Shown: positions 1-64,000 of the stretch, piece by piece | How positions within the stretch are numbered: position 1 is the stretch's first letter | Layout: every line of letters starts with the position of its first letter | From: a virus | DNA length: 64,000 nucleotides | IMG/VR virus record: IMGVR_UViG_3300024999_000029 | Coordinates: 248,001 to 312,000 of that record | Direction: 5' to 3' (one strand) | Position numbers and translations under genes: made by a program | The notes under the pieces: generated by a model | The model's database searches: none | The model's input: only the letters and a program-made list of their open reading frames with translations | What the model was told of the DNA's origin: nothing

Positions 1-1
1 G

Positions 2-673
2 TTCGAAGTTTCTAAATATCCAACACTTAATCAATATCCAGTTGAGCAAGAATTAATAGACGCTATAGATGTTTTTAAAAAGATGAAAGATATAGTGGGT
101 AATGAAGTTGAAATAATATTATTCTACGGGAATCATGATGCAAGATGGCGTAAATATATTGCAAATATGCACCAAAAAAAATTATATAAATTCATTAATC
201 CAAATGTCCTTGAAATGTTAAAATCAGGATTTACACTTTATGACAATGGTGAAGAAAAACGTTATGAAGGTGTTGCAGATTTAAAAATAATAAACTCATG
301 GTATGTGAATATAAATTCAGAATTAATTATTTGTCATCCAAATAATTTTTCAAGAGGCGAATTAAAGAATGCCAAAACCGCAATAGACCACTTTATTAGT
401 AGTGGAGAGCATTTTAATGCATTGGCGGTAGCTCATAATCACCATCAATCTGAGTGTCCTAGATATTTAGGTAAATATGCGATTGAAACAGGTTGCATGT
501 GTCAAGAATTTGATTATTCAAATGGTAATACAGGTACTAGACCACAAGATTATGGGTATGCTCTATTTTCTTTTGATGGTAATAATAAAATAAATAAAAA
601 TGAAAGTAAAATATACACATTAGACGGAAATTCTGTTGCTGATGAAAAATCTCAAGTAAAAATAATATTTTAA
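2..673 (+). CDS. Metallophosphoesterase (5' end outside window)
   Basis: The frame is open from the window edge, so the true start lies upstream; the first internal ATG at 83 is not the likely start. Numbering from that ATG, the protein shows GNHD at residues 16-19, a conserved His at 85 (CHPNN) and HNHH at 118-121. These match the metal-binding GNHD and GHxH-type motifs of calcineurin-like phosphoesterases. Phage members are usually DNA- or nucleotide-processing enzymes, but the substrate cannot be read here. The upstream D-x-H motif would be outside the window. It lies 5' of the packaging genes and 27 nt before the next gene. Confidence 0.7.
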   Translation, partial: FEVSKYPTLNQYPVEQELIDAIDVFKKMKDIVGNEVEIILFYGNHDARWRKYIANMHQKKLYKFINPNVLEMLKSGFTLYDNGEEKRYEGVADLKIINSWYVNINSELIICHPNNFSRGELKNAKTAIDHFISSGEHFNALAVAHNHHQSECPRYLGKYAIETGCMCQEFDYSNGNTGTRPQDYGYALFSFDGNNKINKNESKIYTLDGNSVADEKSQVKIIF

Positions 674-700
674 ATATAAAAGGTATAAAAGGAGATTATT

Positions 701-1057
701 GTGGAATTAATTGAAAAAACAAATGTTTATGATGATAAAGTAGTAAAAACTTATTATATTAATGGAGTTTTAATACCAGTAGAAGATTATGATGATGTTT
801 TGGAAGCTTGTGAAAATGAAGTAGATGAAGATTGTAACAGTTGTGATTGTTGTCAAGAATATCCTGAATACATCGAAGAGATGTTGGATGATTGTATTGA
901 AGCAATATCAGACTCCGAAGGCATTTGCGAAGATTGCTTTAAATCAATTTTACATAGTCTGTATATGGAAGGCTATAAAGAAGGCTCAATAGACACTAGA
1001 TTAGAATTAATTGGTCAACTTAGTGATGAAATAGAAGAAATTGAAGATGACGAATAA
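701..1057 (+). CDS. Cys-rich acidic protein of unknown function
   Basis: The GTG start is chosen because AAAGGAG lies just upstream. The product has 118 residues and is strongly acidic. It carries eight cysteines, at residues 37, 45, 48, 50, 51, 65, 76 and 79, arranged in CxxC-like pairs, which suggests metal binding (inference). No family is recognised. It is followed directly by a strong stem-loop, so it is probably the last gene of an upstream unit, separate from the packaging genes. Confidence 0.6.
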   Translation: MELIEKTNVYDDKVVKTYYINGVLIPVEDYDDVLEACENEVDEDCNSCDCCQEYPEYIEEMLDDCIEAISDSEGICEDCFKSILHSLYMEGYKEGSIDTRLELIGQLSDEIEEIEDDE

Positions 1058-1072
1058 TTTTTAAATATATCG

Positions 1073-1103
1073 TGCTCACCTGAATTTACAGGTGAGCATT
1101 TTT
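1073..1103 (+). terminator. Rho-independent terminator
   Basis: A perfect 10-bp stem (TGCTCACCTG / CAGGTGAGCA) with a 6-nt loop is followed by a T-run. It separates the Cys-rich gene from the packaging operon. Confidence 0.85.
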
Positions 1104-1157
1104 ATGTTTAAAAATTATTATCAAATGTAAAAATTTATAGAAAAGGGTGAATATCAG

Positions 1158-2105
1158 ATGCCTAAAGTTGGTAAAAAAACTAGACAGCCTAAGCAGGTGT
1201 CTGGTAATGGTTATTGTAGAAAATGTCAAAGCACACTATCATTGGAAAAATTTTATGAAGCAACTAATCCAATGCTTGATACAAATGGTCGTATTTCAAT
1301 ATGTCGTGAGTGTTGTAATTTATTATATAAAGAATATTTTTCAATTTATAATAATTTAGAAAGAGCATTAGATTTAACTTGTCGAGATTTAGATGTAAGA
1401 TTTGATAGTCGAATATTAATACAGGTACAATCACATATAGAAAAATTATTATCTAGTGGCAAAAAAGCGGAAGCTGTTTTTGGATATTATAAAAGTAAAT
1501 TGGGATCAACTGGTAAAAATAATGAAAAATTTGATTCTTTTAGATATAAAGATAGTAATAATTTAAATTATAATTTAGAAAAAAGATTAATTGGAGAAGA
1601 AAATAAAGAGGTTGATGAAGATTTAGTATTATTTTGGGGAAAAGGATTTAATATTGAAGATTATATTTTTTTAGAAATTGAATTATCAAATTGGCAAAAA
1701 ACTCACAAATGTGACAATCATGCGGAATTAATATTGTTGAAAGAAATATGTATGAAGCAATTAATAATTAGAAACAATCGAGCTGAAAATAAAGATGTGT
1801 CTAAAGATGTAAAGGAATTACAAGAATTGTTTAAAACTTGTTCAGTAGATCCAGCGAAAGCTAATGCTATTGGTAGCGGCCAGTCAGTTGATAGATTTGG
1901 TGTATGGGTAAAAGATATTGAAGCACTTAAACCTGCTGAATGGTGGAATAAACAAGAAAAATATAAAGATATGGATGGTTTTATGCCATATATTAACAAC
2001 TATATAGTAAGACCTATTAAAAATTTCTTCACTGGGGTAAAAGATTTCTTTATTGATGGTAAAGATTTATCATTTAAAGATGAGGATGTAAAACAAGATG
2101 AGTAG
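1158..2105 (+). CDS. Probable terminase small subunit, zinc-finger type
   Basis: This 315-residue protein precedes the large terminase and overlaps its start by 8 nt (GATGAGTAG), the usual arrangement for translationally coupled small and large terminases. The N-terminus has two CxxC pairs (C20/C23 and C49/C52), consistent with a DNA-binding zinc finger like that of several phage packaging proteins. The remainder is helical and charged. The ATG lies downstream of AAAGGGTGA. Function is inferred from position and the zinc finger; no terminase motif is visible, so it could be another DNA-binding protein. Confidence 0.55.
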   Translation: MPKVGKKTRQPKQVSGNGYCRKCQSTLSLEKFYEATNPMLDTNGRISICRECCNLLYKEYFSIYNNLERALDLTCRDLDVRFDSRILIQVQSHIEKLLSSGKKAEAVFGYYKSKLGSTGKNNEKFDSFRYKDSNNLNYNLEKRLIGEENKEVDEDLVLFWGKGFNIEDYIFLEIELSNWQKTHKCDNHAELILLKEICMKQLIIRNNRAENKDVSKDVKELQELFKTCSVDPAKANAIGSGQSVDRFGVWVKDIEALKPAEWWNKQEKYKDMDGFMPYINNYIVRPIKNFFTGVKDFFIDGKDLSFKDEDVKQDE

Positions 2106-3909
2106 TATAAATAATTATCAAGGTGATTTTTATAGACATGCCAGATCATTTAATCCATCAATTCAGCCAAAGTTAATGGTGAATAAAAATAAAAGTGAAG
2201 AATGGGAAGATAACTTAATAGATTGGATTACTTTTTATCGTAGGAATATTCATAGATTTATTGAACATTATTTTCAAATTAAACTGCATTTATATCAAAT
2301 TATATGGATATATTTTATGTCCATATGTGATAGCTTTGTAACTATAGCTTCAAGAGCAAGTGCTAAATCTTGGCTTATAGCTTTATTGGCTTGTGCTAGA
2401 GCTGTGCTCTGGCCTTATTCAGAAATTGTAATTGTAGCAAAAACAAAAAAACAAGCAGGTATTATATTTGGGAAAATAGATATGCTAATGAGTGATTATC
2501 CTAATTTAAGAAGAGAAATTAGTGAGTTTAAAAATTCTCAAAATGATAGATACTGTAAATTTTATAATTCTTCTAAGATTGTCGCAGTAATATGTGACGA
2601 TGGTGGAAGAGGTGAACGTTCATGTTTTACAATTGGGGAAGAATTTCGTTTAATGGATAAAATTAAATATGATGAAATTGTAAGACCTTTTGCCGTAGCT
2701 AGACAAACACCATATACAAAAAATCCTAAATATTCACATTTAATAGAAGAACCAAAAGAAATATTAATTACATCTGCATACTATAAAAGCCTTTGGTGGT
2801 ATGGAGAAATGGAAGAAAATATTAAACTTATGCTCAAAGGTGAAAAAGCGGGGGTAATATATTTTGATTTTCCAGTAGCTATAAAACATGGTATAAAAAC
2901 TAAAAAAGTTATAGCTAAAGATAAACAAAAAATGGGTAGTATTGAGTTTCAACAAGAATATGAAAACATTCCTTTTGGTGAAAATGGTGACGCATTTTTT
3001 AAACTAGAAATGCTTTCTAAAAATAGAAATATAAAAAAAGTTTTTTATCCATTAAATAAAGATATGTTTGATAAAAAACGAAATCCATATAATATAAAAC
3101 GTGTAGATGGTGAAATTAGAATAGTTTCAGTTGATGCAAGTTCAAGAAAAGGCGAGGCAAATGATAATACAATCATTACATGTATCCGAGGATTACCTAC
3201 AGCTAAGGGATATGTAAGAGAATATGTTTATATGGAGTCTGAGCAAGGAGAACATACTGGCAAACAAGCATTGCGAATCAAACAAATTTATCATGATTTT
3301 GAAGCAGATTACATTGTACTTGACCTTCAAAATGTAGGAATTGCAATATTCGAGAGACTTGCGGTAGTTACTAAAGATGATGAGCGAGGTATCGAATATG
3401 ATGCTTTAACTGTTTATGAGCATAAATCTCTTGATAAAAAATTAATTAATGAATTAAAAGAAAAAACATTGGCTACGAAAGCAAAACCAGCAATATATCC
3501 TATTTTAGCATCGGCAAAATTAAATAGTGATATTGCGGTAAATTTTAGAGATTGTTTAAAAACAAAAATGATATCGATACCTGTTGATAATATTGATGGT
3601 GAAGAATTTTTATTAAAAACTAATAACGATTTTAAAGAAACAAATGACCTTGTTTTAAGAATGTGGTTTCTTGAACCTTATATGCAATTTTCGTTAATGG
3701 TTAATGAAACCATTAATTTAAGTTTTAGTGTTGTAAGTGGAAATATAAAATTAGAAGAACAAAGTGGAGAAATGAAAGACAGATATACTTCATGTTCATA
3801 TGGAAATTATTTTATTTCATTACTTGAACAAAAATTATTAAAAGTTGAAGATGATGAAGATTTATCTAAAATTCCACCATGTGTATCAAATTTAAATATT
3901 AAATTATAA
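2098..3909 (+). CDS. terL: Terminase large subunit
   Basis: The packaging motor ATPase/nuclease, 603 residues, which pumps DNA into the prohead and cuts it. Visible motifs: a Walker A-like loop ASRASAKS at residues 84-91 (the R-x-x-x-K-S form of terminases), a Walker B-like CFTIGEEF at 176-183 with its Glu, an ITSAYY coupling-like motif near 225, and RNase H-like nuclease acidic residues at D346 (SVDAS) and D409 (VLDLQNVG). Length is normal for the family. It is coupled to the preceding gene and followed after 40 nt by the portal gene, the standard packaging order. Confidence 0.93.
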   Translation: MSSINNYQGDFYRHARSFNPSIQPKLMVNKNKSEEWEDNLIDWITFYRRNIHRFIEHYFQIKLHLYQIIWIYFMSICDSFVTIASRASAKSWLIALLACARAVLWPYSEIVIVAKTKKQAGIIFGKIDMLMSDYPNLRREISEFKNSQNDRYCKFYNSSKIVAVICDDGGRGERSCFTIGEEFRLMDKIKYDEIVRPFAVARQTPYTKNPKYSHLIEEPKEILITSAYYKSLWWYGEMEENIKLMLKGEKAGVIYFDFPVAIKHGIKTKKVIAKDKQKMGSIEFQQEYENIPFGENGDAFFKLEMLSKNRNIKKVFYPLNKDMFDKKRNPYNIKRVDGEIRIVSVDASSRKGEANDNTIITCIRGLPTAKGYVREYVYMESEQGEHTGKQALRIKQIYHDFEADYIVLDLQNVGIAIFERLAVVTKDDERGIEYDALTVYEHKSLDKKLINELKEKTLATKAKPAIYPILASAKLNSDIAVNFRDCLKTKMISIPVDNIDGEEFLLKTNNDFKETNDLVLRMWFLEPYMQFSLMVNETINLSFSVVSGNIKLEEQSGEMKDRYTSCSYGNYFISLLEQKLLKVEDDEDLSKIPPCVSNLNIKL

Positions 3910-3924
3910 ATTAAAAATATAAAA
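3910..3924 (+). promoter_or_regulatory. AT-rich intergenic motif before portal gene
   Basis: ATTAAAAATATAAAA lies 26 nt before the portal ATG. It is one of at least ten close copies of one motif found in gaps between phage genes. A late promoter or an mRNA leader element are both possible. Confidence 0.4.
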
Positions 3925-3949
3925 TTCTTCACGAAAGGCAGGTGGCAAA

Positions 3950-5617
3950 ATGGCAAGACCAAAAGGTAGTACGAATAAGCCCAAACAAAATCAACAACTA
4001 AACTCGCAACAACAATTATCTTCAAACCCAACTATAGCATCTCAAGTAGATGATAATACATTTCTTTTAACATCACAAAAATATGAACAAAAAGCATTAG
4101 AAGAAGCTATGCTTAATTTTACAACAAAAAGTAATTTTAGGTCAACGTATTTTAATGAACAAAATACTAGTTTAAATATTAGTATTGATGATATAGATAA
4201 TTTAGCTTTAAATGCTCAAACAAATTTGAATAGTATAATGAAAATTAATAATATTGTTCGTTATTTTATAAATAAGAACGATGTTTTAGGTAAGACATAT
4301 GAGGCTTTAGAAACAAATGTAAATTCTCAATGGGAATTAATATTTCCTAAATTTAATGAAGATGAAAAAGAAATGTATAATGAAATAAAAATTATAATAG
4401 AAAATTTTAATAAATCCATTGATTTAGATAGACTTGTTGTAGAGTCTATACCTATGACTTTTATAGAAGCTAATTACATTTTTTATCTTAGAAAAGATAT
4501 TAAAAACAAATCTTATCAAATAGATTATTATCCATTGGGTGTAGCTGATATAGCTGATTATAATGAAGCTGGTGAACCATATATTCTTATTGATATATAT
4601 GAGTTAAAAAATAGATTACAAAAAATTTATAAGAAAGACAGAAAAAACAAACCGCTTTTTTATAAAGATATGGATGAAGAAGTACAAGCTACTTATCCTA
4701 AAGAAGTCTATAATGCATATATAAATAAAGAAAGATATGCTGTGTTGGATATAAAAAATACAGGTGTAATGAGAATTAATAATTTAAAACGAAAGTATGG
4801 TTTGTCACCTGTTTTTAAAGCACTTAAGCCTTCTATTAGACTTGAAAACATTGAATTATCTGATGATAAGAATACGTTAGTTCGTGGAAAAAAAATTATT
4901 TTTCAAAAGCTTAGAGAAGAATTAGTCACAAAAGCTAATGAAATGCCAAATATAACTTGGTCATCTGCGCAGGCTAAAGCACATTCTGATCTGATGGGTG
5001 CACTCTCTTCTAGTGGAGTAACTGTTTTTACAGCTCCTCCATGGACAGAAGAAATTTCTTATATTGAAAGTAAGTTAGAACCTACTAACGCACAAATAAA
5101 AAATCAATATCGTGATCAAATTATGCAAGGATTGGGTATATCTTATTTGAGTGCTACTAAGGGGAGCTATGGTTCTGCGGAAATATCAATTAAAGAGTTA
5201 ATGAAACTTATAAATCGCATAAGCGAACAGTTAGAAAAAATTCTCCATAAATTTTATATGGGATTGCTTCATGATTTGGGTTATGACGTTAAATTTGCAC
5301 CAAAGATTAAAGTTATTGATTCAGAACAACTTGAAATGGAAATAAAATTACAATTAGTTGAAGTTTTATTTAATAAACTTTCGTGTTCATATGAGAGTGC
5401 ATATAAATTTATGGGATTAAATGCAGAAGATGAATTTATGCGTAGAAAGCAAGAAAAAGAAGATGGATATGAAGAAGTTTTTGCCCCTCATTTGACTAGT
5501 TACACATCAAATGGAGATTCTAATGATGATGAAAACAAAGGTGGAACTCCTATTGAAAATAAAAATTTGGATAGGAAAGAATATGATGAAAACTATAATG
5601 AAGATAATAATAGGTAA
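3950..5617 (+). CDS. Portal protein
   Basis: A 555-residue portal, the dodecameric channel at the head vertex. Support comes from its place right after the large terminase, its length, and a C-terminal half typical of portals (long helices, with LGISYLSATKGSYGSAEIS around residues 395-415). The N-terminus has a basic ARPKGSTNKPK stretch and then a Gln/Asn-rich linker; the C-terminus is acidic and Asn-rich. The AAAGGCAGGTGG upstream of the ATG is a good ribosome binding site. Confidence 0.85.
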   Translation: MARPKGSTNKPKQNQQLNSQQQLSSNPTIASQVDDNTFLLTSQKYEQKALEEAMLNFTTKSNFRSTYFNEQNTSLNISIDDIDNLALNAQTNLNSIMKINNIVRYFINKNDVLGKTYEALETNVNSQWELIFPKFNEDEKEMYNEIKIIIENFNKSIDLDRLVVESIPMTFIEANYIFYLRKDIKNKSYQIDYYPLGVADIADYNEAGEPYILIDIYELKNRLQKIYKKDRKNKPLFYKDMDEEVQATYPKEVYNAYINKERYAVLDIKNTGVMRINNLKRKYGLSPVFKALKPSIRLENIELSDDKNTLVRGKKIIFQKLREELVTKANEMPNITWSSAQAKAHSDLMGALSSSGVTVFTAPPWTEEISYIESKLEPTNAQIKNQYRDQIMQGLGISYLSATKGSYGSAEISIKELMKLINRISEQLEKILHKFYMGLLHDLGYDVKFAPKIKVIDSEQLEMEIKLQLVEVLFNKLSCSYESAYKFMGLNAEDEFMRRKQEKEDGYEEVFAPHLTSYTSNGDSNDDENKGGTPIENKNLDRKEYDENYNEDNNR

Positions 5618-5644
5618 TTAATATTTATTTTAGAGGTGTTTAAT

Positions 5645-5815
5645 TTGAATAATATATTTTATTGTTACTCTAAACCACTAAAAGATTTTTTGATTGAAAA
5701 TAAGTTTAGATATTTTTCTAGTGCATTACACAATGAAACAAAGAAGAAATTCTGGATGTTTAATAAAACAGAAGAATTAAATAAATATTTAACTATATGG
5801 GTAAGCGTCAATTAG
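5645..5815 (+). CDS. Small head-region protein, 3' end rewritten by IS66
   Basis: A TTG start after GAGGTG gives a 56-residue product that begins MNNIFYCYSKPL. It resembles the start of the gene at 12009-12257 (YFYCYSPPL), so the two are paralogues. IS66 is inserted after the Trp codon at 5798-5800. The ancestral frame resumes across the element as R-D-R-K-stop (8281-8295). The insertion therefore replaced only the last four residues with VSVN, encoded by the IS end, and the protein may still work. Function unknown. Confidence 0.6.
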   Translation: MNNIFYCYSKPLKDFLIENKFRYFSSALHNETKKKFWMFNKTEELNKYLTIWVSVN

Positions 5816-5884
5816 AGCACACCTACTAATAAGTTTTTTGAAGTGAGATAATTACTCCATGAAAAATCAAGGAGGAAATTATTC

Positions 5885-6205
5885 ATGACTAAAGCAGAAC
5901 AGCAAAAACAATGGGACGTTAGAGTAAGTGAATTTAAGGCTAGTGGTCAAAGCCAAGCTGCATGGTGCAAAGCCCAAAATATTAATCTTCGCACATTCAA
6001 TTACTGGTTTGTAAAATCTAAAAAAACTGTTTCGCCATCAAGAAAACCATCAAATTGGATATCCTTAAAAGCCCGTGAACGAGAAGAGAATCCGAGGGAT
6101 TCTGTCTTTAAAGTAAAAATAGGCCAGGCAGCTATTGAGGTAAAGCCTAATTTTGATTCTGTGCTTCTTTTAAACATTGTGAAAGTTCTTAGTACTTTAT
6201 GCTAA
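5885..6205 (+). CDS. tnpA: IS66 TnpA
   Basis: The 106-residue accessory transposition protein of IS66 elements. The N-terminal half (AAWCKAQNINLRTFNYW) reads as a helix-turn-helix of the transposase-8-like type. An AAGGAGG site lies 9 nt before the ATG. Its stop overlaps the ATG of tnpB, indicating translational coupling. Confidence 0.85.
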   Translation: MTKAEQQKQWDVRVSEFKASGQSQAAWCKAQNINLRTFNYWFVKSKKTVSPSRKPSNWISLKAREREENPRDSVFKVKIGQAAIEVKPNFDSVLLLNIVKVLSTLC

Positions 6206-6555
6206 ACAAGATTTCCGTAGAGCAGGTATATTTAGCCTGCGGAAGCACTGATATGAGGAAATCAATTGACGGATTAGCAGCTATAGTGCAGGAGGGATTT
6301 TTCTTAGATCCTTTTTCATCTTGTCTATTTGTGTTCTGCAATAAATACCGGAACAAACTGAAAATTCTTAAATGGGAACATAACGGCTTCTGGTTATATT
6401 ATCGAAGGCTTGAAAAAGGAGTTTTTCAATGGCCTAAAGAGAACACTGTATCCACTATGCCAATTAACATTAGGGAGTTAAATTGGCTATTGGATGGATT
6501 GTCATTAGACCAACATCTTGCACACAAAAAAGTATCAGCAAATGCAGTAATATGA
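6199..6555 (+). CDS. tnpB: IS66 TnpB (Orf2)
   Basis: The 118-residue accessory protein found in all complete IS66 elements. It has the hallmark segments GSTDMRKSIDGL (residues 15-26) and LKWEHNGFWLYYRRLEKGVF (53-72). Its exact role is not settled, but it is required with TnpA for transposition in the elements studied. It overlaps the end of tnpA. Confidence 0.92.
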   Translation: MLNKISVEQVYLACGSTDMRKSIDGLAAIVQEGFFLDPFSSCLFVFCNKYRNKLKILKWEHNGFWLYYRRLEKGVFQWPKENTVSTMPINIRELNWLLDGLSLDQHLAHKKVSANAVI

Positions 6556-6634
6556 ATACTTTCAAGAAGAAAAAACTTCTAGAAATATCACGAATTTTGT
6601 AGTCAAAATACGTGAGAAATGATATAATAAACGC

Positions 6635-8218
6635 ATGGAAAACACAGTAAATTCAACAGTTACAATAGAAAAGCTACAAGAAGAAAATGAAATTCTTCAT
6701 CAGAAAAATTCACTTCTTCAACAAGAAAAAGCGGAACTAGCAGCCAAGCTAAATTGGTTTGAAGAACAGTTCCGTTTGAATCAACATTGGCGATTCGCAG
6801 CTTCTAGTGAAAAGACAGACCCTGAACAAATTTCACTTTTTAATGAGTCTGAGGTTGAAGCAAAGCCTGATGCGCCTGAACCTACTGTTGAAGAAATCAC
6901 ATATAAACGTCGTAAAAGCAAGGGCCACAGAGAAGAAATGCTTAAAGACCTTCCTATAGAGGTTATAGAGTACCGTCTTTTAGAAGATGAAAAAGTCTGC
7001 GATTGTTGCAGCGGCGAACTTCATGAAATGAGTATTGAGATAAGAAAAGAACTTAAAATTACGCCTGCACAAGTAAGCGTTGTAGAACATAGAAAATGTG
7101 TATATGCCTGCCGTAAATGTGAACAGAATGAAATAAAAACGCCTATCAAAACCGCATCAATGCCAAGGCCTGCAATACCAGGAAGTATAGCATCATCATC
7201 GGCAATAGCCCATATAATGACGGAAAAGTTTGTTAAAGGATTGCCACTTTACCGCCAAGAACAGGACTGGAAGCGTATGGGCGTGGAGATATCCCGCCAA
7301 ACAATGTCTAATTGGATGATCCAGAGTTCTGATAGGTGGCTACGACTAATTTATGAAAGAATGCATGAGCATCTTATGAAAAGGGACATCTTGCATGCCG
7401 ATGAAACCACATTGCAGGTACTGAATGAAGCTGGAAGGCCAGCTGATTCGACCTCATACATGTGGTTGTACCGAACTGGGCGAGAAGGATCTCCTATTGT
7501 ACTTTATGATTATCAAACAACTCGGGCAGGCAAGCATCCCAAAAAATTTCTCGAAGGTTTTAAAGGTTACTTGAATACAGATGGATATTCAGGCTATAAT
7601 GACATGTCTGGAATTATCAACGTTGGCTGTTGGGCTCATGCTCGACGCGGGTTTACTGATGCTTTAAAAGCAATGCCACCTAAAAAGGATGATAAACCCA
7701 CTGCCACCGAAGAAGGATTAGCATTTTGTAACAAGCTATTTGAAATAGAAAGAGGCTTGCATGATGTAACAGTAGAAGAAAGATATGAAGGCCGCCTAAA
7801 TAAAAGTCGTCCAATATTAGAAAAATTCAAGGAATGGCTTAAATATCAGCGCCCGAGAGTTACTCCGAAAAGTGCATTGGGTAAGGCAATTCAATACTGT
7901 CTAAACCAGTGGGATAAACTGGGGTCATTTATGTTGGATGGAAGGCTAGAAATTGATAACAATCGTAGTGAAAGGTCGATTAAACCTTTTGTAATCGGCA
8001 GAAAAAACTGGATATTCTCAAATAGTTCGAAAGGAGCTACTTCTAGTGCTACAATTTATAGCGTTGTTGAAACTGCTAAAGAAAACGGGTTGAATCCATT
8101 TATATACTTGATGTATCTTTTAGAAAGACTGCCCAATATGGACATCAAGGATAAAGATGCCTTGGATAAGCTTATGCCATGGTCGGATAGTTTACCTTCT
8201 GCTTGTAGAGTTAAATAA
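6635..8218 (+). CDS. tnpC: IS66 transposase TnpC
   Basis: A 527-residue DDE transposase. In order: a Leu-rich coiled coil (about 10-50), a zinc-binding region with CDCC at 122-125 and CRKC at 159-162, then the DDE core with D256 (HADETT), D316 (NTDGYSGY) and E446 (NNRSERSIKP). The GCWAHARRGF motif (331-340) is typical of the family. No frameshift or internal stop, so probably active. Confidence 0.95.
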   Translation: MENTVNSTVTIEKLQEENEILHQKNSLLQQEKAELAAKLNWFEEQFRLNQHWRFAASSEKTDPEQISLFNESEVEAKPDAPEPTVEEITYKRRKSKGHREEMLKDLPIEVIEYRLLEDEKVCDCCSGELHEMSIEIRKELKITPAQVSVVEHRKCVYACRKCEQNEIKTPIKTASMPRPAIPGSIASSSAIAHIMTEKFVKGLPLYRQEQDWKRMGVEISRQTMSNWMIQSSDRWLRLIYERMHEHLMKRDILHADETTLQVLNEAGRPADSTSYMWLYRTGREGSPIVLYDYQTTRAGKHPKKFLEGFKGYLNTDGYSGYNDMSGIINVGCWAHARRGFTDALKAMPPKKDDKPTATEEGLAFCNKLFEIERGLHDVTVEERYEGRLNKSRPILEKFKEWLKYQRPRVTPKSALGKAIQYCLNQWDKLGSFMLDGRLEIDNNRSERSIKPFVIGRKNWIFSNSSKGATSSATIYSVVETAKENGLNPFIYLMYLLERLPNMDIKDKDALDKLMPWSDSLPSACRVK

Positions 8219-8280
8219 TAACAAAATTATATCCCTATCCTTATTTCAAGGTGGGGATTATTTTACGCTTACCTATATGG

Positions 8281-8309
8281 AGAGATAGAAAATGATTCTA
8301 TCTCTTTTA
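8281..8309 (+). terminator. Stem-loop with T-run beside IS66
   Basis: An 8-bp stem (AGAGATAG / CTATCTCT) is followed by TTTT. Before the insertion it overlapped the end of the small gene at 5645, so IS66 landed at the edge of its terminator-like hairpin. Confidence 0.6.
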
Positions 8310-8337
8310 ATTTGAGAATTTAATTGGAGGTTATTAT

Positions 8338-9654
8338 ATGGGATTGATTAGTGAAACTGTGATGGTTAAGTGGTATGGTACAAATAAAAAATATTACATA
8401 AACAAAGGATATCCATTTACCAAAATGGGTGATGAATTTGAAGTTAACGTTGAAGATTTGAGTAATTCGTTTGGTGGTAGCTTTAATGTTAAATGTGATA
8501 ATTGTAATAAGGAATTGCATATACCATGGATAAATTATAAAAAATGTGTAAAAGAAGATAAAAAATATTATTGTAAAGGTTGCGCAAGTAAATTATATGG
8601 TATTCCAAAAAGAATAAAAAAACAATTAAAAAATAGCAAGTCCTTTTATCAGTGGTGTATAGAAAATAATAGACAAGATGTATTGGATAGATGGAATTAT
8701 AAATTAAATAATTGTAGTCCAATGAATGTGACGTATAGCTCTGGTAAAAAATATTGGCTTAATTGTCCTGTTGGAGTACATAATGCCGAAGAAAAGAAGA
8801 TAGATAATTTTATAAAGAATATAGAAGGTTGTATTGAATGTAAAGCTTGTAATTCATTTGCTCAATGGGGAATTGATAATTTAGGAGAGGATTTTCTTGA
8901 AAAGTATTGGTCTGATAAAAATAAAATAAGTCCTTGGGATATTAGTTATTCAGTTGATAAAAAAGTTTATATTATATGTCAAAAAAAAGAATATCATAAA
9001 GATTATTATATAGGATGCAATAAATTTATACAAGGAGCAAGATGTCATTATTGTAACAGTAAAGGTAGTAAAATTCATTATTTGGATTCACTTGGACAAT
9101 ATATAGTAGATAATTTCGGGGAAAATTTTTTAAATAAAATTTGGTCAAACAAAAATAAAAAATCTGCTTTTGAGTATTTATTTAAGAGTACCCAAAAAGT
9201 ATATTGGAAATGTCCAGATGAAAAACATGAAGACTATCTTAGAAGTATAAAAAATTCTAATAAATATAATTTTAGATGTTCAGAGTGTAATAATTATTCT
9301 AAAGGGGAAGAAAAAATTAGTCAATATTTTATAAATAATAATATAAATTACACACCTCAAAAAACTTTTGATGGATTAATTGGACTAGGTGGGGGTAATT
9401 TATCTTATGATTTTTATTTATTAAATTACAATCTTCTTGTAGAATATGACGGAGAATACCATTATATTCCAATTAGAAATTATAAAAATGAACCAATAGA
9501 ATACGCAGAAGAAAGATTAAGAAAACAACAGGAACATGATAGGCTTAAAGACGAATATGCTAAGAACAATAATATAAAATTATTGAGAATTCTATACTGG
9601 GATTTCGACGATATTGAAGAGATTCTTGAAAGAGAATTAAATAAAGCGAGTTGA
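8338..9654 (+). CDS. Zinc-ribbon repeat homing endonuclease, free-standing
   Basis: A 438-residue protein with an N-terminal CxxC pair domain, three tandem units of about 70-75 residues (S-F-x-Q-W-x-I-D-N ... C-x-x-C, DUF4379-like probable zinc ribbons), and a C-terminal Vsr/DUF559-like PD-(D/E)XK nuclease with D358, E369, D371-G372 and H375 (YDFYL, EYDGEYHY). The repeats probably bind DNA and the C-terminus cuts it. It lies between head genes without an intron, as free-standing phage homing enzymes do. The first 90 residues match those of the gene at 31350. RBS TTGGAGG. Confidence 0.75.
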   Translation: MGLISETVMVKWYGTNKKYYINKGYPFTKMGDEFEVNVEDLSNSFGGSFNVKCDNCNKELHIPWINYKKCVKEDKKYYCKGCASKLYGIPKRIKKQLKNSKSFYQWCIENNRQDVLDRWNYKLNNCSPMNVTYSSGKKYWLNCPVGVHNAEEKKIDNFIKNIEGCIECKACNSFAQWGIDNLGEDFLEKYWSDKNKISPWDISYSVDKKVYIICQKKEYHKDYYIGCNKFIQGARCHYCNSKGSKIHYLDSLGQYIVDNFGENFLNKIWSNKNKKSAFEYLFKSTQKVYWKCPDEKHEDYLRSIKNSNKYNFRCSECNNYSKGEEKISQYFINNNINYTPQKTFDGLIGLGGGNLSYDFYLLNYNLLVEYDGEYHYIPIRNYKNEPIEYAEERLRKQQEHDRLKDEYAKNNNIKLLRILYWDFDDIEEILERELNKAS

Positions 9655-9658
9655 TCAT

Positions 9659-9826
9659 ATGAAACAATTAAAAGTAGAAATTAAATGTATTAATTGTGGT
9701 GAAAATTTAAACATAACCATTGAAAATAATAAAATAATATCTATTGAATTAAATGATGTTTTACATACTTCTGAAGAAGAAGAAATTAAAAATATATTAG
9801 AAGGACGTGGAATAGAATTTGGATGA
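9659..9826 (+). CDS. Small CxxC protein, unknown function
   Basis: A 55-residue protein (MKQLKVEIKCINCGENLNI) with one CxxC near the N-terminus and an acidic Glu run. It starts 4 nt after the nuclease gene and overlaps the next gene by 8 nt, so the three are probably translated together. Function unknown; one CxxC might form half of a zinc ribbon. Confidence 0.5.
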   Translation: MKQLKVEIKCINCGENLNITIENNKIISIELNDVLHTSEEEEIKNILEGRGIEFG

Positions 9827-10130
9827 AAATGAGTATGTTTACTTTATTGCTAATGGCACAGAAATAAAAATTGGATATACAAAAAATAATATTAAAAAAA
9901 GATTAAAACAACTATCTACAGGTTCTTCTAAAAAATTGTATTTATTAGGTTATATTCATGGTGACAAAAATAAAGAAAAACAATTACACAATCAATTTAG
10001 AAGAATTAATTTAGAATGGTTTAATGCTACAGATGAATTATTGGGATTTATAAACACAAATAATAAAATGAATGTTTATATTGATTGGCTGAATGGTAGG
10101 CTAATGGTCTATAACAAAATGATAGCATAA
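9819..10130 (+). CDS. GIY-YIG-superfamily protein (T5orf172/MUG113-like)
   Basis: A 103-residue protein starting at TTG. It has the layout of the T5orf172/MUG113 branch of GIY-YIG nucleases: YVYFIA strand, IKIGYTKNNIKKRLKQLSTG, a hydrophobic strand LYLLGYIHG, then EKQLHNQF and EWFNA. The helix Arg and the Glu of the EKQLH segment fit the expected catalytic positions. Such proteins in phages are often homing or host-DNA nucleases. It is coupled to the previous small gene; the pair plus the gene at 8338 may form one inserted nuclease cassette (inference). Confidence 0.6.
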   Translation: MDENEYVYFIANGTEIKIGYTKNNIKKRLKQLSTGSSKKLYLLGYIHGDKNKEKQLHNQFRRINLEWFNATDELLGFINTNNKMNVYIDWLNGRLMVYNKMIA

Positions 10131-10160
10131 CTTTGAAAAGCGAAAGGGGGTGAAACATGA

Positions 10161-12008
10161 TTGAAAGATATATTTAAAATACAAGGTAAAGTTGAAATAG
10201 CAGAAGAGGAATTTAACAACAATAAACCATATATTGAATTAATTACCCGTTTGTGCTATTTAGATTATCCGAATTTAAATGGAGTTGGATTATCTTCATC
10301 AGCCTCAGAAGATAGCTTTGCTTCAATTGTTGATATGCCTATTGTAGCAAAAATTAATAATTCCGAGGATGGATTTAAGGGGCATGAAGTTAAAATAGAT
10401 AAAAATGGAAATATTAATTTTGGTACGTCTGCATACGGAACAAATGTTGAATGGTATATAAAAAATGATGAAGTAGATGTACCTAACGTTGGTATAAAAA
10501 CAGTACCATGTTATTTTGCCAAAAGTAAAGTATGGAAAAGATATCCAAAAGTAATTTCTATTATTAAAAAATATATGGACGGAGATGGACTTTACAGTTC
10601 ATGGGAATTACAAGGCGAAGAGTATAATGATAATAAAGATTACAAAGATTATATAAAATTCACTATGTTGGCTAATGCACTTATTGGCGTAGCTCCTGCA
10701 TATGGTAAAAATTCTAAAACATTACAAGTAGCATCTGAAAATAATGAATTTGAAAGAGAGATTAGTATGGCATTATCAGAAGATGTTGCTATTTTATCTG
10801 AAGAAGAAAAAAAGAAAAAATATACCATAGATAATAGCAAAGAAAGTGCAAAAGATGGTTCTTGGTCTGATGTTGATTTGAGTGATATTAAAGAAAAAGT
10901 TCAAAATGCAAGTAATTCTGAATCCTTAGCTAGTGAACTAGGACTTATTTTAAAAGAAGATTGGGAAACAAATAAGTCTAATATAAAATATCCTCATCAT
11001 GTATTTGATGACAACGATACTATGATTTTACATATTAGTGGGTGTCAAGCTGCGTGGTCAAGATTTCAAGGTGAAAATGAAACAGACCAACATGCAATTG
11101 ATCATATAAAAAGTCATTATAAAGAACTTGAATTAAATATGGAAACATTTGAATCAAGTCGAGAAATTAAAAAAGGAGGAAATAAAAGAATGGGAAAAGT
11201 AAAAACTTCCGCAATAACTCTTTTTGATTTATATCAAAAGGCCAGTGATGTGTTGAATCCTAAAGGATGGAATAGTAATCCATATTATGTTCCATGGATG
11301 ATATATCCAGAAGATCGTAAAATTTTATCTTACAATATCAGTAGGGAATCCGAGGATGAGTATATTGTATTTAATTATACAATTGAAAATGATGAAATGT
11401 CTATTGATGAGGGGACTGCTACATCTCTTAGTAAAATTTTATCAGAAAAATTTGAAAATATCGTTAGTAATGTCAATATTGAGGTTAAGTTAGATGAAAC
11501 TGCAAAACTTTTAAGTCAAAAGGAAATTAAAATTTCTGAACTTGAAAAAGATAACGAAAAATTAACTAATGAAATTTCAGAAAAAACAGATGCACTTATC
11601 AAAGCAGGCGAGGAACTTGAAACTTTGAAAACAACTGTATCAGAATTAACACCTTTTAAAGAACAGGTGGAAGAAGCAGAGAAAGTTAAATTAGAGGCTG
11701 AAACTGCTCAGAAGCGTGAAAATTTGAAGAAGTTTGCGACTAAAGGTGGGTTTATATCTGAAGATGAATTAGAATCTAGCGAGGAAATTAAAAAGCTTAT
11801 TGAAGATGTAGATGAAAAATCCATTAAAGCTATTATTGCTGAAAGAGTAATTCAGAAGTTAGATATAGATAAAGGAAATGAAGGTATTGAAATTTCATCT
11901 ACAAATACTAATACTGATACAAAAACTGTCAAGTCTGATTTAAATAGCGAGGATGATGGATTACTTTCAGCGATGGATGTTATTAAAATGATGCTTAAAA
12001 ATAAGTAG
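10161..12008 (+). CDS. Putative prohead protease/scaffold protein
   Basis: A 615-residue protein between portal and capsid genes, where phages encode the maturation protease and scaffold. The N-terminal ~200 residues form a mixed alpha/beta domain with candidate active residues around GHEVKI (73-78). A middle segment (about 235-330, with YPHHVF and HISGCQAAWSRF) resembles linkers seen in some protease-scaffold fusions. The C-terminal ~170 residues are a charged coiled coil (about 455-530), typical of scaffolds. The TTG start fits AAAGGGGGTGA at 10 nt spacing. Catalytic residues cannot be assigned with confidence. Confidence 0.55.
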   Translation: MKDIFKIQGKVEIAEEEFNNNKPYIELITRLCYLDYPNLNGVGLSSSASEDSFASIVDMPIVAKINNSEDGFKGHEVKIDKNGNINFGTSAYGTNVEWYIKNDEVDVPNVGIKTVPCYFAKSKVWKRYPKVISIIKKYMDGDGLYSSWELQGEEYNDNKDYKDYIKFTMLANALIGVAPAYGKNSKTLQVASENNEFEREISMALSEDVAILSEEEKKKKYTIDNSKESAKDGSWSDVDLSDIKEKVQNASNSESLASELGLILKEDWETNKSNIKYPHHVFDDNDTMILHISGCQAAWSRFQGENETDQHAIDHIKSHYKELELNMETFESSREIKKGGNKRMGKVKTSAITLFDLYQKASDVLNPKGWNSNPYYVPWMIYPEDRKILSYNISRESEDEYIVFNYTIENDEMSIDEGTATSLSKILSEKFENIVSNVNIEVKLDETAKLLSQKEIKISELEKDNEKLTNEISEKTDALIKAGEELETLKTTVSELTPFKEQVEEAEKVKLEAETAQKRENLKKFATKGGFISEDELESSEEIKKLIEDVDEKSIKAIIAERVIQKLDIDKGNEGIEISSTNTNTDTKTVKSDLNSEDDGLLSAMDVIKMMLKNK

Positions 12009-12257
12009 ATGGGACTGGTTATATTGGAAAGAGATAATTTAAAATATTTCTATTGCTATAGCCCACCTTTATGTATGTTTTTAGAACAGAAAAATATAAA
12101 AAGCATTAATGAAAAAGATGGTACACATCCTATAACAAAGAAAAAATATAAAGTTTTTTTAAAGGATGAGATATTAGATAATGCTTTGAATGATTGGAAA
12201 CAAGTAAAAGTGGACGCAATTGAATATATTAAAAATAAAAATATAATACAAAATTAA
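12009..12257 (+). CDS. Small head-region protein, paralogue of 5645-5815
   Basis: A protein of up to 82 residues that starts right after the scaffold gene stop. By comparison with its paralogue, the TTG at 12024 (MERDNLKYFYCYSPPL) may be the true start. It is longer at the C-terminus than the paralogue and rich in Lys. Two copies of this small protein on either side of the scaffold gene suggest a role in capsid assembly or decoration, but nothing in the sequence proves it. Confidence 0.5.
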   Translation: MGLVILERDNLKYFYCYSPPLCMFLEQKNIKSINEKDGTHPITKKKYKVFLKDEILDNALNDWKQVKVDAIEYIKNKNIIQN

Positions 12258-12280
12258 AATATTTAAGGAGGAATTTATAC

Positions 12281-12745
12281 ATGTTTAAGTCAATTATAAA
12301 TGGTGTATCAACATCTGAGATCTATAAAATAGATGCAGTTGACATGAAAAGAGGCGCAGTTTTAACTAAGAATTATACTACAAAAATTGCTGCAAAAGCA
12401 AGTGGGGTGGGAAAGGAGATTTATTTTCTTGACTACAATAGCGTTCCTACAGGTCATCAGAGTGATATGGAGATATCTGGTTATGATACCACTATGGATA
12501 CAGTAAAGGCTAGTACTTATGGAGTAGTAAAACATCTTGTTTCTGGTACATGGGCTACAGATCAGGTTGATGCAACAGGACTTGCAGCAGGGGATTATCT
12601 TATAGCAGGTACAACTACAAACGTTGGAAAATTAATTAAAGCTGTGGCTACAAACATTGTAACACTGAGATATGTTGGAATATACGATGACGCAGGGCAT
12701 ACGCTTTATGCGTTTGAAATTATTCCAGAACACACAGTAGCGTAA
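12281..12745 (+). CDS. Probable capsid decoration protein
   Basis: A 154-residue beta-rich protein between scaffold and major capsid protein, where head decoration proteins of the lambda gpD kind usually lie. Gly-, Thr- and Ala-rich strands (GLAAGDYLIAGTTTNVGKL) fit a compact beta barrel. There is a strong AAGGAGG site. The role is inferred from position and composition only. Confidence 0.55.
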   Translation: MFKSIINGVSTSEIYKIDAVDMKRGAVLTKNYTTKIAAKASGVGKEIYFLDYNSVPTGHQSDMEISGYDTTMDTVKASTYGVVKHLVSGTWATDQVDATGLAAGDYLIAGTTTNVGKLIKAVATNIVTLRYVGIYDDAGHTLYAFEIIPEHTVA

Positions 12746-12759
12746 TTAAAATATAAAAA
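12745..12759 (+). promoter_or_regulatory. AT-rich intergenic motif before capsid gene
   Basis: ATTAAAATATAAAAA abuts the AAGGAGG of the major capsid gene. If it is a promoter, the mRNA would start almost at the ribosome binding site. Confidence 0.4.
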
Positions 12760-12777
12760 GGAGGAAAATTAATAATT

Positions 12778-13785
12778 ATGAAAACAAATTTATATACAAG
12801 TGAATTGGCATCAGCTATTCAAGAAAAAAATATAATCGAATTATCAGAAAGAGCTAAATTTAATAAACTTGACGAATCAGACAAAGAAGTCATTGAACTG
12901 CTTGACACATTCGCACATGAAATAGGTAACAGTGGTAAATCAAGTGAAAACACAACTCTTGTTTCTGAACTTATTAAAAAGACTGTTGAACCTATGGTTT
13001 TTCAGCCTGATAGTTCAATATTGTCCAATATGTTCAACATGGGTTCTATAGGGGAATTTGATGAAACATCTTATACTGGTCTTCCTAAGAATACTATAAA
13101 AGTATATGATGCAGTTAGGGGCGGCAACGTACCTAAGTCATATGTTGACCCAGGTTTGTTTACACCTACAAAATTTGCACTTCAGGCTGAAACCGAATTG
13201 GATTATTCCGATTTGCGTAGGAATGGTTGGAAATCAATCTCTAAAATGACTGAACTTACTAGAGAGTCCCTTGAGCAGGAAATGTTCTATAGGCTGTTTA
13301 CTGGTGTTGACTCAGCATTAGATGCATTGACTGGGGATCAAGATATAGACACTGGTTCTGCTTTAACTTTGACTAATGCGGATACTTTTTCCAGATATAT
13401 CCGTGATATGTCTGAAGGTAATCCTTTTATGGTTGGTCTTAGTAAATATGTTGATACCATGGCTCGTATGGACGGTGCTGAAAAATATTTATCTGATGAA
13501 TTAAAGAATGAATTAAATAGGGTCGGTAGACTTGCTATGTATGATGGTGTATTACTTTCATCTATTCCTACAGCAAAGAAAACTGCTTCTGGTAAAACTT
13601 TAGTTCCTGATAAGAGAATTTTTGGTATTGCTGGACAGATTGGCGAAGCTCAGTTACGTGGTGAGTTAAGAATGTATGACACTTACGACAATGACGCAGA
13701 AAAAGTTAAACTGAAATTTACTGGTTTTGACTTCGAATATGTAATTTATTATCTTGATAAGATAGCTAGAATTACATTTGCATAG
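12778..13785 (+). CDS. Major capsid protein
   Basis: A 335-residue protein with the layout of an HK97-fold capsid protein: a helical N-terminal arm (1-70), then SILSNMFNMGSIGEFDETSYTG as N-arm/E-loop region, a long spine-helix region ('TRESLEQEMFYRLFTGV', about 161-177) and a beta-rich C-terminus. Length, position after scaffold and decoration genes, a strong AGGAGG site and codon use richer than its neighbours all fit the most abundant virion protein. Confidence 0.85.
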   Translation: MKTNLYTSELASAIQEKNIIELSERAKFNKLDESDKEVIELLDTFAHEIGNSGKSSENTTLVSELIKKTVEPMVFQPDSSILSNMFNMGSIGEFDETSYTGLPKNTIKVYDAVRGGNVPKSYVDPGLFTPTKFALQAETELDYSDLRRNGWKSISKMTELTRESLEQEMFYRLFTGVDSALDALTGDQDIDTGSALTLTNADTFSRYIRDMSEGNPFMVGLSKYVDTMARMDGAEKYLSDELKNELNRVGRLAMYDGVLLSSIPTAKKTASGKTLVPDKRIFGIAGQIGEAQLRGELRMYDTYDNDAEKVKLKFTGFDFEYVIYYLDKIARITFA

Positions 13786-13835
13786 GATTAATAATCAATT
13801 TGTATTGAAATTTAAATTAATACAGCAATAATATA

Positions 13836-13880
13836 AGACAGAGTATAGATTCTTTATGATGAAATACTCTGTCTATAATA
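13836..13880 (+). terminator. Stem-loop after capsid gene
   Basis: An 11-bp perfect stem (AGACAGAGTAT / ATACTCTGTCT) with a 17-nt loop. There is no clean T-run, so it may be an attenuator or an mRNA-stabilising hairpin that limits transcription past the capsid gene. Confidence 0.55.
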
Positions 13881-13909
13881 TTATGAAAAAAATGAAAGGA
13901 AGAATTTAA

Positions 13910-14674
13910 ATGGATTCGTTAAATGGGAAAATTAAAGTATTGAATTATGAATTATCTCCAGTTGGATTCCCTAGCACAGTAAATCCTAAAGGTATTTTCA
14001 TCGAAGCAAGAGATGAAGATAATGAATATAAAATGGAACGAGTTTTGTGGGAAGATGTAGAGTTAGAAAATGGAAAATCTGATTTATTTAAAGTTGGAAG
14101 ATTAAGATTTCATCCAGATGAAGAAGAAGAAATATACAAAAAATTAGGTATTGAAGACAAAGAAAATATAAAGACAGATAAAGAATTAATGTCAATTCTT
14201 ACGAATGACAATATTGAAAACTTAAAGAAAATAAACGCAATAAAATCTATTACATTAATTACCAGAATGAAAAGCATATTATTTAAAATGGAACGAGTGA
14301 ACAAAACTCCTCCTCATAATGTGATAGCTGTAGTAAGTGAAAGATGTGAAGAGTTAAAAAATGGTGGAAAGAAAAATGAAAATAGTGTAGTTGCGAGGAT
14401 AATGGCAACGGATAAACAGCATAACGATGAAAGTAAATTACAGAATACTATAGATAGCCTTGCGAAGGAAGTTGAATTACTTAAAACTGACAAGGCGAAT
14501 ACTGAATCACAATCTCATGATGCATTACAAGATTTGTTAAAAATTGTGCAAGATTTGAAGGCAGAGAATGCTGAATTAAAAAAGGGTGTGTCTGCGGAAT
14601 CTGAAAGTGAAGTTGTAAAAGATAATGATAAAGACGAAGTTAAAAAGGCTGGTAGACCAGCTACTAAAAAATAA
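13910..14674 (+). CDS. Hypothetical head protein with coiled-coil tail
   Basis: A 254-residue protein with a small N-terminal beta domain (1-65), an acidic middle and a C-terminal coiled coil (about 180-225). It ends in a basic KKAGRPATKK tail like an AT-hook, echoing the ARPKGSTNK start of the portal. It lies between capsid and connector genes, so a head-completion or DNA-contacting role is possible. No family recognised. Confidence 0.5.
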   Translation: MDSLNGKIKVLNYELSPVGFPSTVNPKGIFIEARDEDNEYKMERVLWEDVELENGKSDLFKVGRLRFHPDEEEEIYKKLGIEDKENIKTDKELMSILTNDNIENLKKINAIKSITLITRMKSILFKMERVNKTPPHNVIAVVSERCEELKNGGKKNENSVVARIMATDKQHNDESKLQNTIDSLAKEVELLKTDKANTESQSHDALQDLLKIVQDLKAENAELKKGVSAESESEVVKDNDKDEVKKAGRPATKK

Positions 14675-14694
14675 AAAAAGGGGTTGGGTAAATT

Positions 14695-15183
14695 TTGAGT
14701 ACTTCTTACCAAATATTAAGTGATAAATTCACCAAAAGACTTGTGAATGATAAAAATTTCATGAATTATAGTTCAGATTTATCCCAATCAGAAATTGAAA
14801 CCTTAGTTGAAGATCATATTAAAGACTTAATTGATCAGTCTGTTGGAATGATTTATAAATATGGAACTCCTGATGTTAATTTCTATGATAAAGATGATAC
14901 AGCAGAAACTTTTAATTTTGATTTTGTAAATCAAGAAGTTAGTCTTTTTATTGAAGTCATGTACTATTGCTATATGTCTGAAGATCGTAATAAATTACAT
15001 ATCCTTGGGCTTACTTTTCGCTCAAGTGAGCTAGCAGTATTCTCTCCAGCGGCAGATAGGGATAGTTATATTGCAATGCTTAAGGGTATTGAGATAAACG
15101 TTATTAATTCTATAAGTGATTACTTAGCAAGAGATAGGTTAACATGGCAGTATAAATCAATTTATACTAGCACTACTAGTTAG
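14695..15183 (+). CDS. Head-tail connector protein (probable)
   Basis: A 162-residue, mostly helical protein with a TTG start after AAAAAGGGG. Position right after the capsid region and the helical composition fit the gp6/gp15-like adaptor that caps the portal. Its TAG stop is in the same frame as the next gene, with no other stop between them. Confidence 0.55.
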   Translation: MSTSYQILSDKFTKRLVNDKNFMNYSSDLSQSEIETLVEDHIKDLIDQSVGMIYKYGTPDVNFYDKDDTAETFNFDFVNQEVSLFIEVMYYCYMSEDRNKLHILGLTFRSSELAVFSPAADRDSYIAMLKGIEINVINSISDYLARDRLTWQYKSIYTSTTS

Positions 15184-15195
15184 GGGGCGATTATA

Positions 15196-16431
15196 ATAGA
15201 TATAGATACTACTTATTTAAAAAATTATATTCGCTCTAATGTAAAATCTAGTGGTGATTTACAAAATTTATCAGATAGGTATAGTCAACAATATAATGAA
15301 GCTATCTCTAAGTTTGATGTGCTTATTAATTCAGACCGTGCCGACAAAATTTTTAAAGACGATATTTCTTATAAATGCATTGTTGATTATGGAATACAAA
15401 TAAAACAAAACAATTTAAAAAACCAATATACTAAAGAAATTTGGACTACACATAGTGATGGATTTAAAGTTGGAGATTTTGTAGAATTTGAAAATAAGGC
15501 TTCTAAAGAAAAAGTTCCTTATTTATTTATCAAAGGCGCTGAGAGTAAAGAGGGTTATGATGCTTTCTTTATGCAAAAGACTAATAATAATTTGAGTTTT
15601 GTTAAAAATCATATTTCATATACAGTGCCATGTGTAATTACAGCATCTGGTAATAGTATGGGTATGGATACAGATGAGATGAAGTATATATCTGAAATTG
15701 GTGACTTCATTATAGTTAGATGTGCGAACACTTCTGAATCGCAGAATATAGATGTAAATCAAATTTTTAAATTGGGAAAATGGAATTGGAGAGTAGAAAG
15801 TGTATCGGATATAATTGAGCCAAATTTATTGGTTATGAAAATGACTTGGGTTGCTGAGAGTGCTGATACGCACACGTATACGGTTGACATATTGAATGGA
15901 AGTGCAAGTATTCAAAATGGTAGTACTCTTCAGTTAAATGTAAATGTATTAGATAATGGAGAAATTATATCACCTACCCCAACAATTACTTACGTTTCAT
16001 CAGATATAACAAAAGCAAGTGTTTCTACTTCGGGTATTGTAACTGCTGTTAGTGAAGGTAGTTGTACTATTACAGCAACATCTAATGGAGTTAGTAATAG
16101 TGTTTCAATTACGGTAACTAATGTTGTTTCTGATAATATAACATACACATTAACTTCAGTAAGCCAACCAGATTATGAAATAAAAACAGGAGTAACAAAA
16201 ACTTACATTGCTAAGAAATTTAACAATGGAATAGAAGTTACTGGAATACAATTTAATTTTGAAGTTATTGCTACTAGTGTTCCAAGTTCAGCTTATACAT
16301 TAAACATTATTGATACAAAAAGTTGTTCAATCAAATGTAATCAATATGTTTATAATATTGTACTTCGTGCTACTGAAAATACAACGAGTAATTTTGTTGA
16401 CAAGACTATTAAACTTAGAAGTCCATTGTGA
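15196..16431 (+). CDS. Head closure protein with Ig-like (Big2) domain, probable ATA start
   Basis: The frame is open from the preceding TAG (15181) with no ATG, GTG or TTG before 15319. The segment up to 15319 encodes natural-looking protein (DIDTTYLKNYIRSNVKSS), so the GTG at 15319 is too far in. AGGGGGCG at 15182-15189 points to ATA at 15196, giving about 411 residues. The N-terminal ~235 residues probably form the neck or head-closure domain. A Big2 Ig-like domain follows (ITYVSSDITKASVSTSG, then GIVTAVSEGSCTITATS), then another beta domain. Ig domains on neck proteins often aid surface binding. Confidence 0.55.
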   Translation: MDIDTTYLKNYIRSNVKSSGDLQNLSDRYSQQYNEAISKFDVLINSDRADKIFKDDISYKCIVDYGIQIKQNNLKNQYTKEIWTTHSDGFKVGDFVEFENKASKEKVPYLFIKGAESKEGYDAFFMQKTNNNLSFVKNHISYTVPCVITASGNSMGMDTDEMKYISEIGDFIIVRCANTSESQNIDVNQIFKLGKWNWRVESVSDIIEPNLLVMKMTWVAESADTHTYTVDILNGSASIQNGSTLQLNVNVLDNGEIISPTPTITYVSSDITKASVSTSGIVTAVSEGSCTITATSNGVSNSVSITVTNVVSDNITYTLTSVSQPDYEIKTGVTKTYIAKKFNNGIEVTGIQFNFEVIATSVPSSAYTLNIIDTKSCSIKCNQYVYNIVLRATENTTSNFVDKTIKLRSPL

Positions 16432-16450
16432 TGAAAGGAGTGTATATATC

Positions 16451-16939
16451 ATAGCTAATAAATTTGAGGATTTAAGTCTTAATAAAATAAAAATTATGGA
16501 AGCAATTTACAACAATGATAATATTATTAAAGCTTTATTATATCGAAAAGAAACTCCTAGCTTTCTTGATAGGGTTGTACCATCAGATTATGATCGTACA
16601 TCACTCCTATATTCTCAGATATGGCCTTGGAAGTACATTCCTCAGATAACTGACGAAGCAAATATATATATAACTAGCAATTTTGTTTTCAAGCCTCATG
16701 ATAATATGTATAAGATTTCAAACTTTTATCTATATGTTATTTGTCACAAAAGTTTGATGGGATGTGACCAGGGACTTGTAAATGACTTCATTTTATCAGA
16801 ATTGGATAATATTTTTAACCAGTCACGCTTGGTGGGTATAGGACGAGTACAGTTTGAGGGGATGTATGAATTTTCTACAGACAATTCATCGACTTTTTTG
16901 GGCAGCTGCATCGAATATAAAACTTTTGAGTTCAATTAG
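16451..16939 (+). CDS. Tail terminator/completion protein, probable ATA start
   Basis: The frame has no usual start near the ribosome binding site AAAGGAG (16434-16440). ATA at 16451 lies 10 nt downstream and opens IANKFEDLSLNKIKIM, where a Met-Ala start would be normal. An in-frame ATG further up (16310) lies deep inside the previous gene. The 163-residue product (LLYSQIWPWKYIPQIT near the middle) has the size and place of a tail terminator or completion protein just before the tube genes. The family assignment is by position. Confidence 0.5.
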   Translation: MANKFEDLSLNKIKIMEAIYNNDNIIKALLYRKETPSFLDRVVPSDYDRTSLLYSQIWPWKYIPQITDEANIYITSNFVFKPHDNMYKISNFYLYVICHKSLMGCDQGLVNDFILSELDNIFNQSRLVGIGRVQFEGMYEFSTDNSSTFLGSCIEYKTFEFN

Positions 16940-16947
16940 GTGATTAT

Positions 16948-17676
16948 ATGAATGAAAATACAAATATAAAAGAATATATTGAAGAAGAATTATCTTTAAA
17001 ATTACTTGCAGGAGATTCAATTAATATAGATGGGATTGGGAATATTTATCCTTTAAAATTAAAAGAAATTAAAGATATGGGTGAACAAATATATAATTAT
17101 TTTTTATCTGTTTTAACTATTAAACCAGATGAGACTCCAAACAATATATCATTATTTGATTTTATATTGCAAAATTGTATATACGGTGATGAACAATATA
17201 GGTATTTAGTTTTACATGCATTGGCATGTTTTTTAAAAGATAAAATAACTTTACGTGAATTTGGTTTTATTGTAGGTGATTCTGAGGATAAATTTATTAA
17301 TAAAGACAATTATAATGAAATATATAAAATTATCTTATTGCAAAATTGCCTAAAAAATCAAATAGATGAATATAATCCTGCCAATGAAAGAGCAAAAGAA
17401 TTAATTGAAAGACTGAAAAAAAGCAAAGCAAATAAAACAATTCAAAAAAACAATGCAAATCTAGCAAGTGTAATTTCTGGAGTAGTCTGGAAGTCAAAAA
17501 ACATTGATATTTTTAACGTGTGGGATTTAACGGTTTATCAATTATATGATGCTTTGTATAGATTAAATATTTTAGATGAATTTGACAATATGATGTTTGC
17601 TTATTACACAGGGAACATCAGAAAAGAAGATATAGATTTTAAGAATTTAAGTTGGGTTAAAAAATACGAGACTTAA
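16948..17676 (+). CDS. Hypothetical tail-region protein
   Basis: A 242-residue, largely helical protein 8 nt downstream of the tail terminator candidate. The C-terminal part (FNVWDLTVYQLYDALYRLNI, about 190-209) looks like a conserved segment seen in neck or tail-assembly proteins of some Firmicutes phages (from memory). Nothing more specific can be assigned. An assembly factor for the tube protein encoded next is a reasonable guess. Confidence 0.45.
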   Translation: MNENTNIKEYIEEELSLKLLAGDSINIDGIGNIYPLKLKEIKDMGEQIYNYFLSVLTIKPDETPNNISLFDFILQNCIYGDEQYRYLVLHALACFLKDKITLREFGFIVGDSEDKFINKDNYNEIYKIILLQNCLKNQIDEYNPANERAKELIERLKKSKANKTIQKNNANLASVISGVVWKSKNIDIFNVWDLTVYQLYDALYRLNILDEFDNMMFAYYTGNIRKEDIDFKNLSWVKKYET

Positions 17677-17731
17677 ATTCTTTTTATTTTATATAAAACA
17701 AAAAATAATAAAATAAGGAGGAATTATACAC

Positions 17732-18520
17732 ATGGCAACACCTAGACAATACGCTGTCCGAGAAGTAGCACTTTGCACGTTTTATAATATTACTACTGGA
17801 AATCCTATAGTATTTCTTGAAAATTTAAAAACATCTGGTGTGGAAAATACTGGAGAAACCGTCTATAGCCGAGGGGGAAGAGGAAATCCAAAGATTGTAG
17901 GATTTTCTGGAAACCGTGAAGGTAAAATAACACTTCAGGATGCAGTATTTACAAATGAAGTAATGGCAATGCTTACTGGTAATAATATAGTTACTGGTGC
18001 ACAGAATGTTTATAAGAGGGAAACTCTTATTGTAGCTTCTGGATTAACTGTAACTTTAACAAAGACTCCAGTTGGTGATCCTATTAGAGTAGCAGAACTT
18101 AATACAGACGGTGGAGATGGAACAGTTTATGTAAAAGACACAGTTTTAGGAGCAGGTAAATATACAATTGCAGGAAAAGTAGTAACTTTTAATACTGGTG
18201 ACGTAATTGTAGGAGATAAGATTATTGTTTATTACAAGATGGCAACAGATGCTACAGCTAGTAGAATGCTTGTAACTTCTGATAACTTTGCAGGAAGTTT
18301 CAAAGTTGTTTTGGATTGTCTTGTAAGAGACGTTTTAACTAAACAAGATTTTGCTGCTCAGATTATAGTACACAATGCAAAAATGGAAGACAATTGGAAT
18401 TTTTCATTCTCAGCAGATGGCGATCCTAGTGTACTTGATATACCATTAGAAATCTTGAAGCCCGCTGTTGGTACAGAGATGTGGGAGATGGTAGTTTTTG
18501 ACAATTCTTTAGCTCTATAA
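17732..18520 (+). CDS. Major tail tube protein
   Basis: A 262-residue beta-rich protein with high Gly/Thr/Val content, a strong AAGGAGG site, and a place after the terminator-like gene. GRGNPKIVGFSGNREGKIT (51-69) and DNWNFSFSADGDPSVLDIP near the C-terminus are consistent with a tube protein. No sheath gene precedes it, so the tail is probably siphovirus-type. Confidence 0.7.
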   Translation: MATPRQYAVREVALCTFYNITTGNPIVFLENLKTSGVENTGETVYSRGGRGNPKIVGFSGNREGKITLQDAVFTNEVMAMLTGNNIVTGAQNVYKRETLIVASGLTVTLTKTPVGDPIRVAELNTDGGDGTVYVKDTVLGAGKYTIAGKVVTFNTGDVIVGDKIIVYYKMATDATASRMLVTSDNFAGSFKVVLDCLVRDVLTKQDFAAQIIVHNAKMEDNWNFSFSADGDPSVLDIPLEILKPAVGTEMWEMVVFDNSLAL

Positions 18521-18540
18521 TAAATAAAATATAAATGTTT

Positions 18541-18575
18541 AAAGAGGATAAGATTAATTATTCTCTTTATTTTTG
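18541..18575 (+). terminator. Stem-loop after tail tube gene
   Basis: An imperfect AAAGAGGATAA / TTATTCTCTTT stem is followed by ATTTTTG. Possible partial terminator, reducing transcription past the abundant tube gene. Confidence 0.5.
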
Positions 18576-18590
18576 TATTGAGGTGATAAA

Positions 18591-18854
18591 ATGGCAAAAC
18601 AAGCTAAAAACACTGATTTAGAAGAACAAGTAAATATTGATAATTTTAAGATTATAGATATTGAATTAGGCGAAATATATTTGTTAGTAAACGATAAGGA
18701 AATTAAAACAACTATTGAAATTGATGAATATGAGAGAGTTTTTATAGTAAATCATAAAAATAAATATATAGGAAAATTGATCAAAGTAAAGTATTTTGGT
18801 AATATTGAAAATTATGAAATATTACCAATAAAAGAATGGATTATTAAAATATAA
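18591..18854 (+). CDS. Small hypothetical protein
   Basis: 87 residues, acidic with Ile/Lys-rich beta strands (FKIIDIELGEIYLLVNDKE). It sits between two stem-loops directly after the tube gene. No family recognised; a small tail-decoration protein would fit the position. Confidence 0.5.
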   Translation: MAKQAKNTDLEEQVNIDNFKIIDIELGEIYLLVNDKEIKTTIEIDEYERVFIVNHKNKYIGKLIKVKYFGNIENYEILPIKEWIIKI

Positions 18855-18862
18855 CTTCAACG

Positions 18863-18895
18863 GGTAGGAAGAGATTCTTCTCTCCTACCTTATTT
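18863..18895 (+). terminator. Stem-loop
   Basis: GGTAGGAAGAG / CTCTCCTACC stem, loop ATTCTT, then TTATTTCATTT. Marks the end of the tube transcript and the start of the fibre region. Confidence 0.5.
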
Positions 18896-18991
18896 CATTT
18901 CAAAAAAACAATTCTTACAACTCAAAAAATTCAATAAATACATAGTTTTATATAAAATTAAAAACTCAAAAATGAAAGGAATGATATAAAA

Positions 18992-19441
18992 ATGGCACAC
19001 TTAAACATTTATAAAGCTTCGGACGATTCAATCGTATCTAGTGCTGGAACACTAACAAACGCCGTAGAGTTTACCCTTAGGGCAGACCTCAGTGAGACTG
19101 GAGAAATTAGACTTTATGCAATGACAGATTTTGGATATGAGACAACGAGTACGGTGATATCATTTGTAGATAGTGAATTTAGAAAAGATCCAGGAGAAGC
19201 AATTAGGGCGAAAGACGGTGGAGATGGAGTTGCAACACTTACGAGTTGGGCGTTAGCAGCGGATAATGCAGGTTCGCCTGATACATATGGGGCTTATGGA
19301 GCGTCGCTTTCGCTAGGAACTGTAGGAAACGACACAGGTAAGATTTACTTTCATGCTAAGGCAAAAGCTGAAACTAGTGAAGAAGCAATTCAAGACTGTA
19401 GTGTCGCAATCAAAGCAGAGGGAATCGAAAGAGCAACCTAA
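18992..19441 (+). CDS. Hypothetical structural protein, fibre region
   Basis: A 149-residue beta-rich protein. The first ~55 residues look like a short Ig or fibronectin-like sheet (NIYKASDDSIVSSAGTLTNA). It shares the GAAAGGAATGATATAAA leader with the fibre genes that follow. Probably a virion surface protein; no family recognised. Confidence 0.45.
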   Translation: MAHLNIYKASDDSIVSSAGTLTNAVEFTLRADLSETGEIRLYAMTDFGYETTSTVISFVDSEFRKDPGEAIRAKDGGDGVATLTSWALAADNAGSPDTYGAYGASLSLGTVGNDTGKIYFHAKAKAETSEEAIQDCSVAIKAEGIERAT

Positions 19442-19469
19442 ACCTAGCTTAGAAAGGAAGGTGGCTTAA

Positions 19470-20903
19470 ATGGCAATAAATTACTATGTTAGTAACCAAC
19501 GTGGAAACGATTCTAATGACGGACTCACGCAAGAAACTCCATTCTACACTATATCTAAGGCAATCCCATTAGTAACAGCAGGGTCTATAGTTTATATAGG
19601 CTCTGGTTGCTACCGAGAAAAGCCTATACTACAGGTAGCAGGTACTGACGGAAATGTAATTAAATGGATACCTGACCCGAATTCAGAATACTTAACTTCA
19701 GACAATGTAGGAATAGTACGTGTAACGGGTTGTAACACAGATGAATATCCAACAACTGGTGGCTATGGTTGGTCTTTTAATGGTAAATATTATAATGAAA
19801 TTGGCGATCCTAATAAAGGATTTGGACAGATGTATATTGATGGTTGTCATTGGGGATACACAGTTAATATTGGATTTTCTACTTTGGGTGGAAAATGCTA
19901 TGGAATTACAGCTACTGGAAACGCAACAGTATTTTATTATGGAGAACAAAAAGACTGTATAGCAATAGCTGGTCAAACCGCATTTTCAGGTGGAATACAA
20001 ACAAATTGCATTGGAATTGCAGGGAGTTCGGCATATTATGCTGGTATTCATTACAATTGTATAGGAATTGCTGGGTATGCATGTTTTAATGCAACTACAA
20101 GAACAGATATAAACTGTTTGTCAATTGGTGGTCAATATGGATTTTACGCATATTCAGGTGCAGCAACTAGCACAAATTGTGTAGCAATAGGAAGTAGTAA
20201 TGGATTTTATGCAACAGGTTCAGCAACTGTAAATTATTGTCGTGCAATAAATTGTTCATATGGATTTTATGGTAGAGATAGTGCTAATTTATTAGACACA
20301 TCAACTTGTAGTTATGTTTATTGTAATAACAAACAGCATACTACAGGATTCCCTACTCCAGCTACTTATTATGAAACTGCTGAAGTTGCTCTTGCTAAAA
20401 GTTGTACATATTATCCGATAGCATTAATTGCTGCATTTATGCCAATGTTAGATTTTAATTATACAGGTGGAAGTAGTGATGTATTAACATATGTAGCTAA
20501 AGACATGATGGGATATGCAAGGGCATTGATTGATGGTACGCCTCATTATGGTGTTCACGAATATTCAAGAGTTGGAATAGATTTTACAAATTATCGTACT
20601 AATGCTCCAAGTATAAAAATAGAACAGGCAGGACAGCAGAAGTTTACATTTTTTGCTACTGGTGGAGAAGAATTTAGTAAATCTGTTTGGGTGAAGTGGG
20701 AAAATGTGACTGGAGATAAACCTCAACTGGCAGTTCGTGGAGATTATTTAACTGAAGTTGTATCTACGGCTACAGGTGACGGAACTAGTTGGGAACAATT
20801 AATTATAACTGCTACGCCAAGCAAGGATACTGAAATTGAGTTATATTTATATGCAAGAGATACTGGATCAACTGCTATTGTTTATTTCAGTGACCTTAGT
20901 TAA
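19470..20903 (+). CDS. Right-handed beta-helix tail protein
   Basis: A 477-residue protein. Residues 1-100 (YYVSNQRGNDSNDGL) are the usual cap of right-handed beta-helix (pectate-lyase-like) proteins. From about 155 to 265 it has six rungs of 17-20 residues, each starting with Cys (CIAIAG, CIGIAG, CIGIAG, CLSIGG, CVAIGS, CRAINC), a stacked Cys ladder. A C-terminal beta-sandwich follows (about 360-477), like a carbohydrate-binding module. Role: tailspike or fibre that binds or cleaves surface polysaccharide; no catalytic residues can be named. Confidence 0.65.
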   Translation: MAINYYVSNQRGNDSNDGLTQETPFYTISKAIPLVTAGSIVYIGSGCYREKPILQVAGTDGNVIKWIPDPNSEYLTSDNVGIVRVTGCNTDEYPTTGGYGWSFNGKYYNEIGDPNKGFGQMYIDGCHWGYTVNIGFSTLGGKCYGITATGNATVFYYGEQKDCIAIAGQTAFSGGIQTNCIGIAGSSAYYAGIHYNCIGIAGYACFNATTRTDINCLSIGGQYGFYAYSGAATSTNCVAIGSSNGFYATGSATVNYCRAINCSYGFYGRDSANLLDTSTCSYVYCNNKQHTTGFPTPATYYETAEVALAKSCTYYPIALIAAFMPMLDFNYTGGSSDVLTYVAKDMMGYARALIDGTPHYGVHEYSRVGIDFTNYRTNAPSIKIEQAGQQKFTFFATGGEEFSKSVWVKWENVTGDKPQLAVRGDYLTEVVSTATGDGTSWEQLIITATPSKDTEIELYLYARDTGSTAIVYFSDLS

Positions 20904-20908
20904 AGGAT

Positions 20909-23884
20909 GTGATGGTAGACATGAAAATAATTAATGGTAGATTGTATTCACGTCTACCTAATAATACAAACAAATCATTAATAAACAATGGTTTATTATA
21001 TACATATATTTGGAACACAATTAAAATAGTATCTATTTTTATACAAACAAATAGAAATGTCACAGAATCAACATCGTTTTTAAAACAAACATTTAGATGG
21101 ATGGCTGATAGCTTTAAAGGTAAAACTATCAGAAAACTTATTCAGTCTATATCAAATACAAATCAAACTAACAGAGTTGTTAATACAACATCAGACACTT
21201 CGAGACAAACACGTAGGAATAATGTGAGTTTAATCACACTTTTTGGTAGTACTTTTAGGAAAATAACACAGTTAATTTCAAGTGGATATCAAACTATAAA
21301 AAACAACAATAAATTAATTAGTAGTTTATATCAAACATATCGTAAAATTCCATATATATTCAAAGGAAAAACAATAAGGAAACTAGAACAATCTATATTA
21401 ATATTAACTCAGACATACCGTAAAATTCCCGATATTTTTTTGGGTGATACAATAAGAAAACTAACACAATTGAATTCATCTTTATTTCAAACTAATAAAA
21501 ATATAAATAAAACGTCTATAAATTTATCTCAATCTGAACGCAATATTATAGGATTGATTAGTAATAAAATACAAAATAATAGAGTTATTATTAAATTGAA
21601 TTATGTTAGTAGTCAAATAAAAAGAAACATTATAGAATTAAGTGCATCAATAAAGCAGACATATAGAAAGATTAATAATATGTTTGTGCTTAATACGCAA
21701 ACAAGTAGAAAAATTAATAGTATATCTATTTTTTATGTTCAAACAAATAAAAAAATATATAAATTAATTAGTGCGCTTCATCAATCCGTAAGACATAATA
21801 TGATTATAGTTTATTGTATTAATCAAATTAAAAGGGATGTAAATAAATTATATTTTATTAATAAGCAGATAAAAAGAAATATCATCCAACAAATTGATGC
21901 TATTATTCAATCTAAGAGAAATATTAATAAAATTATCATTATTATGAATCAATTAAATAGAAATGTTGAATTATTTAAAGTATTATTAAAACAAACTTAT
22001 AGAAAAATAACATTATTAGTTTTACATAAATATCAAACTATAAAAACTAATAACAAGTTAATCAGTATATTAAAACAAACCTATAGAAAAATACCAGATG
22101 TATTTTTAGGTGATACAATCAGAAAGTTAACAAAATCAAGCTTAGTTTTATTTCAAACAAGCAAAGATATTAAAAAGACTTTTATAATTTCTAATCAAAC
22201 CAAGCAAAACATTATAGAATTAATTAGAAATAATATACAAAATGGTAGATTTATTATTGATAAAGTAAGCATTAGCAAACAAACTAAGCGTAATATTACT
22301 AAGTTAATAAGTACAAGTACAGTTAGTGTATATGGACAACTAATTCGTAAGATTAATGGATTGGTTAATTATTTTGGTCAGAGTAAACGTAATATTTTGA
22401 GCGTTGTATATTCTTATTGGCAGACTAAAAGAAATAATGGTTTATTTAGTTATTATGCTGCTCAAAGTAAGAGAAATGTTATTAAAATAGTAGATTATAT
22501 TAATCAAACAAATAGAATATTAAATAAGATTACTATTATTAATAAACAATTATTTAGAAATATTTATAATTTAACATTAATTATTAAACAAAGTAATAGA
22601 AAAACTATTTTGACTACTTATTTTAATAAACAAATTAATAGGATAATTAATCAATTAATAAGTTGTAATAGTCAAACTAAACGAAATATAAACAAAAGTG
22701 TCGATTATATTATTCAAACAAATAGAAGTATTATAAAGTTTTTATTAGAAATTTCTATTCAAACTAAGAAATTAGTTGTAGTTAAAGTTGAATCCTTAAA
22801 ACAAACTAAACGAAGTATTACTAGACTAATAAGTAATTATGAAACTACAAAGGTATCTATTCAGATTGCTAGAAAAATGGAACTATTAGTTTCACATATT
22901 GGACAGAACAAGCGAAATATTGTTAAATTGTTTAGTCGTATAAAACAGAGTGCCAGAGATATTATAAAAATATCTTATATTAATGTGCAGTCAAGAAGAA
23001 ATATAATTAGATTTGATGAATATTTAAAACAGATCGGAAGGAATGTTATAAAATTAACTGTTTTTATAAAACAGAATTATCGTAAAATATTCAAATTAGA
23101 ATCTATTATAAGCGGAAGCAAACGAGACATAATTAAGTTAGTTAAATATGATGCTCAATCAAATAAAGATATCAGAAAAATAGTATCAGATTATTATACT
23201 CAAATTAAGCGTAATACTATTGAATTGATAAGTTTTAAAAATCAGACTAATATAAAAATTAATAAGATTTCGAGTTACATTACACAAACCAAGAGAAATG
23301 TAAACGAATTTATTATTTCTACCATTCAAACAAATAGAGATATTATAAAAATTTTATTAATTTCTGTTCATTTAAAAAGGAATATTTTAAAAATTATTTA
23401 TATTAGTAAGCAAATAAAGAGAAATATTATTGTATTAATTAGTACTGATGCGGTTGTTGAGGCATTTATTCAATTGATTAGGAAAATTAATAAGATAGGA
23501 TTTAATGTAGTACAAAGTAAACGAAATATTATTAAATTATATGATATTAATAAACAAGTAAAAACTAATATAAATAAATTACAAAGTTTTATTCGACAAC
23601 AAAGAAGAGATATTGTTTTATTAGTGATGACTAAATATCAAAACAAAAGAAATGTTTTATTATTAGTTAAAATTTTAAAACAAAGTAAGAGTAATATACT
23701 AAAACTAATATCCCCTATTCGTCAATTAATCAGAAAGCTTATAACTATATGGGATGTATTTGATTTTGATTTGTTTGATGCAGTAGAGTTGGAGTTAGAT
23801 TTTTATATTGAAGAATTGAAGTTGGATTTATATGTGGCTGAAATGCCTCTCGATTTTGAGATTGAGGAGGTTAAGAAATTATGA
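20909..23884 (+). CDS. Giant repeat fibre protein (Q-T-x-R-x-I repeats)
   Basis: A 991-residue protein made of roughly 60 units about 16 residues apart, each centred on Q-[TSI]-x-R-[NK]-I followed by a Lys/Ile-rich stretch (NQTKRNIIKLIS type). A variant unit [KD]TIRKL (FKGKTIRKL, FLGDTIRKL) recurs. The protein is very basic and Asn/Ile-rich until an abruptly acidic C-terminus of about 40 residues (ELELDFYIEELKLDLYVAE). The start could be GTG 20909, ATG 20912 or ATG 20921. It overlaps the next gene by ATGA. A periodic fibre shaft is the likely structure; no named family. Confidence 0.6.
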   Translation: MMVDMKIINGRLYSRLPNNTNKSLINNGLLYTYIWNTIKIVSIFIQTNRNVTESTSFLKQTFRWMADSFKGKTIRKLIQSISNTNQTNRVVNTTSDTSRQTRRNNVSLITLFGSTFRKITQLISSGYQTIKNNNKLISSLYQTYRKIPYIFKGKTIRKLEQSILILTQTYRKIPDIFLGDTIRKLTQLNSSLFQTNKNINKTSINLSQSERNIIGLISNKIQNNRVIIKLNYVSSQIKRNIIELSASIKQTYRKINNMFVLNTQTSRKINSISIFYVQTNKKIYKLISALHQSVRHNMIIVYCINQIKRDVNKLYFINKQIKRNIIQQIDAIIQSKRNINKIIIIMNQLNRNVELFKVLLKQTYRKITLLVLHKYQTIKTNNKLISILKQTYRKIPDVFLGDTIRKLTKSSLVLFQTSKDIKKTFIISNQTKQNIIELIRNNIQNGRFIIDKVSISKQTKRNITKLISTSTVSVYGQLIRKINGLVNYFGQSKRNILSVVYSYWQTKRNNGLFSYYAAQSKRNVIKIVDYINQTNRILNKITIINKQLFRNIYNLTLIIKQSNRKTILTTYFNKQINRIINQLISCNSQTKRNINKSVDYIIQTNRSIIKFLLEISIQTKKLVVVKVESLKQTKRSITRLISNYETTKVSIQIARKMELLVSHIGQNKRNIVKLFSRIKQSARDIIKISYINVQSRRNIIRFDEYLKQIGRNVIKLTVFIKQNYRKIFKLESIISGSKRDIIKLVKYDAQSNKDIRKIVSDYYTQIKRNTIELISFKNQTNIKINKISSYITQTKRNVNEFIISTIQTNRDIIKILLISVHLKRNILKIIYISKQIKRNIIVLISTDAVVEAFIQLIRKINKIGFNVVQSKRNIIKLYDINKQVKTNINKLQSFIRQQRRDIVLLVMTKYQNKRNVLLLVKILKQSKSNILKLISPIRQLIRKLITIWDVFDFDLFDAVELELDFYIEELKLDLYVAEMPLDFEIEEVKKL

Positions 23885-24171
23885 TAGAACTTTATAAAGG
23901 TGAAAAGCGTTTATGTGGTATGAAAATTTCTTCTAGAAGTGGTAAAATCTTTACGATAGAGAGTGTTTCATGTAAAGTGGTTGACAATGCAGGGATTACT
24001 ATTCAAGAAGAGGAAGAAGGAATAGTTGAAGAACATTCGGTTTTTTGTTTGGTCGATACTACATTGGATGGATATGTTTACAGCAAAGGATATATATTGC
24101 AATTTAGTATTGTTTTAAAGGATGTGCCTAAAATAATCATGGGGAAGTTAAGTATTAAAATAAAGAAATAA
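23881..24171 (+). CDS. Small hypothetical structural protein
   Basis: A 96-residue beta-rich protein, translationally coupled (4-nt overlap) to the giant repeat protein. A single Ig-like sheet is plausible (KIFTIESVSCKVVDNAG, then LQFSIVLKDVPK), resembling baseplate-upper-protein-type N-terminal domains, but this is not certain. Probably assembles with its coupled partner. Confidence 0.45.
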   Translation: MIELYKGEKRLCGMKISSRSGKIFTIESVSCKVVDNAGITIQEEEEGIVEEHSVFCLVDTTLDGYVYSKGYILQFSIVLKDVPKIIMGKLSIKIKK

Positions 24172-24214
24172 TAATCAATATATTTTGAAAGGAATGAAAT
24201 AAATAGTTTTTAGT

Positions 24215-24240
24215 GGAGAGATTTTTTATTCTCTCCTTTT
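24215..24240 (+). terminator. Stem-loop preceded by an unused ribosome binding site
   Basis: GGAGAGA / TCTCTCC stem with TTTT after it. Just upstream (24187-24203) lies a GAAAGGAATGAAATAAA leader with no gene behind it. Confidence 0.5.
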
Positions 24241-24269
24241 AATTTAATAGTAAAGGAAGTGAAATAAAT

Positions 24270-25382
24270 TTGGCTTCGATTAAAATATATAAAGATAATC
24301 CTACTGTAGGGCTTCAAGATGGAAGCACAGTTTCAGAAAATGACTTCACTAATCCAGTAGACAGTGGCTTCCTAATTATTCCAGAAACTGGAACAGAAAT
24401 TGGAGAATGGAAAAAATGTGCCTTAAGGTGTAACGAAGGTCTCCAGACGATAAATGACCTGAACAGGAATTGTAGGCTGGCATTAGAAGGATCAAAATCT
24501 AACTGCTGGCAATTAGCTCCTGATAATTTGGGAGTAGTTGGTACTCCATCAGATTGGGGGCAACCACTCGATATAGCTTCAGATAAAATTTATGATAAAA
24601 ATTATATTTTTCATATCAGAGCTTGTACTGATGTTGGTGATGTTGTAGAGAATGACAAAACTACAAAACTGACAGCACAAGCACTAGTAGGCTTACCTTG
24701 GATTTTAGACATTAATGATATGCTTGCTGCCGAGAATGTAGGAGAGGTGTTTTCAAGTATATTCACAATACCAGAAGATTGTATTATATATGCGTCAAAT
24801 GTAGATGCTGCCAATCCAGAGTATGTTCTTAATTACATTATAAATGGCGTTGAGTTAACAATAGGACATATGGGAGGCACTACTTTTGAATGGATTCATC
24901 AAGCATTAAGTGTTTCTAAAAATTCAACCTTCCAGATACGTATACATGGAATTTTTGCGAATGAAGCTGAAGGTAATTTAAAGCTATTTTTAAATAATGA
25001 AAATGGAAAAGAATTGGCTTTTTTTTATTGGCATATTAATCAAGCTTGTTACCTTACTACTGCGTGTGTTCAGTATAAAGGATTGGAAGATAATTGCTCT
25101 GAGTTAACTGCGATGAGATTATTAAGAGAACATTATATTGATGATTTAGGCTATAGGGATTTGATTAGTGAATATTATCAATTAGCTTCGCAAATTATAG
25201 AAGCAATAAATGCGGAAGATGATCCTAGCTTGGTTTACGAGCAAATTTATCAGAGTGTTAAGATATGTGAAAGTGCAGTTAATAATGAAGAATGGCAAGT
25301 TGCTAGAGATGAATATTTGAGTATGTATTATGAGTTGGCAGAGACTTATATTGATGGTTATGTTAGGTTGATGCCTTTGTAA
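24270..25382 (+). CDS. Fibre-family protein 1 with CFI-box-like C-terminus
   Basis: 370 residues. Domain A (1-140): IKIYKDNPTVGLQDGS, acidic/hydrophobic sheets, and a W-Q-L-A core shared with the next three genes. Domain B (141-265): beta-sandwich. Domain C (268-370): starts CYLTTACVQYKGL, resembling the CFI-box C-terminal domain (C-[FY]-[IL]-[AT]-T-A), followed by helices ending YVRLMPL. The same A and C parts recur at 27305 and 27734. TTG start after AAAGGAAGTGA. Probably a virion surface fibre; the Cys of the box may be modified or anchored (inference). Confidence 0.6.
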   Translation: MASIKIYKDNPTVGLQDGSTVSENDFTNPVDSGFLIIPETGTEIGEWKKCALRCNEGLQTINDLNRNCRLALEGSKSNCWQLAPDNLGVVGTPSDWGQPLDIASDKIYDKNYIFHIRACTDVGDVVENDKTTKLTAQALVGLPWILDINDMLAAENVGEVFSSIFTIPEDCIIYASNVDAANPEYVLNYIINGVELTIGHMGGTTFEWIHQALSVSKNSTFQIRIHGIFANEAEGNLKLFLNNENGKELAFFYWHINQACYLTTACVQYKGLEDNCSELTAMRLLREHYIDDLGYRDLISEYYQLASQIIEAINAEDDPSLVYEQIYQSVKICESAVNNEEWQVARDEYLSMYYELAETYIDGYVRLMPL

Positions 25383-25401
25383 TGAAAGGAATGAGATAAA
25401 T

Positions 25402-26166
25402 TTGGCTTTTAAAATTTCTATATATAAAGGAGCCGTTGTAGCAGGGGATCAATCTGGGACTGTAATTTCGGAATTAGATTGGACAAATGCTTTAGATTCT
25501 GGTTACTTGCTAATTCCTGAGACTAATCCAAGCTATACAGAAGGAGATTGGATTCGTTTAGGAATTCGTTGTGAATCAGGACACCAGACGGTAGAAGATT
25601 TGTCTAGACATGTTAGAATTTCGCTTGACGGGTCTAATTCTTCTTATTGGCAATTAGCAGCGGACAATGGCTCTGGCTCACCTAGCACACCCGTTGAATG
25701 GAATCAACCTCTTGATATAACAACTGTAGTTACAGATGTAAATACTTTATTCCATGTTAGAGCTAGATGTGCGGATACTGAAATTGTACAGAATGATAAA
25801 ACTTGTGAAATTATGGCACAGGCTTTGGTAGGAGAAGTTCCGGGATGGACTATGCAGTTTGATGATGTGACTTTCGCTGCTGCTACATCTAATTATTGTG
25901 GTCAAGATACAGTACTAGAGGATTGTATGATATATATTTATTTTACTGGAACTATTGTTCCAAGTTATATACAAGTTATGAAGAATGGTTCGCCATGGGG
26001 TGGATATAGTGCTGGTAGTTGGATAAATAGACCTTTTAGTTTTGTGTCAGGGGATGTATTATTGTTTTCGGCAGGAGCAAATACTCCGGGTTATTTTGAT
26101 ATTATAATGCGTTTAGACGATGAAAATGGAAGAATAATTTCTAGTTTTAGATATACAGCTACGTAA
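25402..26166 (+). CDS. Fibre-family protein 2
   Basis: 254 residues with domain A (1-145; FKISIYKGAVVAGDQSG, SYWQLAADNGSG) and one beta-sandwich domain B (146-254, ending RLDDENGRIISSFRYTAT). It lacks the CFI-box part. Paralogous to its neighbours on both sides, so it arose by tandem duplication. TTG start with the shared AAAGGAATGAGATAAA leader. Confidence 0.6.
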   Translation: MAFKISIYKGAVVAGDQSGTVISELDWTNALDSGYLLIPETNPSYTEGDWIRLGIRCESGHQTVEDLSRHVRISLDGSNSSYWQLAADNGSGSPSTPVEWNQPLDITTVVTDVNTLFHVRARCADTEIVQNDKTCEIMAQALVGEVPGWTMQFDDVTFAAATSNYCGQDTVLEDCMIYIYFTGTIVPSYIQVMKNGSPWGGYSAGSWINRPFSFVSGDVLLFSAGANTPGYFDIIMRLDDENGRIISSFRYTAT

Positions 26167-26200
26167 TTAGTTATAAAATATTGAAAGGGGTGAAATAAAT

Positions 26201-27277
26201 TTGGCTTATCATATAGCGATATATAAAGACAATCCAGTTACAGGAAATCAATCAGGAACAATAGTTTCAGAGAATGACTGGACTAATGCCGTTAATTCAA
26301 ATTATATATCCATTCCCGAATCTTCGTTTACTTCTGGCGAATGGATAAAACTTGCCGTTAGGATACCAGAATCTGGAGCACAAACCATATTTGATTCAGG
26401 AAGACATTGTAGGATAAGTTTAGAAGGTGTAGGAAATACAAATTGGCAATTAGCAGATGATGACGGTAGTGGAAATCCAAGTGGTACACCAATGGATTGG
26501 GGATTACCTTTAGACATAATCGAAATGATAACTGATAGTAATAAATTGTTTCATATTCGTGCTAAAGCAAATTCTGGTGAAAATGTAATGAACGAAACAA
26601 CTATGGAGATAATCGCAGAAGCTTTAGTTGGCACTGCTCCACCTTGGACATTAGATTTCAATGATATGACTTACAATTCTGAAACAGGTCATTTTACTAA
26701 CATCGTAACTGTACCAGAAGATTGTGTGATATATATTGATTTTACTGGAACTACAACTCCTGATTATTTAACTGTATATATAAATGATTTCGACACAGGT
26801 GGATATTCTAGTAGTGCGTGGACTCCGAGACTTTTCAATTTAACACAGAATGATACATTAAAATTTGAAATTAAATTGTTGGATACTGGATATTCAGATA
26901 TTACAATACGTTTAGATGATGAAAATGGAAGATTAGTTTCTGATTTTAAATACACAGATACAGGATGGGTTTTAAATTTTGGTAGTAATCTTACATTTGC
27001 CGATCAATATACAGACCATGTTACTATACCAGAAGCATGTCGTTTACATTTTTCGTTTACGGGAACATCAACAAATCAAATAAGTGGATTTGTAAATGAA
27101 CAAGAATATTATATATGGAATTCAAATAGTTGGTGGTGGTATTATTTAGATTTTAATGCAGGTGATGATTTCTACATGTGGATTAATCCGAATACTGGTT
27201 CATCAGGAACTTTGTATGTAAGGGAAACGGATGTTAATGGAAGAATTATAGGAACGGTTGATTATTCTTATAATTAA
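26201..27277 (+). CDS. Fibre-family protein 3, duplicated domain B
   Basis: 358 residues: domain A (1-147), domain B (148-250, RLDDENGRLVSDFKYTDTG), then a second, diverged B domain (251-358, ending DVNGRIIGTVDYSYN). The B domain has thus been copied within the gene. TTG start after AAAGGGGTGA. Confidence 0.6.
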   Translation: MAYHIAIYKDNPVTGNQSGTIVSENDWTNAVNSNYISIPESSFTSGEWIKLAVRIPESGAQTIFDSGRHCRISLEGVGNTNWQLADDDGSGNPSGTPMDWGLPLDIIEMITDSNKLFHIRAKANSGENVMNETTMEIIAEALVGTAPPWTLDFNDMTYNSETGHFTNIVTVPEDCVIYIDFTGTTTPDYLTVYINDFDTGGYSSSAWTPRLFNLTQNDTLKFEIKLLDTGYSDITIRLDDENGRLVSDFKYTDTGWVLNFGSNLTFADQYTDHVTIPEACRLHFSFTGTSTNQISGFVNEQEYYIWNSNSWWWYYLDFNAGDDFYMWINPNTGSSGTLYVRETDVNGRIIGTVDYSYN

Positions 27278-27304
27278 AATAAAATAATGAAAGGAATGAT
27301 ATAA

Positions 27305-27715
27305 ATGGCTTTAATTAATCTTTATGGAAATAATCCGGTGGCAGGAGATACATCGGGTACTTTAATTTCAAGTGGAACAGGAGTTACGCCAATAGATACT
27401 GGGTTTATTAAGATATTATCAACTGGGGAGCAGGTGGATGACTGGATTTCAATTTGCATCAGGACAGACTCAGGTTATAAGACTATTGAAGAAAATAGTA
27501 GACATTGTAGAGTAAGTATTATCGGTTCTTTGAACTGGCAGTTGGCTTTAGATACTGGTTCGCCTCTATCATGGGGCGATCCTTTGGATATTTTAACAGA
27601 AATAGGTTCGGTAAACACTTTGTTCTATATCCGTGCAAAATCTTTGAGCACAGAAACGCCGATCAACGATGACACAGTGGACATACAGTTATCTGCGACC
27701 ATAGGTGCTGTTTAA
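27305..27715 (+). CDS. Fibre-family protein 4, domain A only
   Basis: 136 residues covering only the family's domain A (LINLYGNNPVAGDTSG, LNWQLALDTGSP, then NDDTVDIQLSATIGAV). It ends where the other members continue into domain B. Together with the next gene it equals a full-length member cut in two; the 18-nt gap holds a good ribosome binding site, so the split looks functional rather than decayed. Confidence 0.55.
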   Translation: MALINLYGNNPVAGDTSGTLISSGTGVTPIDTGFIKILSTGEQVDDWISICIRTDSGYKTIEENSRHCRVSIIGSLNWQLALDTGSPLSWGDPLDILTEIGSVNTLFYIRAKSLSTETPINDDTVDIQLSATIGAV

Positions 27716-27733
27716 AAAAGGAGTTGATATAAT

Positions 27734-28513
27734 ATGTCAGTCATCACGACCTCAATTCCAACAAACATAGCAAAAACATCTATAAGTTTTCATGGCAATG
27801 CAGTAATTTGGACATTGCCATTTGATGGTGTTAATCAGCCTGGTGTAGAAATTGATGATTTAATTACTAATACATTAACAATTCCTGGTAATTGCGTATT
27901 GTACATGGAACTTACAGGCAATTCTGGTTTTGTTACTTGGTTTAAAAATAATGAAGATACTTGGGCTTATGGCCCATATCAAGAAGATCCAGAAGATCCA
28001 GAATCTCCTGTCATATGGATATGGTACAACCAAACATTTTCATTAAATGAAAATGATACATTAGCTATAAAAGTAGCTAACTTTCTTGGTGGGCCGATGG
28101 ATGGTGATATTACTATTAAATTAAATACTGTGTCTGGTCGTACATTATCTCAATTCCATTTTGCTGCAGAAGGATCTTGCTATCTTACTACTGCATGTGT
28201 TGAATACAAAGGATTAGAGGATGATTGTTCTGAATTAACATCAATGCGTTTATTGAGAGAACATTATATTGATGAACCAGAATATATCGCATTAATTTCA
28301 GAGTATAACCAATTATCAAGACAGATTATCAACATGGTAAATCAAGAAATAAATCCAGATATAATTTATGAGCAGATATATCAGAGTGTAAAAATATGTG
28401 AAACTGCAATAAATAATGAAGATTGGCAGACTGCTAGGGATGAGTATTTAGGTATGTATTATCAATTAGCAGAAACTTATATACCTAATTATGTTAGATT
28501 AATGCCTTTATGA
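27734..28513 (+). CDS. Fibre-family protein 5, domain B plus CFI-box-like C-terminus
   Basis: 259 residues with no domain A. It has a short leader, domain B (about 30-150) and domain C beginning CYLTTACVEYKGLEDD (about 157), closely matching the C-terminus of the 24270 gene and ending in the same YVRLMPL. AAAGGAGTTG site. Probably partners the domain A protein encoded just upstream. Confidence 0.55.
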   Translation: MSVITTSIPTNIAKTSISFHGNAVIWTLPFDGVNQPGVEIDDLITNTLTIPGNCVLYMELTGNSGFVTWFKNNEDTWAYGPYQEDPEDPESPVIWIWYNQTFSLNENDTLAIKVANFLGGPMDGDITIKLNTVSGRTLSQFHFAAEGSCYLTTACVEYKGLEDDCSELTSMRLLREHYIDEPEYIALISEYNQLSRQIINMVNQEINPDIIYEQIYQSVKICETAINNEDWQTARDEYLGMYYQLAETYIPNYVRLMPL

Positions 28514-28528
28514 AAGGCGGTGAAATAA

Positions 28529-29512
28529 TTGGCAACAGAAGTATATTTTGAGTATAAAAAATCTACAGATTCAACATGGACAGAAACTACTAAACAAACA
28601 ATAACTACAACTCAAGATTATGATTTAGATGTATCAACTTTAGATATGGGAACTATATATGAATGTCGTGCAGTTGTAAACGATGATGGTTGTGTTAATA
28701 GTGGTGCAACAATGACCTTTTTTACATGGTCGGAAGAGGTTAATAATTTTGATTCATTGAGAAAGTTATTATTAGATGATATTTTTAATGGCGACACATT
28801 AAGACAACTTTTACTAGATGATATTACAAACTTTGATACTCTTAGAAAAATTGCTTATGGTGGTTATTTTAGTGGGAAAACGTATCGTAGTATTGTCAAA
28901 TATTATGAAGAATTATTTGATTCGTTGAGAGAGTTGGTAATAGATGATAATATTAATTTTGATTTATTAAGAGTATTGATTTTATCTGAAACCGTTGATT
29001 TTGATAGTTTGAGACAATTGATCGTGGAAGATAGTAGTGATTTTGATACGTTAAGACAATTAGTAGTAGAAGATTCTCAATTGTTTGATACATTACGCAA
29101 ATTAATTGATGATAGTGGATTTTCTACTGGTTTACTTAGAATTCTTAGGTCTGCAACTGTCGAAGAAGATGAAGATGAAGGAATGGAGAATTGCTATGTA
29201 TTTTTCAAAGATGCAGAATTAGCTATTTTAGGTAATTCGCTTGATGTGTCTGGTTTTAGCGATTTCAATCTTGAATTATCATCCAAGTTTGGTTCAAGTT
29301 TTGAATCTATTATTGAAGGGAAAATCGATCAAAATTGGTATGAAATACAAAGTATAAAAAAGGACGATTTGTCTCTTATTGGCAAACCTAGTATTGTTGG
29401 GTTTTATTTAATTGATTTAACAGGTTTAAAGTTTATAAGATGTTCGTTAAATTCCGCATTATTTGATGAAATAACGGCAAGAGGTCATTTGTCTAAAGAA
29501 AGAGATTTTTAA
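28529..29512 (+). CDS. Tail protein with F-D-T-L-R repeats
   Basis: 327 residues. Residues 1-70 look like a fibronectin type III-like domain (VYFEYKKSTDSTW, YECRAVVNDDG). Then come about ten ~15-residue units F-D-[ST]-L-R-[KQ]-L-hydrophobic-D-D (70-215), with GDTLRQL and GKTYRSI variants that tie it to the repeats of the 20909 protein. The C-terminal ~105 residues are a beta domain related to the next gene. TTG start. Confidence 0.55.
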   Translation: MATEVYFEYKKSTDSTWTETTKQTITTTQDYDLDVSTLDMGTIYECRAVVNDDGCVNSGATMTFFTWSEEVNNFDSLRKLLLDDIFNGDTLRQLLLDDITNFDTLRKIAYGGYFSGKTYRSIVKYYEELFDSLRELVIDDNINFDLLRVLILSETVDFDSLRQLIVEDSSDFDTLRQLVVEDSQLFDTLRKLIDDSGFSTGLLRILRSATVEEDEDEGMENCYVFFKDAELAILGNSLDVSGFSDFNLELSSKFGSSFESIIEGKIDQNWYEIQSIKKDDLSLIGKPSIVGFYLIDLTGLKFIRCSLNSALFDEITARGHLSKERDF

Positions 29513-29529
29513 AGGTAGGTGAATATAAA

Positions 29530-29859
29530 TTGAGTAATTTTCCAATTAAAATGCATACGTTTTATGACAATGTAAGTGTTAGTGGTAATGGAAACGAGTT
29601 AATAGTAGAGAGCGGAATTCAGGTTATAAATGTGGAATTCTCTGGAAACGCTGTATTTTCATCGTTGCTAGAAGGTTCGTTAGATGGGGATGAATGGCAT
29701 AGTATAATGGGGATTAATCTTACTTCTCTAGCAACATCTATAAATGTAATATCTAATGGATTATATCAAATTGATCTTACTGGCTTCCATCGTTTTAGAA
29801 TATCTGTAAATAGTTTAACATCTGGAAATTTAACAGTTATAGGATTAGCAGTTAACTAA
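29530..29859 (+). CDS. Small beta-domain structural protein
   Basis: A 109-residue beta-sandwich-like protein that aligns with the C-terminal domain of the preceding gene (GNELIVESGIQVINVEFSG, GLYQIDLTGFHRFRISV). It appears to be a stand-alone copy of that domain. TTG start after AGGTAGGTGA. Confidence 0.5.
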   Translation: MSNFPIKMHTFYDNVSVSGNGNELIVESGIQVINVEFSGNAVFSSLLEGSLDGDEWHSIMGINLTSLATSINVISNGLYQIDLTGFHRFRISVNSLTSGNLTVIGLAVN

Positions 29860-29889
29860 AAATTTAACATAGAAAGGAATGAAGTAAAT

Positions 29890-31206
29890 GTGTCAAACAC
29901 AAGTTTTGCTAAGTTATTAGCCATAAAAGCACTTAAAGAAGGTGGAGGCAGTGGAACAGAAGGTTATAGTCCATTAACTTTAGAAGAATTTGGTCAAGGA
30001 ATTTTATGGAAAACATATACAACAACACCTTCAAATAATGATTATCGTATTAGAAAGTCAGGAGCGTCTACATTTTGGGAAAAATTTTATGATCCTTTGG
30101 GTGCTACAGCATATGCATGGCATCAAGTATCAAATGTTGAAACATCGGATGTAACACAATCTAATGATGTGCATTATTTATATGTACGAGGGGATGCAGA
30201 TACGGAAGATAGTATTAGATTTATGATTGATAATGGTACTACAAAACTACAAAAATTAGTTAATGCTATTTGGGCGGATTCTTCATTTACTTCTGGTAGT
30301 GCTACTATTAATTTTAGTAATGATGTATCAGTTGGTTCTGTTGGACACCATTTAAATATTTCTTCTAAATCAACAGGTGAAAAATATTTTGCTATACAGA
30401 TACCATTCAATAATGATGGAACAAAAGATATTGGTACTCCAAAATTAGGAGCGAAACTATTTCGTTCAATTGTGCAACCAGATGAATCAAGTGAATGGAT
30501 TGGGACTACGTTACGATATACTAGACCCATTACTTCTCAATTTATATATGACAGAATATATTTTAAAGTGGGTTCTGTAATAGCAACAAAACACATTCGA
30601 ATACGGCTGTATCGTAATATTGAAGACCGTGAACATATGTTTTATGATGAAACATTTAATTATTCTACATTTAGTCCTGTGAATACTGAAATAAGTATTC
30701 CTGCAAAACAAGACGTTTCATATATAAAAGGAATTAATATTATTGCTGTATTTGAAAGTGAAGAACCATTTAGTTTAAAAACAAATGCTGAGGGGACTAT
30801 TCCTTGGATTGCATTAGACCGATGGATTGAACATCATGAATATATTCCTAGTTGGGATACATGGACAGAAAAAGAGTGGAATATTAATGAAGCAATTGTA
30901 CAAGGTGGAATATTGTATATATGTCAACAAGATGGAGAGCAAACTGGAGATTTCCAAACCAACATATCTAAATGGAAATCTTTAGAAGATGTATTGAGTG
31001 GAATTGGTGATAGTGATAATAATGATAGTAAAGATTTAGTTGTGAATTATGGAGTTAGTGGCGGTGCTATTGCTGATGTGTATGGTAGTGATTCGTCAAT
31101 TTTAAATGGTGGTTTATTGAGTGAAAATAATTCAGACTGGCACATTATGAATGGCGGAACGTTAGATAATGACTTTAATTTCCAACTAGACGGGGGTACT
31201 TTCTAA
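29890..31206 (+). CDS. Tail fibre protein
   Basis: A 438-residue fibre-like protein starting at GTG. A short helical/Gly-rich N-terminal anchor (SFAKLLAIKALKEGGGSGTEG) resembles the attachment peptides of Gram-positive phage fibres. Beta-rich domains follow, with a carbohydrate-binding-like module (WNINEAIVQGGILYICQQDG, about 333-352), and the C-terminus is a Gly/Asn/Asp-rich repetitive stretch ending LDGGTF. Likely host recognition. Confidence 0.55.
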   Translation: MSNTSFAKLLAIKALKEGGGSGTEGYSPLTLEEFGQGILWKTYTTTPSNNDYRIRKSGASTFWEKFYDPLGATAYAWHQVSNVETSDVTQSNDVHYLYVRGDADTEDSIRFMIDNGTTKLQKLVNAIWADSSFTSGSATINFSNDVSVGSVGHHLNISSKSTGEKYFAIQIPFNNDGTKDIGTPKLGAKLFRSIVQPDESSEWIGTTLRYTRPITSQFIYDRIYFKVGSVIATKHIRIRLYRNIEDREHMFYDETFNYSTFSPVNTEISIPAKQDVSYIKGINIIAVFESEEPFSLKTNAEGTIPWIALDRWIEHHEYIPSWDTWTEKEWNINEAIVQGGILYICQQDGEQTGDFQTNISKWKSLEDVLSGIGDSDNNDSKDLVVNYGVSGGAIADVYGSDSSILNGGLLSENNSDWHIMNGGTLDNDFNFQLDGGTF

Positions 31207-31218
31207 TTAAAATATAAA
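31206..31218 (+). promoter_or_regulatory. AT-rich intergenic motif
   Basis: ATTAAAATATAAA is directly followed by an unused AAAGGAATGAAGTAAA leader, then a stem-loop and the second zinc-ribbon nuclease gene. Confidence 0.35.
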
Positions 31219-31281
31219 GGAATGAAGTAAAATTTAATATGGTTTCTATATATGGATAGCTACTGTATATAGAGTAAAACG

Positions 31282-31312
31282 AAGAGTCGTGCTACTACAC
31301 GGCTCTTTATCC
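31282..31312 (+). terminator. Stem-loop before nuclease gene
   Basis: A 10-bp stem AAGAGTCGTG / CACGGCTCTT (one G-T pair) with loop CTACTA, then TTAT. Either ends fibre transcription or stabilises the leader of the downstream nuclease gene. Confidence 0.55.
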
Positions 31313-31349
31313 ATTTGTATAACTTTTTAGTAGAAAAGGAGTGTAAGTA

Positions 31350-32933
31350 ATGGGATTAATTAGTACAGAGGTAATAGTAAAATGGGGAACAAGTAATAAA
31401 AAATGGTATGAAAATAAAGGATATAGTTATACAAAAATAGGCAGTGAATTTGAAGTAAAGGTAGAAGATTTAAGTAATGGTAGTAGTACAAAAGTTGATT
31501 GTAAATGTGATGGTTGTGGAAAAGATTTAAACAATATTATATGGTATGATTACAAAAAACAAGTTAATGACGATGGAAAATACTACTGCCAGAGATGCTC
31601 AAATAAATTATTTGGAAACAAAAAGATGAATGAGACAATAATAAAAAACAGCAAATCATTTGAACAATGGTGCATAGAGAATGACAAACAAGATATTCTT
31701 AATAGGTGGGATTATGAATTAAATGATAATATAAAACCAAATGAAATATGTTTTAGTACACATAAAAAATATTATTTTAAATGCCCACAAGAAATACACG
31801 AAAGCGAATTAAAAAACATATGTGGTTTTACAACTGGTAATAATAAAATGATATGTAATAAATGTAATAGTTTTGCGCAGTGGTGTTTAGATAATCATAA
31901 AGAATATATTTTAGATTTATGGGACTATGATAAAAATAATAAAACTCCATATGATATTTCATATGGAACTAAATTAAAACATTATTTCAAATGCCCAAGA
32001 AATATACACGAATCAGAATTTAAAAATATAAATTCTTTCACATCTGGATATAACAATATACAATGTAATAAATGCAATTCTTTTTCACAATTTGGCATTG
32101 ACAATATTTGTGAAGATTTTCTTGAAAAGTATTGGGATTGGGAATTAAATACTGTAAATCCTTGGGATATTTCTAAATGTGCAAATGAACCCAAAGTGTG
32201 GATTAAATGCCAGAATTCAGAAAAGGAATATCATAATAGTTATGATATAGTTCCAAATAGTTTTACAGGACAAAATCAGAGGTGTCCCTATTGTAATAAT
32301 AAACATGGTAAAGTTCATTTACTAGATTCTTTGGGTACATTGTATCCAGAAGTGTTAGATATGTGGTCAGATAAAAATGGAAAAACGCCATATGAATATT
32401 CTTCGTGGAGCAGTCAAGAAGCATATTGGAAGTGTTTAGATGGGCATGAAGATTATAAAAGAAAAATATCAGAATCAAATGCAACAAATTTTCGTTGTCC
32501 AAAATGTACAGAAGAACGCACGGAAAGTTTATTATCTGAGAAGGTTAAATTATATTTAAATGAAATAGGATATGTAATTTTAGGTGAAAGAAATTGCAAT
32601 ATAATTGCCAAAAACCCCAAAACAAAACGAAGTTTGCCCTATGATATTGAAGTAGCAGATTTAAAATTGATTTGCGAAATTCATGGGAAACAGCACTATG
32701 TCATTACGGGCTATACAATACAAACCGCAAAACATAATAACACCACACCAGAATACGAATTACATTATCAAAAATTGAAAGACAGATATAAACGTATCTT
32801 TGCTAAAAAGCAAGGATATTTTTATTTGGAGATTCCTTATTGGACTGACGATAAGGATGAAACTTGGAAGCAATTAATTGATGAAAAAATTAATGAAATT
32901 TTAAATAATCAAAATATAAAAGAAGTGGTTTAA
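31350..32933 (+). CDS. Zinc-ribbon repeat homing endonuclease, second copy
   Basis: 527 residues. The N-terminal ~90 residues match those of the 8338 protein (MGLISTEVIVKW..., CKCDGCGK). Four DUF4379-like zinc-ribbon units follow (SFEQWCIEND, SFAQWCLDNH, SFSQFGIDN, then DSLGTLYPEVLDMW). The C-terminal PD-(D/E)XK domain (LPYDIEVADLKLICEIHGKQ; RIFAKKQGYFYLEIPYW) is close to that of the intron-borne copy at 46802 rather than to 8338. It is therefore a mosaic of the two types. Free-standing, between fibre genes. Confidence 0.75.
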   Translation: MGLISTEVIVKWGTSNKKWYENKGYSYTKIGSEFEVKVEDLSNGSSTKVDCKCDGCGKDLNNIIWYDYKKQVNDDGKYYCQRCSNKLFGNKKMNETIIKNSKSFEQWCIENDKQDILNRWDYELNDNIKPNEICFSTHKKYYFKCPQEIHESELKNICGFTTGNNKMICNKCNSFAQWCLDNHKEYILDLWDYDKNNKTPYDISYGTKLKHYFKCPRNIHESEFKNINSFTSGYNNIQCNKCNSFSQFGIDNICEDFLEKYWDWELNTVNPWDISKCANEPKVWIKCQNSEKEYHNSYDIVPNSFTGQNQRCPYCNNKHGKVHLLDSLGTLYPEVLDMWSDKNGKTPYEYSSWSSQEAYWKCLDGHEDYKRKISESNATNFRCPKCTEERTESLLSEKVKLYLNEIGYVILGERNCNIIAKNPKTKRSLPYDIEVADLKLICEIHGKQHYVITGYTIQTAKHNNTTPEYELHYQKLKDRYKRIFAKKQGYFYLEIPYWTDDKDETWKQLIDEKINEILNNQNIKEVV

Positions 32934-32949
32934 TAATCACTTCTTTTTA
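32921..32949 (+). terminator. Terminator of nuclease gene
   Basis: A 7-bp stem AGAAGTG / CACTTCT is followed by TTTTTA. The upstream arm overlaps the end of the coding sequence. Confidence 0.65.
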
Positions 32950-32986
32950 TTATTAAATTTAAATAAGAGAGGAATGATTATAAATT

Positions 32987-33853
32987 ATGCAGAAAATTTT
33001 AATCCGCAAAGGCTCGGATGCAGAAAGACTTACAATAACACCCGATAATGGTGAGCCAATTTTCACGACAGATACTAAGAAACTATATGTCGGCGATAAT
33101 AGTACGGTTGGAGGTATAGAAATTTCTGGAGGTGTTTCATCTAGTTCATTATCAACTGTGCATCTAAATGGAGCAGGTGCAGTTTTAGTTAAAGAAGAGC
33201 ATTTTGGAAATATGATTCATATAGAGTCGGGTACTTCTATTGCTCTTGCAAAAGCAGATTTTACCAAAGACGGAAGTTTATATATACAAAATCATTCCGG
33301 TACTCAATTACCTGTCAACTTTACAGGTGTATTTGAAGGGGTGTATGACGCAGGAAAACAAAGTGATTTAATAGCTACTCAAACTACAACTCTTGAATAT
33401 TTAGAAATTATGCTAGTTGTAGTTACTGAGAATAGTGGTAGTAAATTTATTAATTTTACAAAACTTAGTGGTAAAATAGAAACAGGTTCTTGGGTTCCTA
33501 CAATTACATTCACAGCCGTAGACCCCGATGTATCAGGTGCAACAGTTTCTCTTTATAAAGCAATTTATACTAGAATTGATGATAAAGTTAATTTTAATTT
33601 ATCTTTTGGAATTAATAGTTTTACGGCAGGTAGATATTTGATAGGTTCTTATACATTGCCAAAAACTAGAATTGGAACGGAGAGTATTATTTCAGTAGTA
33701 AATAGTTCATTTACATCACAATATGTACCAACATATGCATTATTATTTTTTAGTATTCCTACTATCTTTATTGGAACTCCAGATATTCGATTACCTGCAT
33801 CATCGTTAGTTACTATTAATGTAATTGGTTCATATGTAACCAACGAAGCGTAG
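32987..33853 (+). CDS. Fibre with Mtd-like N-terminal domain, copy 1
   Basis: 288 residues. Residues 1-47 (KILIRKGSDAERLTITPDNG, then TDTKKLYVGDNSTVGG) match the short beta domain at the N-terminus of the major tropism determinant and many other phage fibres (R-x-G-x-A-E-R ... G-E-x ... T-D-T-x-K-L-x-V-G-D). The rest is a beta-rich receptor-binding region. First of three adjacent genes with this domain. Confidence 0.65.
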   Translation: MQKILIRKGSDAERLTITPDNGEPIFTTDTKKLYVGDNSTVGGIEISGGVSSSSLSTVHLNGAGAVLVKEEHFGNMIHIESGTSIALAKADFTKDGSLYIQNHSGTQLPVNFTGVFEGVYDAGKQSDLIATQTTTLEYLEIMLVVVTENSGSKFINFTKLSGKIETGSWVPTITFTAVDPDVSGATVSLYKAIYTRIDDKVNFNLSFGINSFTAGRYLIGSYTLPKTRIGTESIISVVNSSFTSQYVPTYALLFFSIPTIFIGTPDIRLPASSLVTINVIGSYVTNEA

Positions 33854-33864
33854 GAGGTATAAAC

Positions 33865-35958
33865 ATGAGTGATATTCTCATAAAAAGAGGCAAAGAATCG
33901 AATAGAACTTCATTTATGCCATTAAGAGGAGAGCCAATTGTAAGTTTTGATGACACAACTGGTAAACCCCGATTGTTTTTGGGTACAGGAACTGATATTG
34001 GTGGCATTGAAATAGGCACAAGTGCCGCTCACACTCATGAAGAATCTGATATTACTAATCTGGTATCGGATCTTAGTGCTAAAGAGGTATCAGCCAATAA
34101 AAGGGATTTAATTGAAGGATATACAACATCTTCCGCTTATCCATCGACAAAAGGGTTGGCTGCATATCTACATTCTACTCTATATAAAAGACAAGGCACT
34201 CTAGCCGACGTTATTGGTGGGACAGTAACATCATATACTGAAGGTGTATATCATTATACAAAAATAAGTTTTAGTGATTATGTGCGCTTCGACTATTTAA
34301 GTATAACTCCCAATCCTCCTAATTCTTATAAAATTAAGATTGATGTTTCTCTTGACGGCACAACATGGATGTTTATAACAAGCACCTTTGATAGTGTTGG
34401 AATAATGGCTTCTAATGGTACTCTTGTGGCAACAGCAAAACACGTCAGATTCGGAGCTAGCACAGTAGATAATATACCATCAGATGATTATACTTATAAG
34501 ATTCAAGAATATAATATATCTGCGAATTCTGAAAAAATAGCTAATAAAGTAACTGCATTTCAAACAACACCAGATAATACACATTATCCTAGTGAAAAAT
34601 TACTAAAAGATCAATTAGATTATAAGTCTTCTTTTGAGTCACCTTTATGTTTATATCCAACAGAAGGGCAAGTTGTAGCTTCAAGAATTCCATATGTAAT
34701 AACTGAAGCTGGAAGTGCTATTAGATATTGTAATTTATCTGCAAATAATCAAATATTAGCTGTTTTACAAGATGTTGCATGGAGTACAGCAACTGCTGAT
34801 TATGATGCATATAATGGAATTATTAAAATAGTTTCAGGTACAACTATAGAGTTTACAGATGATGTATTCGTTTCATTAGAAGCAACTTTAAGAGCAGATA
34901 GTTTTACTGGTTCTAGTGATAAATTTTTAAGATTTGCGTGGGTATGGGCTGATAATGATGATGTTATATCTGGAACAAATACATCATATATTTTCCCGCC
35001 AACTGAAAGTTATGGTTATAATTCATTGCCAATAGTAAAAGTATCAAGGAAATTTCATAAAGGAAATAAGATTAAGCTTAGAGTTACAGGTGCAGGTTCA
35101 ACTGGCACATCAACTGCTAGTATTCAAAAAGAAAGTACAAAATGTTACATTTATGAAATTAATAATACTTCAGGATATGAAAGAGATAAAGTACGTACCA
35201 TTATTCGTAAAAAATCTGATAGTAGTATTGTTTGGGATAGTGGAGAGATAGGTAAAACTACTAATCTTATTAAACGTTCTATGAATATGGCATATTCAAT
35301 ATGGGATAAAAACCTATGTAGTGCCACAGGCAATGCAAATTCACTTGGCATGTCAAAGATTACTCTTACGAGTAATTGGGATGTGTCAGTTAATCAACGC
35401 TTATATGGATATAGAAGTGGCGATGAGTATACCTTGCAAATTATAGTAATGAATCCAACAATAAATAAAATAAAAGTATCATTAGAAGATTATATTGGAC
35501 ATCAGGGAATTTATGCGGAATTTGGCTTAACTGACAGTGGTTCTATTATATCTAGTGGTACACACGGAGTTGATTCAGGGACATTAATACAAGCACAAAT
35601 TACTTATCCGCAGACAGGAATGTATGTATTGAATATTAGGGGAACTCCTGTGGTGGACACTAGTAGTTTTAAAGACCTAGATTCACAATTGGATTTAGAA
35701 TTTGAAGATGATATTAGCGGTGAAATTTATATTGGATTTGCTAGTGTGAAAAAGGGATTATATGATATTGCTAATAATTATCATTTATTAACTGATGATG
35801 CTAATATTCCTGAGCCGACCTATGCTAAATATTTGGTGGGATTAGATACTATGTTGGATGCTTCAGAAAATTATGAAGTAATAGTTGAAGATGTGACTAC
35901 AAAGGGGTTAAAAACATCTCAAAGTGATATTGTGAGTTTTTCAACTGGTTCATCGTAA
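33865..35958 (+). CDS. Fibre with Mtd-like N-terminal domain, copy 2
   Basis: 697 residues. N-terminal domain (DILIKRGKESNRTSFMPLRG, FLGTGTDIGGIEI), a helical neck (about 54-90), then several beta domains, including a discoidin-like stretch near 115-210 (RFDYLSITPNPP) and Gly-rich beta modules towards the end. This is the longest of the three copies and probably a major receptor-binding fibre. It follows copy 1 by 11 nt. Confidence 0.6.
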   Translation: MSDILIKRGKESNRTSFMPLRGEPIVSFDDTTGKPRLFLGTGTDIGGIEIGTSAAHTHEESDITNLVSDLSAKEVSANKRDLIEGYTTSSAYPSTKGLAAYLHSTLYKRQGTLADVIGGTVTSYTEGVYHYTKISFSDYVRFDYLSITPNPPNSYKIKIDVSLDGTTWMFITSTFDSVGIMASNGTLVATAKHVRFGASTVDNIPSDDYTYKIQEYNISANSEKIANKVTAFQTTPDNTHYPSEKLLKDQLDYKSSFESPLCLYPTEGQVVASRIPYVITEAGSAIRYCNLSANNQILAVLQDVAWSTATADYDAYNGIIKIVSGTTIEFTDDVFVSLEATLRADSFTGSSDKFLRFAWVWADNDDVISGTNTSYIFPPTESYGYNSLPIVKVSRKFHKGNKIKLRVTGAGSTGTSTASIQKESTKCYIYEINNTSGYERDKVRTIIRKKSDSSIVWDSGEIGKTTNLIKRSMNMAYSIWDKNLCSATGNANSLGMSKITLTSNWDVSVNQRLYGYRSGDEYTLQIIVMNPTINKIKVSLEDYIGHQGIYAEFGLTDSGSIISSGTHGVDSGTLIQAQITYPQTGMYVLNIRGTPVVDTSSFKDLDSQLDLEFEDDISGEIYIGFASVKKGLYDIANNYHLLTDDANIPEPTYAKYLVGLDTMLDASENYEVIVEDVTTKGLKTSQSDIVSFSTGSS

Positions 35959-35983
35959 TGGATTGGTGGTGAATAATTAATAT

Positions 35984-36445
35984 ATGAATATTTTATTAAG
36001 GAGAGGAAAGGAATCTAAAAGAAATACTATAACTCCATTAAGAGGCGAATTATTGATTGGTTTTGATGATGTGACTGATAAACCTAAATTGTATATGGGC
36101 AATGGCGTTAATGTTGGTGGATTACCATTATCAGATAATATTGGTTCAACATGGACTCCAATTATTACAGGAGATGGAACTGTAGAAAATGCTATGTATA
36201 CAAGAATTGACAATATAGTAACTTTTAGTTTAAGATTAAGTTGGACTAGTAGTACAGCAACATTTACACTTCCGATTGCAAGTGATTTTACAGATATATC
36301 AGATTTAATTGGAACTGTGATTTGTTTTCCAGATGTAGGGACTGAAATGAGGGTTGAGGCTGACGTTTCGTTAAATCAAGGTAGTGTGCGTACTGTATCA
36401 AGTGCTACTAATGCGTTGATTACTGGACAGTATATTATTAGGTAA
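35984..36445 (+). CDS. Fibre with Mtd-like N-terminal domain, copy 3 (short)
   Basis: 153 residues: the N-terminal domain (NILLRRGKESKRNTITPLRG, LYMGNGVNVGG) joined to one small beta domain that resembles the C-terminus of copy 1 (YTRIDNIVTFSLRLSW versus YTRIDDKVNFNLSFGI). It appears to be a minimal fibre, or a deletion derivative of a longer one. Confidence 0.6.
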   Translation: MNILLRRGKESKRNTITPLRGELLIGFDDVTDKPKLYMGNGVNVGGLPLSDNIGSTWTPIITGDGTVENAMYTRIDNIVTFSLRLSWTSSTATFTLPIASDFTDISDLIGTVICFPDVGTEMRVEADVSLNQGSVRTVSSATNALITGQYIIR

Positions 36446-36536
36446 AAACCCAATAAAATTAGCATTTGAACTTGAATTTTGGTCAAACAAATTAAATTTA
36501 AAAGAAAAGGAATGAAATAAAAATATAATTAGGTGT

Positions 36537-36565
36537 GGGAAGATTAATCTCTTCCCTGCTTTATT
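36537..36565 (+). terminator. Stem-loop after fibre block
   Basis: GGGAAGA / TCTTCCC stem, loop TTAATC, then TGCTTTATTT. It is preceded by an unused AAAAGGAATGAAATAAA leader at 36505-36521. Confidence 0.5.
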
Positions 36566-36579
36566 TAAAGGGTGGTAAT

Positions 36580-36684
36580 ATGGACTATTATGGATTAGTT
36601 CTAGCCTACGAATATTTACATTTGAGAATTAACTTAATGTTTCAAAATATAAATAAAATTATAAAGAAGAGGGGAATGAGATAA
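36580..36684 (+). CDS. 34-residue peptide of unknown function
   Basis: A short reading frame (MDYYGLVLAYEYLHLRINL) with a good AAAGGGTGG site 4-5 nt upstream. It is partly hydrophobic, followed by a basic C-terminus (INKIIKKRGMR). Its stop overlaps the leader of the next small gene. Translation is suggested only by the ribosome binding site. Confidence 0.4.
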   Translation: MDYYGLVLAYEYLHLRINLMFQNINKIIKKRGMR

Positions 36685-36686
36685 AT

Positions 36687-36842
36687 GTGCTTATCATTTT
36701 AGCTACGCTGCTAATAATATTTAATAGTTGGGTTATATTTTTCGTGTTGAAAAAGCATATTGATAAAAGATTTAATGTTGCTTTAGATAAAGTAGAAACG
36801 ACAAATGAACTTTTGGTAATGCCTAATTTAAAAAATAATTAG
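36687..36842 (+). CDS. Small single-pass membrane protein
   Basis: 51 residues from GTG after GAGGGGAATGA. One transmembrane helix (LIILATLLIIFNSWVIFFVL, residues 2-21) and then a charged helix. Size and topology resemble small holin-associated or XhlA-like proteins, but no lysis enzyme is seen nearby, so a lysis role is only a possibility. Confidence 0.5.
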   Translation: MLIILATLLIIFNSWVIFFVLKKHIDKRFNVALDKVETTNELLVMPNLKNN

Positions 36843-36862
36843 TAAAGGGTGAAATTGATTAT

Positions 36863-37231
36863 GTGCTTATGAACAATTTAAGAAATTCTATTAAAGACAA
36901 ACAGGAATATATTGAGAATCTAAATAATCAAAAATTTGGACTGCGAATTAAATTCATGTATTCTATGGAAAGGGATGAAAATTGCTGGATAGAAGTACCT
37001 ACAGGAGTTGAGGTTTTGACGAATGGACATGTTTTTATATGCTATACAGATAGCAAAGATGAAATTCGAGTTCGTCATATGAATCAAGCGCAGAATAAAT
37101 CAAATAAGATTAAGATGCATGAAGAAAAAATTAGATTTAATGATTGGTTCAAATGTTTTCAATGGCTTAAAAGTTCTCACGCATACAATACAAAACTTAA
37201 GAAAGATATTTTTGATTTGTTGAAAAAGTAA
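36863..37231 (+). CDS. Hypothetical protein
   Basis: 122 residues, mixed alpha/beta, basic, no transmembrane segment (VPTGVEVLTNGHVFICYT in the middle, helical Lys-rich C-terminus). GTG at 36863 or ATG at 36869. The sequence ATGTGCTTAT just before it repeats that before the previous gene, suggesting local duplication of the start region. No family recognised. Confidence 0.5.
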   Translation: MLMNNLRNSIKDKQEYIENLNNQKFGLRIKFMYSMERDENCWIEVPTGVEVLTNGHVFICYTDSKDEIRVRHMNQAQNKSNKIKMHEEKIRFNDWFKCFQWLKSSHAYNTKLKKDIFDLLKK

Positions 37232-37232
37232 G

Positions 37233-37247
37233 ATTAAAAATATAAAA
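37233..37247 (+). promoter_or_regulatory. AT-rich intergenic motif
   Basis: ATTAAAAATATAAAA lies immediately upstream of a host-type promoter, so the motif and a sigma-A promoter occur side by side here. Confidence 0.35.
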
Positions 37248-37263
37248 GTATAATAACATTCTC

Positions 37264-37293
37264 TTGACATATTGGTATTTTTTATGATATATT
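37264..37293 (+). promoter_or_regulatory. Sigma-A-type promoter for membrane gene
   Basis: TTGACA, 18-nt spacer, TATATT, 31 nt before the ATG at 37325. It implies that the island 37.3-39.2 kb can be expressed from the prophage without late functions. Confidence 0.65.
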
Positions 37294-37324
37294 TAAAATA
37301 AAAATATGTCGGGAGAATCTAGAG

Positions 37325-37750
37325 ATGAGAAAAATCAAATTTAGCAAATGGTCAATGTTGACATTAGTTGCTGTAGGAATTGTTACATGTAGTTTATTAT
37401 ATTATTCTGTAGTTTTCATTAAAGATAGACAATTAGAATTTATTAGTACTGATGGATTTAAGCTTCTTGGAATGATATTTCTAATTTTTTGGATTTTATT
37501 ATTTTGCACTATACTTGTTTTTAAAAATTATGAATTATTGAAAAGGGTATTTGTTTTAACAGAAAAAAACAATGAATTAATCCAAGAAAATAATAATTTA
37601 TTGAAACAAGTAATAGCACATAATAACAACCACGTACAACAATGCGAATATCAATATGACAACATCGTTCGCTCCAATATGGAAGTTAAAGAAATGATAG
37701 TAGATTCATCTATTGATTATCGGAGGACGAACGATGTTGTTGAGAAATAA
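37325..37750 (+). CDS. Two-pass membrane protein with coiled coil
   Basis: 141 residues: transmembrane helices at about 11-31 and 44-65, then a C-terminal coiled coil (KNNELIQENNNLLKQV, about 79-95). Its last codons form the upstream arm of a long inverted repeat that covers the start of the next gene. Function unknown. Confidence 0.6.
   Translation: MRKIKFSKWSMLTLVAVGIVTCSLLYYSVVFIKDRQLEFISTDGFKLLGMIFLIFWILLFCTILVFKNYELLKRVFVLTEKNNELIQENNNLLKQVIAHNNNHVQQCEYQYDNIVRSNMEVKEMIVDSSIDYRRTNDVVEK
37659..37740 (+). promoter_or_regulatory. Inverted repeat covering a ribosome binding site
   Basis: A perfect 13-bp pair ACAACATCGTTCG (37659-37671) / CGAACGATGTTGT (37728-37740), extended by CTCC (37672-37675) with GGAG (37722-37725) across a 2-nt bulge. 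In RNA it would bury the GGAGGA and the ATG (37734) of the next gene. Candidate translational switch. Confidence 0.6.
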
Positions 37751-38066
37751 GATTAATTGGATTGATACTAATTCATTCAAAAAGAATGAAGGATATATCA
37801 ATAAACTTTTAAAATTTTATAAGTTTGAAGAGAATAAAGATTATAAATTAATATATAATGGTTATGGAGACTATGATTTACTTATAACTTGGAATAGAAA
37901 AACTTATAAAATTCAGATAGATGAAGAATCTCAATGTTATAATTTGCTTGCTAGAAATGAAGCAAATAATATTAAAAAAAAAGAAAGATACCATTTTTTA
38001 GAATCTTTTCACGGAGATGATTTAATTTTAAAAATTATAAAACATATTAAAAGTCGAGAGGTTTAA
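37734..38066 (+). CDS. Hypothetical protein, paralogue of 55795-56067
   Basis: 110 residues starting at the ATG after CGGAGGA, overlapping the end of the previous gene. The central block (GYGDYDLLITWNRKTYKIQ, CYNLLARN, KKKERYHFLES) matches KYGGDDILLTHRRDTYKVQ, CYILLKRN, KRREYYHLVKN in the gene at 55795. A small phage-specific family, function unknown. Its translation is probably controlled by the inverted repeat. Confidence 0.6.
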   Translation: MLLRNKINWIDTNSFKKNEGYINKLLKFYKFEENKDYKLIYNGYGDYDLLITWNRKTYKIQIDEESQCYNLLARNEANNIKKKERYHFLESFHGDDLILKIIKHIKSREV

Positions 38067-38067
38067 A

Positions 38068-38514
38068 ATGGAAACAATAATTAAAGAATTTGTATTATTT
38101 AATTTAATAGAAAATTTATTTATTGTTTTATTTTTCTTGATGTTTAATAAAATTAAAGAAAACCCAATGATTATAATAGTTCATGTGTTTATGTTAAGTT
38201 CCCTTAATACAATTTTAAAAGTATTGTTTTCAGGTTCTATATTAATGCAATTATTTGGAATAATAGTTATTATAATATATTTTACAAGTATATATCATGT
38301 TAAAATTTCACATAGCATAATAACCGTTATAATTTCATTTTCTATTTTATTAGTATCAGAGGCAATCATAGTAATATTTTATTTAAATATTACTATGATT
38401 GATATGTCAAAAATGTCAAATGATTTTAATAAGTTTTTATGGTTTATTCCAATTAGAATTTTGGAATATATTTCATTATATATTTTGTACTTAATAAAAA
38501 ATAAAATGAGGTGA
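38068..38514 (+). CDS. AgrC-like membrane domain without kinase
   Basis: 148 residues with about five transmembrane segments (roughly 10-26, 33-51, 55-74, 80-105, 122-143). Size, hydrophobicity and place upstream of agrB recall the peptide-sensing membrane domain of AgrC, but no histidine kinase follows. It starts 1 nt after the previous stop. AgrC kinship is inferred from topology and context, so another small membrane protein is possible. Confidence 0.4.
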   Translation: METIIKEFVLFNLIENLFIVLFFLMFNKIKENPMIIIVHVFMLSSLNTILKVLFSGSILMQLFGIIVIIIYFTSIYHVKISHSIITVIISFSILLVSEAIIVIFYLNITMIDMSKMSNDFNKFLWFIPIRILEYISLYILYLIKNKMR

Positions 38515-38519
38515 TATTA

Positions 38520-38570
38520 ATGATGATTAGCACTGAGAAATGGTGGTTTGGAGATATTAAAAGAAGGTAA
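38520..38570 (+). CDS. Possible 16-residue peptide
   Basis: MMISTEKWWFGDIKRR, preceded by a good GAGGTGATATTA site and followed by a terminator. It contains a WW pair but no Cys, and is too short for a normal AgrD (leader helix plus acidic tail). Whether it is a real peptide, a leader, or chance is open. Confidence 0.3.
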   Translation: MMISTEKWWFGDIKRR

Positions 38571-38589
38571 TTTAAAAACACATTTACTA

Positions 38590-38617
38590 GGAGTAGATAA
38601 AAATCTACTCCTTTTTT
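38590..38617 (+). terminator. Rho-independent terminator before agrB
   Basis: A perfect 8-bp stem GGAGTAGA / TCTACTCC, loop TAAAAA, then six T. It would separate the AgrC-like gene from agrB, or attenuate it. Confidence 0.75.
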
Positions 38618-38648
38618 GTGTTCAATTTTATTTTAAGGATGATGGTAT

Positions 38649-39218
38649 TTGTTAGATAATATATCAGAAAAGTTTATAAATTGGCTTATAAAAATAAAAA
38701 TTCTTAAGCAAGAACAATACTCAGATTGGGATTATTGGTTTAGGATTTTTTTATTTAATTCTATAGTTGTTTTTTCTTTATTAACAATAAATATATTGTT
38801 AGGCAGTTGGATTCAGTTAATTATAATTAGTATAGTAGTAAATGTTTTACGAATGTATAGTGGAGGTTTCCATGCTCCACAAGGTAAATTAGAATATTGT
38901 GTTCTGTTAACAATTCCCTTAGTTACAATTGCATCTTTCATTGCAAAGTATCTTCAATTATATCCATTGCAATTATTCATGGTTGCAGTTTTTTTAGGTA
39001 TTCTTATAATCAGAAAAATTCCATTAATATCAGAAGAAGAAAAAGAAAATAAGTCAGATAAATATTTTAGAGATAAATATATTTATAATTTTTTAATATT
39101 TTACAGTATTAGTTGTTTGGCAATAATGATAGATTCAAATATATGCAATATTATTTCAAGCGCAATAAGCATGGGAATTATATTAGTTGCATTAGCAATG
39201 AAAAGTTCAACAAAATAA
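38649..39218 (+). CDS. agrB: AgrB-like peptide-processing membrane protease
   Basis: 189 residues, multi-pass. It carries the AgrB signature RMYSGGFHAP with R68, G72-G73 and H75, and C84 (LEYC), the catalytic His/Cys pair that cuts and cyclises AgrD into a signalling peptide. The His-Cys spacing is 9, against 7 in Staphylococcus aureus AgrB (from memory). No AgrD is recognised on either side. TTG start after AAGGATG. Phage agr genes are known from Clostridioides difficile phage phiCDHM1; here agrB stands with an AgrC-like fragment only. Confidence 0.85.
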   Translation: MLDNISEKFINWLIKIKILKQEQYSDWDYWFRIFLFNSIVVFSLLTINILLGSWIQLIIISIVVNVLRMYSGGFHAPQGKLEYCVLLTIPLVTIASFIAKYLQLYPLQLFMVAVFLGILIIRKIPLISEEEKENKSDKYFRDKYIYNFLIFYSISCLAIMIDSNICNIISSAISMGIILVALAMKSSTK

Positions 39219-39232
39219 AAGTATGATTTTAT

Positions 39233-39258
39233 GGGAAGAAAAGAAAAATCTTCCCTTA
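39233..39258 (+). terminator. Stem-loop after agrB
   Basis: GGGAAGA / TCTTCCC stem with a short following TTAT. An unused GAAAGGAATGAAATAAA leader follows at 39278. Confidence 0.5.
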
Positions 39259-39348
39259 TACCTCTCAAATAATTAAAGAAAGGAATGAAATAAAGATACG
39301 TTTTTAATTATAGAAACGTATTAATTTAAATTGAGAGGATGATAAAAA

Positions 39349-39684
39349 ATGGGTAATTTCCATGCAGGAACGCATTATTGTGGTGCAATTCTTAAATCAA
39401 CAGATAATTATATTTATGACCCAGTTACAAATCAAATAACTACTGGTGTAAATAGTCAAATTTTTTACTTAGAAGACCCAAGAACTGGTGAGACAACTAT
39501 TGCAAGGGTATTTCTTTTTACTCCAATCGGGAGCGATATAAATTTCGATCTAAACAATAATTCAAATAGTAGACTTAAATGCCAAGATAGTATACCTAAC
39601 GGAATCGAAAATGAAATGTTTTTAAGTTCATTTAAAGTTGGTAGTTTGGCAAACAGTATATTTGAATTCTATTGTGTCGTTTAG
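39349..39684 (+). CDS. Hypothetical fibre-associated protein
   Basis: 111 residues, beta-rich, with three cysteines (HYCGA, LKCQD, FYCVV). It starts after GAGAGGATGA and precedes the 911-residue fibre by 18 nt, so it may be a fibre accessory or structural protein. No family recognised. Confidence 0.45.
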   Translation: MGNFHAGTHYCGAILKSTDNYIYDPVTNQITTGVNSQIFYLEDPRTGETTIARVFLFTPIGSDINFDLNNNSNSRLKCQDSIPNGIENEMFLSSFKVGSLANSIFEFYCVV

Positions 39685-39702
39685 AAAGGAGAAGTGAAAT
39701 AA

Positions 39703-42438
39703 ATGCCTTATATTGGTACAAAATATGGAAGTGGAAGTAGTGGTAGTTCTTCTTCAAATACTTCAACAACTTATATATCTTCAGGTACAAAAATAGCTCC
39801 AACAATTACATATAACAATGGTTTAGGAACAGTTACTATAGGTGATGGAACATATAGACTTTTTCATACTACAAATTATACAGGAGTTATATCTGAACAT
39901 GTTATATCTGGTGCAACTTTCCCTATAACAGAACATATCACAACTTATATTTGTTCTGATTATAATAGTGGAACTCCTATAATTCGTACGATTACAGATT
40001 CATCTCAATTTAATTGGTCTAATATATGTCCTATTTATACAGTAACCAGAGATGGAGATAACTTATCTTGGGTCGATTGGGACTCGCCCAGCAATGGTTT
40101 ACCTAACAAGATTCATGATCGTTTAATACGTACTGATAGATTTTCAAGAGAATCTGGATTAAGCATTGGAGAATCTAGTGTTCCAATAGCACATACTATA
40201 ATTGTATCGGCAGGTACAATTTGGCAAGGTGTTTATAAAAACTCAATGGATTCAGTTGATTCATCTATTGATATAGTTAAAATGCTATATACTGATGGTA
40301 CTGGAAATTGGATTGATAGTTTTATAACTCAATATAATAACACACAATATGATACAGGATTGGGATTAGCTACTCTTACAGATGGTAATTATGCAGTAAA
40401 TTGGATATTTAGAATGATAGGTAATACTAAAGAAATTACTGTATTTTTGGGTGATGGGGATTTTGATTTAAATACAGCAAAAGCGTCTCAATTGCCTAAT
40501 AATATTCCTGCATCAATGTCTACTAATGGTATGCTTATAGGTCGTATTATTGTTCTAAAAGGTGCGGATACAGCAACTCAAATAGATAGTGCATTTGTAA
40601 CAAAGTTCGCTGCTAGTACTGTAACAAGTCATAGTGGATTGACAGAAATTGAAGGTGGAGATGCACTTGTAGGACACTATTATCATTCAGATCAAGAAAT
40701 TAATACTGATGATGATGTTGAATTTGCTTCAGTAACAACAAATGATTATAGAAGTTTGGCTGATGATTTACATTTAAACGCAGATGTTGGCTATGATATT
40801 ATGGTTCATGACAATATTATTCCTTCTTTAAACAATTCTAAAACATTGGGTGAATCAGGCTTAGTGTATGCTGAAACATTTACACGAAAAGTAACTTCTG
40901 ATGATGATTTATCATTAGATGCTTTAACTGGTAAAAATATTGTAATTAAGAAAAGTGTTTTACCAGATTTGACAAATACTCACAGTATAGGTTCTTCCAC
41001 AAAAGTTATTAAAGAAGTTTTTACAGAGAAGGTTACTTCTGATGTTGATTTAATATTAGGTTCAGCTATTGGTTCTGATATTATTTTAAGAAATGGCAAT
41101 GTGGATGCTGGAATAATTACAGAAACAGGCAATTGGGGAATTGGCAATATTAATCCTACTAAAAAACTTGAAATAACTGGTGATGTATTAATTGATGGTG
41201 ACTTGAGTGTTGATGGAACGGTTACACAGGTAGACGTTGTTAATCTTGACGTTACAAATAAAAATATAAACTTAGCTGTAACAGATACTCCTACAGATGC
41301 ACTAGCAAATGGTGGAGGTATTGTTTTAAAAGGAACAACCGATAAAACTATATTATGGGATAATTCTAATGTTGAATGGGATATTTCTGATGGATTAGAT
41401 GTTGATGGCATAGTTAAAGCAAATGGAACTACTAGTGATGGTAGTACTAATATATTTATTGGTAAAGATTCTCTTGGCGCTGATGTATTTAAAGTAGATA
41501 CTGATGGTAAAGTTACTGCTTCGGTCATTTCACCATCAATAGATAGTACAACAGGTGTACAAATAACCAAAGCTGATAAAATAACGCCAATCATTAATGT
41601 TGATACTACTAATGAAAGAGTAGAGATCAAAGGTGCTTCTGCTTATGGTATAACACAGTTTATTGGGAATGGATTAGACGCAGAATCTTCAATTGGCTTT
41701 AAGGATTCTACTGATATAAATGATGAAGCTTGGGTTATTGGTAAGAATGTAGGTTTGAGTAATACAACAGGCAGATTTGGTATATTTTATTTAAATGGTG
41801 AAAAATTAGTTATTACAACTGATGGGAATATTGGAGTGGGAATTGGAGAGCCTGATGACAGTGCAATTTTAGATTTAACGAGTACAAGTAAAGGATTTCT
41901 TTGTCCTAGAGTAACCAAAGCTCAACGACTGTTAATAACTCCGGTTGAAGGATTAGAAGTATTTGATACTACCGATAGTGGAAAATATTGTTATTCCTCA
42001 GGCAGATGGATACAAATAAGTGGTTTAGCTCAACTTACGGTTTATAAAACTGTAGATGCTTTCATTCCAGATAATACCGATATCCCATTCGTAACTGAAA
42101 TTAACTACAATATGGGAACAGTTACGTCCCCTTCAATTCCACTTAAAGCAAATAAGACCTACCGTGTCCATGCATACGTGCAAATAGATGGGGATGGTGC
42201 CGCCGCTGGTGCAAGGTTTGCATTTGTAAACTCTTCCGATAACAGTGCTATCAGTGGTTTAAAACAAGGGTTAGTTTACACAACTACAACTACTGGACAT
42301 GCTAGTTCACAACCAGTAGTAGGAGGATTGTATAGACCTACGAGTGATATATCAATAAAGCTAAGAGTTATATCAAGTTCTGGTACACCTAAGTTAAAGT
42401 ACGATACATTCCGAATTGAGATCCAGCAAATAGACTAA
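39703..42438 (+). CDS. Large tail fibre protein
   Basis: 911 residues. A short Gly/Ser-rich N-terminal anchor (YIGTKYGSGSSGSSSS), beta-domains to about 325, then repeats of a shaft-like unit (EVFTEKVTSDVDLILGSAIG and similar, three copies around 350-465), a coiled/beta shaft with NWGIGNINPTKKLEITGDV typical of fibre shafts, and LDLTSTSKGFLCPRVTKAQR near 725 as often seen before fibre tips. A C-terminal globular beta domain (about 780-911) is the likely receptor-binding tip. Confidence 0.7.
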   Translation: MPYIGTKYGSGSSGSSSSNTSTTYISSGTKIAPTITYNNGLGTVTIGDGTYRLFHTTNYTGVISEHVISGATFPITEHITTYICSDYNSGTPIIRTITDSSQFNWSNICPIYTVTRDGDNLSWVDWDSPSNGLPNKIHDRLIRTDRFSRESGLSIGESSVPIAHTIIVSAGTIWQGVYKNSMDSVDSSIDIVKMLYTDGTGNWIDSFITQYNNTQYDTGLGLATLTDGNYAVNWIFRMIGNTKEITVFLGDGDFDLNTAKASQLPNNIPASMSTNGMLIGRIIVLKGADTATQIDSAFVTKFAASTVTSHSGLTEIEGGDALVGHYYHSDQEINTDDDVEFASVTTNDYRSLADDLHLNADVGYDIMVHDNIIPSLNNSKTLGESGLVYAETFTRKVTSDDDLSLDALTGKNIVIKKSVLPDLTNTHSIGSSTKVIKEVFTEKVTSDVDLILGSAIGSDIILRNGNVDAGIITETGNWGIGNINPTKKLEITGDVLIDGDLSVDGTVTQVDVVNLDVTNKNINLAVTDTPTDALANGGGIVLKGTTDKTILWDNSNVEWDISDGLDVDGIVKANGTTSDGSTNIFIGKDSLGADVFKVDTDGKVTASVISPSIDSTTGVQITKADKITPIINVDTTNERVEIKGASAYGITQFIGNGLDAESSIGFKDSTDINDEAWVIGKNVGLSNTTGRFGIFYLNGEKLVITTDGNIGVGIGEPDDSAILDLTSTSKGFLCPRVTKAQRLLITPVEGLEVFDTTDSGKYCYSSGRWIQISGLAQLTVYKTVDAFIPDNTDIPFVTEINYNMGTVTSPSIPLKANKTYRVHAYVQIDGDGAAAGARFAFVNSSDNSAISGLKQGLVYTTTTTGHASSQPVVGGLYRPTSDISIKLRVISSSGTPKLKYDTFRIEIQQID

Positions 42439-42560
42439 GTAAATAACGCAATATCATAAAACCCGATAAAACATTCGATTTATGTTAATTTTGTACTAGA
42501 AAAACGAAGTATGAGTGAGTATTAATAAGATTGAAAGAGTTACAATATTTTACAAATATA

Positions 42561-42590
42561 AAGAAGAGTCGGAAATGGCTCTTCTTTTAA
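42561..42590 (+). terminator. Terminator after large fibre
   Basis: 8-bp stem AAGAAGAG / CTCTTCTT followed by TTAA. One of two hairpins in this 260-nt gap. Confidence 0.55.
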
Positions 42591-42626
42591 ATTTACAATA
42601 AATGCATATGCATTTTACATATAGCG

Positions 42627-42667
42627 AATAGGAAGATGATTATTATTTTGAGTCTTCCTATTCTATT
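42627..42667 (+). terminator. Second stem-loop before tail chaperone
   Basis: A perfect 10-bp stem AATAGGAAGA / TCTTCCTATT with a 16-nt loop. It precedes the tail chaperone leader and could equally stabilise that mRNA. Confidence 0.5.
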
Positions 42668-42699
42668 TAATTTAAATTATTGAATGGAGGATTTTTAGA

Positions 42700-43278
42700 A
42701 TGATTAATTTTAAACAAGTAAAACCAATTGAGGTTGAGTTTCAAGGAGAAAAGATAGAAGTAAATCAGTATATAAAATTTAAAGATAAACAGGTTTTTGT
42801 AGATTTATGCGTTAATGATTATTTTATTATGGATGAAAATGGTAAAACAACTGGAACTTCTGATTTTGATAAAGATTTAACATACTTTTATTGTATTATG
42901 CATTATTTCACAAATCTAGAAATTCCAGAAAAAGATTTAATTTCAGATGTTTATGATAATATTGTTGGAAGTGGATTGTTTGATTTGATTTGCAAAACAA
43001 TACCATCAGATATAAAAGCGGATATTGACAATAAGATTTATAATAGTATTTATAATGCTGAAATAAAATTAGAAGAAGAAATGAAAAAAGAAAATAGTAT
43101 TCAAAATATAATTGTTAATACTATTCAAGGGTTAATGGAGCGAATTCCGAACGAAAAGGAAATTGGGAAGCTAATAAAAAAAGCAAAGAAAGAATTTGAA
43201 AATTTTAATCCTGAAAAGCTAAAAGTGGTTAAGGATTTATATGATTTTTCCAATGGCAAAAGTGAAAAATCTGAGTAA
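42700..43278 (+). CDS. Probable tail assembly chaperone
   Basis: 192 residues with a beta N-terminus (FKQVKPIEVEFQGEKIEV) and a helical, Lys/Glu-rich C-terminus. It lies two genes before the tape measure, where siphophages encode gpG-type chaperones. No frameshifted extension (gpGT) is evident downstream. Assignment rests on position and composition. Confidence 0.5.
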   Translation: MINFKQVKPIEVEFQGEKIEVNQYIKFKDKQVFVDLCVNDYFIMDENGKTTGTSDFDKDLTYFYCIMHYFTNLEIPEKDLISDVYDNIVGSGLFDLICKTIPSDIKADIDNKIYNSIYNAEIKLEEEMKKENSIQNIIVNTIQGLMERIPNEKEIGKLIKKAKKEFENFNPEKLKVVKDLYDFSNGKSEKSE

Positions 43279-43354
43279 AATATCGGTTTTGTTGAAATTC
43301 TAGCCTTAGAGTCGCAATGGTTCTGAGGCTTAATATTTAAGGGAGTGATGAATT

Positions 43355-43864
43355 TTGCCTTCTTTTAGGTCGTTGGACGAACTAAATAAACATTTAAGTA
43401 AAACTAATGGTTCTAGAGTGAATTTGTCTAATGGAATGAGTGTAATGAAGTTAATGAAACAAGAAGGAAAAAGACTATATGATATTATACAAAAACATAT
43501 TAATACTTATTATGCTTCATATGATCCCGTTTACTACGAAAGAACCTATCAATTTATGAAATCGCTTAGGATTGAACCAGTTAAATTATCTGGTAATATA
43601 GCAAGTGTTAAAATATATTTTGACGAAGATTTAGCGACTCATCATTCAATAATGGGAGGAAAAGATGGGTATCTTCCTATCTTGCTCAATGAAGGTTGGC
43701 AGTGGAAAAATGGGGATAAATCAAGATATCATATGAGTTTTTATCCTGGTTATCATTTTATAGAAAAAGCAATTAAAGAATATAATTCAAGCAATCCTTA
43801 TGGTTTTAAAATAATTGTCCATAAAGAATGGAATGGCAATATGATTGAACACAAGGAATATTAA
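43355..43864 (+). CDS. Tail-module protein, HK97 gp10-like
   Basis: 169 residues from TTG. N-terminal helix, then YERTYQFMKSLRIEPVKLSG and YLPILLNEGWQW, the pattern of the HK97 gp10-like neck/tail-completion family (paired helices, then a beta core with a late G-W). Its presence next to the tape measure rather than near the neck is unusual. Confidence 0.5.
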   Translation: MPSFRSLDELNKHLSKTNGSRVNLSNGMSVMKLMKQEGKRLYDIIQKHINTYYASYDPVYYERTYQFMKSLRIEPVKLSGNIASVKIYFDEDLATHHSIMGGKDGYLPILLNEGWQWKNGDKSRYHMSFYPGYHFIEKAIKEYNSSNPYGFKIIVHKEWNGNMIEHKEY

Positions 43865-43866
43865 TA

Positions 43867-43895
43867 AATGAGGTTGAAATATGCCTCATTTTTGT
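43867..43895 (+). terminator. Terminator
   Basis: 7-bp stem AATGAGG / CCTCATT followed by TTTTG. It isolates the recombinase gene from upstream tail genes. Confidence 0.65.
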
Positions 43896-43946
43896 TTTGA
43901 AAATTATTATTTTATATAGATATAAAATATAAAAGGCGGTGACTGA

Positions 43947-44951
43947 ATGAGTAAAATAACTAGAGTTAAATACTTTACTGAAGATAGAAAATCTAAAATA
44001 AATCCTGATAATCTAAAATTATATGATAGGTATTTAAAGTCAAGTATTTTGAAAAATAAAGATGTCGAAACTACTACATATAAAGTTTATAAAAATTATA
44101 TGGATATGTTTTTAGTTTATTTGTCTGAGCAATGGGATAATGTTGGTCTATATGATCCAGAATTATTTAAAAACTCCATAGATGTAATCGAAGGATATAT
44201 GGGTTTTTGTCAGGAAGTTTTACATAATAATAAGAAAGTAATTAACACGAAGGTATCAACGATATCTTCTTTTTATTTATGGTCATTAAAACGTAGATTA
44301 ATTGATAGACATCCTTTCGATAAACAAGTAGATAGAATGAAAGGCGCTTCTGATGAGAAAATAATTAATTCTTACTTTCTAAATGATGAAGAAATAGAAA
44401 AAGTTTCTCAAGGAATAACTGAAGAAAATGGCTACGATATTATTGATAAATTGCTTTGGAATATTATGCTTGATTCCGCAAACAGAATAGGAGCAATCGA
44501 CAACTTAAAACTATCTAATTTAGACATAGAAAACTGTATGTTTACTGACATAAGAGAAAAAAGAGGATATAGAGTTGAAGTTGTAGTATCTGAGCCAACC
44601 ATGCAATTAATTGAGGAGTGGTTAGAAAAAAGAAAATCTATGGATAATTTAGAGGTAGATGCTTTATTTATCAGTAATTATGGTGGTGAGTATAGACAAA
44701 TGACAAAATCTACACTCCAAAATCGAATTAAAAACATAGGTAAGATATTAGGTTTGGAAGATTTTCATAGTCACTGTATTAGGAAAACTACTTTGAATAA
44801 TATTTATGACAAGACTGGGGATTTATCTTTAGCTGCCGAAATGGGAAATCATAAATCTACTGAAACTACTAGGAGTAGTTACATAAAGCCTAAATCAAAA
44901 ACAGAGATTAGAGACAAAATTAAAGAATTAATGGATAAAAAGAAAGAATAA
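43947..44951 (+). CDS. Tyrosine recombinase/integrase
   Basis: 334 residues. N-terminal SAM-like core-binding domain (about 40-130), then the catalytic domain with R180 (SANRIG), H276-x-x-R279 (HSHCIRK), H302 (GNHKS) and the nucleophile Y312 (RSSYIKP). All expected catalytic residues are present, so it is probably active. It lies in the tail module right before the tape measure gene, far from any usual integration module. Whether it integrates the phage, resolves dimers, or is a passenger is not known. No attachment site was identified. Confidence 0.85.
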   Translation: MSKITRVKYFTEDRKSKINPDNLKLYDRYLKSSILKNKDVETTTYKVYKNYMDMFLVYLSEQWDNVGLYDPELFKNSIDVIEGYMGFCQEVLHNNKKVINTKVSTISSFYLWSLKRRLIDRHPFDKQVDRMKGASDEKIINSYFLNDEEIEKVSQGITEENGYDIIDKLLWNIMLDSANRIGAIDNLKLSNLDIENCMFTDIREKRGYRVEVVVSEPTMQLIEEWLEKRKSMDNLEVDALFISNYGGEYRQMTKSTLQNRIKNIGKILGLEDFHSHCIRKTTLNNIYDKTGDLSLAAEMGNHKSTETTRSSYIKPKSKTEIRDKIKELMDKKKE

Positions 44952-44994
44952 AATAAAACCCTTATTTTAATCATACCGCTTTTTGTTTTAATAA

Positions 44995-45008
44995 ATTAAA
45001 AATATAAA
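44995..45008 (+). promoter_or_regulatory. AT-rich intergenic motif before tape measure
   Basis: ATTAAAAATATAAA lies about 50 nt before the tape measure ATG, followed by a GAGGC/GCCTC stem-loop (45014-45033) and then the AAAGGAGG. Confidence 0.45.
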
Positions 45009-45013
45009 CATCT

Positions 45014-45033
45014 GAGGCAACTAGCCTCTTTTT
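45014..45033 (+). terminator. Stem-loop before tape measure
   Basis: 5-bp stem GAGGC / GCCTC, loop AACTA, then TTTTTATTTT. It lies between the AT-rich motif and the gene, so it could end the recombinase transcript or form the 5' leader hairpin. Confidence 0.55.
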
Positions 45034-45056
45034 ATTTTCCTGAAAGGAGGATATAT

Positions 45057-46636
45057 ATGGCAAATGACCTTTCTATAATATTAAAGTCAAAATTAGACCA
45101 ATCAGCAAAGGCTGTTGGAGATTTAAACAAGCAAATAAAAGAAATTGAATCTAAATTAAAAGAAATAAAATTAAAAGTTAATTTTGATAGTAAAAATATA
45201 AATTCTAATGTAAAAAGTAAAATGAAAGATGTTGAAACTACTGTTAAAAATACATCAAAAAAAATAAAAATATTTGACGAAAATCAACTCAATAAAGATT
45301 TTATCGGTGTAAAAGATATCGTTAATAGAATCCAAAAAACCTTTAGTAAATTAGGAGATACAAAAATTGCTATAGGTAAAAACGCAAAAGGTGAAATACA
45401 ATCAGTAACAGCAGAAGTTACAAAAGCTAATGGTGTAATTGAAAAATTTAAATATAATTTAGGTGAAATACAAAAGGGTGGAAGGAAATATGCTGGTTTT
45501 GTATCTGGTGGTTCTAAAGTTACTGATAATACTGCTCAAATTGCAGAAAGACAATTACAAGCAGCTCAAAAGACAAATTCAGCAATTGAAAAACAGAATC
45601 AATCAAGAATACGCGCAGAAAATAAAATAAATGAAATACAAGAGAGAAATCTTAGGAATAGAGAAGCAAGAGAGGCACAAGCAACACAGAGAGAGTCACA
45701 AAGAAGACAAAGACTTGAATCTTCAACTAACGAAAGATGGCAGAGAAATTTAATACAAAGAGAAGCAAGAGAAGCACAAGTAGCTAGAAGAACGGCTCAA
45801 GTTGCAACTAATACTTCAAATCAACTAGGACTTTTTCAACAGCAGCAAAATCTTAGAGCAACGTCACTCACTGGTGGTGCGGCTGGGAGATTTGTTGATA
45901 ATACTGCATTAGAGCAATTTAGAAGAAGTGTTGCATCTCTAACACGAGATACGCCTAATCTTAGAAATAGAATGGCAGAATTGAGATTGGAATTTCAAAG
46001 AATTAATTCTTCCGCACAAAACGCTAGTAGAAGTTCTTTAAATCTTGGAGAATCTATTAGACAGGCCGCAATAAAATTCCCCCTCTGGATGGGCATAGCG
46101 ACTGTCTTTATGCAAATAACAAATCAAGTAAGAGATTCTATTAAGTATATATATGATATGGATACCGCTCTTACTGAATTATCTAAGGTTACTGATTTTA
46201 GTGCAGAAAGATTGGATAATATGCGTCAATCTGCATTGGAACTTGGAAAGCAACTTGGTCATAGTTCTGTTGATGTCATGAAATCTATGGCTGAATTTGG
46301 TAGAGTAACTAAAGATCCAGAGGCAATAAAACAACTTGCTAAAACAGCAACAATGGCTTCAAATGTTACTTCTATGACAGCTCAAGAAGCAGCCAAAGCT
46401 TTAAATTCTACAATGATTTCTTTTAAAATGAACGCAACTGATAGTATGAAGATATTAGATCAGTGGAATGAGATCCAAAATAATTTTCGTGTAAGTGCTG
46501 AAGATTTGGCAGATTCAATTGGGAAAGTAGGAGCAGCAGCAGGGCAAGCAGGAGTTAAAATTGAAGAATTAGAAGGATATACGGCAGCAATTGTATCAGC
46601 AACAGGCATTACAGGTTCGGAAAGTGGAACAGCCCT
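45057..46636 (+). CDS. Tape measure protein, exon 1
   Basis: The first 526 codons plus 2 nt of the tape measure gene. N-terminal coiled coil (8-60), a long Gln/Arg/Ala-rich coiled region (160-260), then the conserved minor tail domain with AIKFPLWMGIATVFM, YDMDTALTELSKV and ALNSTMISFKM. The exon ends after AGCCCT at 46636, inside the conserved G-S-E-S-G-T-A-L-K segment. Unspliced reading would add eight residues and stop at 46661. Confidence 0.85.
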
Positions 46637-46777
46637 TAAATTTAGGGGCTTGGCAGCATAATACATAAACTGCTAAGAAAAATCTATTCTAATATACGGC
46701 GAAACTCCAGAGATGGACAACGCCTTCCAATTTTTAATGTTATTTATAAAATAAAATAAAATCATCACAAATATAAA

Positions 46778-46791
46778 CTAAAATATAAAAA
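46778..46791 (+). promoter_or_regulatory. AT-rich motif inside intron, before nuclease gene
   Basis: CTAAAATATAAAAA precedes the nuclease ribosome binding site. The intron-borne gene thus appears to carry its own copy of the phage intergenic motif. Confidence 0.4.
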
Positions 46792-46801
46792 GGGTGATAT
46801 A

Positions 46802-47701
46802 ATGGCTTTTCATAAAATCAAAAAGCAAGATAGTTTTGCGCAATGGTTTTTAGATAATTTTGGTATTGATAAATTCAATACATTAATAAAACATGAGAAA
46901 AACTTAGAAGTAGGATTAGATATATGGATGATATTTAAAAGAAGCACAGCTAAAATATGGTTCTATTGCGAAAATAAAAATTATCATGAATTTTGTATGT
47001 CAGCATATAATTATTATAAAGGTCAAAGATGTAAATATTGTGCAAGAACAAAATATATTCATCCTAAGGATTCTTTAGGACAGTATATTATTGATAATTT
47101 TGGAGAAGATTTTTTAAATATAATATGGTCAAGTAAAAATATAAAATCTCCTTTTAAATATTCAATAGGAACTGAAAAAAAAGTATGGTTTTCATGTATT
47201 AATGAAATACATGAAGATAAATTAAGACAAGTAAAAAATGCGGTAAGAGGCGATTTTTATTGTCCTTATTGTATGGAAAATAATAATTCTTCAAAATTAC
47301 AAGAAAAGGTAAATCAATATATAAATTCATTAGGATATAAAATAAATACAGAATGTAATTGCACTATTATCCCTAAAAATCCAAAAACAAAATTTAATTT
47401 ACCTTTTGATAATGAAATAGAAGAATTAAAATTAATAATTGAAGTCAATGGACGCCAACACTATGATGAAATTAGCAGTAATAGTAAGTGGCTCAATGGG
47501 AAAACAGCTAAAGAATATTTACATAATAGAAAACTTAAAGACAGATATAAAAAAATCTTTGCGAAATCGCAAGGATATTTTTATTTGGAGATTCCTTATT
47601 GGTGTGATGACTATAAAGAATCTTGGAAAGATTTAATAAACAATAAAATAAATAATATTAAAAAGGGAACAACGACTGAGACGAATAGACTACATTTCTG
47701 A
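46802..47701 (+). CDS. Intron-encoded zinc-ribbon homing endonuclease
   Basis: 299 residues inside the group I intron. Two DUF4379-like units (SFAQWFLDNFGIDKF ... CKYCART; DSLGQYIIDNFGEDF ... CPYCMEN) then a PD-(D/E)XK nuclease (LPFDNEIEELKLIIEVNGRQ; IFAKSQGYFYLEIPYW). Its stop overlaps the catalytic core of the intron. Shortest of three related copies in the window; the C-terminus is nearest to that of 31350. Expected role: cutting intronless tape measure alleles to spread the intron. Confidence 0.8.
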   Translation: MAFHKIKKQDSFAQWFLDNFGIDKFNTLIKHEKNLEVGLDIWMIFKRSTAKIWFYCENKNYHEFCMSAYNYYKGQRCKYCARTKYIHPKDSLGQYIIDNFGEDFLNIIWSSKNIKSPFKYSIGTEKKVWFSCINEIHEDKLRQVKNAVRGDFYCPYCMENNNSSKLQEKVNQYINSLGYKINTECNCTIIPKNPKTKFNLPFDNEIEELKLIIEVNGRQHYDEISSNSKWLNGKTAKEYLHNRKLKDRYKKIFAKSQGYFYLEIPYWCDDYKESWKDLINNKINNIKKGTTTETNRLHF

Positions 47702-47852
47702 TGTAGATGCAACAGTCTGAACGTCACGCTATAATCTAAAAAATGAAACGTGAGAGAAATGGTCGCTGGTAATCAGACCAGCTAAAGAAGAACCGTTTCC
47801 GCTATCGAACAGATAGTCAGTAACCTTAAATCAAGGTGAAAGTAACAGATTG

Positions 47853-50800
47853 TAAATCCATAATTTCCAGAACATTTCGTATAGGCGAAGAAGGTGCTGA
47901 AGATGCAGGTAAAACAGAAGAGTATCTTAATTCTATAGGTATTGCTGTCAGAAAATCAGCTACAGAATTTAGGGATTTTTCTGGCATATTAGATGATATT
48001 AAAGGTAGATGGGGTTCTTTAACATCTACGGAAAAAAGTGCTTTAGCTCAACAAATGGCTGGAACCTGGCATTATTCAAAATTTATTGCATTAATGGAAA
48101 ATTATGGAATAGCACAAGATGCAACCAATAAAGCAATGAATAGTCAAAATTCAGCATTACAAGAAAATGCAAAATATATGAATAGTGTTGCTGGTAAAGT
48201 TGGACTATTTAAAGTTTCGTTAGAAAATTTATATTCCACAATTTTATCATCTGATGCTTTAAAAAATATATTAGATGGTTTAATTAAATTTATAGAAGTC
48301 ACAAATAGAGTTGTGACAGGATTGGGCGGATTTAATACAGCTTTATTATTAATAATTAATACTTTAATAATATTTAAAAGTAAGGCAATTGCTAGTGCTA
48401 TAACAAGTGTATGGGCATACATTGCCGCTTTCGGTTTAGCCGAAACAGCAACACTTGGGTTTAGTGCGGCAGTTAGTGTATTAAATACTGCTTTATTAGC
48501 ATTGCTTAAAAATCCTATAACATGGATACTTGCGGCAGTGGGAACATTGACTATTGGTATTTTTTCATGGATTAATGCTAATCAAAAATTAAAAGAATCA
48601 ATAATTGAAACAAATAAAGCTCAACTAGATTTTAACTTGGCTGTTAAAGATTTTTATCAAGATATGTCACCTGATAAAGTAAATGCAACTGCACAAGCTT
48701 TTGAAAATTTAAAAAAGCAACTTAATTATAAAAATGATAATGATTTACAAGAAGATATTAATAAAATTCAAGAGTTAAGAAAAGAATCTGAATGGGCTAA
48801 AAAAGTTTTATCTGATTCTGGCCGTAGTTCATATGAAAAGAATTTAGCTCAAAAAATATTACAACAACTATCTGATTTAGAAGATAAAACTAAAAAATAC
48901 ACTGAAGCTCAAAAAGAATTAGATACACAAAAGGCAATTACCAACATACTAGATACAGAATCCCAGAATAATATTGCCAAAAAGGTTAAAGGGAAATTAT
49001 CTGAATTAGATGCAGACAAAGAATTGATAAAACAGTATGAAAAAAGCGTTAAAGCTGGAAAAGAAGATAAAGAGATTCGTGACCAAATTTTAGATAAATA
49101 TCCTCAATATCTTAAAATGATTGGTGAGCATTCAGATAAAATTGGCATTAACACAGATACATTAAAAATTAATATAGATATTCAAGAAACTCTTGCAAAA
49201 GCTGAAATAGTAGAAGCACAAGTAGCAATGCGGGCAAGCTTAGATAAGACAACTACAATTGTAGAACAAACTAAGCAAAGAATAACGGCGTTAAAAGAAG
49301 AGCAATCCGCACTAGTAGCTATAAGTAAACCTATTTCTGTAGCTGATGTAGAAATTTCACCAGCTACAGAAATATTTAATGATCGAATAGAAGAAAAGTT
49401 TTCTCAAATAGTTGAGGCTGAAAAGGGTTTGGAACGACTTCAGTCAGCTATTGAAATTCAAAAAGGCTCTTTAGAATTAACTCCAGAACAAATTTTAGCT
49501 GCTGCAAAATCAGGTAAAAAAGGATATTTTTCAGATTCAGATGGAGATAAATCTTCCTTGCCAACTCTTAAAGAAGCAGTTGCTCGTGAAGAGTTAACTA
49601 AAGAACTTGTTAAGGCTTATAATAAAGAAGTTGATATATCAGATGTTAAGATTAAACATCTTGAGAGACAACTTAAAATAAATGACGAACAAAAAAATTA
49701 TAATAGAGAGCTTGAATTAACTAATTCACTTATATCAAACCAAGAGGCTAAAATTGGTCAACTTGGGACAGCTAATAAAAGTATAACAAAAGAGGCAGAT
49801 AAACTACGTGCCGATAATCTTAAATTTGACACAACCAAGTGGTTTGATGTGGGTGGAGAAGCAACAGTAGATTATAGGAAACTTCTTAATTCATTTGCTA
49901 TTGAATCAGAAAAAATACGTGCCAAAGCAGAAAAAACTAATACTAAAACAGCTATTCAAGAATCAAATAAACAGATTCAGGCTTTAGAAAATCAAAAGAA
50001 AAAAATTGAGGAATTATTTAACAATATTTATGCTCTTAAAAAGGCTTATGCTTCTAATACGGACGAAATATTAAAGACTGAAGATGCAGTTGATTCATTA
50101 AAACAAAGTGTTGTTAAATTAAATGAAGAACAAAAGAAACTCCAAGAAGAACTTTACAAAAAGCAAAAAAAATCTCTTGAAGAAATTTTAGATTTAGTCA
50201 CTGAGATGATTAAGCAAGAAGCGGAAGATCAAATTGACGCACTTGAAGAACAAGTTGATAAATATAAAGAAATAATTAGTGCAAAAAAAGAAGCATTGAA
50301 GCTTACTGAAGAACAACACGATTATGAGAAGTCTTTAGCTGAAAAACAAAAAGATATATCTAAGATTCAAAATCGTCTTTTAGAATTAAGTCTTGATGAT
50401 AGTCGTGCAGCACAGGCTGAAAGACTTAAATTAGAAGAAGACTTAGCAGATAAAACATCGGATTTAGATGAGTTGCAACATGATAGAAGTATTGAACTTC
50501 AAGAGCAAGCTTTAGATAAAGAATTAAAACAGTTTGAAGATACTAAAGACAAAGAGATTAAAGAAATTAAAGATTATCTTGATAAATCTGGACGTTTAAC
50601 TGCCGATGCTATGAAATTAATTAATACTCAAGGTGATACGGTTTATAACAATTTAGTAAAATGGAATGAATTGTACGGAGATTCGATTGAAAATAATGTA
50701 AAAAATTCCTGGGAGAGTGCTAAACAAGCCTTAAATAGTTATAAAAACTCTTTGAATCAAATTGATTATAATTTTGCATCACAAACTCTTAGCGATACTT

Positions 50801-51294
50801 TAAATGAGAGCGATATTATTGCTCAAATGCAAGCAAATTCTAAGTCTTGGTCTAATGCTAGTCCTGAATATAAAAAAGAGCTTGCGGCAGAGAATCTTAG
50901 ACTTGGAACAAGTATAGGATTAACCAGAGATGATAAGACTGGCATTTGGTATGATAAAAGTGGAGTTAGAGCTTATGCTGGTGGTGGCACAAGTACTGAA
51001 ACTCAACTTGCATTATTACATGGCACAAAAGCTAATCCAGAATGGATTCTTAATTCAGGTCAAATGAAAAGTTTGATTACTAATTTGACTTTACCTCAAT
51101 TCAAGATGCCTGAAGTTAAGGGATTATCTAATGGCAGTGGGGTTCAAATTGGTAGTTTGATTACAGTAAATGGAAATGTAGATAAAGCAGCTATGCCAAA
51201 ACTTGAAACTGTTGTAAATCAAGCAGTTGATAAGTTGGTTAATACGATGGGACTTAGGGGCAATACTAGGTCGACAAAATCATATAGCATTTAG
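47853..51294 (+). CDS. Tape measure protein, exon 2
   Basis: The remaining coding part, read in frame from the codon completed across the splice (A-L-K-S-I-I-S-R). The spliced protein is 1,673 residues, predicting a tail near 250 nm at about 0.15 nm per residue. Hydrophobic segments at about residues 165-235 of the exon (FNTALLLIINTLIIF; NPITWILAAVGTLTIGIFSW) are the usual transmembrane region that may enter the host membrane. Long coiled coils follow (about 400-970). The ATG at 47836 lies inside the intron and is not a start. Confidence 0.85.
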
Positions 51295-51300
51295 TTTTAT

Positions 51301-51333
51301 AGGGTATTGCAGAAATGTAATGCCCTTTGTTTT
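51301..51333 (+). terminator. Stem-loop after tape measure
   Basis: AGGGTATTGC / GTAATGCCCT, 10-bp imperfect stem with loop AGAAAT and TTTGTTTTG after it. Confidence 0.6.
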
Positions 51334-51385
51334 GAGAATAATTAAAAATTTAAATAGATATTAAAAAATTAAGGTGGTGAAATAA

Positions 51386-52174
51386 TTGGCTATACAGGCT
51401 TTAAATTTTATATATGACAATATTTCAAGCGAGGTATTTTCGGTCAAGATTGTGAATTTTAACTCCAGTGGTTTACAAGAAAATAATTTTGGAGGTAACG
51501 TAATTCCGATTTATGAATCAATAAAAAGAAAACATAATGTGTTTTTGTATGGGACTCAGCCGTCACAACCATTAGAATTTGAATTGAATATTGCAACAGA
51601 GGGAGAAGAACTTGACAGTTATTCACTAGGAGCATTGGGCAAGTGGCTCTTTGGTCATCAAGATTGGAAATGGCTACAAATTGAGCAAGTTTCATATGAA
51701 GGGTTATGGTTTAAGTGTTTATTATTAGATCCTCAAGTTATTTCAGTTGGTAATATGAATATAGGCTTTAAATGTAAGGTATTCTGTGACAGTTCATATG
51801 TATATTCTGATGAGTTTACATATAACCACAATATCACTACTTCTAATCAGCAAATTACATTTAATAATTTAAGTGATGCTAACTTGTATTTATATCCCTA
51901 TATATCCTTCACAACGTCTAGTACAACTACTAGCTTCAGTATAAAAAATTCCTCAGATAGTGATAGAGAATTTAAATTTACAAGTATTGCAAATAATGAG
52001 ACTATAACTGTGAATAATGATTTAAAAATTATAACGTCTAGTACATCTAATAATAGATTGAGTAATTTTAATTTAAAGTGGTTGAGGTTAGTTCCAGGAA
52101 CTAATAATTTAGTAGTTAATGGGAATGGTAGTATGTTTTTAAGAATGAGATTCCCAGTTAAGGTTGGTGGGTAA
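51386..52174 (+). CDS. Distal tail protein (Dit)
   Basis: 262 residues directly after the tape measure. N-terminal ring domain with IPIYESIKRKHNVFLYGTQ and PLEFELNIA, a W-L-F/W-L-Q segment, then a C-terminal galectin-like beta domain (about 150-262, ending GTNNLVVNGNGSMFLRMRF). This matches SPP1 gp19.1-type Dit proteins, which form the hub linking tube and tail tip. TTG start after AAGGTGGTGA. The usual next gene, Tal, is displaced by 5.4 kb of accessory genes. Confidence 0.8.
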   Translation: MAIQALNFIYDNISSEVFSVKIVNFNSSGLQENNFGGNVIPIYESIKRKHNVFLYGTQPSQPLEFELNIATEGEELDSYSLGALGKWLFGHQDWKWLQIEQVSYEGLWFKCLLLDPQVISVGNMNIGFKCKVFCDSSYVYSDEFTYNHNITTSNQQITFNNLSDANLYLYPYISFTTSSTTTSFSIKNSSDSDREFKFTSIANNETITVNNDLKIITSSTSNNRLSNFNLKWLRLVPGTNNLVVNGNGSMFLRMRFPVKVGG

Positions 52175-52271
52175 ATTCCTTCGCAATAAGAAAATATTTT
52201 TTGTAGAAAATAGTAAAACAATATATTATAATCAATAATAAGAATAATTATTCATATATTATGAAATATTG

Positions 52272-52300
52272 TTGTCAAATATACCATAATATGCTAAAAT
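52272..52300 (+). promoter_or_regulatory. Promoter of toxin-antitoxin pair
   Basis: TTGTCA, 17-nt spacer, TAAAAT with TGC before the -10. It stands 76 nt upstream of the first gene and gives the pair its own transcription. Confidence 0.65.
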
Positions 52301-52375
52301 AAATTATACAGTTCTACAAATACTTTAATCCATTTGAGTTATATTATATTCAAATAAGCTTATTGAGGTGTTTGT

Positions 52376-52603
52376 ATGAATAAACGAATAAGAAAGAAAA
52401 AACAAATAAATGAGGAGGCGAATGATATGAGTGTTGCAACTATTAATAATAGGAGTTATAATTCACTTGATTTGAATAAATTAAAAAGTAAAAAACATAC
52501 TATTATATCCTCAAAAGAAGCACTCAAAGATATTACTCCTATTGAATGGTCTGAAGATGTTTTGTCTGGGAAAAAGAAAGTCATTATTGACTGTAACAAA
52601 TGA
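52376..52603 (+). CDS. Probable antitoxin
   Basis: 75 residues, basic N-terminus (NKRIRKKKQ), no obvious DNA-binding fold, ending ITPIEWSEDVLSGKKKVII. Size, promoter and position 18 nt before a MazF/PemK-like gene indicate an antitoxin whose C-terminal half would bind the toxin. GAGGTG site upstream of the ATG. The family was not recognised with certainty. Confidence 0.5.
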   Translation: MNKRIRKKKQINEEANDMSVATINNRSYNSLDLNKLKSKKHTIISSKEALKDITPIEWSEDVLSGKKKVIIDCNK

Positions 52604-52621
52604 TATTTTTGGGGGCATACG

Positions 52622-53026
52622 ATGTGTAAGGTCGGAGACATTATTTTAATTAAGAATTATATAGTTAATGGTGTACATTTAACAAAACATTCTTTCGTAG
52701 TTTTAAATGATAAAGCGGGACAAATTCAAGGCTTAGATTACGATATAATATGCAATACCATGTCTTCATTTAAAAATGAGGAGCAACGAAAGAAAAAGTT
52801 GAGTTATTCTAGTAATTTTGAGATATTACATAATGATCAAGTTATAAGTAATGGTGGAAATGATATAGATGGCTTTATAAAAGCGGAACAATTTTATTAT
52901 TTTGATAAAGATAAAATTGATTATATGGTTATTGGCACTATGAAAGCAGAAGCTTTTAATTTATTATTAGAATTTATAGATGAATTAGAAATACCAATTC
53001 AAGATGTAGTAGATAATTTAAAGTAA
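52622..53026 (+). CDS. MazF/PemK-like toxin
   Basis: 134 residues starting KVGDIILIKNY, the SH3-barrel opening typical of MazF/PemK-type RNases (K-x-G-D-I-x-x-I), then KHSFVVLND and DYDIICNTMSSFK. C-terminal helix EAFNLLLEFIDEL. Cleavage specificity cannot be predicted. With the gene before it, it forms a type II toxin-antitoxin candidate that would stabilise the prophage. A terminator follows after 14 nt. Confidence 0.55.
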   Translation: MCKVGDIILIKNYIVNGVHLTKHSFVVLNDKAGQIQGLDYDIICNTMSSFKNEEQRKKKLSYSSNFEILHNDQVISNGGNDIDGFIKAEQFYYFDKDKIDYMVIGTMKAEAFNLLLEFIDELEIPIQDVVDNLK

Positions 53027-53040
53027 TTTTACTGATTTTT

Positions 53041-53070
53041 AAGACCTCTCTAACTAGAGGTCTTATTCAT
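53041..53070 (+). terminator. Terminator of toxin-antitoxin pair
   Basis: Perfect 9-bp stem AAGACCTCT / AGAGGTCTT, loop CTAACT, followed by ATTCATT. A similar GACCTC/GAGGTC hairpin ends the toxin gene at 62793. Confidence 0.75.
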
Positions 53071-53102
53071 TGTAAATAACCTCCTTTTCAGTAATATTAT
53101 AC

Positions 53103-53130
53103 TTGCATAATATTTTCCATAAGATATAAT
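53103..53130 (+). promoter_or_regulatory. Promoter of zinc-ribbon membrane gene
   Basis: TTGCAT, 16-nt spacer, TATAAT, about 50 nt before the ATG at 53180. Confidence 0.6.
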
Positions 53131-53179
53131 AATTATATCAATATAAAAATATATAAATCACTGAGAAGGAGAGATAAAA

Positions 53180-54136
53180 ATGAATAAATGTACTAAATGT
53201 GGGGCTATCAACACAGATGAAACAATATATTGTGAGTGTGGTGAACCTTTGAATGACAATATTTCCGATAGAGATAATTCAATAAGCAAGGAACTGAGAA
53301 ATACACTTATTTTTGGTGGAATATTCGCTATTGTTGTATTATTTATAATTATTATTACTAATGTAAATAGTAAGTACCAACAGCCAGATCATAGCGAGCA
53401 GTCAAATGTAAGTATAGATGATAATGAAATAAAAATGAATAATTACAAAAATGAGCTAAAAGATAAAATGTCATCTATTATTAAAAAATATGATTTTGCC
53501 ACATCATTCGAACTTGATAGTGATATGGATGCTCATATGACGATAAAAGTTAATGATAAATTTGACAAATTAAGTAATGTAGAAAAGTATAAGGTATTAA
53601 GTAATTTATATCATGATTTTAAGGAAACAATAAATGAATGTATTATGGATAAACTTGATAGCAGTTATATAGATACTGATATAGGGAAGCGTATTTTAGC
53701 CATTTCACCAAAAGGAACATTTACACAAAATTATGATCACCTAACATTGCCAGATGGGAAAGAAGTATGCGAGGACGATACACTAACAAAAGAAGAAAAA
53801 AAGCAACAACAGGAGGAAATAGAACAATTTAAAAAACAACAAAATCTTATTGATAGTAGCGTGAATGGTTTAATTATTCAAAATGAAAAGATATGGACAA
53901 ATGATGGCGATTATAGTTATTTTAAAGGAAGAGTTAAGAATATCGGCAATTTAGACATTACATATTGGAAATTAACGCTTGAACTTTGTGATAGCAATGA
54001 AAATGTATTAGATACAGATTATACAAACTCATCGGAAACAATTAGACCTGGAAATATGAAAGAGTTTGAAATAATGCATAAATATGACTCTGAGTATAAA
54101 AAAGCAAGAGTTTTTATAGATGAAGCTAAGAACTAA
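53180..54136 (+). CDS. Zinc-ribbon membrane protein with FxLYD-like domain
   Basis: 318 residues. Cytoplasmic zinc ribbon (C4, C7, C18, C20), transmembrane helix about 39-60, extracellular helical region (90-165), and a C-terminal beta domain (YFKGRVKNIGNLDITYWKLT, about 252-271) of the FxLYD type often found in secreted Firmicutes proteins. It has its own promoter and terminator (54165-54192). A prophage cargo gene acting at the host surface is likely; the function is not known. Confidence 0.6.
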   Translation: MNKCTKCGAINTDETIYCECGEPLNDNISDRDNSISKELRNTLIFGGIFAIVVLFIIIITNVNSKYQQPDHSEQSNVSIDDNEIKMNNYKNELKDKMSSIIKKYDFATSFELDSDMDAHMTIKVNDKFDKLSNVEKYKVLSNLYHDFKETINECIMDKLDSSYIDTDIGKRILAISPKGTFTQNYDHLTLPDGKEVCEDDTLTKEEKKQQQEEIEQFKKQQNLIDSSVNGLIIQNEKIWTNDGDYSYFKGRVKNIGNLDITYWKLTLELCDSNENVLDTDYTNSSETIRPGNMKEFEIMHKYDSEYKKARVFIDEAKN

Positions 54137-54164
54137 TTATATTATTAATGTAAAAGATTTATTT

Positions 54165-54194
54165 AAACTGGTGATGAGCCAGTTTTCTTTTTAT
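54165..54194 (+). terminator. Terminator
   Basis: 7-bp stem AAACTGG / CCAGTTT with TGATGAG loop, then TCTTTTT. Confidence 0.7.
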
Positions 54195-54231
54195 AAAAAT
54201 CTCTAATAATTTTCACCTCAACTTTTATTAA

Positions 54232-54294
54232 AATATTGATAATTCTAATATTTCTCTTGACAAATTATTAATATATTGATAATATTAATATATT
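54232..54294 (+). promoter_or_regulatory. Operator-like palindromes over a promoter
   Basis: Two related AT-rich palindromes, 54232-54252 (centre GATAATTC) and 54270-54294 (centre GATAAT), share ATATTGATAAT. The second overlaps the -10 (TAATAT, 54280-54285) of a promoter whose TTGACA is at 54257-54262. This is the layout of an autoregulated repressor. Confidence 0.55.
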
Positions 54295-54358
54295 AAGAAA
54301 TTTTATATTGATTAATTTTATGGTATAATCAAAATAAAAATGTTAATGAGGGATATTA

Positions 54359-54595
54359 ATGGAAGTAATGATTAAATTAAAAATAAATGAAAAAATTGAA
54401 GAGTACAGAAAAGACACAGGAGCAACGAAAACTTGGATTTCTCATAAACTTGGAATGAGTAAACAAAGATTGTCCAATATCGGCAACGGGGACAATATTA
54501 CTTTAAAATTATTACTAAGAGTTGCAATATTTCTAAATTGTAAAACCGAAGATTTATACGAATATAGTATTGTTGACGATAATATTCAATCTTAG
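54359..54595 (+). CDS. XRE/Cro-type repressor
   Basis: 78 residues, essentially one helix-turn-helix domain (GATKTWISHKLGMSKQRLSN as helices 2-3). It lies downstream of the paired palindromes it may bind. No C-terminal dimer or cleavage domain, so it is Cro-like or a small regulator. ATG 54359 and ATG 54368 are both possible starts. Followed by the antirepressor operon. Confidence 0.75.
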   Translation: MEVMIKLKINEKIEEYRKDTGATKTWISHKLGMSKQRLSNIGNGDNITLKLLLRVAIFLNCKTEDLYEYSIVDDNIQS

Positions 54596-54616
54596 ATATT
54601 TTTGTATTTATTTTTG

Positions 54617-54645
54617 TTGACATTATTCAAACTCTTTTGTATACT
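54617..54645 (+). promoter_or_regulatory. Promoter of antirepressor operon
   Basis: TTGACA, 17-nt spacer, TATACT; near-consensus. A short AGGT/ACCT hairpin lies in the leader. Confidence 0.75.
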
Positions 54646-54701
54646 ATTAATGCAAGGTAGATTTTACCTTTTGTAAAAAATAATATATAGGAGGGTTTAT
54701 T

Positions 54702-55001
54702 GTGAGTAGATTAAAAACAATTACGATTAATGAATTTGAAAATGATTTTAGTAAATTAGAAGGAAAATCAGTTTGCGTAGATATCAAAGGGTCTATAAAT
54801 TTATTGAAGGTTATAACCAACTTCAACGTATGGCAAGACGAAAATAAAATTACATTGTTTGATCATGAAGATGAATCCGAAGTTAATATTAAAAAAGATG
54901 TTATTGATTGTATTGTAAAAGATAGACATGATACGAGTTTATTTTTAAAGAATGGTATGGAAGTTAATGTTTATGGGCAGGAGGACGTTGATCATGAATA
55001 A
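54702..55001 (+). CDS. Hypothetical protein of antirepressor operon
   Basis: 99 residues from GTG after AGGAGGG. Beta-rich, acidic (NEFENDFSKLEGKSVCVDIK). It overlaps the next gene by 8 nt, so it is co-translated with the antirepressor. No family recognised. Confidence 0.55.
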   Translation: MSRLKTITINEFENDFSKLEGKSVCVDIKGSINLLKVITNFNVWQDENKITLFDHEDESEVNIKKDVIDCIVKDRHDTSLFLKNGMEVNVYGQEDVDHE

Positions 55002-55776
55002 TTTAATGATAAAAGAAGTAAGTTTCAACGGAGATAGTTTACTGGCGGTTAAGAATAATTATGATAGTAAAATATATGTCGGAGTTAGTTATATCTGTAA
55101 TGGTATAGGGTTATCTGAAGGACAGATGAAAAATGAAAGAAAGAAAATACAGGAAGATTTAGTCCTTTCTAAAGGGGGACGAAATTTAATCCTCCCTACA
55201 AATGGTGGCAATCAAGAGGTTTTGGGTATAGAATTAGACTTCCTCCCTCTTTGGTTGGCTAAGATTTCTATCACTCCTAAAATGATAAAAGATAATCCTG
55301 ATGTAGTAAGCAAACTTGTTGATTATCAATTGAAAGCAAAAGACGTTTTAGCAAAAGCATTTATATATGGAGAATACAACTTGCCAACCACATATAAAGA
55401 AGCACTAATACAATTGCTTACTGTAGTTGAGCAAAAAGAAAAGATTGAAGAACAAAACAAAGTACTTATTCCAAAGGCTGAAGGATATGATGTATTAATT
55501 GCAGCAGATGGTTATCAAAACATGAATGAGGTAGCCAAGGCATTTTCAATTGGTCGCAATAAATTATTTAAATTACTAAGAAATGAAAAAATTCTCATGG
55601 ACAACAACGTACCTTATCAAAAATACATCAACAATAATTATTTTTTAGTTAAAGAGATATCAATTAGTCGTGGCAATTACTACTATAATGGCCTGCAAAC
55701 GTTTATTACAGCTAGAGGATTGGGCTTCTTAAAGGACTTGCTAAAAGAAAACGGCTACTTGCAAAGTATAGCCTAA
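54994..55776 (+). CDS. Phage antirepressor (P22_AR_N/KilAC type)
   Basis: 260 residues from the ATG after GCAGGAGGA; an in-frame ATG further upstream lies inside the previous gene and lacks a site. The N-terminal half (YVGVSYICNGIGLSEGQ; LDFLPLWLAKI; KLVDYQLKAKDVLAKAF) matches P22-type antirepressor N-terminal domains. The C-terminal half (YQNMNEVAKAFSIGRNKLFK, then TARGLGFLKDLL) is a KilAC-like DNA-binding domain. Expected role: relieving repression in the lysis-lysogeny switch. Confidence 0.8.
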   Translation: MNNLMIKEVSFNGDSLLAVKNNYDSKIYVGVSYICNGIGLSEGQMKNERKKIQEDLVLSKGGRNLILPTNGGNQEVLGIELDFLPLWLAKISITPKMIKDNPDVVSKLVDYQLKAKDVLAKAFIYGEYNLPTTYKEALIQLLTVVEQKEKIEEQNKVLIPKAEGYDVLIAADGYQNMNEVAKAFSIGRNKLFKLLRNEKILMDNNVPYQKYINNNYFLVKEISISRGNYYYNGLQTFITARGLGFLKDLLKENGYLQSIA

Positions 55777-55794
55777 ACAAATATCAAACAAAAG

Positions 55795-56067
55795 ATGAGA
55801 TTTGACTTAGACTATATAATCAACTTATGCAGACCCAATAATATCTCCGTCAAAGTTATTGTTAATAAATACGGTGGAGATGATATACTATTAACACACA
55901 GGCGGGACACCTATAAGGTACAGCAAGAAGATGATTGCTATATTTTGCTAAAGCGAAATTGTGCTCAAAATCCAAAAAGACGTGAATATTATCATCTAGT
56001 TAAAAATGCTGGAGATAATGGTAAGTTTTATAGTTTGAAAGATTTGATTTTTGGGATAATTAAATAA
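55795..56067 (+). CDS. Hypothetical protein, paralogue of 37734-38066
   Basis: 90 residues. Shares the block KYGGDDILLTHRRDTYKVQ ... CYILLKRN ... YYHL with the gene at 37734. It follows the antirepressor by 18 nt with only a weak ribosome binding site and ends at a terminator (56087-56116). Function unknown. Confidence 0.55.
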   Translation: MRFDLDYIINLCRPNNISVKVIVNKYGGDDILLTHRRDTYKVQQEDDCYILLKRNCAQNPKRREYYHLVKNAGDNGKFYSLKDLIFGIIK

Positions 56068-56086
56068 ATATAAAATCCAAGCAAGT

Positions 56087-56116
56087 AGCGGATAGTTCTC
56101 TACCCGCTTTTTGTTT
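56087..56116 (+). terminator. Terminator of antirepressor operon
   Basis: AGCGGATAG / CTACCCGCT stem with one mismatch, loop TTCT, then TTTTGTTTTT. Confidence 0.7.
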
Positions 56117-56125
56117 TTATAGTAA

Positions 56126-56137
56126 ATTAAAATATAA
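56126..56137 (+). promoter_or_regulatory. AT-rich intergenic motif
   Basis: ATTAAAATATAA lies between the antirepressor terminator and the next small gene. Confidence 0.4.
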
Positions 56138-56154
56138 TTTAGAAAGGTAGAATA

Positions 56155-56484
56155 ATGGAGTTAAAAGAAAATATTTTAGGTCAATTACATATATATTACG
56201 AATCAGTAAGTAGTGACTGTAAACCTATGGCTTTTTTCCCTATTCAAGAACGATATGTTGAAGAAATAAAAAACTATGTTTTCTCTCGGAAATTAAACAT
56301 CCATATTGAACCTTTATCAGATGGTTGGTTTACTATTTATATATATAAATATGATTATTTAATTCATATTATAGAAAATTTGCCCCAAAAACCACAAACT
56401 CCCTATGACCATTGGGTTATAGGAAAAGCCTGTGGCTATTCAGATTCAGCTATTGGTGAGTTTATCAAGTCAAAATTTAAGTAA
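56155..56484 (+). CDS. Hypothetical protein
   Basis: 109 residues with a C-terminal YDHWVIGKACGYSDSAIGEF (about 82-101), a recurrent helical signature in small phage and mobile-element proteins (from memory). GAAAGGTAG site. Function unknown. Confidence 0.5.
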   Translation: MELKENILGQLHIYYESVSSDCKPMAFFPIQERYVEEIKNYVFSRKLNIHIEPLSDGWFTIYIYKYDYLIHIIENLPQKPQTPYDHWVIGKACGYSDSAIGEFIKSKFK

Positions 56485-56521
56485 TTATTGTGTTACAATT
56501 AGAGCATTTTTTTCAACATAC

Positions 56522-56549
56522 TTGACATATAACCATGCTATGGTATAAT
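56522..56549 (+). promoter_or_regulatory. Promoter of RNA-repeat/toxin locus 1
   Basis: TTGACA, 16-nt spacer, TATAAT. From the -35 through about 50 nt downstream it is nearly the same as the promoter region at 62013 (shared GCTATGGTATAATTAAATTA). Confidence 0.85.
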
Positions 56550-56555
56550 TAAATT

Positions 56556-56714
56556 AAGGTAGAATAAAATATCTTATGTAGTTTATATAATATCTGTCGG
56601 GATGGAGACGAAAAACTCATTCTCATTGGTCGGGATGAAGACCTAAAACTCATTCCCATTGCAGAGTGAACTGCTAAAAATCAGTAAAAGATGGCTTAGG
56701 TCATCTTTTTACTT
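56556..56714 (+). ncRNA. Candidate type III antitoxin RNA with tandem repeats
   Basis: Two exact-length 33-nt repeats, 56596-56628 and 56629-56661 (29 of 33 positions equal; both start GTCGGGATG and end CCATTG or TCATTG), then a degenerate third copy to about 56694. A terminator follows: GTAAAAGATG (56684-56693) pairs with CATCTTTTTAC, loop GCTTAGGT. Promoter, tandem RNA repeats, leaky terminator and then a toxin gene is type III toxin-antitoxin architecture. Transcript ends are estimated. Confidence 0.65.
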
Positions 56715-56730
56715 TTAATAGGAGATACAT

Positions 56731-57447
56731 ATGACAGAAGAAAAAAGTTTTAAAAAACGTGTAAAAGATGAAATTATAAATGGTGCAAAGATTTATAAGG
56801 AAAATTTTGTGGATTATGAATATCTTATATGTTCAGAAGCTTTTACTGCTAAAGAATTTTATACTATTGACGCAAAAGAAGATAATTATCAACATTTAAC
56901 TGGAGTTAATTCCTTAATTGCATCAAAAGATTTTTTTAACAAGTCATATGATAAAACTCTTCAAGAATCTGATTTTGATTTTAATAAGCGTGGGCAAAGT
57001 GAAAAATCAGTAAAAGGTTCTGTAAGAAGAAAAATTAGTGTTTTGCCTAATATTATACATATTTTTGAGAATGGTACATTAGTAGAAGAAAATCTTATAA
57101 AAAATCAAATTAAATGTTCTTTTGCAACCACCGATAAGAAATGTACATTAGGCTTTATTGACTTGACAAAATCAAGACCTATGTCTTTACTTAAAGGTGA
57201 CGAGATTGACAATACAAAAGCTAAAAACATTGACTTGCTTTTAAGGAAGCATATATCCAAAGATAAATTTAATGAAATTATAATTGGTGATTTTGTCGCA
57301 TTGCAAAAATATAGAGAAAACATAGAAGCGTTTTTAGATGAAAAAATTATAACGGAACTAGATAAAATGAAAGTACTCTTAGTCAAACAGGAATTACAAG
57401 AAGCTCAAGAGCAAGTTGCTTCGGGCGAATATGTAAGACCTCTCTGA
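56731..57447 (+). CDS. Candidate type III toxin, PBECR4-like
   Basis: 238 residues, ATG after AGGAGATA. The core EYLICSEAFTAKEFYTIDAK, NYQHLTGVNSLIASKDFF, SVRRKISVLPNIIHIF and KCSFATTDKKCTLGFID resembles PBECR4, a predicted nuclease domain of the barnase/EndoU/colicin E5/RelE group; this is recalled, not searched. H88 in the HLTGV segment, K121/R124/R125 and T158 are plausible active residues. It is longer than known type III toxins and unlike ToxN. Placement behind the repeat RNA suggests an RNase held by that RNA. Confidence 0.5.
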   Translation: MTEEKSFKKRVKDEIINGAKIYKENFVDYEYLICSEAFTAKEFYTIDAKEDNYQHLTGVNSLIASKDFFNKSYDKTLQESDFDFNKRGQSEKSVKGSVRRKISVLPNIIHIFENGTLVEENLIKNQIKCSFATTDKKCTLGFIDLTKSRPMSLLKGDEIDNTKAKNIDLLLRKHISKDKFNEIIIGDFVALQKYRENIEAFLDEKIITELDKMKVLLVKQELQEAQEQVASGEYVRPL

Positions 57448-57478
57448 GTGGAGTTAAAAATTTGTCAAATTTAAGTAA

Positions 57479-57492
57479 ATTAAAAATATAAA
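57479..57492 (+). promoter_or_regulatory. AT-rich intergenic motif before Tal
   Basis: ATTAAAAATATAAA, followed by a stem-loop (57506-57530) and the AAAGAGGTGA of the Tal gene, the same order as before the tape measure gene. Confidence 0.45.
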
Positions 57493-57505
57493 TAAATCAG
57501 CATGA

Positions 57506-57530
57506 AGAGAGGAAAACACCTCTCTTTTAT
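57506..57530 (+). terminator. Stem-loop before Tal
   Basis: 7-bp stem AGAGAGG / CCTCTCT, loop AAAACA, then TTTATT. Confidence 0.6.
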
Positions 57531-57552
57531 TATATAAAAAAGAGGTGAAATA

Positions 57553-60435
57553 ATGAATTTTACATATGATCTTTTTAATCGCATTGAAGCAATCCAAATA
57601 ATTCTCTGTAAAAATAACTTAGAAAAAGTTGGTGTCTTAGGTTTAGCATACGATAAAAAAGCAATATTGAGGCTTACGGACTTCTCGGAAATTTCTTTTA
57701 CATATCCTCAAAAAGTTGATAATAAAACAACTCAATATTATAATGATATTAAAACTAAAAAAATAATTTATGTTCCAGAGTTAGGTTATTTTAGACTTGA
57801 AAAAGTAAAGATTGAATCGGATGGCATCAGGGAGGTAAAAAATTGTGTTGGTTATTCTATTCAGATAGAATTAAAAAATAAACAATTAGTTAATTTCTCA
57901 GGTACGTATAAACTATATGACAGTTTAAAACCCCAAGAAAGTTTGATGGGTATTCTTATAGATTATTTTCCAAATTGGAGTATTAATGAGGTTGATGAGA
58001 ATCTTTGGAACATCTATCGTACATATGACATTTCAGAGAAGGATATCTATTCATTTTTAATGGATGATTTAATGACCTCATTTAATTGCGTGGTACTATT
58101 TGATATTATGAATCGTAAAATAAGTGTCAAAGAATTAGGAAATGTATCTAAAGAAACTGATATATATATTAGTTTTGATAATCTTATTAAGTCAGCAGAA
58201 ATTGAAGAATTGTCGGATGAAATTTGCAGTTCACTGAGGGTGAGGGGTGGATCGGAAAGTACTGACATCAGGAGTGTAAACCCGAATGGAACTGACACTA
58301 TTTATAATATAAACTATTATAAAACACTTGAGTATATGAGCCAGAGTCTAATAGATGCTTTAAATGCATATGAAATAAAATATAATAGTAATAAGACTAC
58401 ATATTCAACAAAATTAACACAAATTAAAGATAAGAATACTATTTTAATAACCAAAAATGGAGAATTAGATACACTCAATACTCAGATGGATGTGCTTGTA
58501 GCAACAAAAATGGTTAAAATACAAGGCGGTTTATCATTAACTGAAATAAATTCTCAAATATCTTCAAAACAATCTGAGATAAATACAAAAAATAATGAGA
58601 TAACGGGAATAAAAAATGAGATTGCGGTATTGCAAAGCAATCTAAATGATATAGTAGTTCAATTAAAATTCAGTAATAATTTTACAGTAGATCAATTAAA
58701 AGAGTTGGACAATTTTTTAATTGAATCCACATATACCGACTCAACATTTATAGTTGTAGACAGTATGACGGAAGTGCAGAAGCAAGAGAAAATGCAAGAA
58801 TTATATGATTATGCTAGTACTATATTAACACGACTGTCTCAACCAAGATTTTCTTTTAGTATTTCTAGTGCAAACTTTGTTTTTCTAAAAGAGTATGAAA
58901 GTTTTATGAAACAATTAGAATTAGGGTGTTTAATTAAAACTGAATTAAGAGAAGATTATATAGTAACACCAATTTTACTTGAAATTGAGATTGATTTTGA
59001 ACAGGATGATAATTTTAATCTTCGTTTCGGGAATAGATATAAGCTGAGTGACAACACGTTTACTCTAGCCGATATAATGAGTCAAACTACACAAAGTTCA
59101 AGCACTATAAGTTTTGAAAAGTATACTTATAAAGATTGGTATAAAAACAGTAAAGATTCGGTTAGTACGTTCATCGAAAGTGCCTTAAATGCTTCCGTAA
59201 ACAATATCAAATCCTCCGATAACCAGGATATCTTAATAGATCAGCATGGCATGCGCTGTAGACAATTCGATACAAGTACTAATGCATTTAAACCTGAACA
59301 ACTTTGGATAGTCAATAACATGATCTCGATGTCTAATGATGGATTTTCTAACACAGGTAAGATTGCAATCGGTAAAATTATAGATGATCGTTACGGAGAA
59401 ATTTGGGGTATAGCCGCACCTCTATTAGCAGGAAAAATTCTTACGGGCAACAACCTTCGCATAGAGAATTCAAAAAATAGTTTTGTACTGGATGAAAATG
59501 GTTGTGTGCTTACAGATGCAAAATTCACTCTCCAAACATCTAATGGAAAAGGCAAAATTATTTTAGACCCCACATTAGGTATAAGAATACAAGGAAATAC
59601 AGGGGGTACTTTTGTAGATAAATTTTATGTAGACTCTTTGGGGAATGTGAAATTTTCAGGAGAATTGTCAGCTGCTACTGGAACTTTCAGTGGAACTGTT
59701 CAAGCAGGTAGTATTATATCAAGTACTATCACTGGAGGAACAATCTCTATCGGTTCTAATTTTAGTGTTAATTCTAGTGGAATAATTACAGCTACAGGAG
59801 CTAATATTTCTGGTAATATAACTGCGAATGCTTTAACTGCAAATGCCACTATACAATCTCCAATTGTTACTGGTGGAACAATAAAAACTTCAAGCAGTGG
59901 ACAAAGAATTGAATTAAGTTCCAACAAACTACAAGCATTTGATTCAAATGGCATATCAAGAATAAAATTTGAGCCAGTAACTACTTCTGAAGTAAATTAT
60001 TATGAATTACAATTTCAAGGACAAAGTGGTAGTCAACAAGGAAGTATATCTGGAACAGATAATCAACTTAATATTGTTGGTCATAATGCACTTGTCTTAA
60101 ATGGTGGTAATGATAAGGTGTATTTTACTTCAGATGTCGATTTTCAAGGTAATATTGCTTATATTAATACGATTGAACCAGATGTTGCATTAGCTATTAA
60201 TGGAATATTAGGACATACTGGTTCTAGAATAGGATTTTTTGGAGTAGATCCAGCTATACAACAAACAGCTTCATTATTAGGCGATAAATTTACAACTGAA
60301 ACAGCAGACCTTACTTACGGCAGTATTGAGGTTTCCATGTTGACTCATTTAAAATCTGACGTAGGAAATTTGTATAATAAAGTTAATGGTATATTGACTA
60401 AATTGGCAGAATATGGATTATTTGAATTAGAATAA
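57553..60435 (+). CDS. Tail-associated tip protein (Tal)
   Basis: 960 residues. The N-terminal ~330 residues match the gp27-like hub domains of Tal/prophage endopeptidase-tail proteins (GVLGLAYDKKAILRLTDFSE; YDISEKDIYSFLMDDL; SSLRVRGGSE). A coiled coil follows (about 265-370), then a beta-rich shaft with collagen-like alternation (SAATGTFSGTVQAGSIISST) and a C-terminal module (790-870) that is duplicated in the next gene. The end is helical. No peptidase motif is seen, so it may be structural. Dit is the expected partner. Confidence 0.8.
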   Translation: MNFTYDLFNRIEAIQIILCKNNLEKVGVLGLAYDKKAILRLTDFSEISFTYPQKVDNKTTQYYNDIKTKKIIYVPELGYFRLEKVKIESDGIREVKNCVGYSIQIELKNKQLVNFSGTYKLYDSLKPQESLMGILIDYFPNWSINEVDENLWNIYRTYDISEKDIYSFLMDDLMTSFNCVVLFDIMNRKISVKELGNVSKETDIYISFDNLIKSAEIEELSDEICSSLRVRGGSESTDIRSVNPNGTDTIYNINYYKTLEYMSQSLIDALNAYEIKYNSNKTTYSTKLTQIKDKNTILITKNGELDTLNTQMDVLVATKMVKIQGGLSLTEINSQISSKQSEINTKNNEITGIKNEIAVLQSNLNDIVVQLKFSNNFTVDQLKELDNFLIESTYTDSTFIVVDSMTEVQKQEKMQELYDYASTILTRLSQPRFSFSISSANFVFLKEYESFMKQLELGCLIKTELREDYIVTPILLEIEIDFEQDDNFNLRFGNRYKLSDNTFTLADIMSQTTQSSSTISFEKYTYKDWYKNSKDSVSTFIESALNASVNNIKSSDNQDILIDQHGMRCRQFDTSTNAFKPEQLWIVNNMISMSNDGFSNTGKIAIGKIIDDRYGEIWGIAAPLLAGKILTGNNLRIENSKNSFVLDENGCVLTDAKFTLQTSNGKGKIILDPTLGIRIQGNTGGTFVDKFYVDSLGNVKFSGELSAATGTFSGTVQAGSIISSTITGGTISIGSNFSVNSSGIITATGANISGNITANALTANATIQSPIVTGGTIKTSSSGQRIELSSNKLQAFDSNGISRIKFEPVTTSEVNYYELQFQGQSGSQQGSISGTDNQLNIVGHNALVLNGGNDKVYFTSDVDFQGNIAYINTIEPDVALAINGILGHTGSRIGFFGVDPAIQQTASLLGDKFTTETADLTYGSIEVSMLTHLKSDVGNLYNKVNGILTKLAEYGLFELE
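59923..60152 (+). repeat. Tal C-terminal module, duplicated downstream (copy 1)
   Basis: 230 nt with near-identical DNA at 60670-60899. A second repeated piece, 60372-60425 (Tal end), recurs at 61089-61142. Both copies keep the same order, so a segment of the Tal 3' end was copied and then interrupted. Confidence 0.85.
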
Positions 60436-60465
60436 GGGATATTAATTAATATCCCTTTATTTTCA
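60434..60465 (+). terminator. Terminator after Tal
   Basis: Perfect 10-bp stem AAGGGATATT / AATATCCCTT, loop AATT, then TATTTTC. Overlaps the Tal stop. Confidence 0.8.
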
Positions 60466-60496
60466 TTAATTATATTATATTTTTATTTATGAAATA

Positions 60497-60524
60497 TTGA
60501 CAAATCTACCCAATGTGGTATACT
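60497..60524 (+). promoter_or_regulatory. Promoter of secreted chimera
   Basis: TTGACA, 16-nt spacer, TATACT, 44 nt before the ATG. Confidence 0.75.
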
Positions 60525-60567
60525 AAAAGTATAATAAAATTATATTTAATAATATTGGAGGTATATC

Positions 60568-61083
60568 ATGAAAAAATATAAACAATTTATCATAGGACTT
60601 TTACTTGGTTCATTATTATTTTCCACACTGGGAGTATTCGCTGCCAATGAATTAATAAATATTAAATTAAACAAACTACAAGCATTTGATTCAAATGGCA
60701 TATCAAGAATAAAATTTGAGCCAGTAACTACTTCTGGAGTAAATTACTATGAATTGCAGTTCTTTGGTCAAGGTGGGAATGAAGAAGGGATAATATCTGG
60801 AACTAATGGGAAACTTAATATTGTAGGTCGTAACAAACTTATTTTAGATGGTGGTAATGATAAGGTGTATTTTACTTCAGATGTCGATTTTCAAGGTAAG
60901 AACCTTAACTTTAGTAATGCAACGGTTAATGGATTAGACACAAATTCACATCTTCAAAAAAATCACAATCATGGAATTAAACCAGGAACAAAATTGGCTA
61001 TTACTGATGGACGAGGGAAAATTACAGGATATGTTGAATGGACTGAGGATGGAGGTTTTACTCATTCTCATAATATAGAATAA
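60568..61083 (+). CDS. Secreted protein with duplicated Tal module
   Basis: 171 residues. Signal peptide 1-26 (MKKYKQFIIGLLLGSLLFST, cleavage near VFAANE). Residues 34-112 copy the Tal C-terminal module (LQAFDSNGISRIKFEPVTTS, VYFTSDVDFQG). The C-terminal ~45 residues are His/Gly-rich (NHNHGIKPG; FTHSHNIE) and not from Tal. It has its own promoter and a strong AATATTGGAGG site. A tail-tip domain exported by the lysogen could block the phage receptor (inference); otherwise a surface protein of unknown role. Confidence 0.7.
   Translation: MKKYKQFIIGLLLGSLLFSTLGVFAANELINIKLNKLQAFDSNGISRIKFEPVTTSGVNYYELQFFGQGGNEEGIISGTNGKLNIVGRNKLILDGGNDKVYFTSDVDFQGKNLNFSNATVNGLDTNSHLQKNHNHGIKPGTKLAITDGRGKITGYVEWTEDGGFTHSHNIE
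60670..60899 (+). repeat. Tal C-terminal module (copy 2)
   Basis: Counterpart of 59923-60152, same length. The few differences cluster in the middle (the GQSGSQQGS region). The linked 54-nt piece at 61089-61142 lies just past the stop of the chimera and is now non-coding. Confidence 0.85.
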
Positions 61084-61152
61084 TTGACTATAATAAAGTT
61101 AATGGTATATTGACTAAATTGGCAGAATATGGATTATTTGAAATAGTTGATT

Positions 61153-61180
61153 AATAGGGGTGTTGAATATCCCCTATTTT
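61153..61180. terminator. Bidirectional terminator
   Basis: Perfect 8-bp stem AATAGGGG / CCCCTATT, with T-run on the + side. The downstream arm overlaps the stop of the - strand gene, so it serves both converging genes. Confidence 0.75.
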
Positions 61181-61923
61181 AATAATGGTAAAACATTTTG
61201 AGTATAATAATTATATGGGATATAATAATGCAGAACATCTTCAGAATCAGTATATGTTGTAAATGGTATGTTATTTATTAATATATCTCCTTCTTGTATT
61301 TTATGAATAGCTTTGGCTTTAGAAGCCGACCTCATACTCTTATCTTTTTTTATATTTTCTAATTGTGTTAAATCTTTTTTATACAAACTCAAAGTATCAT
61401 TATCTTTATTTATTTTAGTGGTATATCCTACAGCAAGTTGTTTACCGCTATATTTATCAGGCTTAACATATTGGTTATATTTACTTCCTATATACCTAGT
61501 AGGCACATACTGACCGCCATCAATATACACTATGGGTAATCCATCAGAAGTTTTCTCAACATTTTTATTACGAGATTGTTCATAAGGATTAAGTGTTTTA
61601 ATATCTACTTTATCAATTTGTTCAGTTTCATAAACACCTTGAGTTACAGTAATATTCTCAGTTACACGAGCTATTTCTATATGACCGTTGGTTTGATTAA
61701 AAACAACTGGAATTTTTAAAACTTTACCAATATCTCCCAATTTCATATAGGTATAATCATTTATATTATAACCTTCAACGGCTACTTGCTCTCCATTAAA
61801 GAATATAGGATATTGATTTAGTTTGATAGTCAGTCCTAATTCATTAGTGGCAAATACTCCCAGAGTAGAAAATAATACTGAACCAATTAAAAATCCTACA
61901 GTAAATTGCTTATATTTTTTCAT
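61174..61923 (-). CDS. Secreted stalk-domain (copper amine oxidase N-like) protein
   Basis: 249 residues on the minus strand, the only gene so oriented. The start at 61923 has GGAGG 7 nt upstream; an in-frame ATG at 62019 lies upstream of its promoter. Signal peptide MKKYKQFTVGFLIGSVLFST, nearly the same as that of the 60568 protein. Residues about 32-85 (LNQYPIFFNGEQVAVEGYNI, YMKLGDIGKVLKIPV) match the stalk domain of the copper amine oxidase N-terminal-like family in Firmicutes exoproteins. C-terminal part is Lys/Tyr-rich. Likely lysogenic-conversion cargo. Confidence 0.7.
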   Translation of the reverse strand: MKKYKQFTVGFLIGSVLFSTLGVFATNELGLTIKLNQYPIFFNGEQVAVEGYNINDYTYMKLGDIGKVLKIPVVFNQTNGHIEIARVTENITVTQGVYETEQIDKVDIKTLNPYEQSRNKNVEKTSDGLPIVYIDGGQYVPTRYIGSKYNQYVKPDKYSGKQLAVGYTTKINKDNDTLSLYKKDLTQLENIKKDKSMRSASKAKAIHKIQEGDILINNIPFTTYTDSEDVLHYYIPYNYYTQNVLPLLK

Positions 61924-61966
61924 AATAACCTCCAAAAATTTAATAATTATAGTTTGTTTTATTTTC

Positions 61967-61994
61967 AGTATATCATACTGGTCGAATTTGTCAA
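61967..61994 (-). promoter_or_regulatory. Promoter of secreted stalk-domain gene
   Basis: Minus-strand TTGACA (61989-61994), 16-nt spacer, TATACT (61967-61972). It stands back to back with the promoter of RNA-repeat locus 2. Confidence 0.75.
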
Positions 61995-62012
61995 TATTTT
62001 TGTCGTTAAGAC

Positions 62013-62040
62013 TTGACATGGTATTATGCTATGGTATAAT
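62013..62040 (+). promoter_or_regulatory. Promoter of RNA-repeat/toxin locus 2
   Basis: TTGACA, 16-nt spacer, TATAAT. Shares more than 20 consecutive bases around and after the -10 with the locus 1 promoter. Confidence 0.85.
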
Positions 62041-62046
62041 TAAATT

Positions 62047-62254
62047 AAGGACAGAATAAAATAACTTGTAATAGGAAACCCCTTGCCTGATAGTAGGGAT
62101 CTGAACAAACACGCTTCACAATGTGCGGCAAAGAAACATTGTTAATACAAAAGTGCTTCACAATGTGCATTAAATTACATTGTTGATACAAACACGCTTC
62201 ACAATGTGCGGCAAAGAAACATTGTAAGAAAGCCTTTTATGGGCTTTCTTTTAT
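62047..62254 (+). ncRNA. Type III antitoxin RNA with tandem repeats
   Basis: Three tandem repeats starting at 62106, 62148 and 62189 (units of 42 and 41 nt, the third running to about 62225), each built around GCTTCACAATGTGC and ending in ACATTGT. The first and third are almost the same and the second is diverged. The last repeat runs into a terminator, AAGAAAGCC / GGCTTTCTT (62226-62250). Unit length and copy number fit known type III antitoxins. Transcript ends are estimated. Confidence 0.8.
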
Positions 62255-62265
62255 ATGAGGTACAA

Positions 62266-62793
62266 ATGAAAAAGAATGCCATATATTTTGGAAATAAAGA
62301 CATATATCAAAAAATTAGAAATGCTGGTGGAGTATGGAATGATTCTAAAGATAGACCTATTGTATGCTTGCTAGAATCAACAGAAACAATAGGCTTGTAT
62401 TGGGCTATTCCAGTGGGGAATTGGGAGCATCGAGATCAGACAGCTAAAAATAGAATTGAGAAATATGTGTCTTACCCAAAATCAGATTTAAGGTCGTGTT
62501 ACTATCATGTCGGCAAGACTAATGAAAAATCAATTTTCTTTATAAGTGATGTTATCCCTATAGCTAAAAAATACATAGATAGAGAATATAAAGGGTTTGA
62601 CAAAAAGTTGTATGTAATTAAAAATAAAAAACTCATACAATCTTTAGAAGAAAAATTAACAAGGATTTTAGCTTTTGAAGCTACAAATAATAATTATTTT
62701 AGACAACGTATTACTGATGTTAAACATGTGTTGATTGAAGAATTAGAACTAGAAAATACATTCGGAAAAGTTGCACCAATCAAAGAGGAATAA
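62266..62793 (+). CDS. Type III toxin, ToxN/CptN/TenpN superfamily
   Basis: 175 residues from the ATG after GAGG, just past the terminator of the repeat RNA; an upstream in-frame ATG (62206) lies inside the repeats. GGVWNDSKDRPIVCLLES, YWAIPVGNWEHRDQTAKNRI, YHVGKTNEKSIFFISDVIPI and KKYIDREY fit the type III endoribonuclease superfamily, probably the CptN branch (recalled). The partner RNA repeats would bind and inhibit it. Such systems stabilise replicons or abort phage infection; here it would protect the lysogen. Confidence 0.75.
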   Translation: MKKNAIYFGNKDIYQKIRNAGGVWNDSKDRPIVCLLESTETIGLYWAIPVGNWEHRDQTAKNRIEKYVSYPKSDLRSCYYHVGKTNEKSIFFISDVIPIAKKYIDREYKGFDKKLYVIKNKKLIQSLEEKLTRILAFEATNNNYFRQRITDVKHVLIEELELENTFGKVAPIKEE

Positions 62794-62805
62794 CTTACAT
62801 AATTC

Positions 62806-62832
62806 AGACCTCAACCTAGAGGTCTTTTTCAT
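62806..62832 (+). terminator. Terminator after type III toxin
   Basis: 7-bp stem AGACCTC / GAGGTCT, loop AACCTA, TTTTTC. A second hairpin, AGACATC / GGTGTCT with TTTTTATTTTG, follows at 62864-62891. Confidence 0.75.
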
Positions 62833-62932
62833 GTAATCAAATGGTACTTTTATTGAGTTATTTAGACATCTAAGAAGGTGTCTTTTTATTTTGTTTATAA
62901 ATAAAAATATAATTATAGAAAGGATTTAAAAC

Positions 62933-63097
62933 ATGGATAACAAAAAAATCACAGACACATTAATGAACATTCACAGTACTCTTAACATTGTAGAAGTTAA
63001 AGGCAAACAGAATTTAACTTATCTAGTAGGTTGCATGAATGCAATAGAAAGTTTAGTACAAGAGATTTTAAATGAAAATGAAAACAAGTCTGAATAA
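62933..63097 (+). CDS. Small hypothetical protein
   Basis: 54 residues (MDNKKITDTLMNIHSTLNIV), helical, ATG after GAAAGGA. The AT-rich motif variant AAATAAAAATATAA (62899-62912) lies upstream, as for structural genes. Possibly a small baseplate component. Confidence 0.5.
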   Translation: MDNKKITDTLMNIHSTLNIVEVKGKQNLTYLVGCMNAIESLVQEILNENENKSE

Positions 63098-63113
63098 AAG
63101 GATGGTGATATAA

Positions 63114-63461
63114 ATGGCTATAAATGATTTATATACGTTAGAACAGATACAATTTATCGGGGGGTCGACTATGATGCTTGAATATTCAGTGTATGATTCA
63201 GATGGGTTGCCCGTAGATCTCAATGGTGCAACTTGCCAAATGAAATTACGCAGATATGGTTCATTTGGAAGTGATGCAGTATTAACAAAAGATGGTACTA
63301 TAATTACTTCTACAGATAATAATGTCTTTCAAGTGATTTTAAGTACAGCCGATACGCTTAGTTTGTACGGTAAATTCACACAACAAGTTATTGTTACTGA
63401 TATGAGTAGTAAACAGTTCCGTTTCCAAGGCATAATCGTTATAGATAAGTCAGTGACTTAA
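63114..63461 (+). CDS. Baseplate upper protein-like (BppU N-domain)
   Basis: 115 residues with IQFIGGSTMMLEYSVYDSDG, LNGATCQMKLRRYG and FRFQGIIVIDK, the single beta-sandwich seen at the N-terminus of BppU-type baseplate proteins (a D-x-x-G-x-P-x-D-L-x-G-A-T motif). ATG after GGATGGTGA. Probably joins fibres to the tail tip. Confidence 0.6.
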   Translation: MAINDLYTLEQIQFIGGSTMMLEYSVYDSDGLPVDLNGATCQMKLRRYGSFGSDAVLTKDGTIITSTDNNVFQVILSTADTLSLYGKFTQQVIVTDMSSKQFRFQGIIVIDKSVT

Positions 63462-63469
63462 TTTTAAAA

Positions 63470-63481
63470 ATTAAAATATAA
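63470..63481 (+). promoter_or_regulatory. AT-rich intergenic motif (first of two)
   Basis: ATTAAAATATAA. A second copy lies 30 nt downstream in the same short gap. Confidence 0.4.
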
Positions 63482-63511
63482 TGAAGAAAATTTTTAAAAA
63501 AGAGCTATTAA

Positions 63512-63526
63512 ATTAAAAATATAAAA
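63512..63526 (+). promoter_or_regulatory. AT-rich intergenic motif (second of two)
   Basis: ATTAAAAATATAAAA directly before AGGAGG of the next fibre gene. Two copies in one 80-nt gap. Confidence 0.45.
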
Positions 63527-63542
63527 TAGGAGGAAAATATAA

Positions 63543-63956
63543 ATGTCTCAAACTTTTTCGATGAGTAATTCTATACTTGACCATTGGTTCGGATTAACAA
63601 GCCCAACCGTTCCTACGAATTGGTATATGGGAATTTCTACCAGTTCAATTTCCCCTGATGGATCGGGAATATCAGAACCAACATCAGATCCAAATTATGC
63701 CAGAGTAGCTATAGCAAATTCAAAAGTTAGCTTCACAACTTCATCGAATGGTTCTCTGTCTAATGCCGTACAATTCACGTTTCCAGAGTCTACTATTTCG
63801 TGGGGAACTATTACGCACTTTTTTTTATCAGATGCAGCAACGTCTGGAAATATTAAAGTTTATGGAGCTTTAACAGCCAGTAGAACAGTAGAGTCTCAAA
63901 CAACTCTGATTCTTGCTGTAGGAGCATTACAGATTAACTTACAAAATATTGCATAG
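63543..63956 (+). CDS. Tail fibre/receptor-binding protein, small
   Basis: 137 residues: WYMGISTSSISPDGSGISEP, NYARVAI, AVQFTFPESTISWGTITHFF, a beta layout common in small phage fibre proteins (L-G-L-S-T-x-P ... E-P ... Y-x-R-V ... F-P ... W-G-x-I-x-H-F). Probably a trimeric surface domain at the tail tip. Confidence 0.55.
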   Translation: MSQTFSMSNSILDHWFGLTSPTVPTNWYMGISTSSISPDGSGISEPTSDPNYARVAIANSKVSFTTSSNGSLSNAVQFTFPESTISWGTITHFFLSDAATSGNIKVYGALTASRTVESQTTLILAVGALQINLQNIA

Positions 63957-63968
63957 GCGGTGATGTAA

Positions 63969-64000
63969 ATGGCTCATCCACTATATCAACAAAAGTTACA
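63969..64000 (+). CDS. Start of next gene (cut by window end)
   Basis: An ATG after AGGCGGTGATGTAA opens MAHPLYQQKL and runs off the window. Too short to identify; by position a further fibre or tail-tip gene. Confidence 0.4.
   Translation, partial: MAHPLYQQKL

Follow-up and report, generated by a model that had tools for sequence, protein, structure and literature searches.

A compact agr-like phage cassette with a candidate leaderless peptide substrate for AgrB

AgrB enzymes are known as signal makers, and they are thought to process AgrD precursors that carry a leader, yielding thiolactone or lactone rings. In S. aureus, the canonical AgrD precursor includes the leader, and cleavage requires acidic residues downstream of the cut (PMC10196373). 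Brevibacillus phages Davies, Emery, and Abouo encode AgrB, a putative AgrD, and kinase-less AgrC-like membrane proteins, and Clostridioides difficile phage phiCDHM1 encodes a 453-aa AgrC with a HATPase domain and a 45-aa AgrD with a P-x-x-P motif (PMC3901668). Paenibacillus phage Harrison carries genes like those of the three Brevibacillus phages. Sets of kinase-less AgrC, AgrB, and AgrD have thus been reported from Brevibacillus phages, and the cassette described here shares their idea but not their details.

We analyzed a 64,000-nucleotide stretch of DNA (the window) spanning bases 248001-312000 of the 349,050-base virus record IMGVR_UViG_3300024999_000029. The terminase of this record is 36-41% identical to SPbeta-type Bacillus phage and Thomasclavelia phage terminases, and judged by this protein the 349-kb record is SPbeta-like. 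The agr-like cassette is flanked by tail-fibre genes at 33865-36445 and 39703-42438, with tape-measure genes further on. Elsewhere in the window, the terminase gene is followed by ORFs for a transposase and an HNH endonuclease (6635-9654), and a tyrosine-recombinase (integrase-like) gene lies inside the tail region (43947-44951). The tape-measure gene is apparently split (region 45057-51294), with its N-terminal part at 45057-46661 and the remainder from 47836; between the two parts sits a DUF4379 (endonuclease-like) ORF (46802-47701), and the split possibly reflects an intron or other insertion.

The same seven-gene cassette, in the same gene order, is carried by two related phages, L028 (IMGVR_UViG_3300025121_000030, reached via its terminase) and L112 (IMGVR_UViG_3300024999_000040, reached via the protein that flanks the cassette downstream). 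Cassette proteins are 24-60% identical among the three phages, whereas the protein just downstream of the cassette is ~80% identical, which indicates that the whole cassette has been kept while diverging fast. These were the only three independent cassettes found, all on metagenome-derived virus contigs. When AgrB or the 148-aa protein served as the sole query, protein searches of viral and phage collections found nothing, and scans with the AgrB pair, the 113-aa pair, the 122-aa family, or the upstream tail-fibre protein gave nothing or just copies of these phages.

All cassette features lie on the + strand. The first gene of the wider cassette (36687-36842, GTG start) encodes a 51-aa protein with one transmembrane (TM) helix and a short helix; its homologues occupy the same position in L028 (2363-2563) and L112 (854-1057), with identities of 24-38%. 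It is followed by a gene for a soluble protein of 122 aa with no assigned function (36863-37231), to which the L028 and L112 homologues are 32-60% identical; no member of this family was found in 398 bacterial genomes of the phylum. A sigma-A-type promoter can then be read in the sequence (TTGACA, an 18-base spacer, and TATATT; 37264-37293), ahead of the operon's first gene, which encodes a 141-aa protein with two TM helices and a C-terminal coiled coil (37325-37750; L028 and L112 homologues 25-33% identical). TTGACA-17-TATAAT lies just 5′ of the same gene in L028 and L112, placing a promoter there in all three phages. In L112, endonuclease-like and antirepressor-like genes (1597-3973) are inserted in the cassette just 5′ of the operon promoter. 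The next gene encodes a soluble alpha/beta protein of 110 aa with no assigned function (37734-38066), which is 28-43% identical among the three phages. A search of the PDB with its predicted fold (pLDDT 70.6) returned no match with E < 0.3. A likeness to the integron protein VCH_CASS14, which ranked top both by fold (E=0.32) and by a weak sequence score, was rejected as insufficient. Neither soluble protein of the cassette showed a likeness to LytTR. The stretch from 36687 to 38066 looks like a tandem arrangement of two gene pairs, each coding for one small membrane protein and one soluble protein (51-aa/122-aa and 141-aa/110-aa); a profile comparison of the two soluble proteins was not significant.

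AgrB is encoded at 38649-39218 (TTG start) as a 189-aa membrane cysteine peptidase of the PF04647 family, and it is the sole AgrB of the record. It matched positions 1-183 of the 185-position Pfam profile with E=4.1e-19 and 69.1 bits, against a curated cut-off of 23; the corresponding scores were 79 bits for L028's record and 29.6 bits for L112. The L028 and L112 AgrBs share 33% and 26% identity with the window AgrB. An earlier note on this DNA, made from the sequence alone, had described an AgrB with its catalytic His and Cys, and both residues (His75 and Cys84) are indeed in place, as they are in the AgrBs of all three phages. The note had also remarked that the gap between them is two residues longer than in S. 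aureus AgrB. This is true beyond S. aureus: the active-site segment HAPQGKLEYC (38871-38900) holds 8 residues between His and Cys, versus 6 in 39 of 39 clostridial AgrBs. The gap is 6 in L028 AgrB and also 6 in L112 AgrB, which has an insertion before the His. The active-site loop departs from the clostridial pattern in two of the three phage AgrBs.

Upstream of agrB, a 148-aa membrane protein with five predicted helices is encoded at 38068-38514. The earlier note had taken the upstream membrane protein for the sensing half of AgrC without its kinase, and had begun the locus at 37325, a position that belongs to the two-TM, coiled-coil protein and not to the sensor. We scored the 148-aa protein against an AgrC sensor profile built from the first 165 residues of 21 clostridial AgrC proteins. 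It reached 23.6 bits, co-linear over residues 9-146 and thus end to end. Among the controls, 400 shuffles gave at most 8.1 bits, unrelated hydrophobic ORFs of the compared loci at most 7.9 bits, and 62 further clostridial hydrophobic proteins at most 4.2 bits; AgrCs left out of the profile mostly scored 15-70 bits. When the two-sequence 148-aa family was compared with AgrC by hhalign, the probability was 95%. The L028 homologue scored 12.6 bits and the L112 homologue 1.3 bits, which is not significant alone, so that the link of the latter to AgrC runs via its relatives (25-34% identity). A low-confidence model of the protein (pLDDT 63.8) has five long helices, and a fold search with it gave no match with E < 6. 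Collectively, these comparisons support a resemblance to the AgrC sensor that is clear for the window protein and weaker for its relatives.

The 148-aa protein ends ahead of the kinase part of AgrC, and no HATPase_c_5 kinase was found in this protein or in the 349-kb record. Nor did the record yield a match to a LytTR domain or an AgrA-type response regulator. The 141-aa protein has at most a weak resemblance to the region of AgrC from TM6 to the coil. Taken together as a split AgrC, the 148-aa and TM/coiled-coil proteins gave an hhalign probability of 86%, but the cassette's small TM proteins, at 6.5-8.7 bits, come close to the plain scores of 6-12 bits, so that a split AgrC is no more than a possibility.

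The earlier note had seen no peptide near agrB. The 135-base gap before this gene holds an ORF of 15-16 codons, M(M)ISTEKWWFGDIKRR, situated between the sensor gene and agrB. This candidate mini-AgrD reads MMISTEKWWFGDIKRR when started at 38520 and MISTEKWWFGDIKRR when started at 38523, ends at 38570, and has no leader and no Cys. Its Shine-Dalgarno sequence, GAGGTGAT (38508-38515), is an 8-base match placed 4 or 7 bases ahead of the two possible ATGs. None of the 363 small ATG ORFs (14-60 codons) that the window has on its + strand has a longer match; on the opposite strand, 0 of 291 small ATG ORFs had a match of 7 or more bases. Counterparts occupy the slot before agrB in L028 (4198-4281; MGGFYFGKPAKVNTQKQTETKKEEVKK) and L112 (5208-5276; MFWLLFGKPSKKKDVKKEVICK), and their Shine-Dalgarno sequences match over nine and eight bases, respectively. 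These two peptides begin MGGFYFGKPAK and MFWLLFGKPSK, and their FGKP step is encoded with synonymous codon differences (TTTGGTAAACCT / TTTGGAAAACCG). The window peptide shares just Phe-Gly with them.

As expected of an AgrD, the ORF is short, adjoins agrB, and has a charged C-terminal tail. The phage peptides otherwise depart from the S. aureus precursor in their missing leader: the amphipathic segment of ~20-25 residues is absent, and the presumed core lies at the first residues in all three. The L028 and L112 peptides also lack the Cys or Ser that serves as ring nucleophile some five residues ahead of the cut; the window peptide has a Ser, but at a spacing other than that of the AgrD ring nucleophile. 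The PxxP motif is absent as well, and neither PF05931 nor a profile of 20 clostridial AgrDs matched at the peptide ORF. The peptides are so short that their likeness to AgrD consists of position plus a motif of two to four residues. Among 30 clostridial loci chosen by similarity to the phage AgrBs, 29 have, by agrB, an ORF of ~39-69 codons that encodes a leader and a tail of the Q/E-P-x-x-P type, and an AgrD with these two features is present in almost every locus of an initial set of 40 from Clostridia. The first residue of two of the phage peptides corresponds roughly to the beginning of the ring in a clostridial AgrD.

AgrD profiles that recovered a positive control at E=1e-16 detected no canonical AgrD in the three phage records. 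The absence of an obvious AgrD noted earlier thus stands for the window record as a whole, in which neither a canonical AgrD nor a HATPase_c_5 kinase was found, and so no standard agrD-agrC set elsewhere. A non-exhaustive literature search returned no report of leaderless AgrB substrates. The short peptides most likely belong to an agr-like system of the phage itself, in which they would be the substrates of its AgrB.

Three options had been offered for an AgrB without a visible partner: processing of a host AgrD, interception of the host signal by a decoy receptor, and a non-standard peptide. The last fits best, because three diverged cassettes each have a short leaderless ORF, Cys-free before the presumed cut, at this position. 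That AgrB processes a host AgrD is less probable, since a candidate substrate is encoded by the phage itself and the active-site loop is off the clostridial pattern. A broader reading is that the cassette interferes with host agr, with AgrB processing host AgrD, or the sensor soaking up signal or forming dead heterodimers with host AgrC, and with the short ORF as an antagonist peptide or irrelevant. Such interference would suit a kinase-less protein that resembles clostridial AgrC in a record in which no receiving kinase was found, and agr loci are common in Clostridia and kin, occurring in 114 of 398 genomes. We nevertheless regard it as unlikely: the phage operon has its own conserved peptide ORF, the loop of two of the three phage AgrBs is atypical for Clostridia, and clostridial AgrDs (~40-55 aa, with a leader and a Q/E-P-x-x-P tail) are unlike the phage peptides.

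Between the peptide ORF and agrB lies an intrinsic-terminator hairpin (38577-38622), with a 10-bp stem followed by a U run, inside a 6-bp outer stem. The window hairpin has a folding energy of -19.7 kcal/mol (z = -6.05), and terminators follow the peptide and precede agrB in all three phages (z -6.9 in L028 and -5.4 in L112). The outer stem pairs across the U run, and the same two-tier shape is formed by different bases in L028 and L112. An ORF followed by a terminator in three of three phages could also be explained by a regulatory leader peptide, whose translation would set terminator read-through into agrB while the peptide itself had no function; the two adjacent Trp codons of the window peptide recall amino-acid attenuators. 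We consider this explanation very improbable. The other two peptides have no single-amino-acid run open to such sensing, the FGKP residues are conserved despite codon changes, the distance from ORF to hairpin varies between phages, and no alternative antiterminator was identified.

SPbeta carries sublancin, and a counterpart of SPbeta-type prophage bacteriocin genes would be conceivable in a phage whose terminase is SPbeta-like. The short ORF would then encode a small antimicrobial or membrane-active peptide, with AgrB as its maturation enzyme and the 148-aa protein conferring immunity. A short hydrophobic-aromatic N-terminus and a cationic tail suit such a peptide, as does the multi-TM protein gene directly upstream. 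However, that membrane protein is AgrC-sensor-like over its whole length, which would be unexpected of an unrelated immunity protein, and AgrB enzymes are known as makers of signals; this role is, in our estimate, quite unlikely.

We slightly favor the reading that the phage carries a compact cassette of the agr type, complete with a non-canonical substrate of its own. A single sigma-A promoter would drive the TM/coiled-coil protein, the small soluble protein, the kinase-less sensor, and a peptide of 15-27 codons, the latter translated from a very strong ribosome site. The terminator after the peptide would lower the level of agrB and leave more substrate than enzyme. Cleavage by AgrB would presumably fall near the Phe-Gly step common to the peptides and would release a short aromatic N-terminal part (approximately MISTEKWWF, (M)GGFYF, and MFWLLF) for secretion. 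If the cut is there, thiolactone or Ser-lactone rings are excluded for two of the three products, since no Cys or Ser precedes Phe-Gly in them; these two would be either linear or cyclized head to tail. The kinase-less sensor-like protein would bind the product and act as a blocker, as a partner of the co-transcribed proteins, in self-immunity, or possibly as a decoy receptor. With the peptide in excess, the enzyme behind a terminator, and the sensor in the operon, the layout fits a self-contained peptide system better than processing of host AgrD; such a system may act in phage signaling, in blocking host agr, or as a bacteriocin-like peptide with its immunity.

A more far-reaching proposal, which we offer as a tentative possibility, is that the AgrBs in these phages accept precursors without a leader and liberate Cys/Ser-free linear or head-to-tail cyclic peptides, for which a kinase-less AgrC, possibly split between the 148-aa protein and the TM/coiled-coil protein, would serve as receptor. 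This would constitute minimal phage-phage or phage-host signaling without leader, thiolactone, kinase, or response regulator. Leaderless candidate substrates in three diverged cassettes, two of them unable to close a thiolactone or lactone ring, would point to a simpler AgrB chemistry and would open the minimal AgrB substrate to direct testing. Arbitrium is known from SPbeta-like phages; if the proposal is true, such phages would have a second peptide-signaling route besides it.

In HdrRM and BrsRM, a kinase-less multi-TM membrane protein is encoded beside a small cytoplasmic partner. These systems are not known to include AgrB. They are LytTR regulatory systems (PMC6193735) and differ in this from the phage record, in which no LytTR domain was found. 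The agr3 locus of phiCDHM1 resembles the present cassette in combining AgrB, an AgrC-type gene, and AgrD with no response regulator (PMC3901668); the kinase, the AgrD leader, and the P-x-x-P motif are missing here. The agr loci on clostridial chromosomes (Lachnospiraceae, Sedimentibacter, and others) share the AgrB family, the AgrC sensor domain, and aromatic residues before the presumed cut.

Emery, Davies, Abouo, and Harrison share with the present phage an AgrB, an adjoining kinase-less membrane protein, and an AgrD-like ORF with a Cys-free core. The membrane proteins of the Brevibacillus phages matched neither the AgrC profile nor the 148-aa family. In Emery (L120:35858-36223), the ORF after the AgrD-like gene is LytTR-like at 19.1 bits, a score below the cut-off, and the kinase-less membrane protein and this ORF may form the receiving part there, in contrast to the present record with no LytTR found. 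The AgrD-like ORFs of the four phages encode 38-42 aa, including a leader and a proline-rich tail of the PKEL type; they are placed after agrB and ahead of one further ORF, near integrase and repressor genes, whereas the present peptide has 15-27 aa, is leaderless, and lies before agrB in the tail-fibre region.

Follow-up and report, generated by a model that had tools for sequence, protein, structure and literature searches.

The 3′ end of a phage gene for a tail-tip protein (Tal) is followed, in the DNA studied here, by a chimeric open reading frame (ORF) in which an export leader is joined to a tail-tip module. On balance, this ORF seems to be a by-product of tail-tip exchange, in which a displaced tip (named after its HNHG motif) landed behind a moron-type export leader. 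The window, that is, the whole stretch of DNA analysed (64,000 nt), corresponds to positions 248001-312000 of a metagenomic contig of 349,050 nt.

The mosaic Tal 3′ end and the chimeric ORF

The features of the locus, in window coordinates, are the following:

57553-60435, + strand: Tal / tail-tip protein, 960 aa, with a GFFG-type tip at its end (phrog_6211 minor tail protein, E 1.9e-64)
59923-59989, + strand: copy 1 of the left identity island, 67 nt that recur unchanged (100%) at 60670-60736
59990-60100, + strand: copy 1 of the divergent core, 111 nt with 31 differences from copy 2 (dN/dS about 0.31)
60101-60152, + strand: copy 1 of the right identity island, 52 nt that recur unchanged (100%) at 60848-60899
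60153-60372, + strand: the present tip of Tal (type 1, GFFG), with homology to the end of the tail gene in loci L015/L016
60373-60430, + strand: block B, at the end of Tal, which shares 57 of its 58 nt with 61089-61146
60434-60457: terminator T1, formed by a perfect palindrome of 24 nt with a T-rich tail behind it
60497-60524, + strand: the chimera's promoter, TTGACA-16-TATACT, which agrees with the consensus at 11 of 12 positions and shares homology with the promoter of the stalk gene
60557-60561, + strand: ribosome-binding site GGAGG, 6 nt ahead of the ATG
60568-61083, + strand: chimeric ORF for a putatively exported protein of 171 aa, made of the leader, the Tal core block and the HNHG tip
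60568-60642, + strand: residues 1-25 of the chimera, predicted to be a signal peptide, with homology to the leader of the stalk gene
60670-60736, + strand: left identity island, copy 2, with the leader/Tal joint at its start
60737-60847, + strand: divergent core, copy 2
60848-60899, + strand: right identity island, copy 2
60900-61080, + strand: tip type 2 (HNHGI...GTKLAI...HSHN), a tail-protein tip missing from the phage's own Tal
61089-61146, + strand: block B′, relic of a Tal end, past the chimera's stop and in another frame
61157-61173, + strand: terminator T2, at the ancestral Tal/stalk junction
61174-61923, − strand: putatively exported stalk (Cu_amine_oxidN1-like) gene, 249 aa, convergent to Tal (weak Pfam match, E 0.0044)
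61967-61994, − strand: stalk gene promoter TTGACA-16-TATACT

The Tal protein matches tail proteins of Bacillus and Lactococcus phages in tblastn. Two pieces of its 3′ end recur downstream in the same order, just as the initial annotation had described: 59923-60152 returns 747 nt downstream at 60670-60899 (230 nt, 87% identity), and block B returns as the 58-nt block B′. The lengths and identities of both repeats are far beyond chance. Of the 32 differences between the copies, 31 are concentrated within the core of 111 nt (log10 p about −10), where the copies are only about 72% identical with a dS of 0.80, and the exact-identity islands of 67, 52 and 54 nt contain no synonymous difference at all. 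This disparity in synonymous sites indicates that the cores are two old Tal alleles, which appear to have evolved under purifying selection before coming together, and the islands point to recent exchange. A simple tandem duplication is rejected by the same succession of island, core and island. A diversity-generating retroelement is rejected as well, since the differences are not adenine-directed: some are T/C and T/G changes in which neither copy has an A at the position (for example, TAT/TAC and GGT/GGG), and synonymous sites are among them. Because block B′ lies past the chimera's stop in another frame, it is fair to call it a fossil, as had been proposed.

The N-terminus of the chimera, MKKYKQFIIGLLLGSLLFSTLGVFA followed after the predicted cleavage site by AN, consists of a basic start, a hydrophobic core and a V-x-A cleavage site, with no Cys, and among the 106 window ORFs of at least 60 aa it is the most hydrophobic of those with a basic start. 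Composition, hydropathy and leader homology make the claimed fusion of the first piece behind a signal peptide convincing, and the promoter claimed for it is indeed present ahead of the ORF in near-consensus form. With this promoter and the flanking terminators (60434-60457 and 61157-61173), the unit is organized as a phage moron, and its expression is predicted. The leader and the Tal sequence are joined in frame, with about 3 nt (AAC) in common. These signals suggest that the chimera is probably transcribed and secreted as a small single tail-tip module. The view of the initial annotation that a copy of the phage's own tail tip would be exported is not supported: only about 77 residues (62 of them identical) are shared with Tal, the terminal tip differs, and the last 60 or so residues of the chimera are absent from Tal. 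The intactness of the ORF since the fusion says little, because only about 0.07 stop mutations are expected from one difference in 176 island sites.

Origins of the leader and of the two tips

The promoter and leader of the chimera give a 163-nt inverted match to the start of the neighbouring stalk gene (76-80% identity), and they can also be aligned with the stalk-gene starts of loci L005 and L015. They belong, to judge from this homology, to the stalk gene family and were apparently borrowed from it. A recent copy of the neighbouring gene is rejected as the source, since the leaders are 76-80% identical and the islands 100%. In Pfam, the chimera has no match to the stalk domain PF07833, and its homology to the stalk protein ends at about residue 34, at the leader. 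Stalk genes that are convergent to, and abut, Tal or a tip-carrying tail gene are found in the window, in L005 (8944-9561), in L015/L016 (L015 5267-5965) and in L047 (6001-6609), an otherwise unrelated phage; the relatives in L015 and L047 exceed the Pfam cut-off. These Tal-adjacent genes for exported proteins are a candidate family of surface-acting morons.

In L015, 26 nt separate the stop of the tail gene from that of the stalk gene, and the segment 5178-5998 is colinear with window 61089-61955, which comprises block B′, the terminator and the stalk gene. The alignment identifies L015 as an example of the ancestral Tal/stalk junction. It follows from this colinearity that two Tal ends are present in the window, separated by the promoter, the leader, core copy 2 and the HNHG tip. 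Window 60473-60671 aligns inverted with the stalk promoter and leader of L015, and window 60195-60483, which overlaps the GFFG tip, is 80% identical at the nucleotide level to L015 5000-5292.

The HNHG tip was traced with a profile built from the end of the chimera and a Paenibacillus prophage protein, which found 11 loci. The loci are not all independent: one Paenibacillus element is present twice, as L035 and L039, having come from two collections; L034 and L038 are seemingly a similar case; and the protein encoded by L041 is the same as that of L042. In 11 of 11 loci, the module is part of a leaderless tail-module protein; in eight loci it forms the C-terminus, and in the other three it falls in the last quarter of the protein. 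The aligned motif HNHGI..GT.LA....G.V.W...H.H is conserved and is C-terminal in the chimera too, where it stands outside any virion protein. Pfam Prophage_tail domains are present in the tail protein of L036, the one checked; the chimera has no Pfam match and lacks these domains, only the tip being present.

The locus probably arose by the following route. The resident Tal probably once ended in a core block and the HNHG tip, beside a convergent exported stalk gene, and an even older Tal end (B′) would have remained behind its stop. An incoming block, carrying another core allele, the GFFG tip with its terminator and a stalk-type promoter and leader, would have entered the Tal 3′ end via short stretches of identity, one joint sharing about 3 nt. 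In this way, Tal would have acquired its new GFFG tip, and the old HNHG tip would have ended in frame behind the leader, presumably with no selected function. No sampled relative has a + strand stalk gene after Tal, as the donor requires, and this counts against the exchange. So does the intact ORF with its strong expression signals, which is what a functional gene would have, but a recent joint would likely be intact anyway.

Alternative readings and the status of the contig

In the initial annotation, the exported module was seen as a receptor mask or decoy: the secreted tip would bind the surface receptor and exclude phages with the same tip. The complete signals for expression and export, the body made of a genuine tail-tip module, and a leader and position typical of the exported genes that recur beside Tal, a place in which an exclusion gene would be unsurprising, are in agreement with such a role. 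Lysogeny is plausible given the large serine and tyrosine recombinases of the phage, the only genes from which it is deduced. However, the exported tip is not that of the present Tal and, as HNHG differs from GFFG, it should imitate another specificity, or an earlier one. A scan of the chimera for a lipobox Cys or a second hydrophobic segment found neither, and no wall anchor is visible on reading the sequence. AlphaFold gives a poor single-module model of the mature chimera (pLDDT 51), and both this and the HNHG tip alone (pLDDT 67) are too poor for a fold search; a sequence search of the PDB with the chimera returned nothing significant. There is, moreover, no sign of selection after the fusion, and export of such a module, looked for in phage records, viral contigs, genome contigs and the 11 tip loci, is absent in every relative found. 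Superinfection exclusion by the chimera is possible but unsupported, and the mask as formulated is unlikely. Its variant of a diffusible secreted blocker, by which the lysogen would exclude phages carrying the tip that its own virion gave up, is quite improbable.

The spacing of the copies allows the downstream copy to be regarded as a reserve, storing an alternative tip that recombination via the 67- and 52-nt islands would restore to Tal. The 747 nt between the copies are a multiple of 3, and the computed deletion removes exactly this length, giving an in-frame Tal of 927 aa with the HNHG tip. The islands look long enough for homologous recombination, and phage TP-J34 is a known case in which repeats in a receptor-binding gene are lost by recombination (PMC3952083). 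Against this stand the lack of the switched variant in any collection searched, the lack of a RecT or RecA match in the phage record, and the nature of the deletion, which is one-way and would not make a cycling switch. A tip reserve, to which the leader would be incidental, is unlikely.

A third reading attributes the locus to an assembly artefact, by which variants of the Tal 3′ end from different strains would have been merged into a single metagenomic contig. The record has two terminase genes (record positions 93513-95051 and 250098-251906), two sets of similar early-gene blocks and two Tal loci, L005 being its second tail locus. Its first 153.9 kb are 100% identical to G001 (154,102 bp) in the stretches sampled, namely, both ends and an intervening stretch of 10 kb. 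Taken together, the two terminases, the two early-gene sets and the G001 match suggest that the record may consist of two related phage genomes end to end, joined naturally or by the assembler. The repeated islands of 52-67 nt are also of the size of assembly words. The sequence shared at the leader/Tal joint, about 3 nt, is too short for a word-based misjoin, the joint is in frame, and the islands are present twice on one contig; an artefact is quite improbable. The arrangement rests on a single metagenomic contig. Among the viral contigs searched, no independent contig confirming the locus was found, the leader/Tal junction and the right-island pattern were absent, and the chimera was matched by its leader alone, within stalk genes. 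Searches for the chimera found nothing in phage records or genome contigs and just a weak match to the tip in plasmids, and a DNA search of phages returned none. No second genome with the same arrangement, or with the proposed precursor, was found in these collections, searches of which may omit own-genome and near-identical records.

Several other elements were observed in the window. A tyrosine recombinase gene (43947-44951) lies between tail genes, a homing-endonuclease-like gene (46802-47701) separates two parts of the tape measure gene, and the head region contains a transposase-like ORF (6635-8218). A gene of the AgrB family (38649-39218, Pfam E 4.1e-19) is a quorum-sensing component carried by the phage. 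At 62011-62793, a consensus promoter precedes three RNA repeats of about 41 nt, which match Rfam Fusobacteriales-1 (RF02920, 93 bits), and a 174-aa protein (phrog_33519) without a ToxN match, a layout that resembles type III toxin-antitoxin systems; a protein near the L015 tail locus has weak ToxN/AbiQ matches. At 56520-57447, a similar promoter and two 33-nt repeats stand ahead of a gene resembling PBECR4 nucleases (E 3.2e-14); this may be another pair of RNA repeats and toxin. A three-gene cassette (HTH, a protein of about 100 aa and an antirepressor-like protein) occurs near each tail-tip locus, in the window (54359-55776), L005 and L015, with about 73% nucleotide identity across the longest stretches.

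Significance and comparison with known systems

With tail-tip exchange as the preferred reading, the locus appears to capture such an exchange with the outgoing tip still present, and the chimera illustrates a route from a virion part to a secreted protein. If made and able to bind cells, its product would represent an adsorption blocker of a new type. The convergent pair of Tal and exported stalk gene, recurrent in four tail loci, is a testable candidate for a surface-protein family. The stalk genes of these pairs have a promoter, a ribosome-binding site and a signal peptide homologous to those of the chimera, which differs from them in having a tail-tip module as its body instead of the stalk domain and in lying on the Tal strand. 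The Paenibacillus and other Prophage_tail-like (PF06605) proteins of L032-L042 have the same terminal module and a similar preceding core, but their tips sit in longer leaderless virion proteins, whereas that of the chimera follows a signal peptide in a protein of 171 aa.

None of the titles and abstracts listed from the open-licence literature describes an exclusion factor that is an exported copy of a tail tip. Among known exported exclusion proteins, Ltp of TP-J34 is a lipoprotein with an anchor and acts on the tape measure protein (PMC3952083); another, Cor of phi80/N15, inactivates FhuA (PMC11436027). They share with the chimera a small size, a phage origin, export and action at the surface, export being predicted and surface action hypothetical for the chimera; neither is described as a tail-tip copy, and the analysis brought to light no relation to the chimera in sequence. 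A further parallel is orf48 of TP-J34, a phage of Streptococcus thermophilus, which encodes the receptor-binding protein and carries direct in-frame repeats of 912 bp; these include imported tip DNA resembling that of another phage and are lost by recombination (PMC3952083). Both cases present an in-frame repeat in a tail adsorption gene, with imported tip DNA, that recombination can remove. The TP-J34 repeats stay within one ORF and damage tail assembly, whereas the copy in the chimera lies outside Tal, behind a leader.
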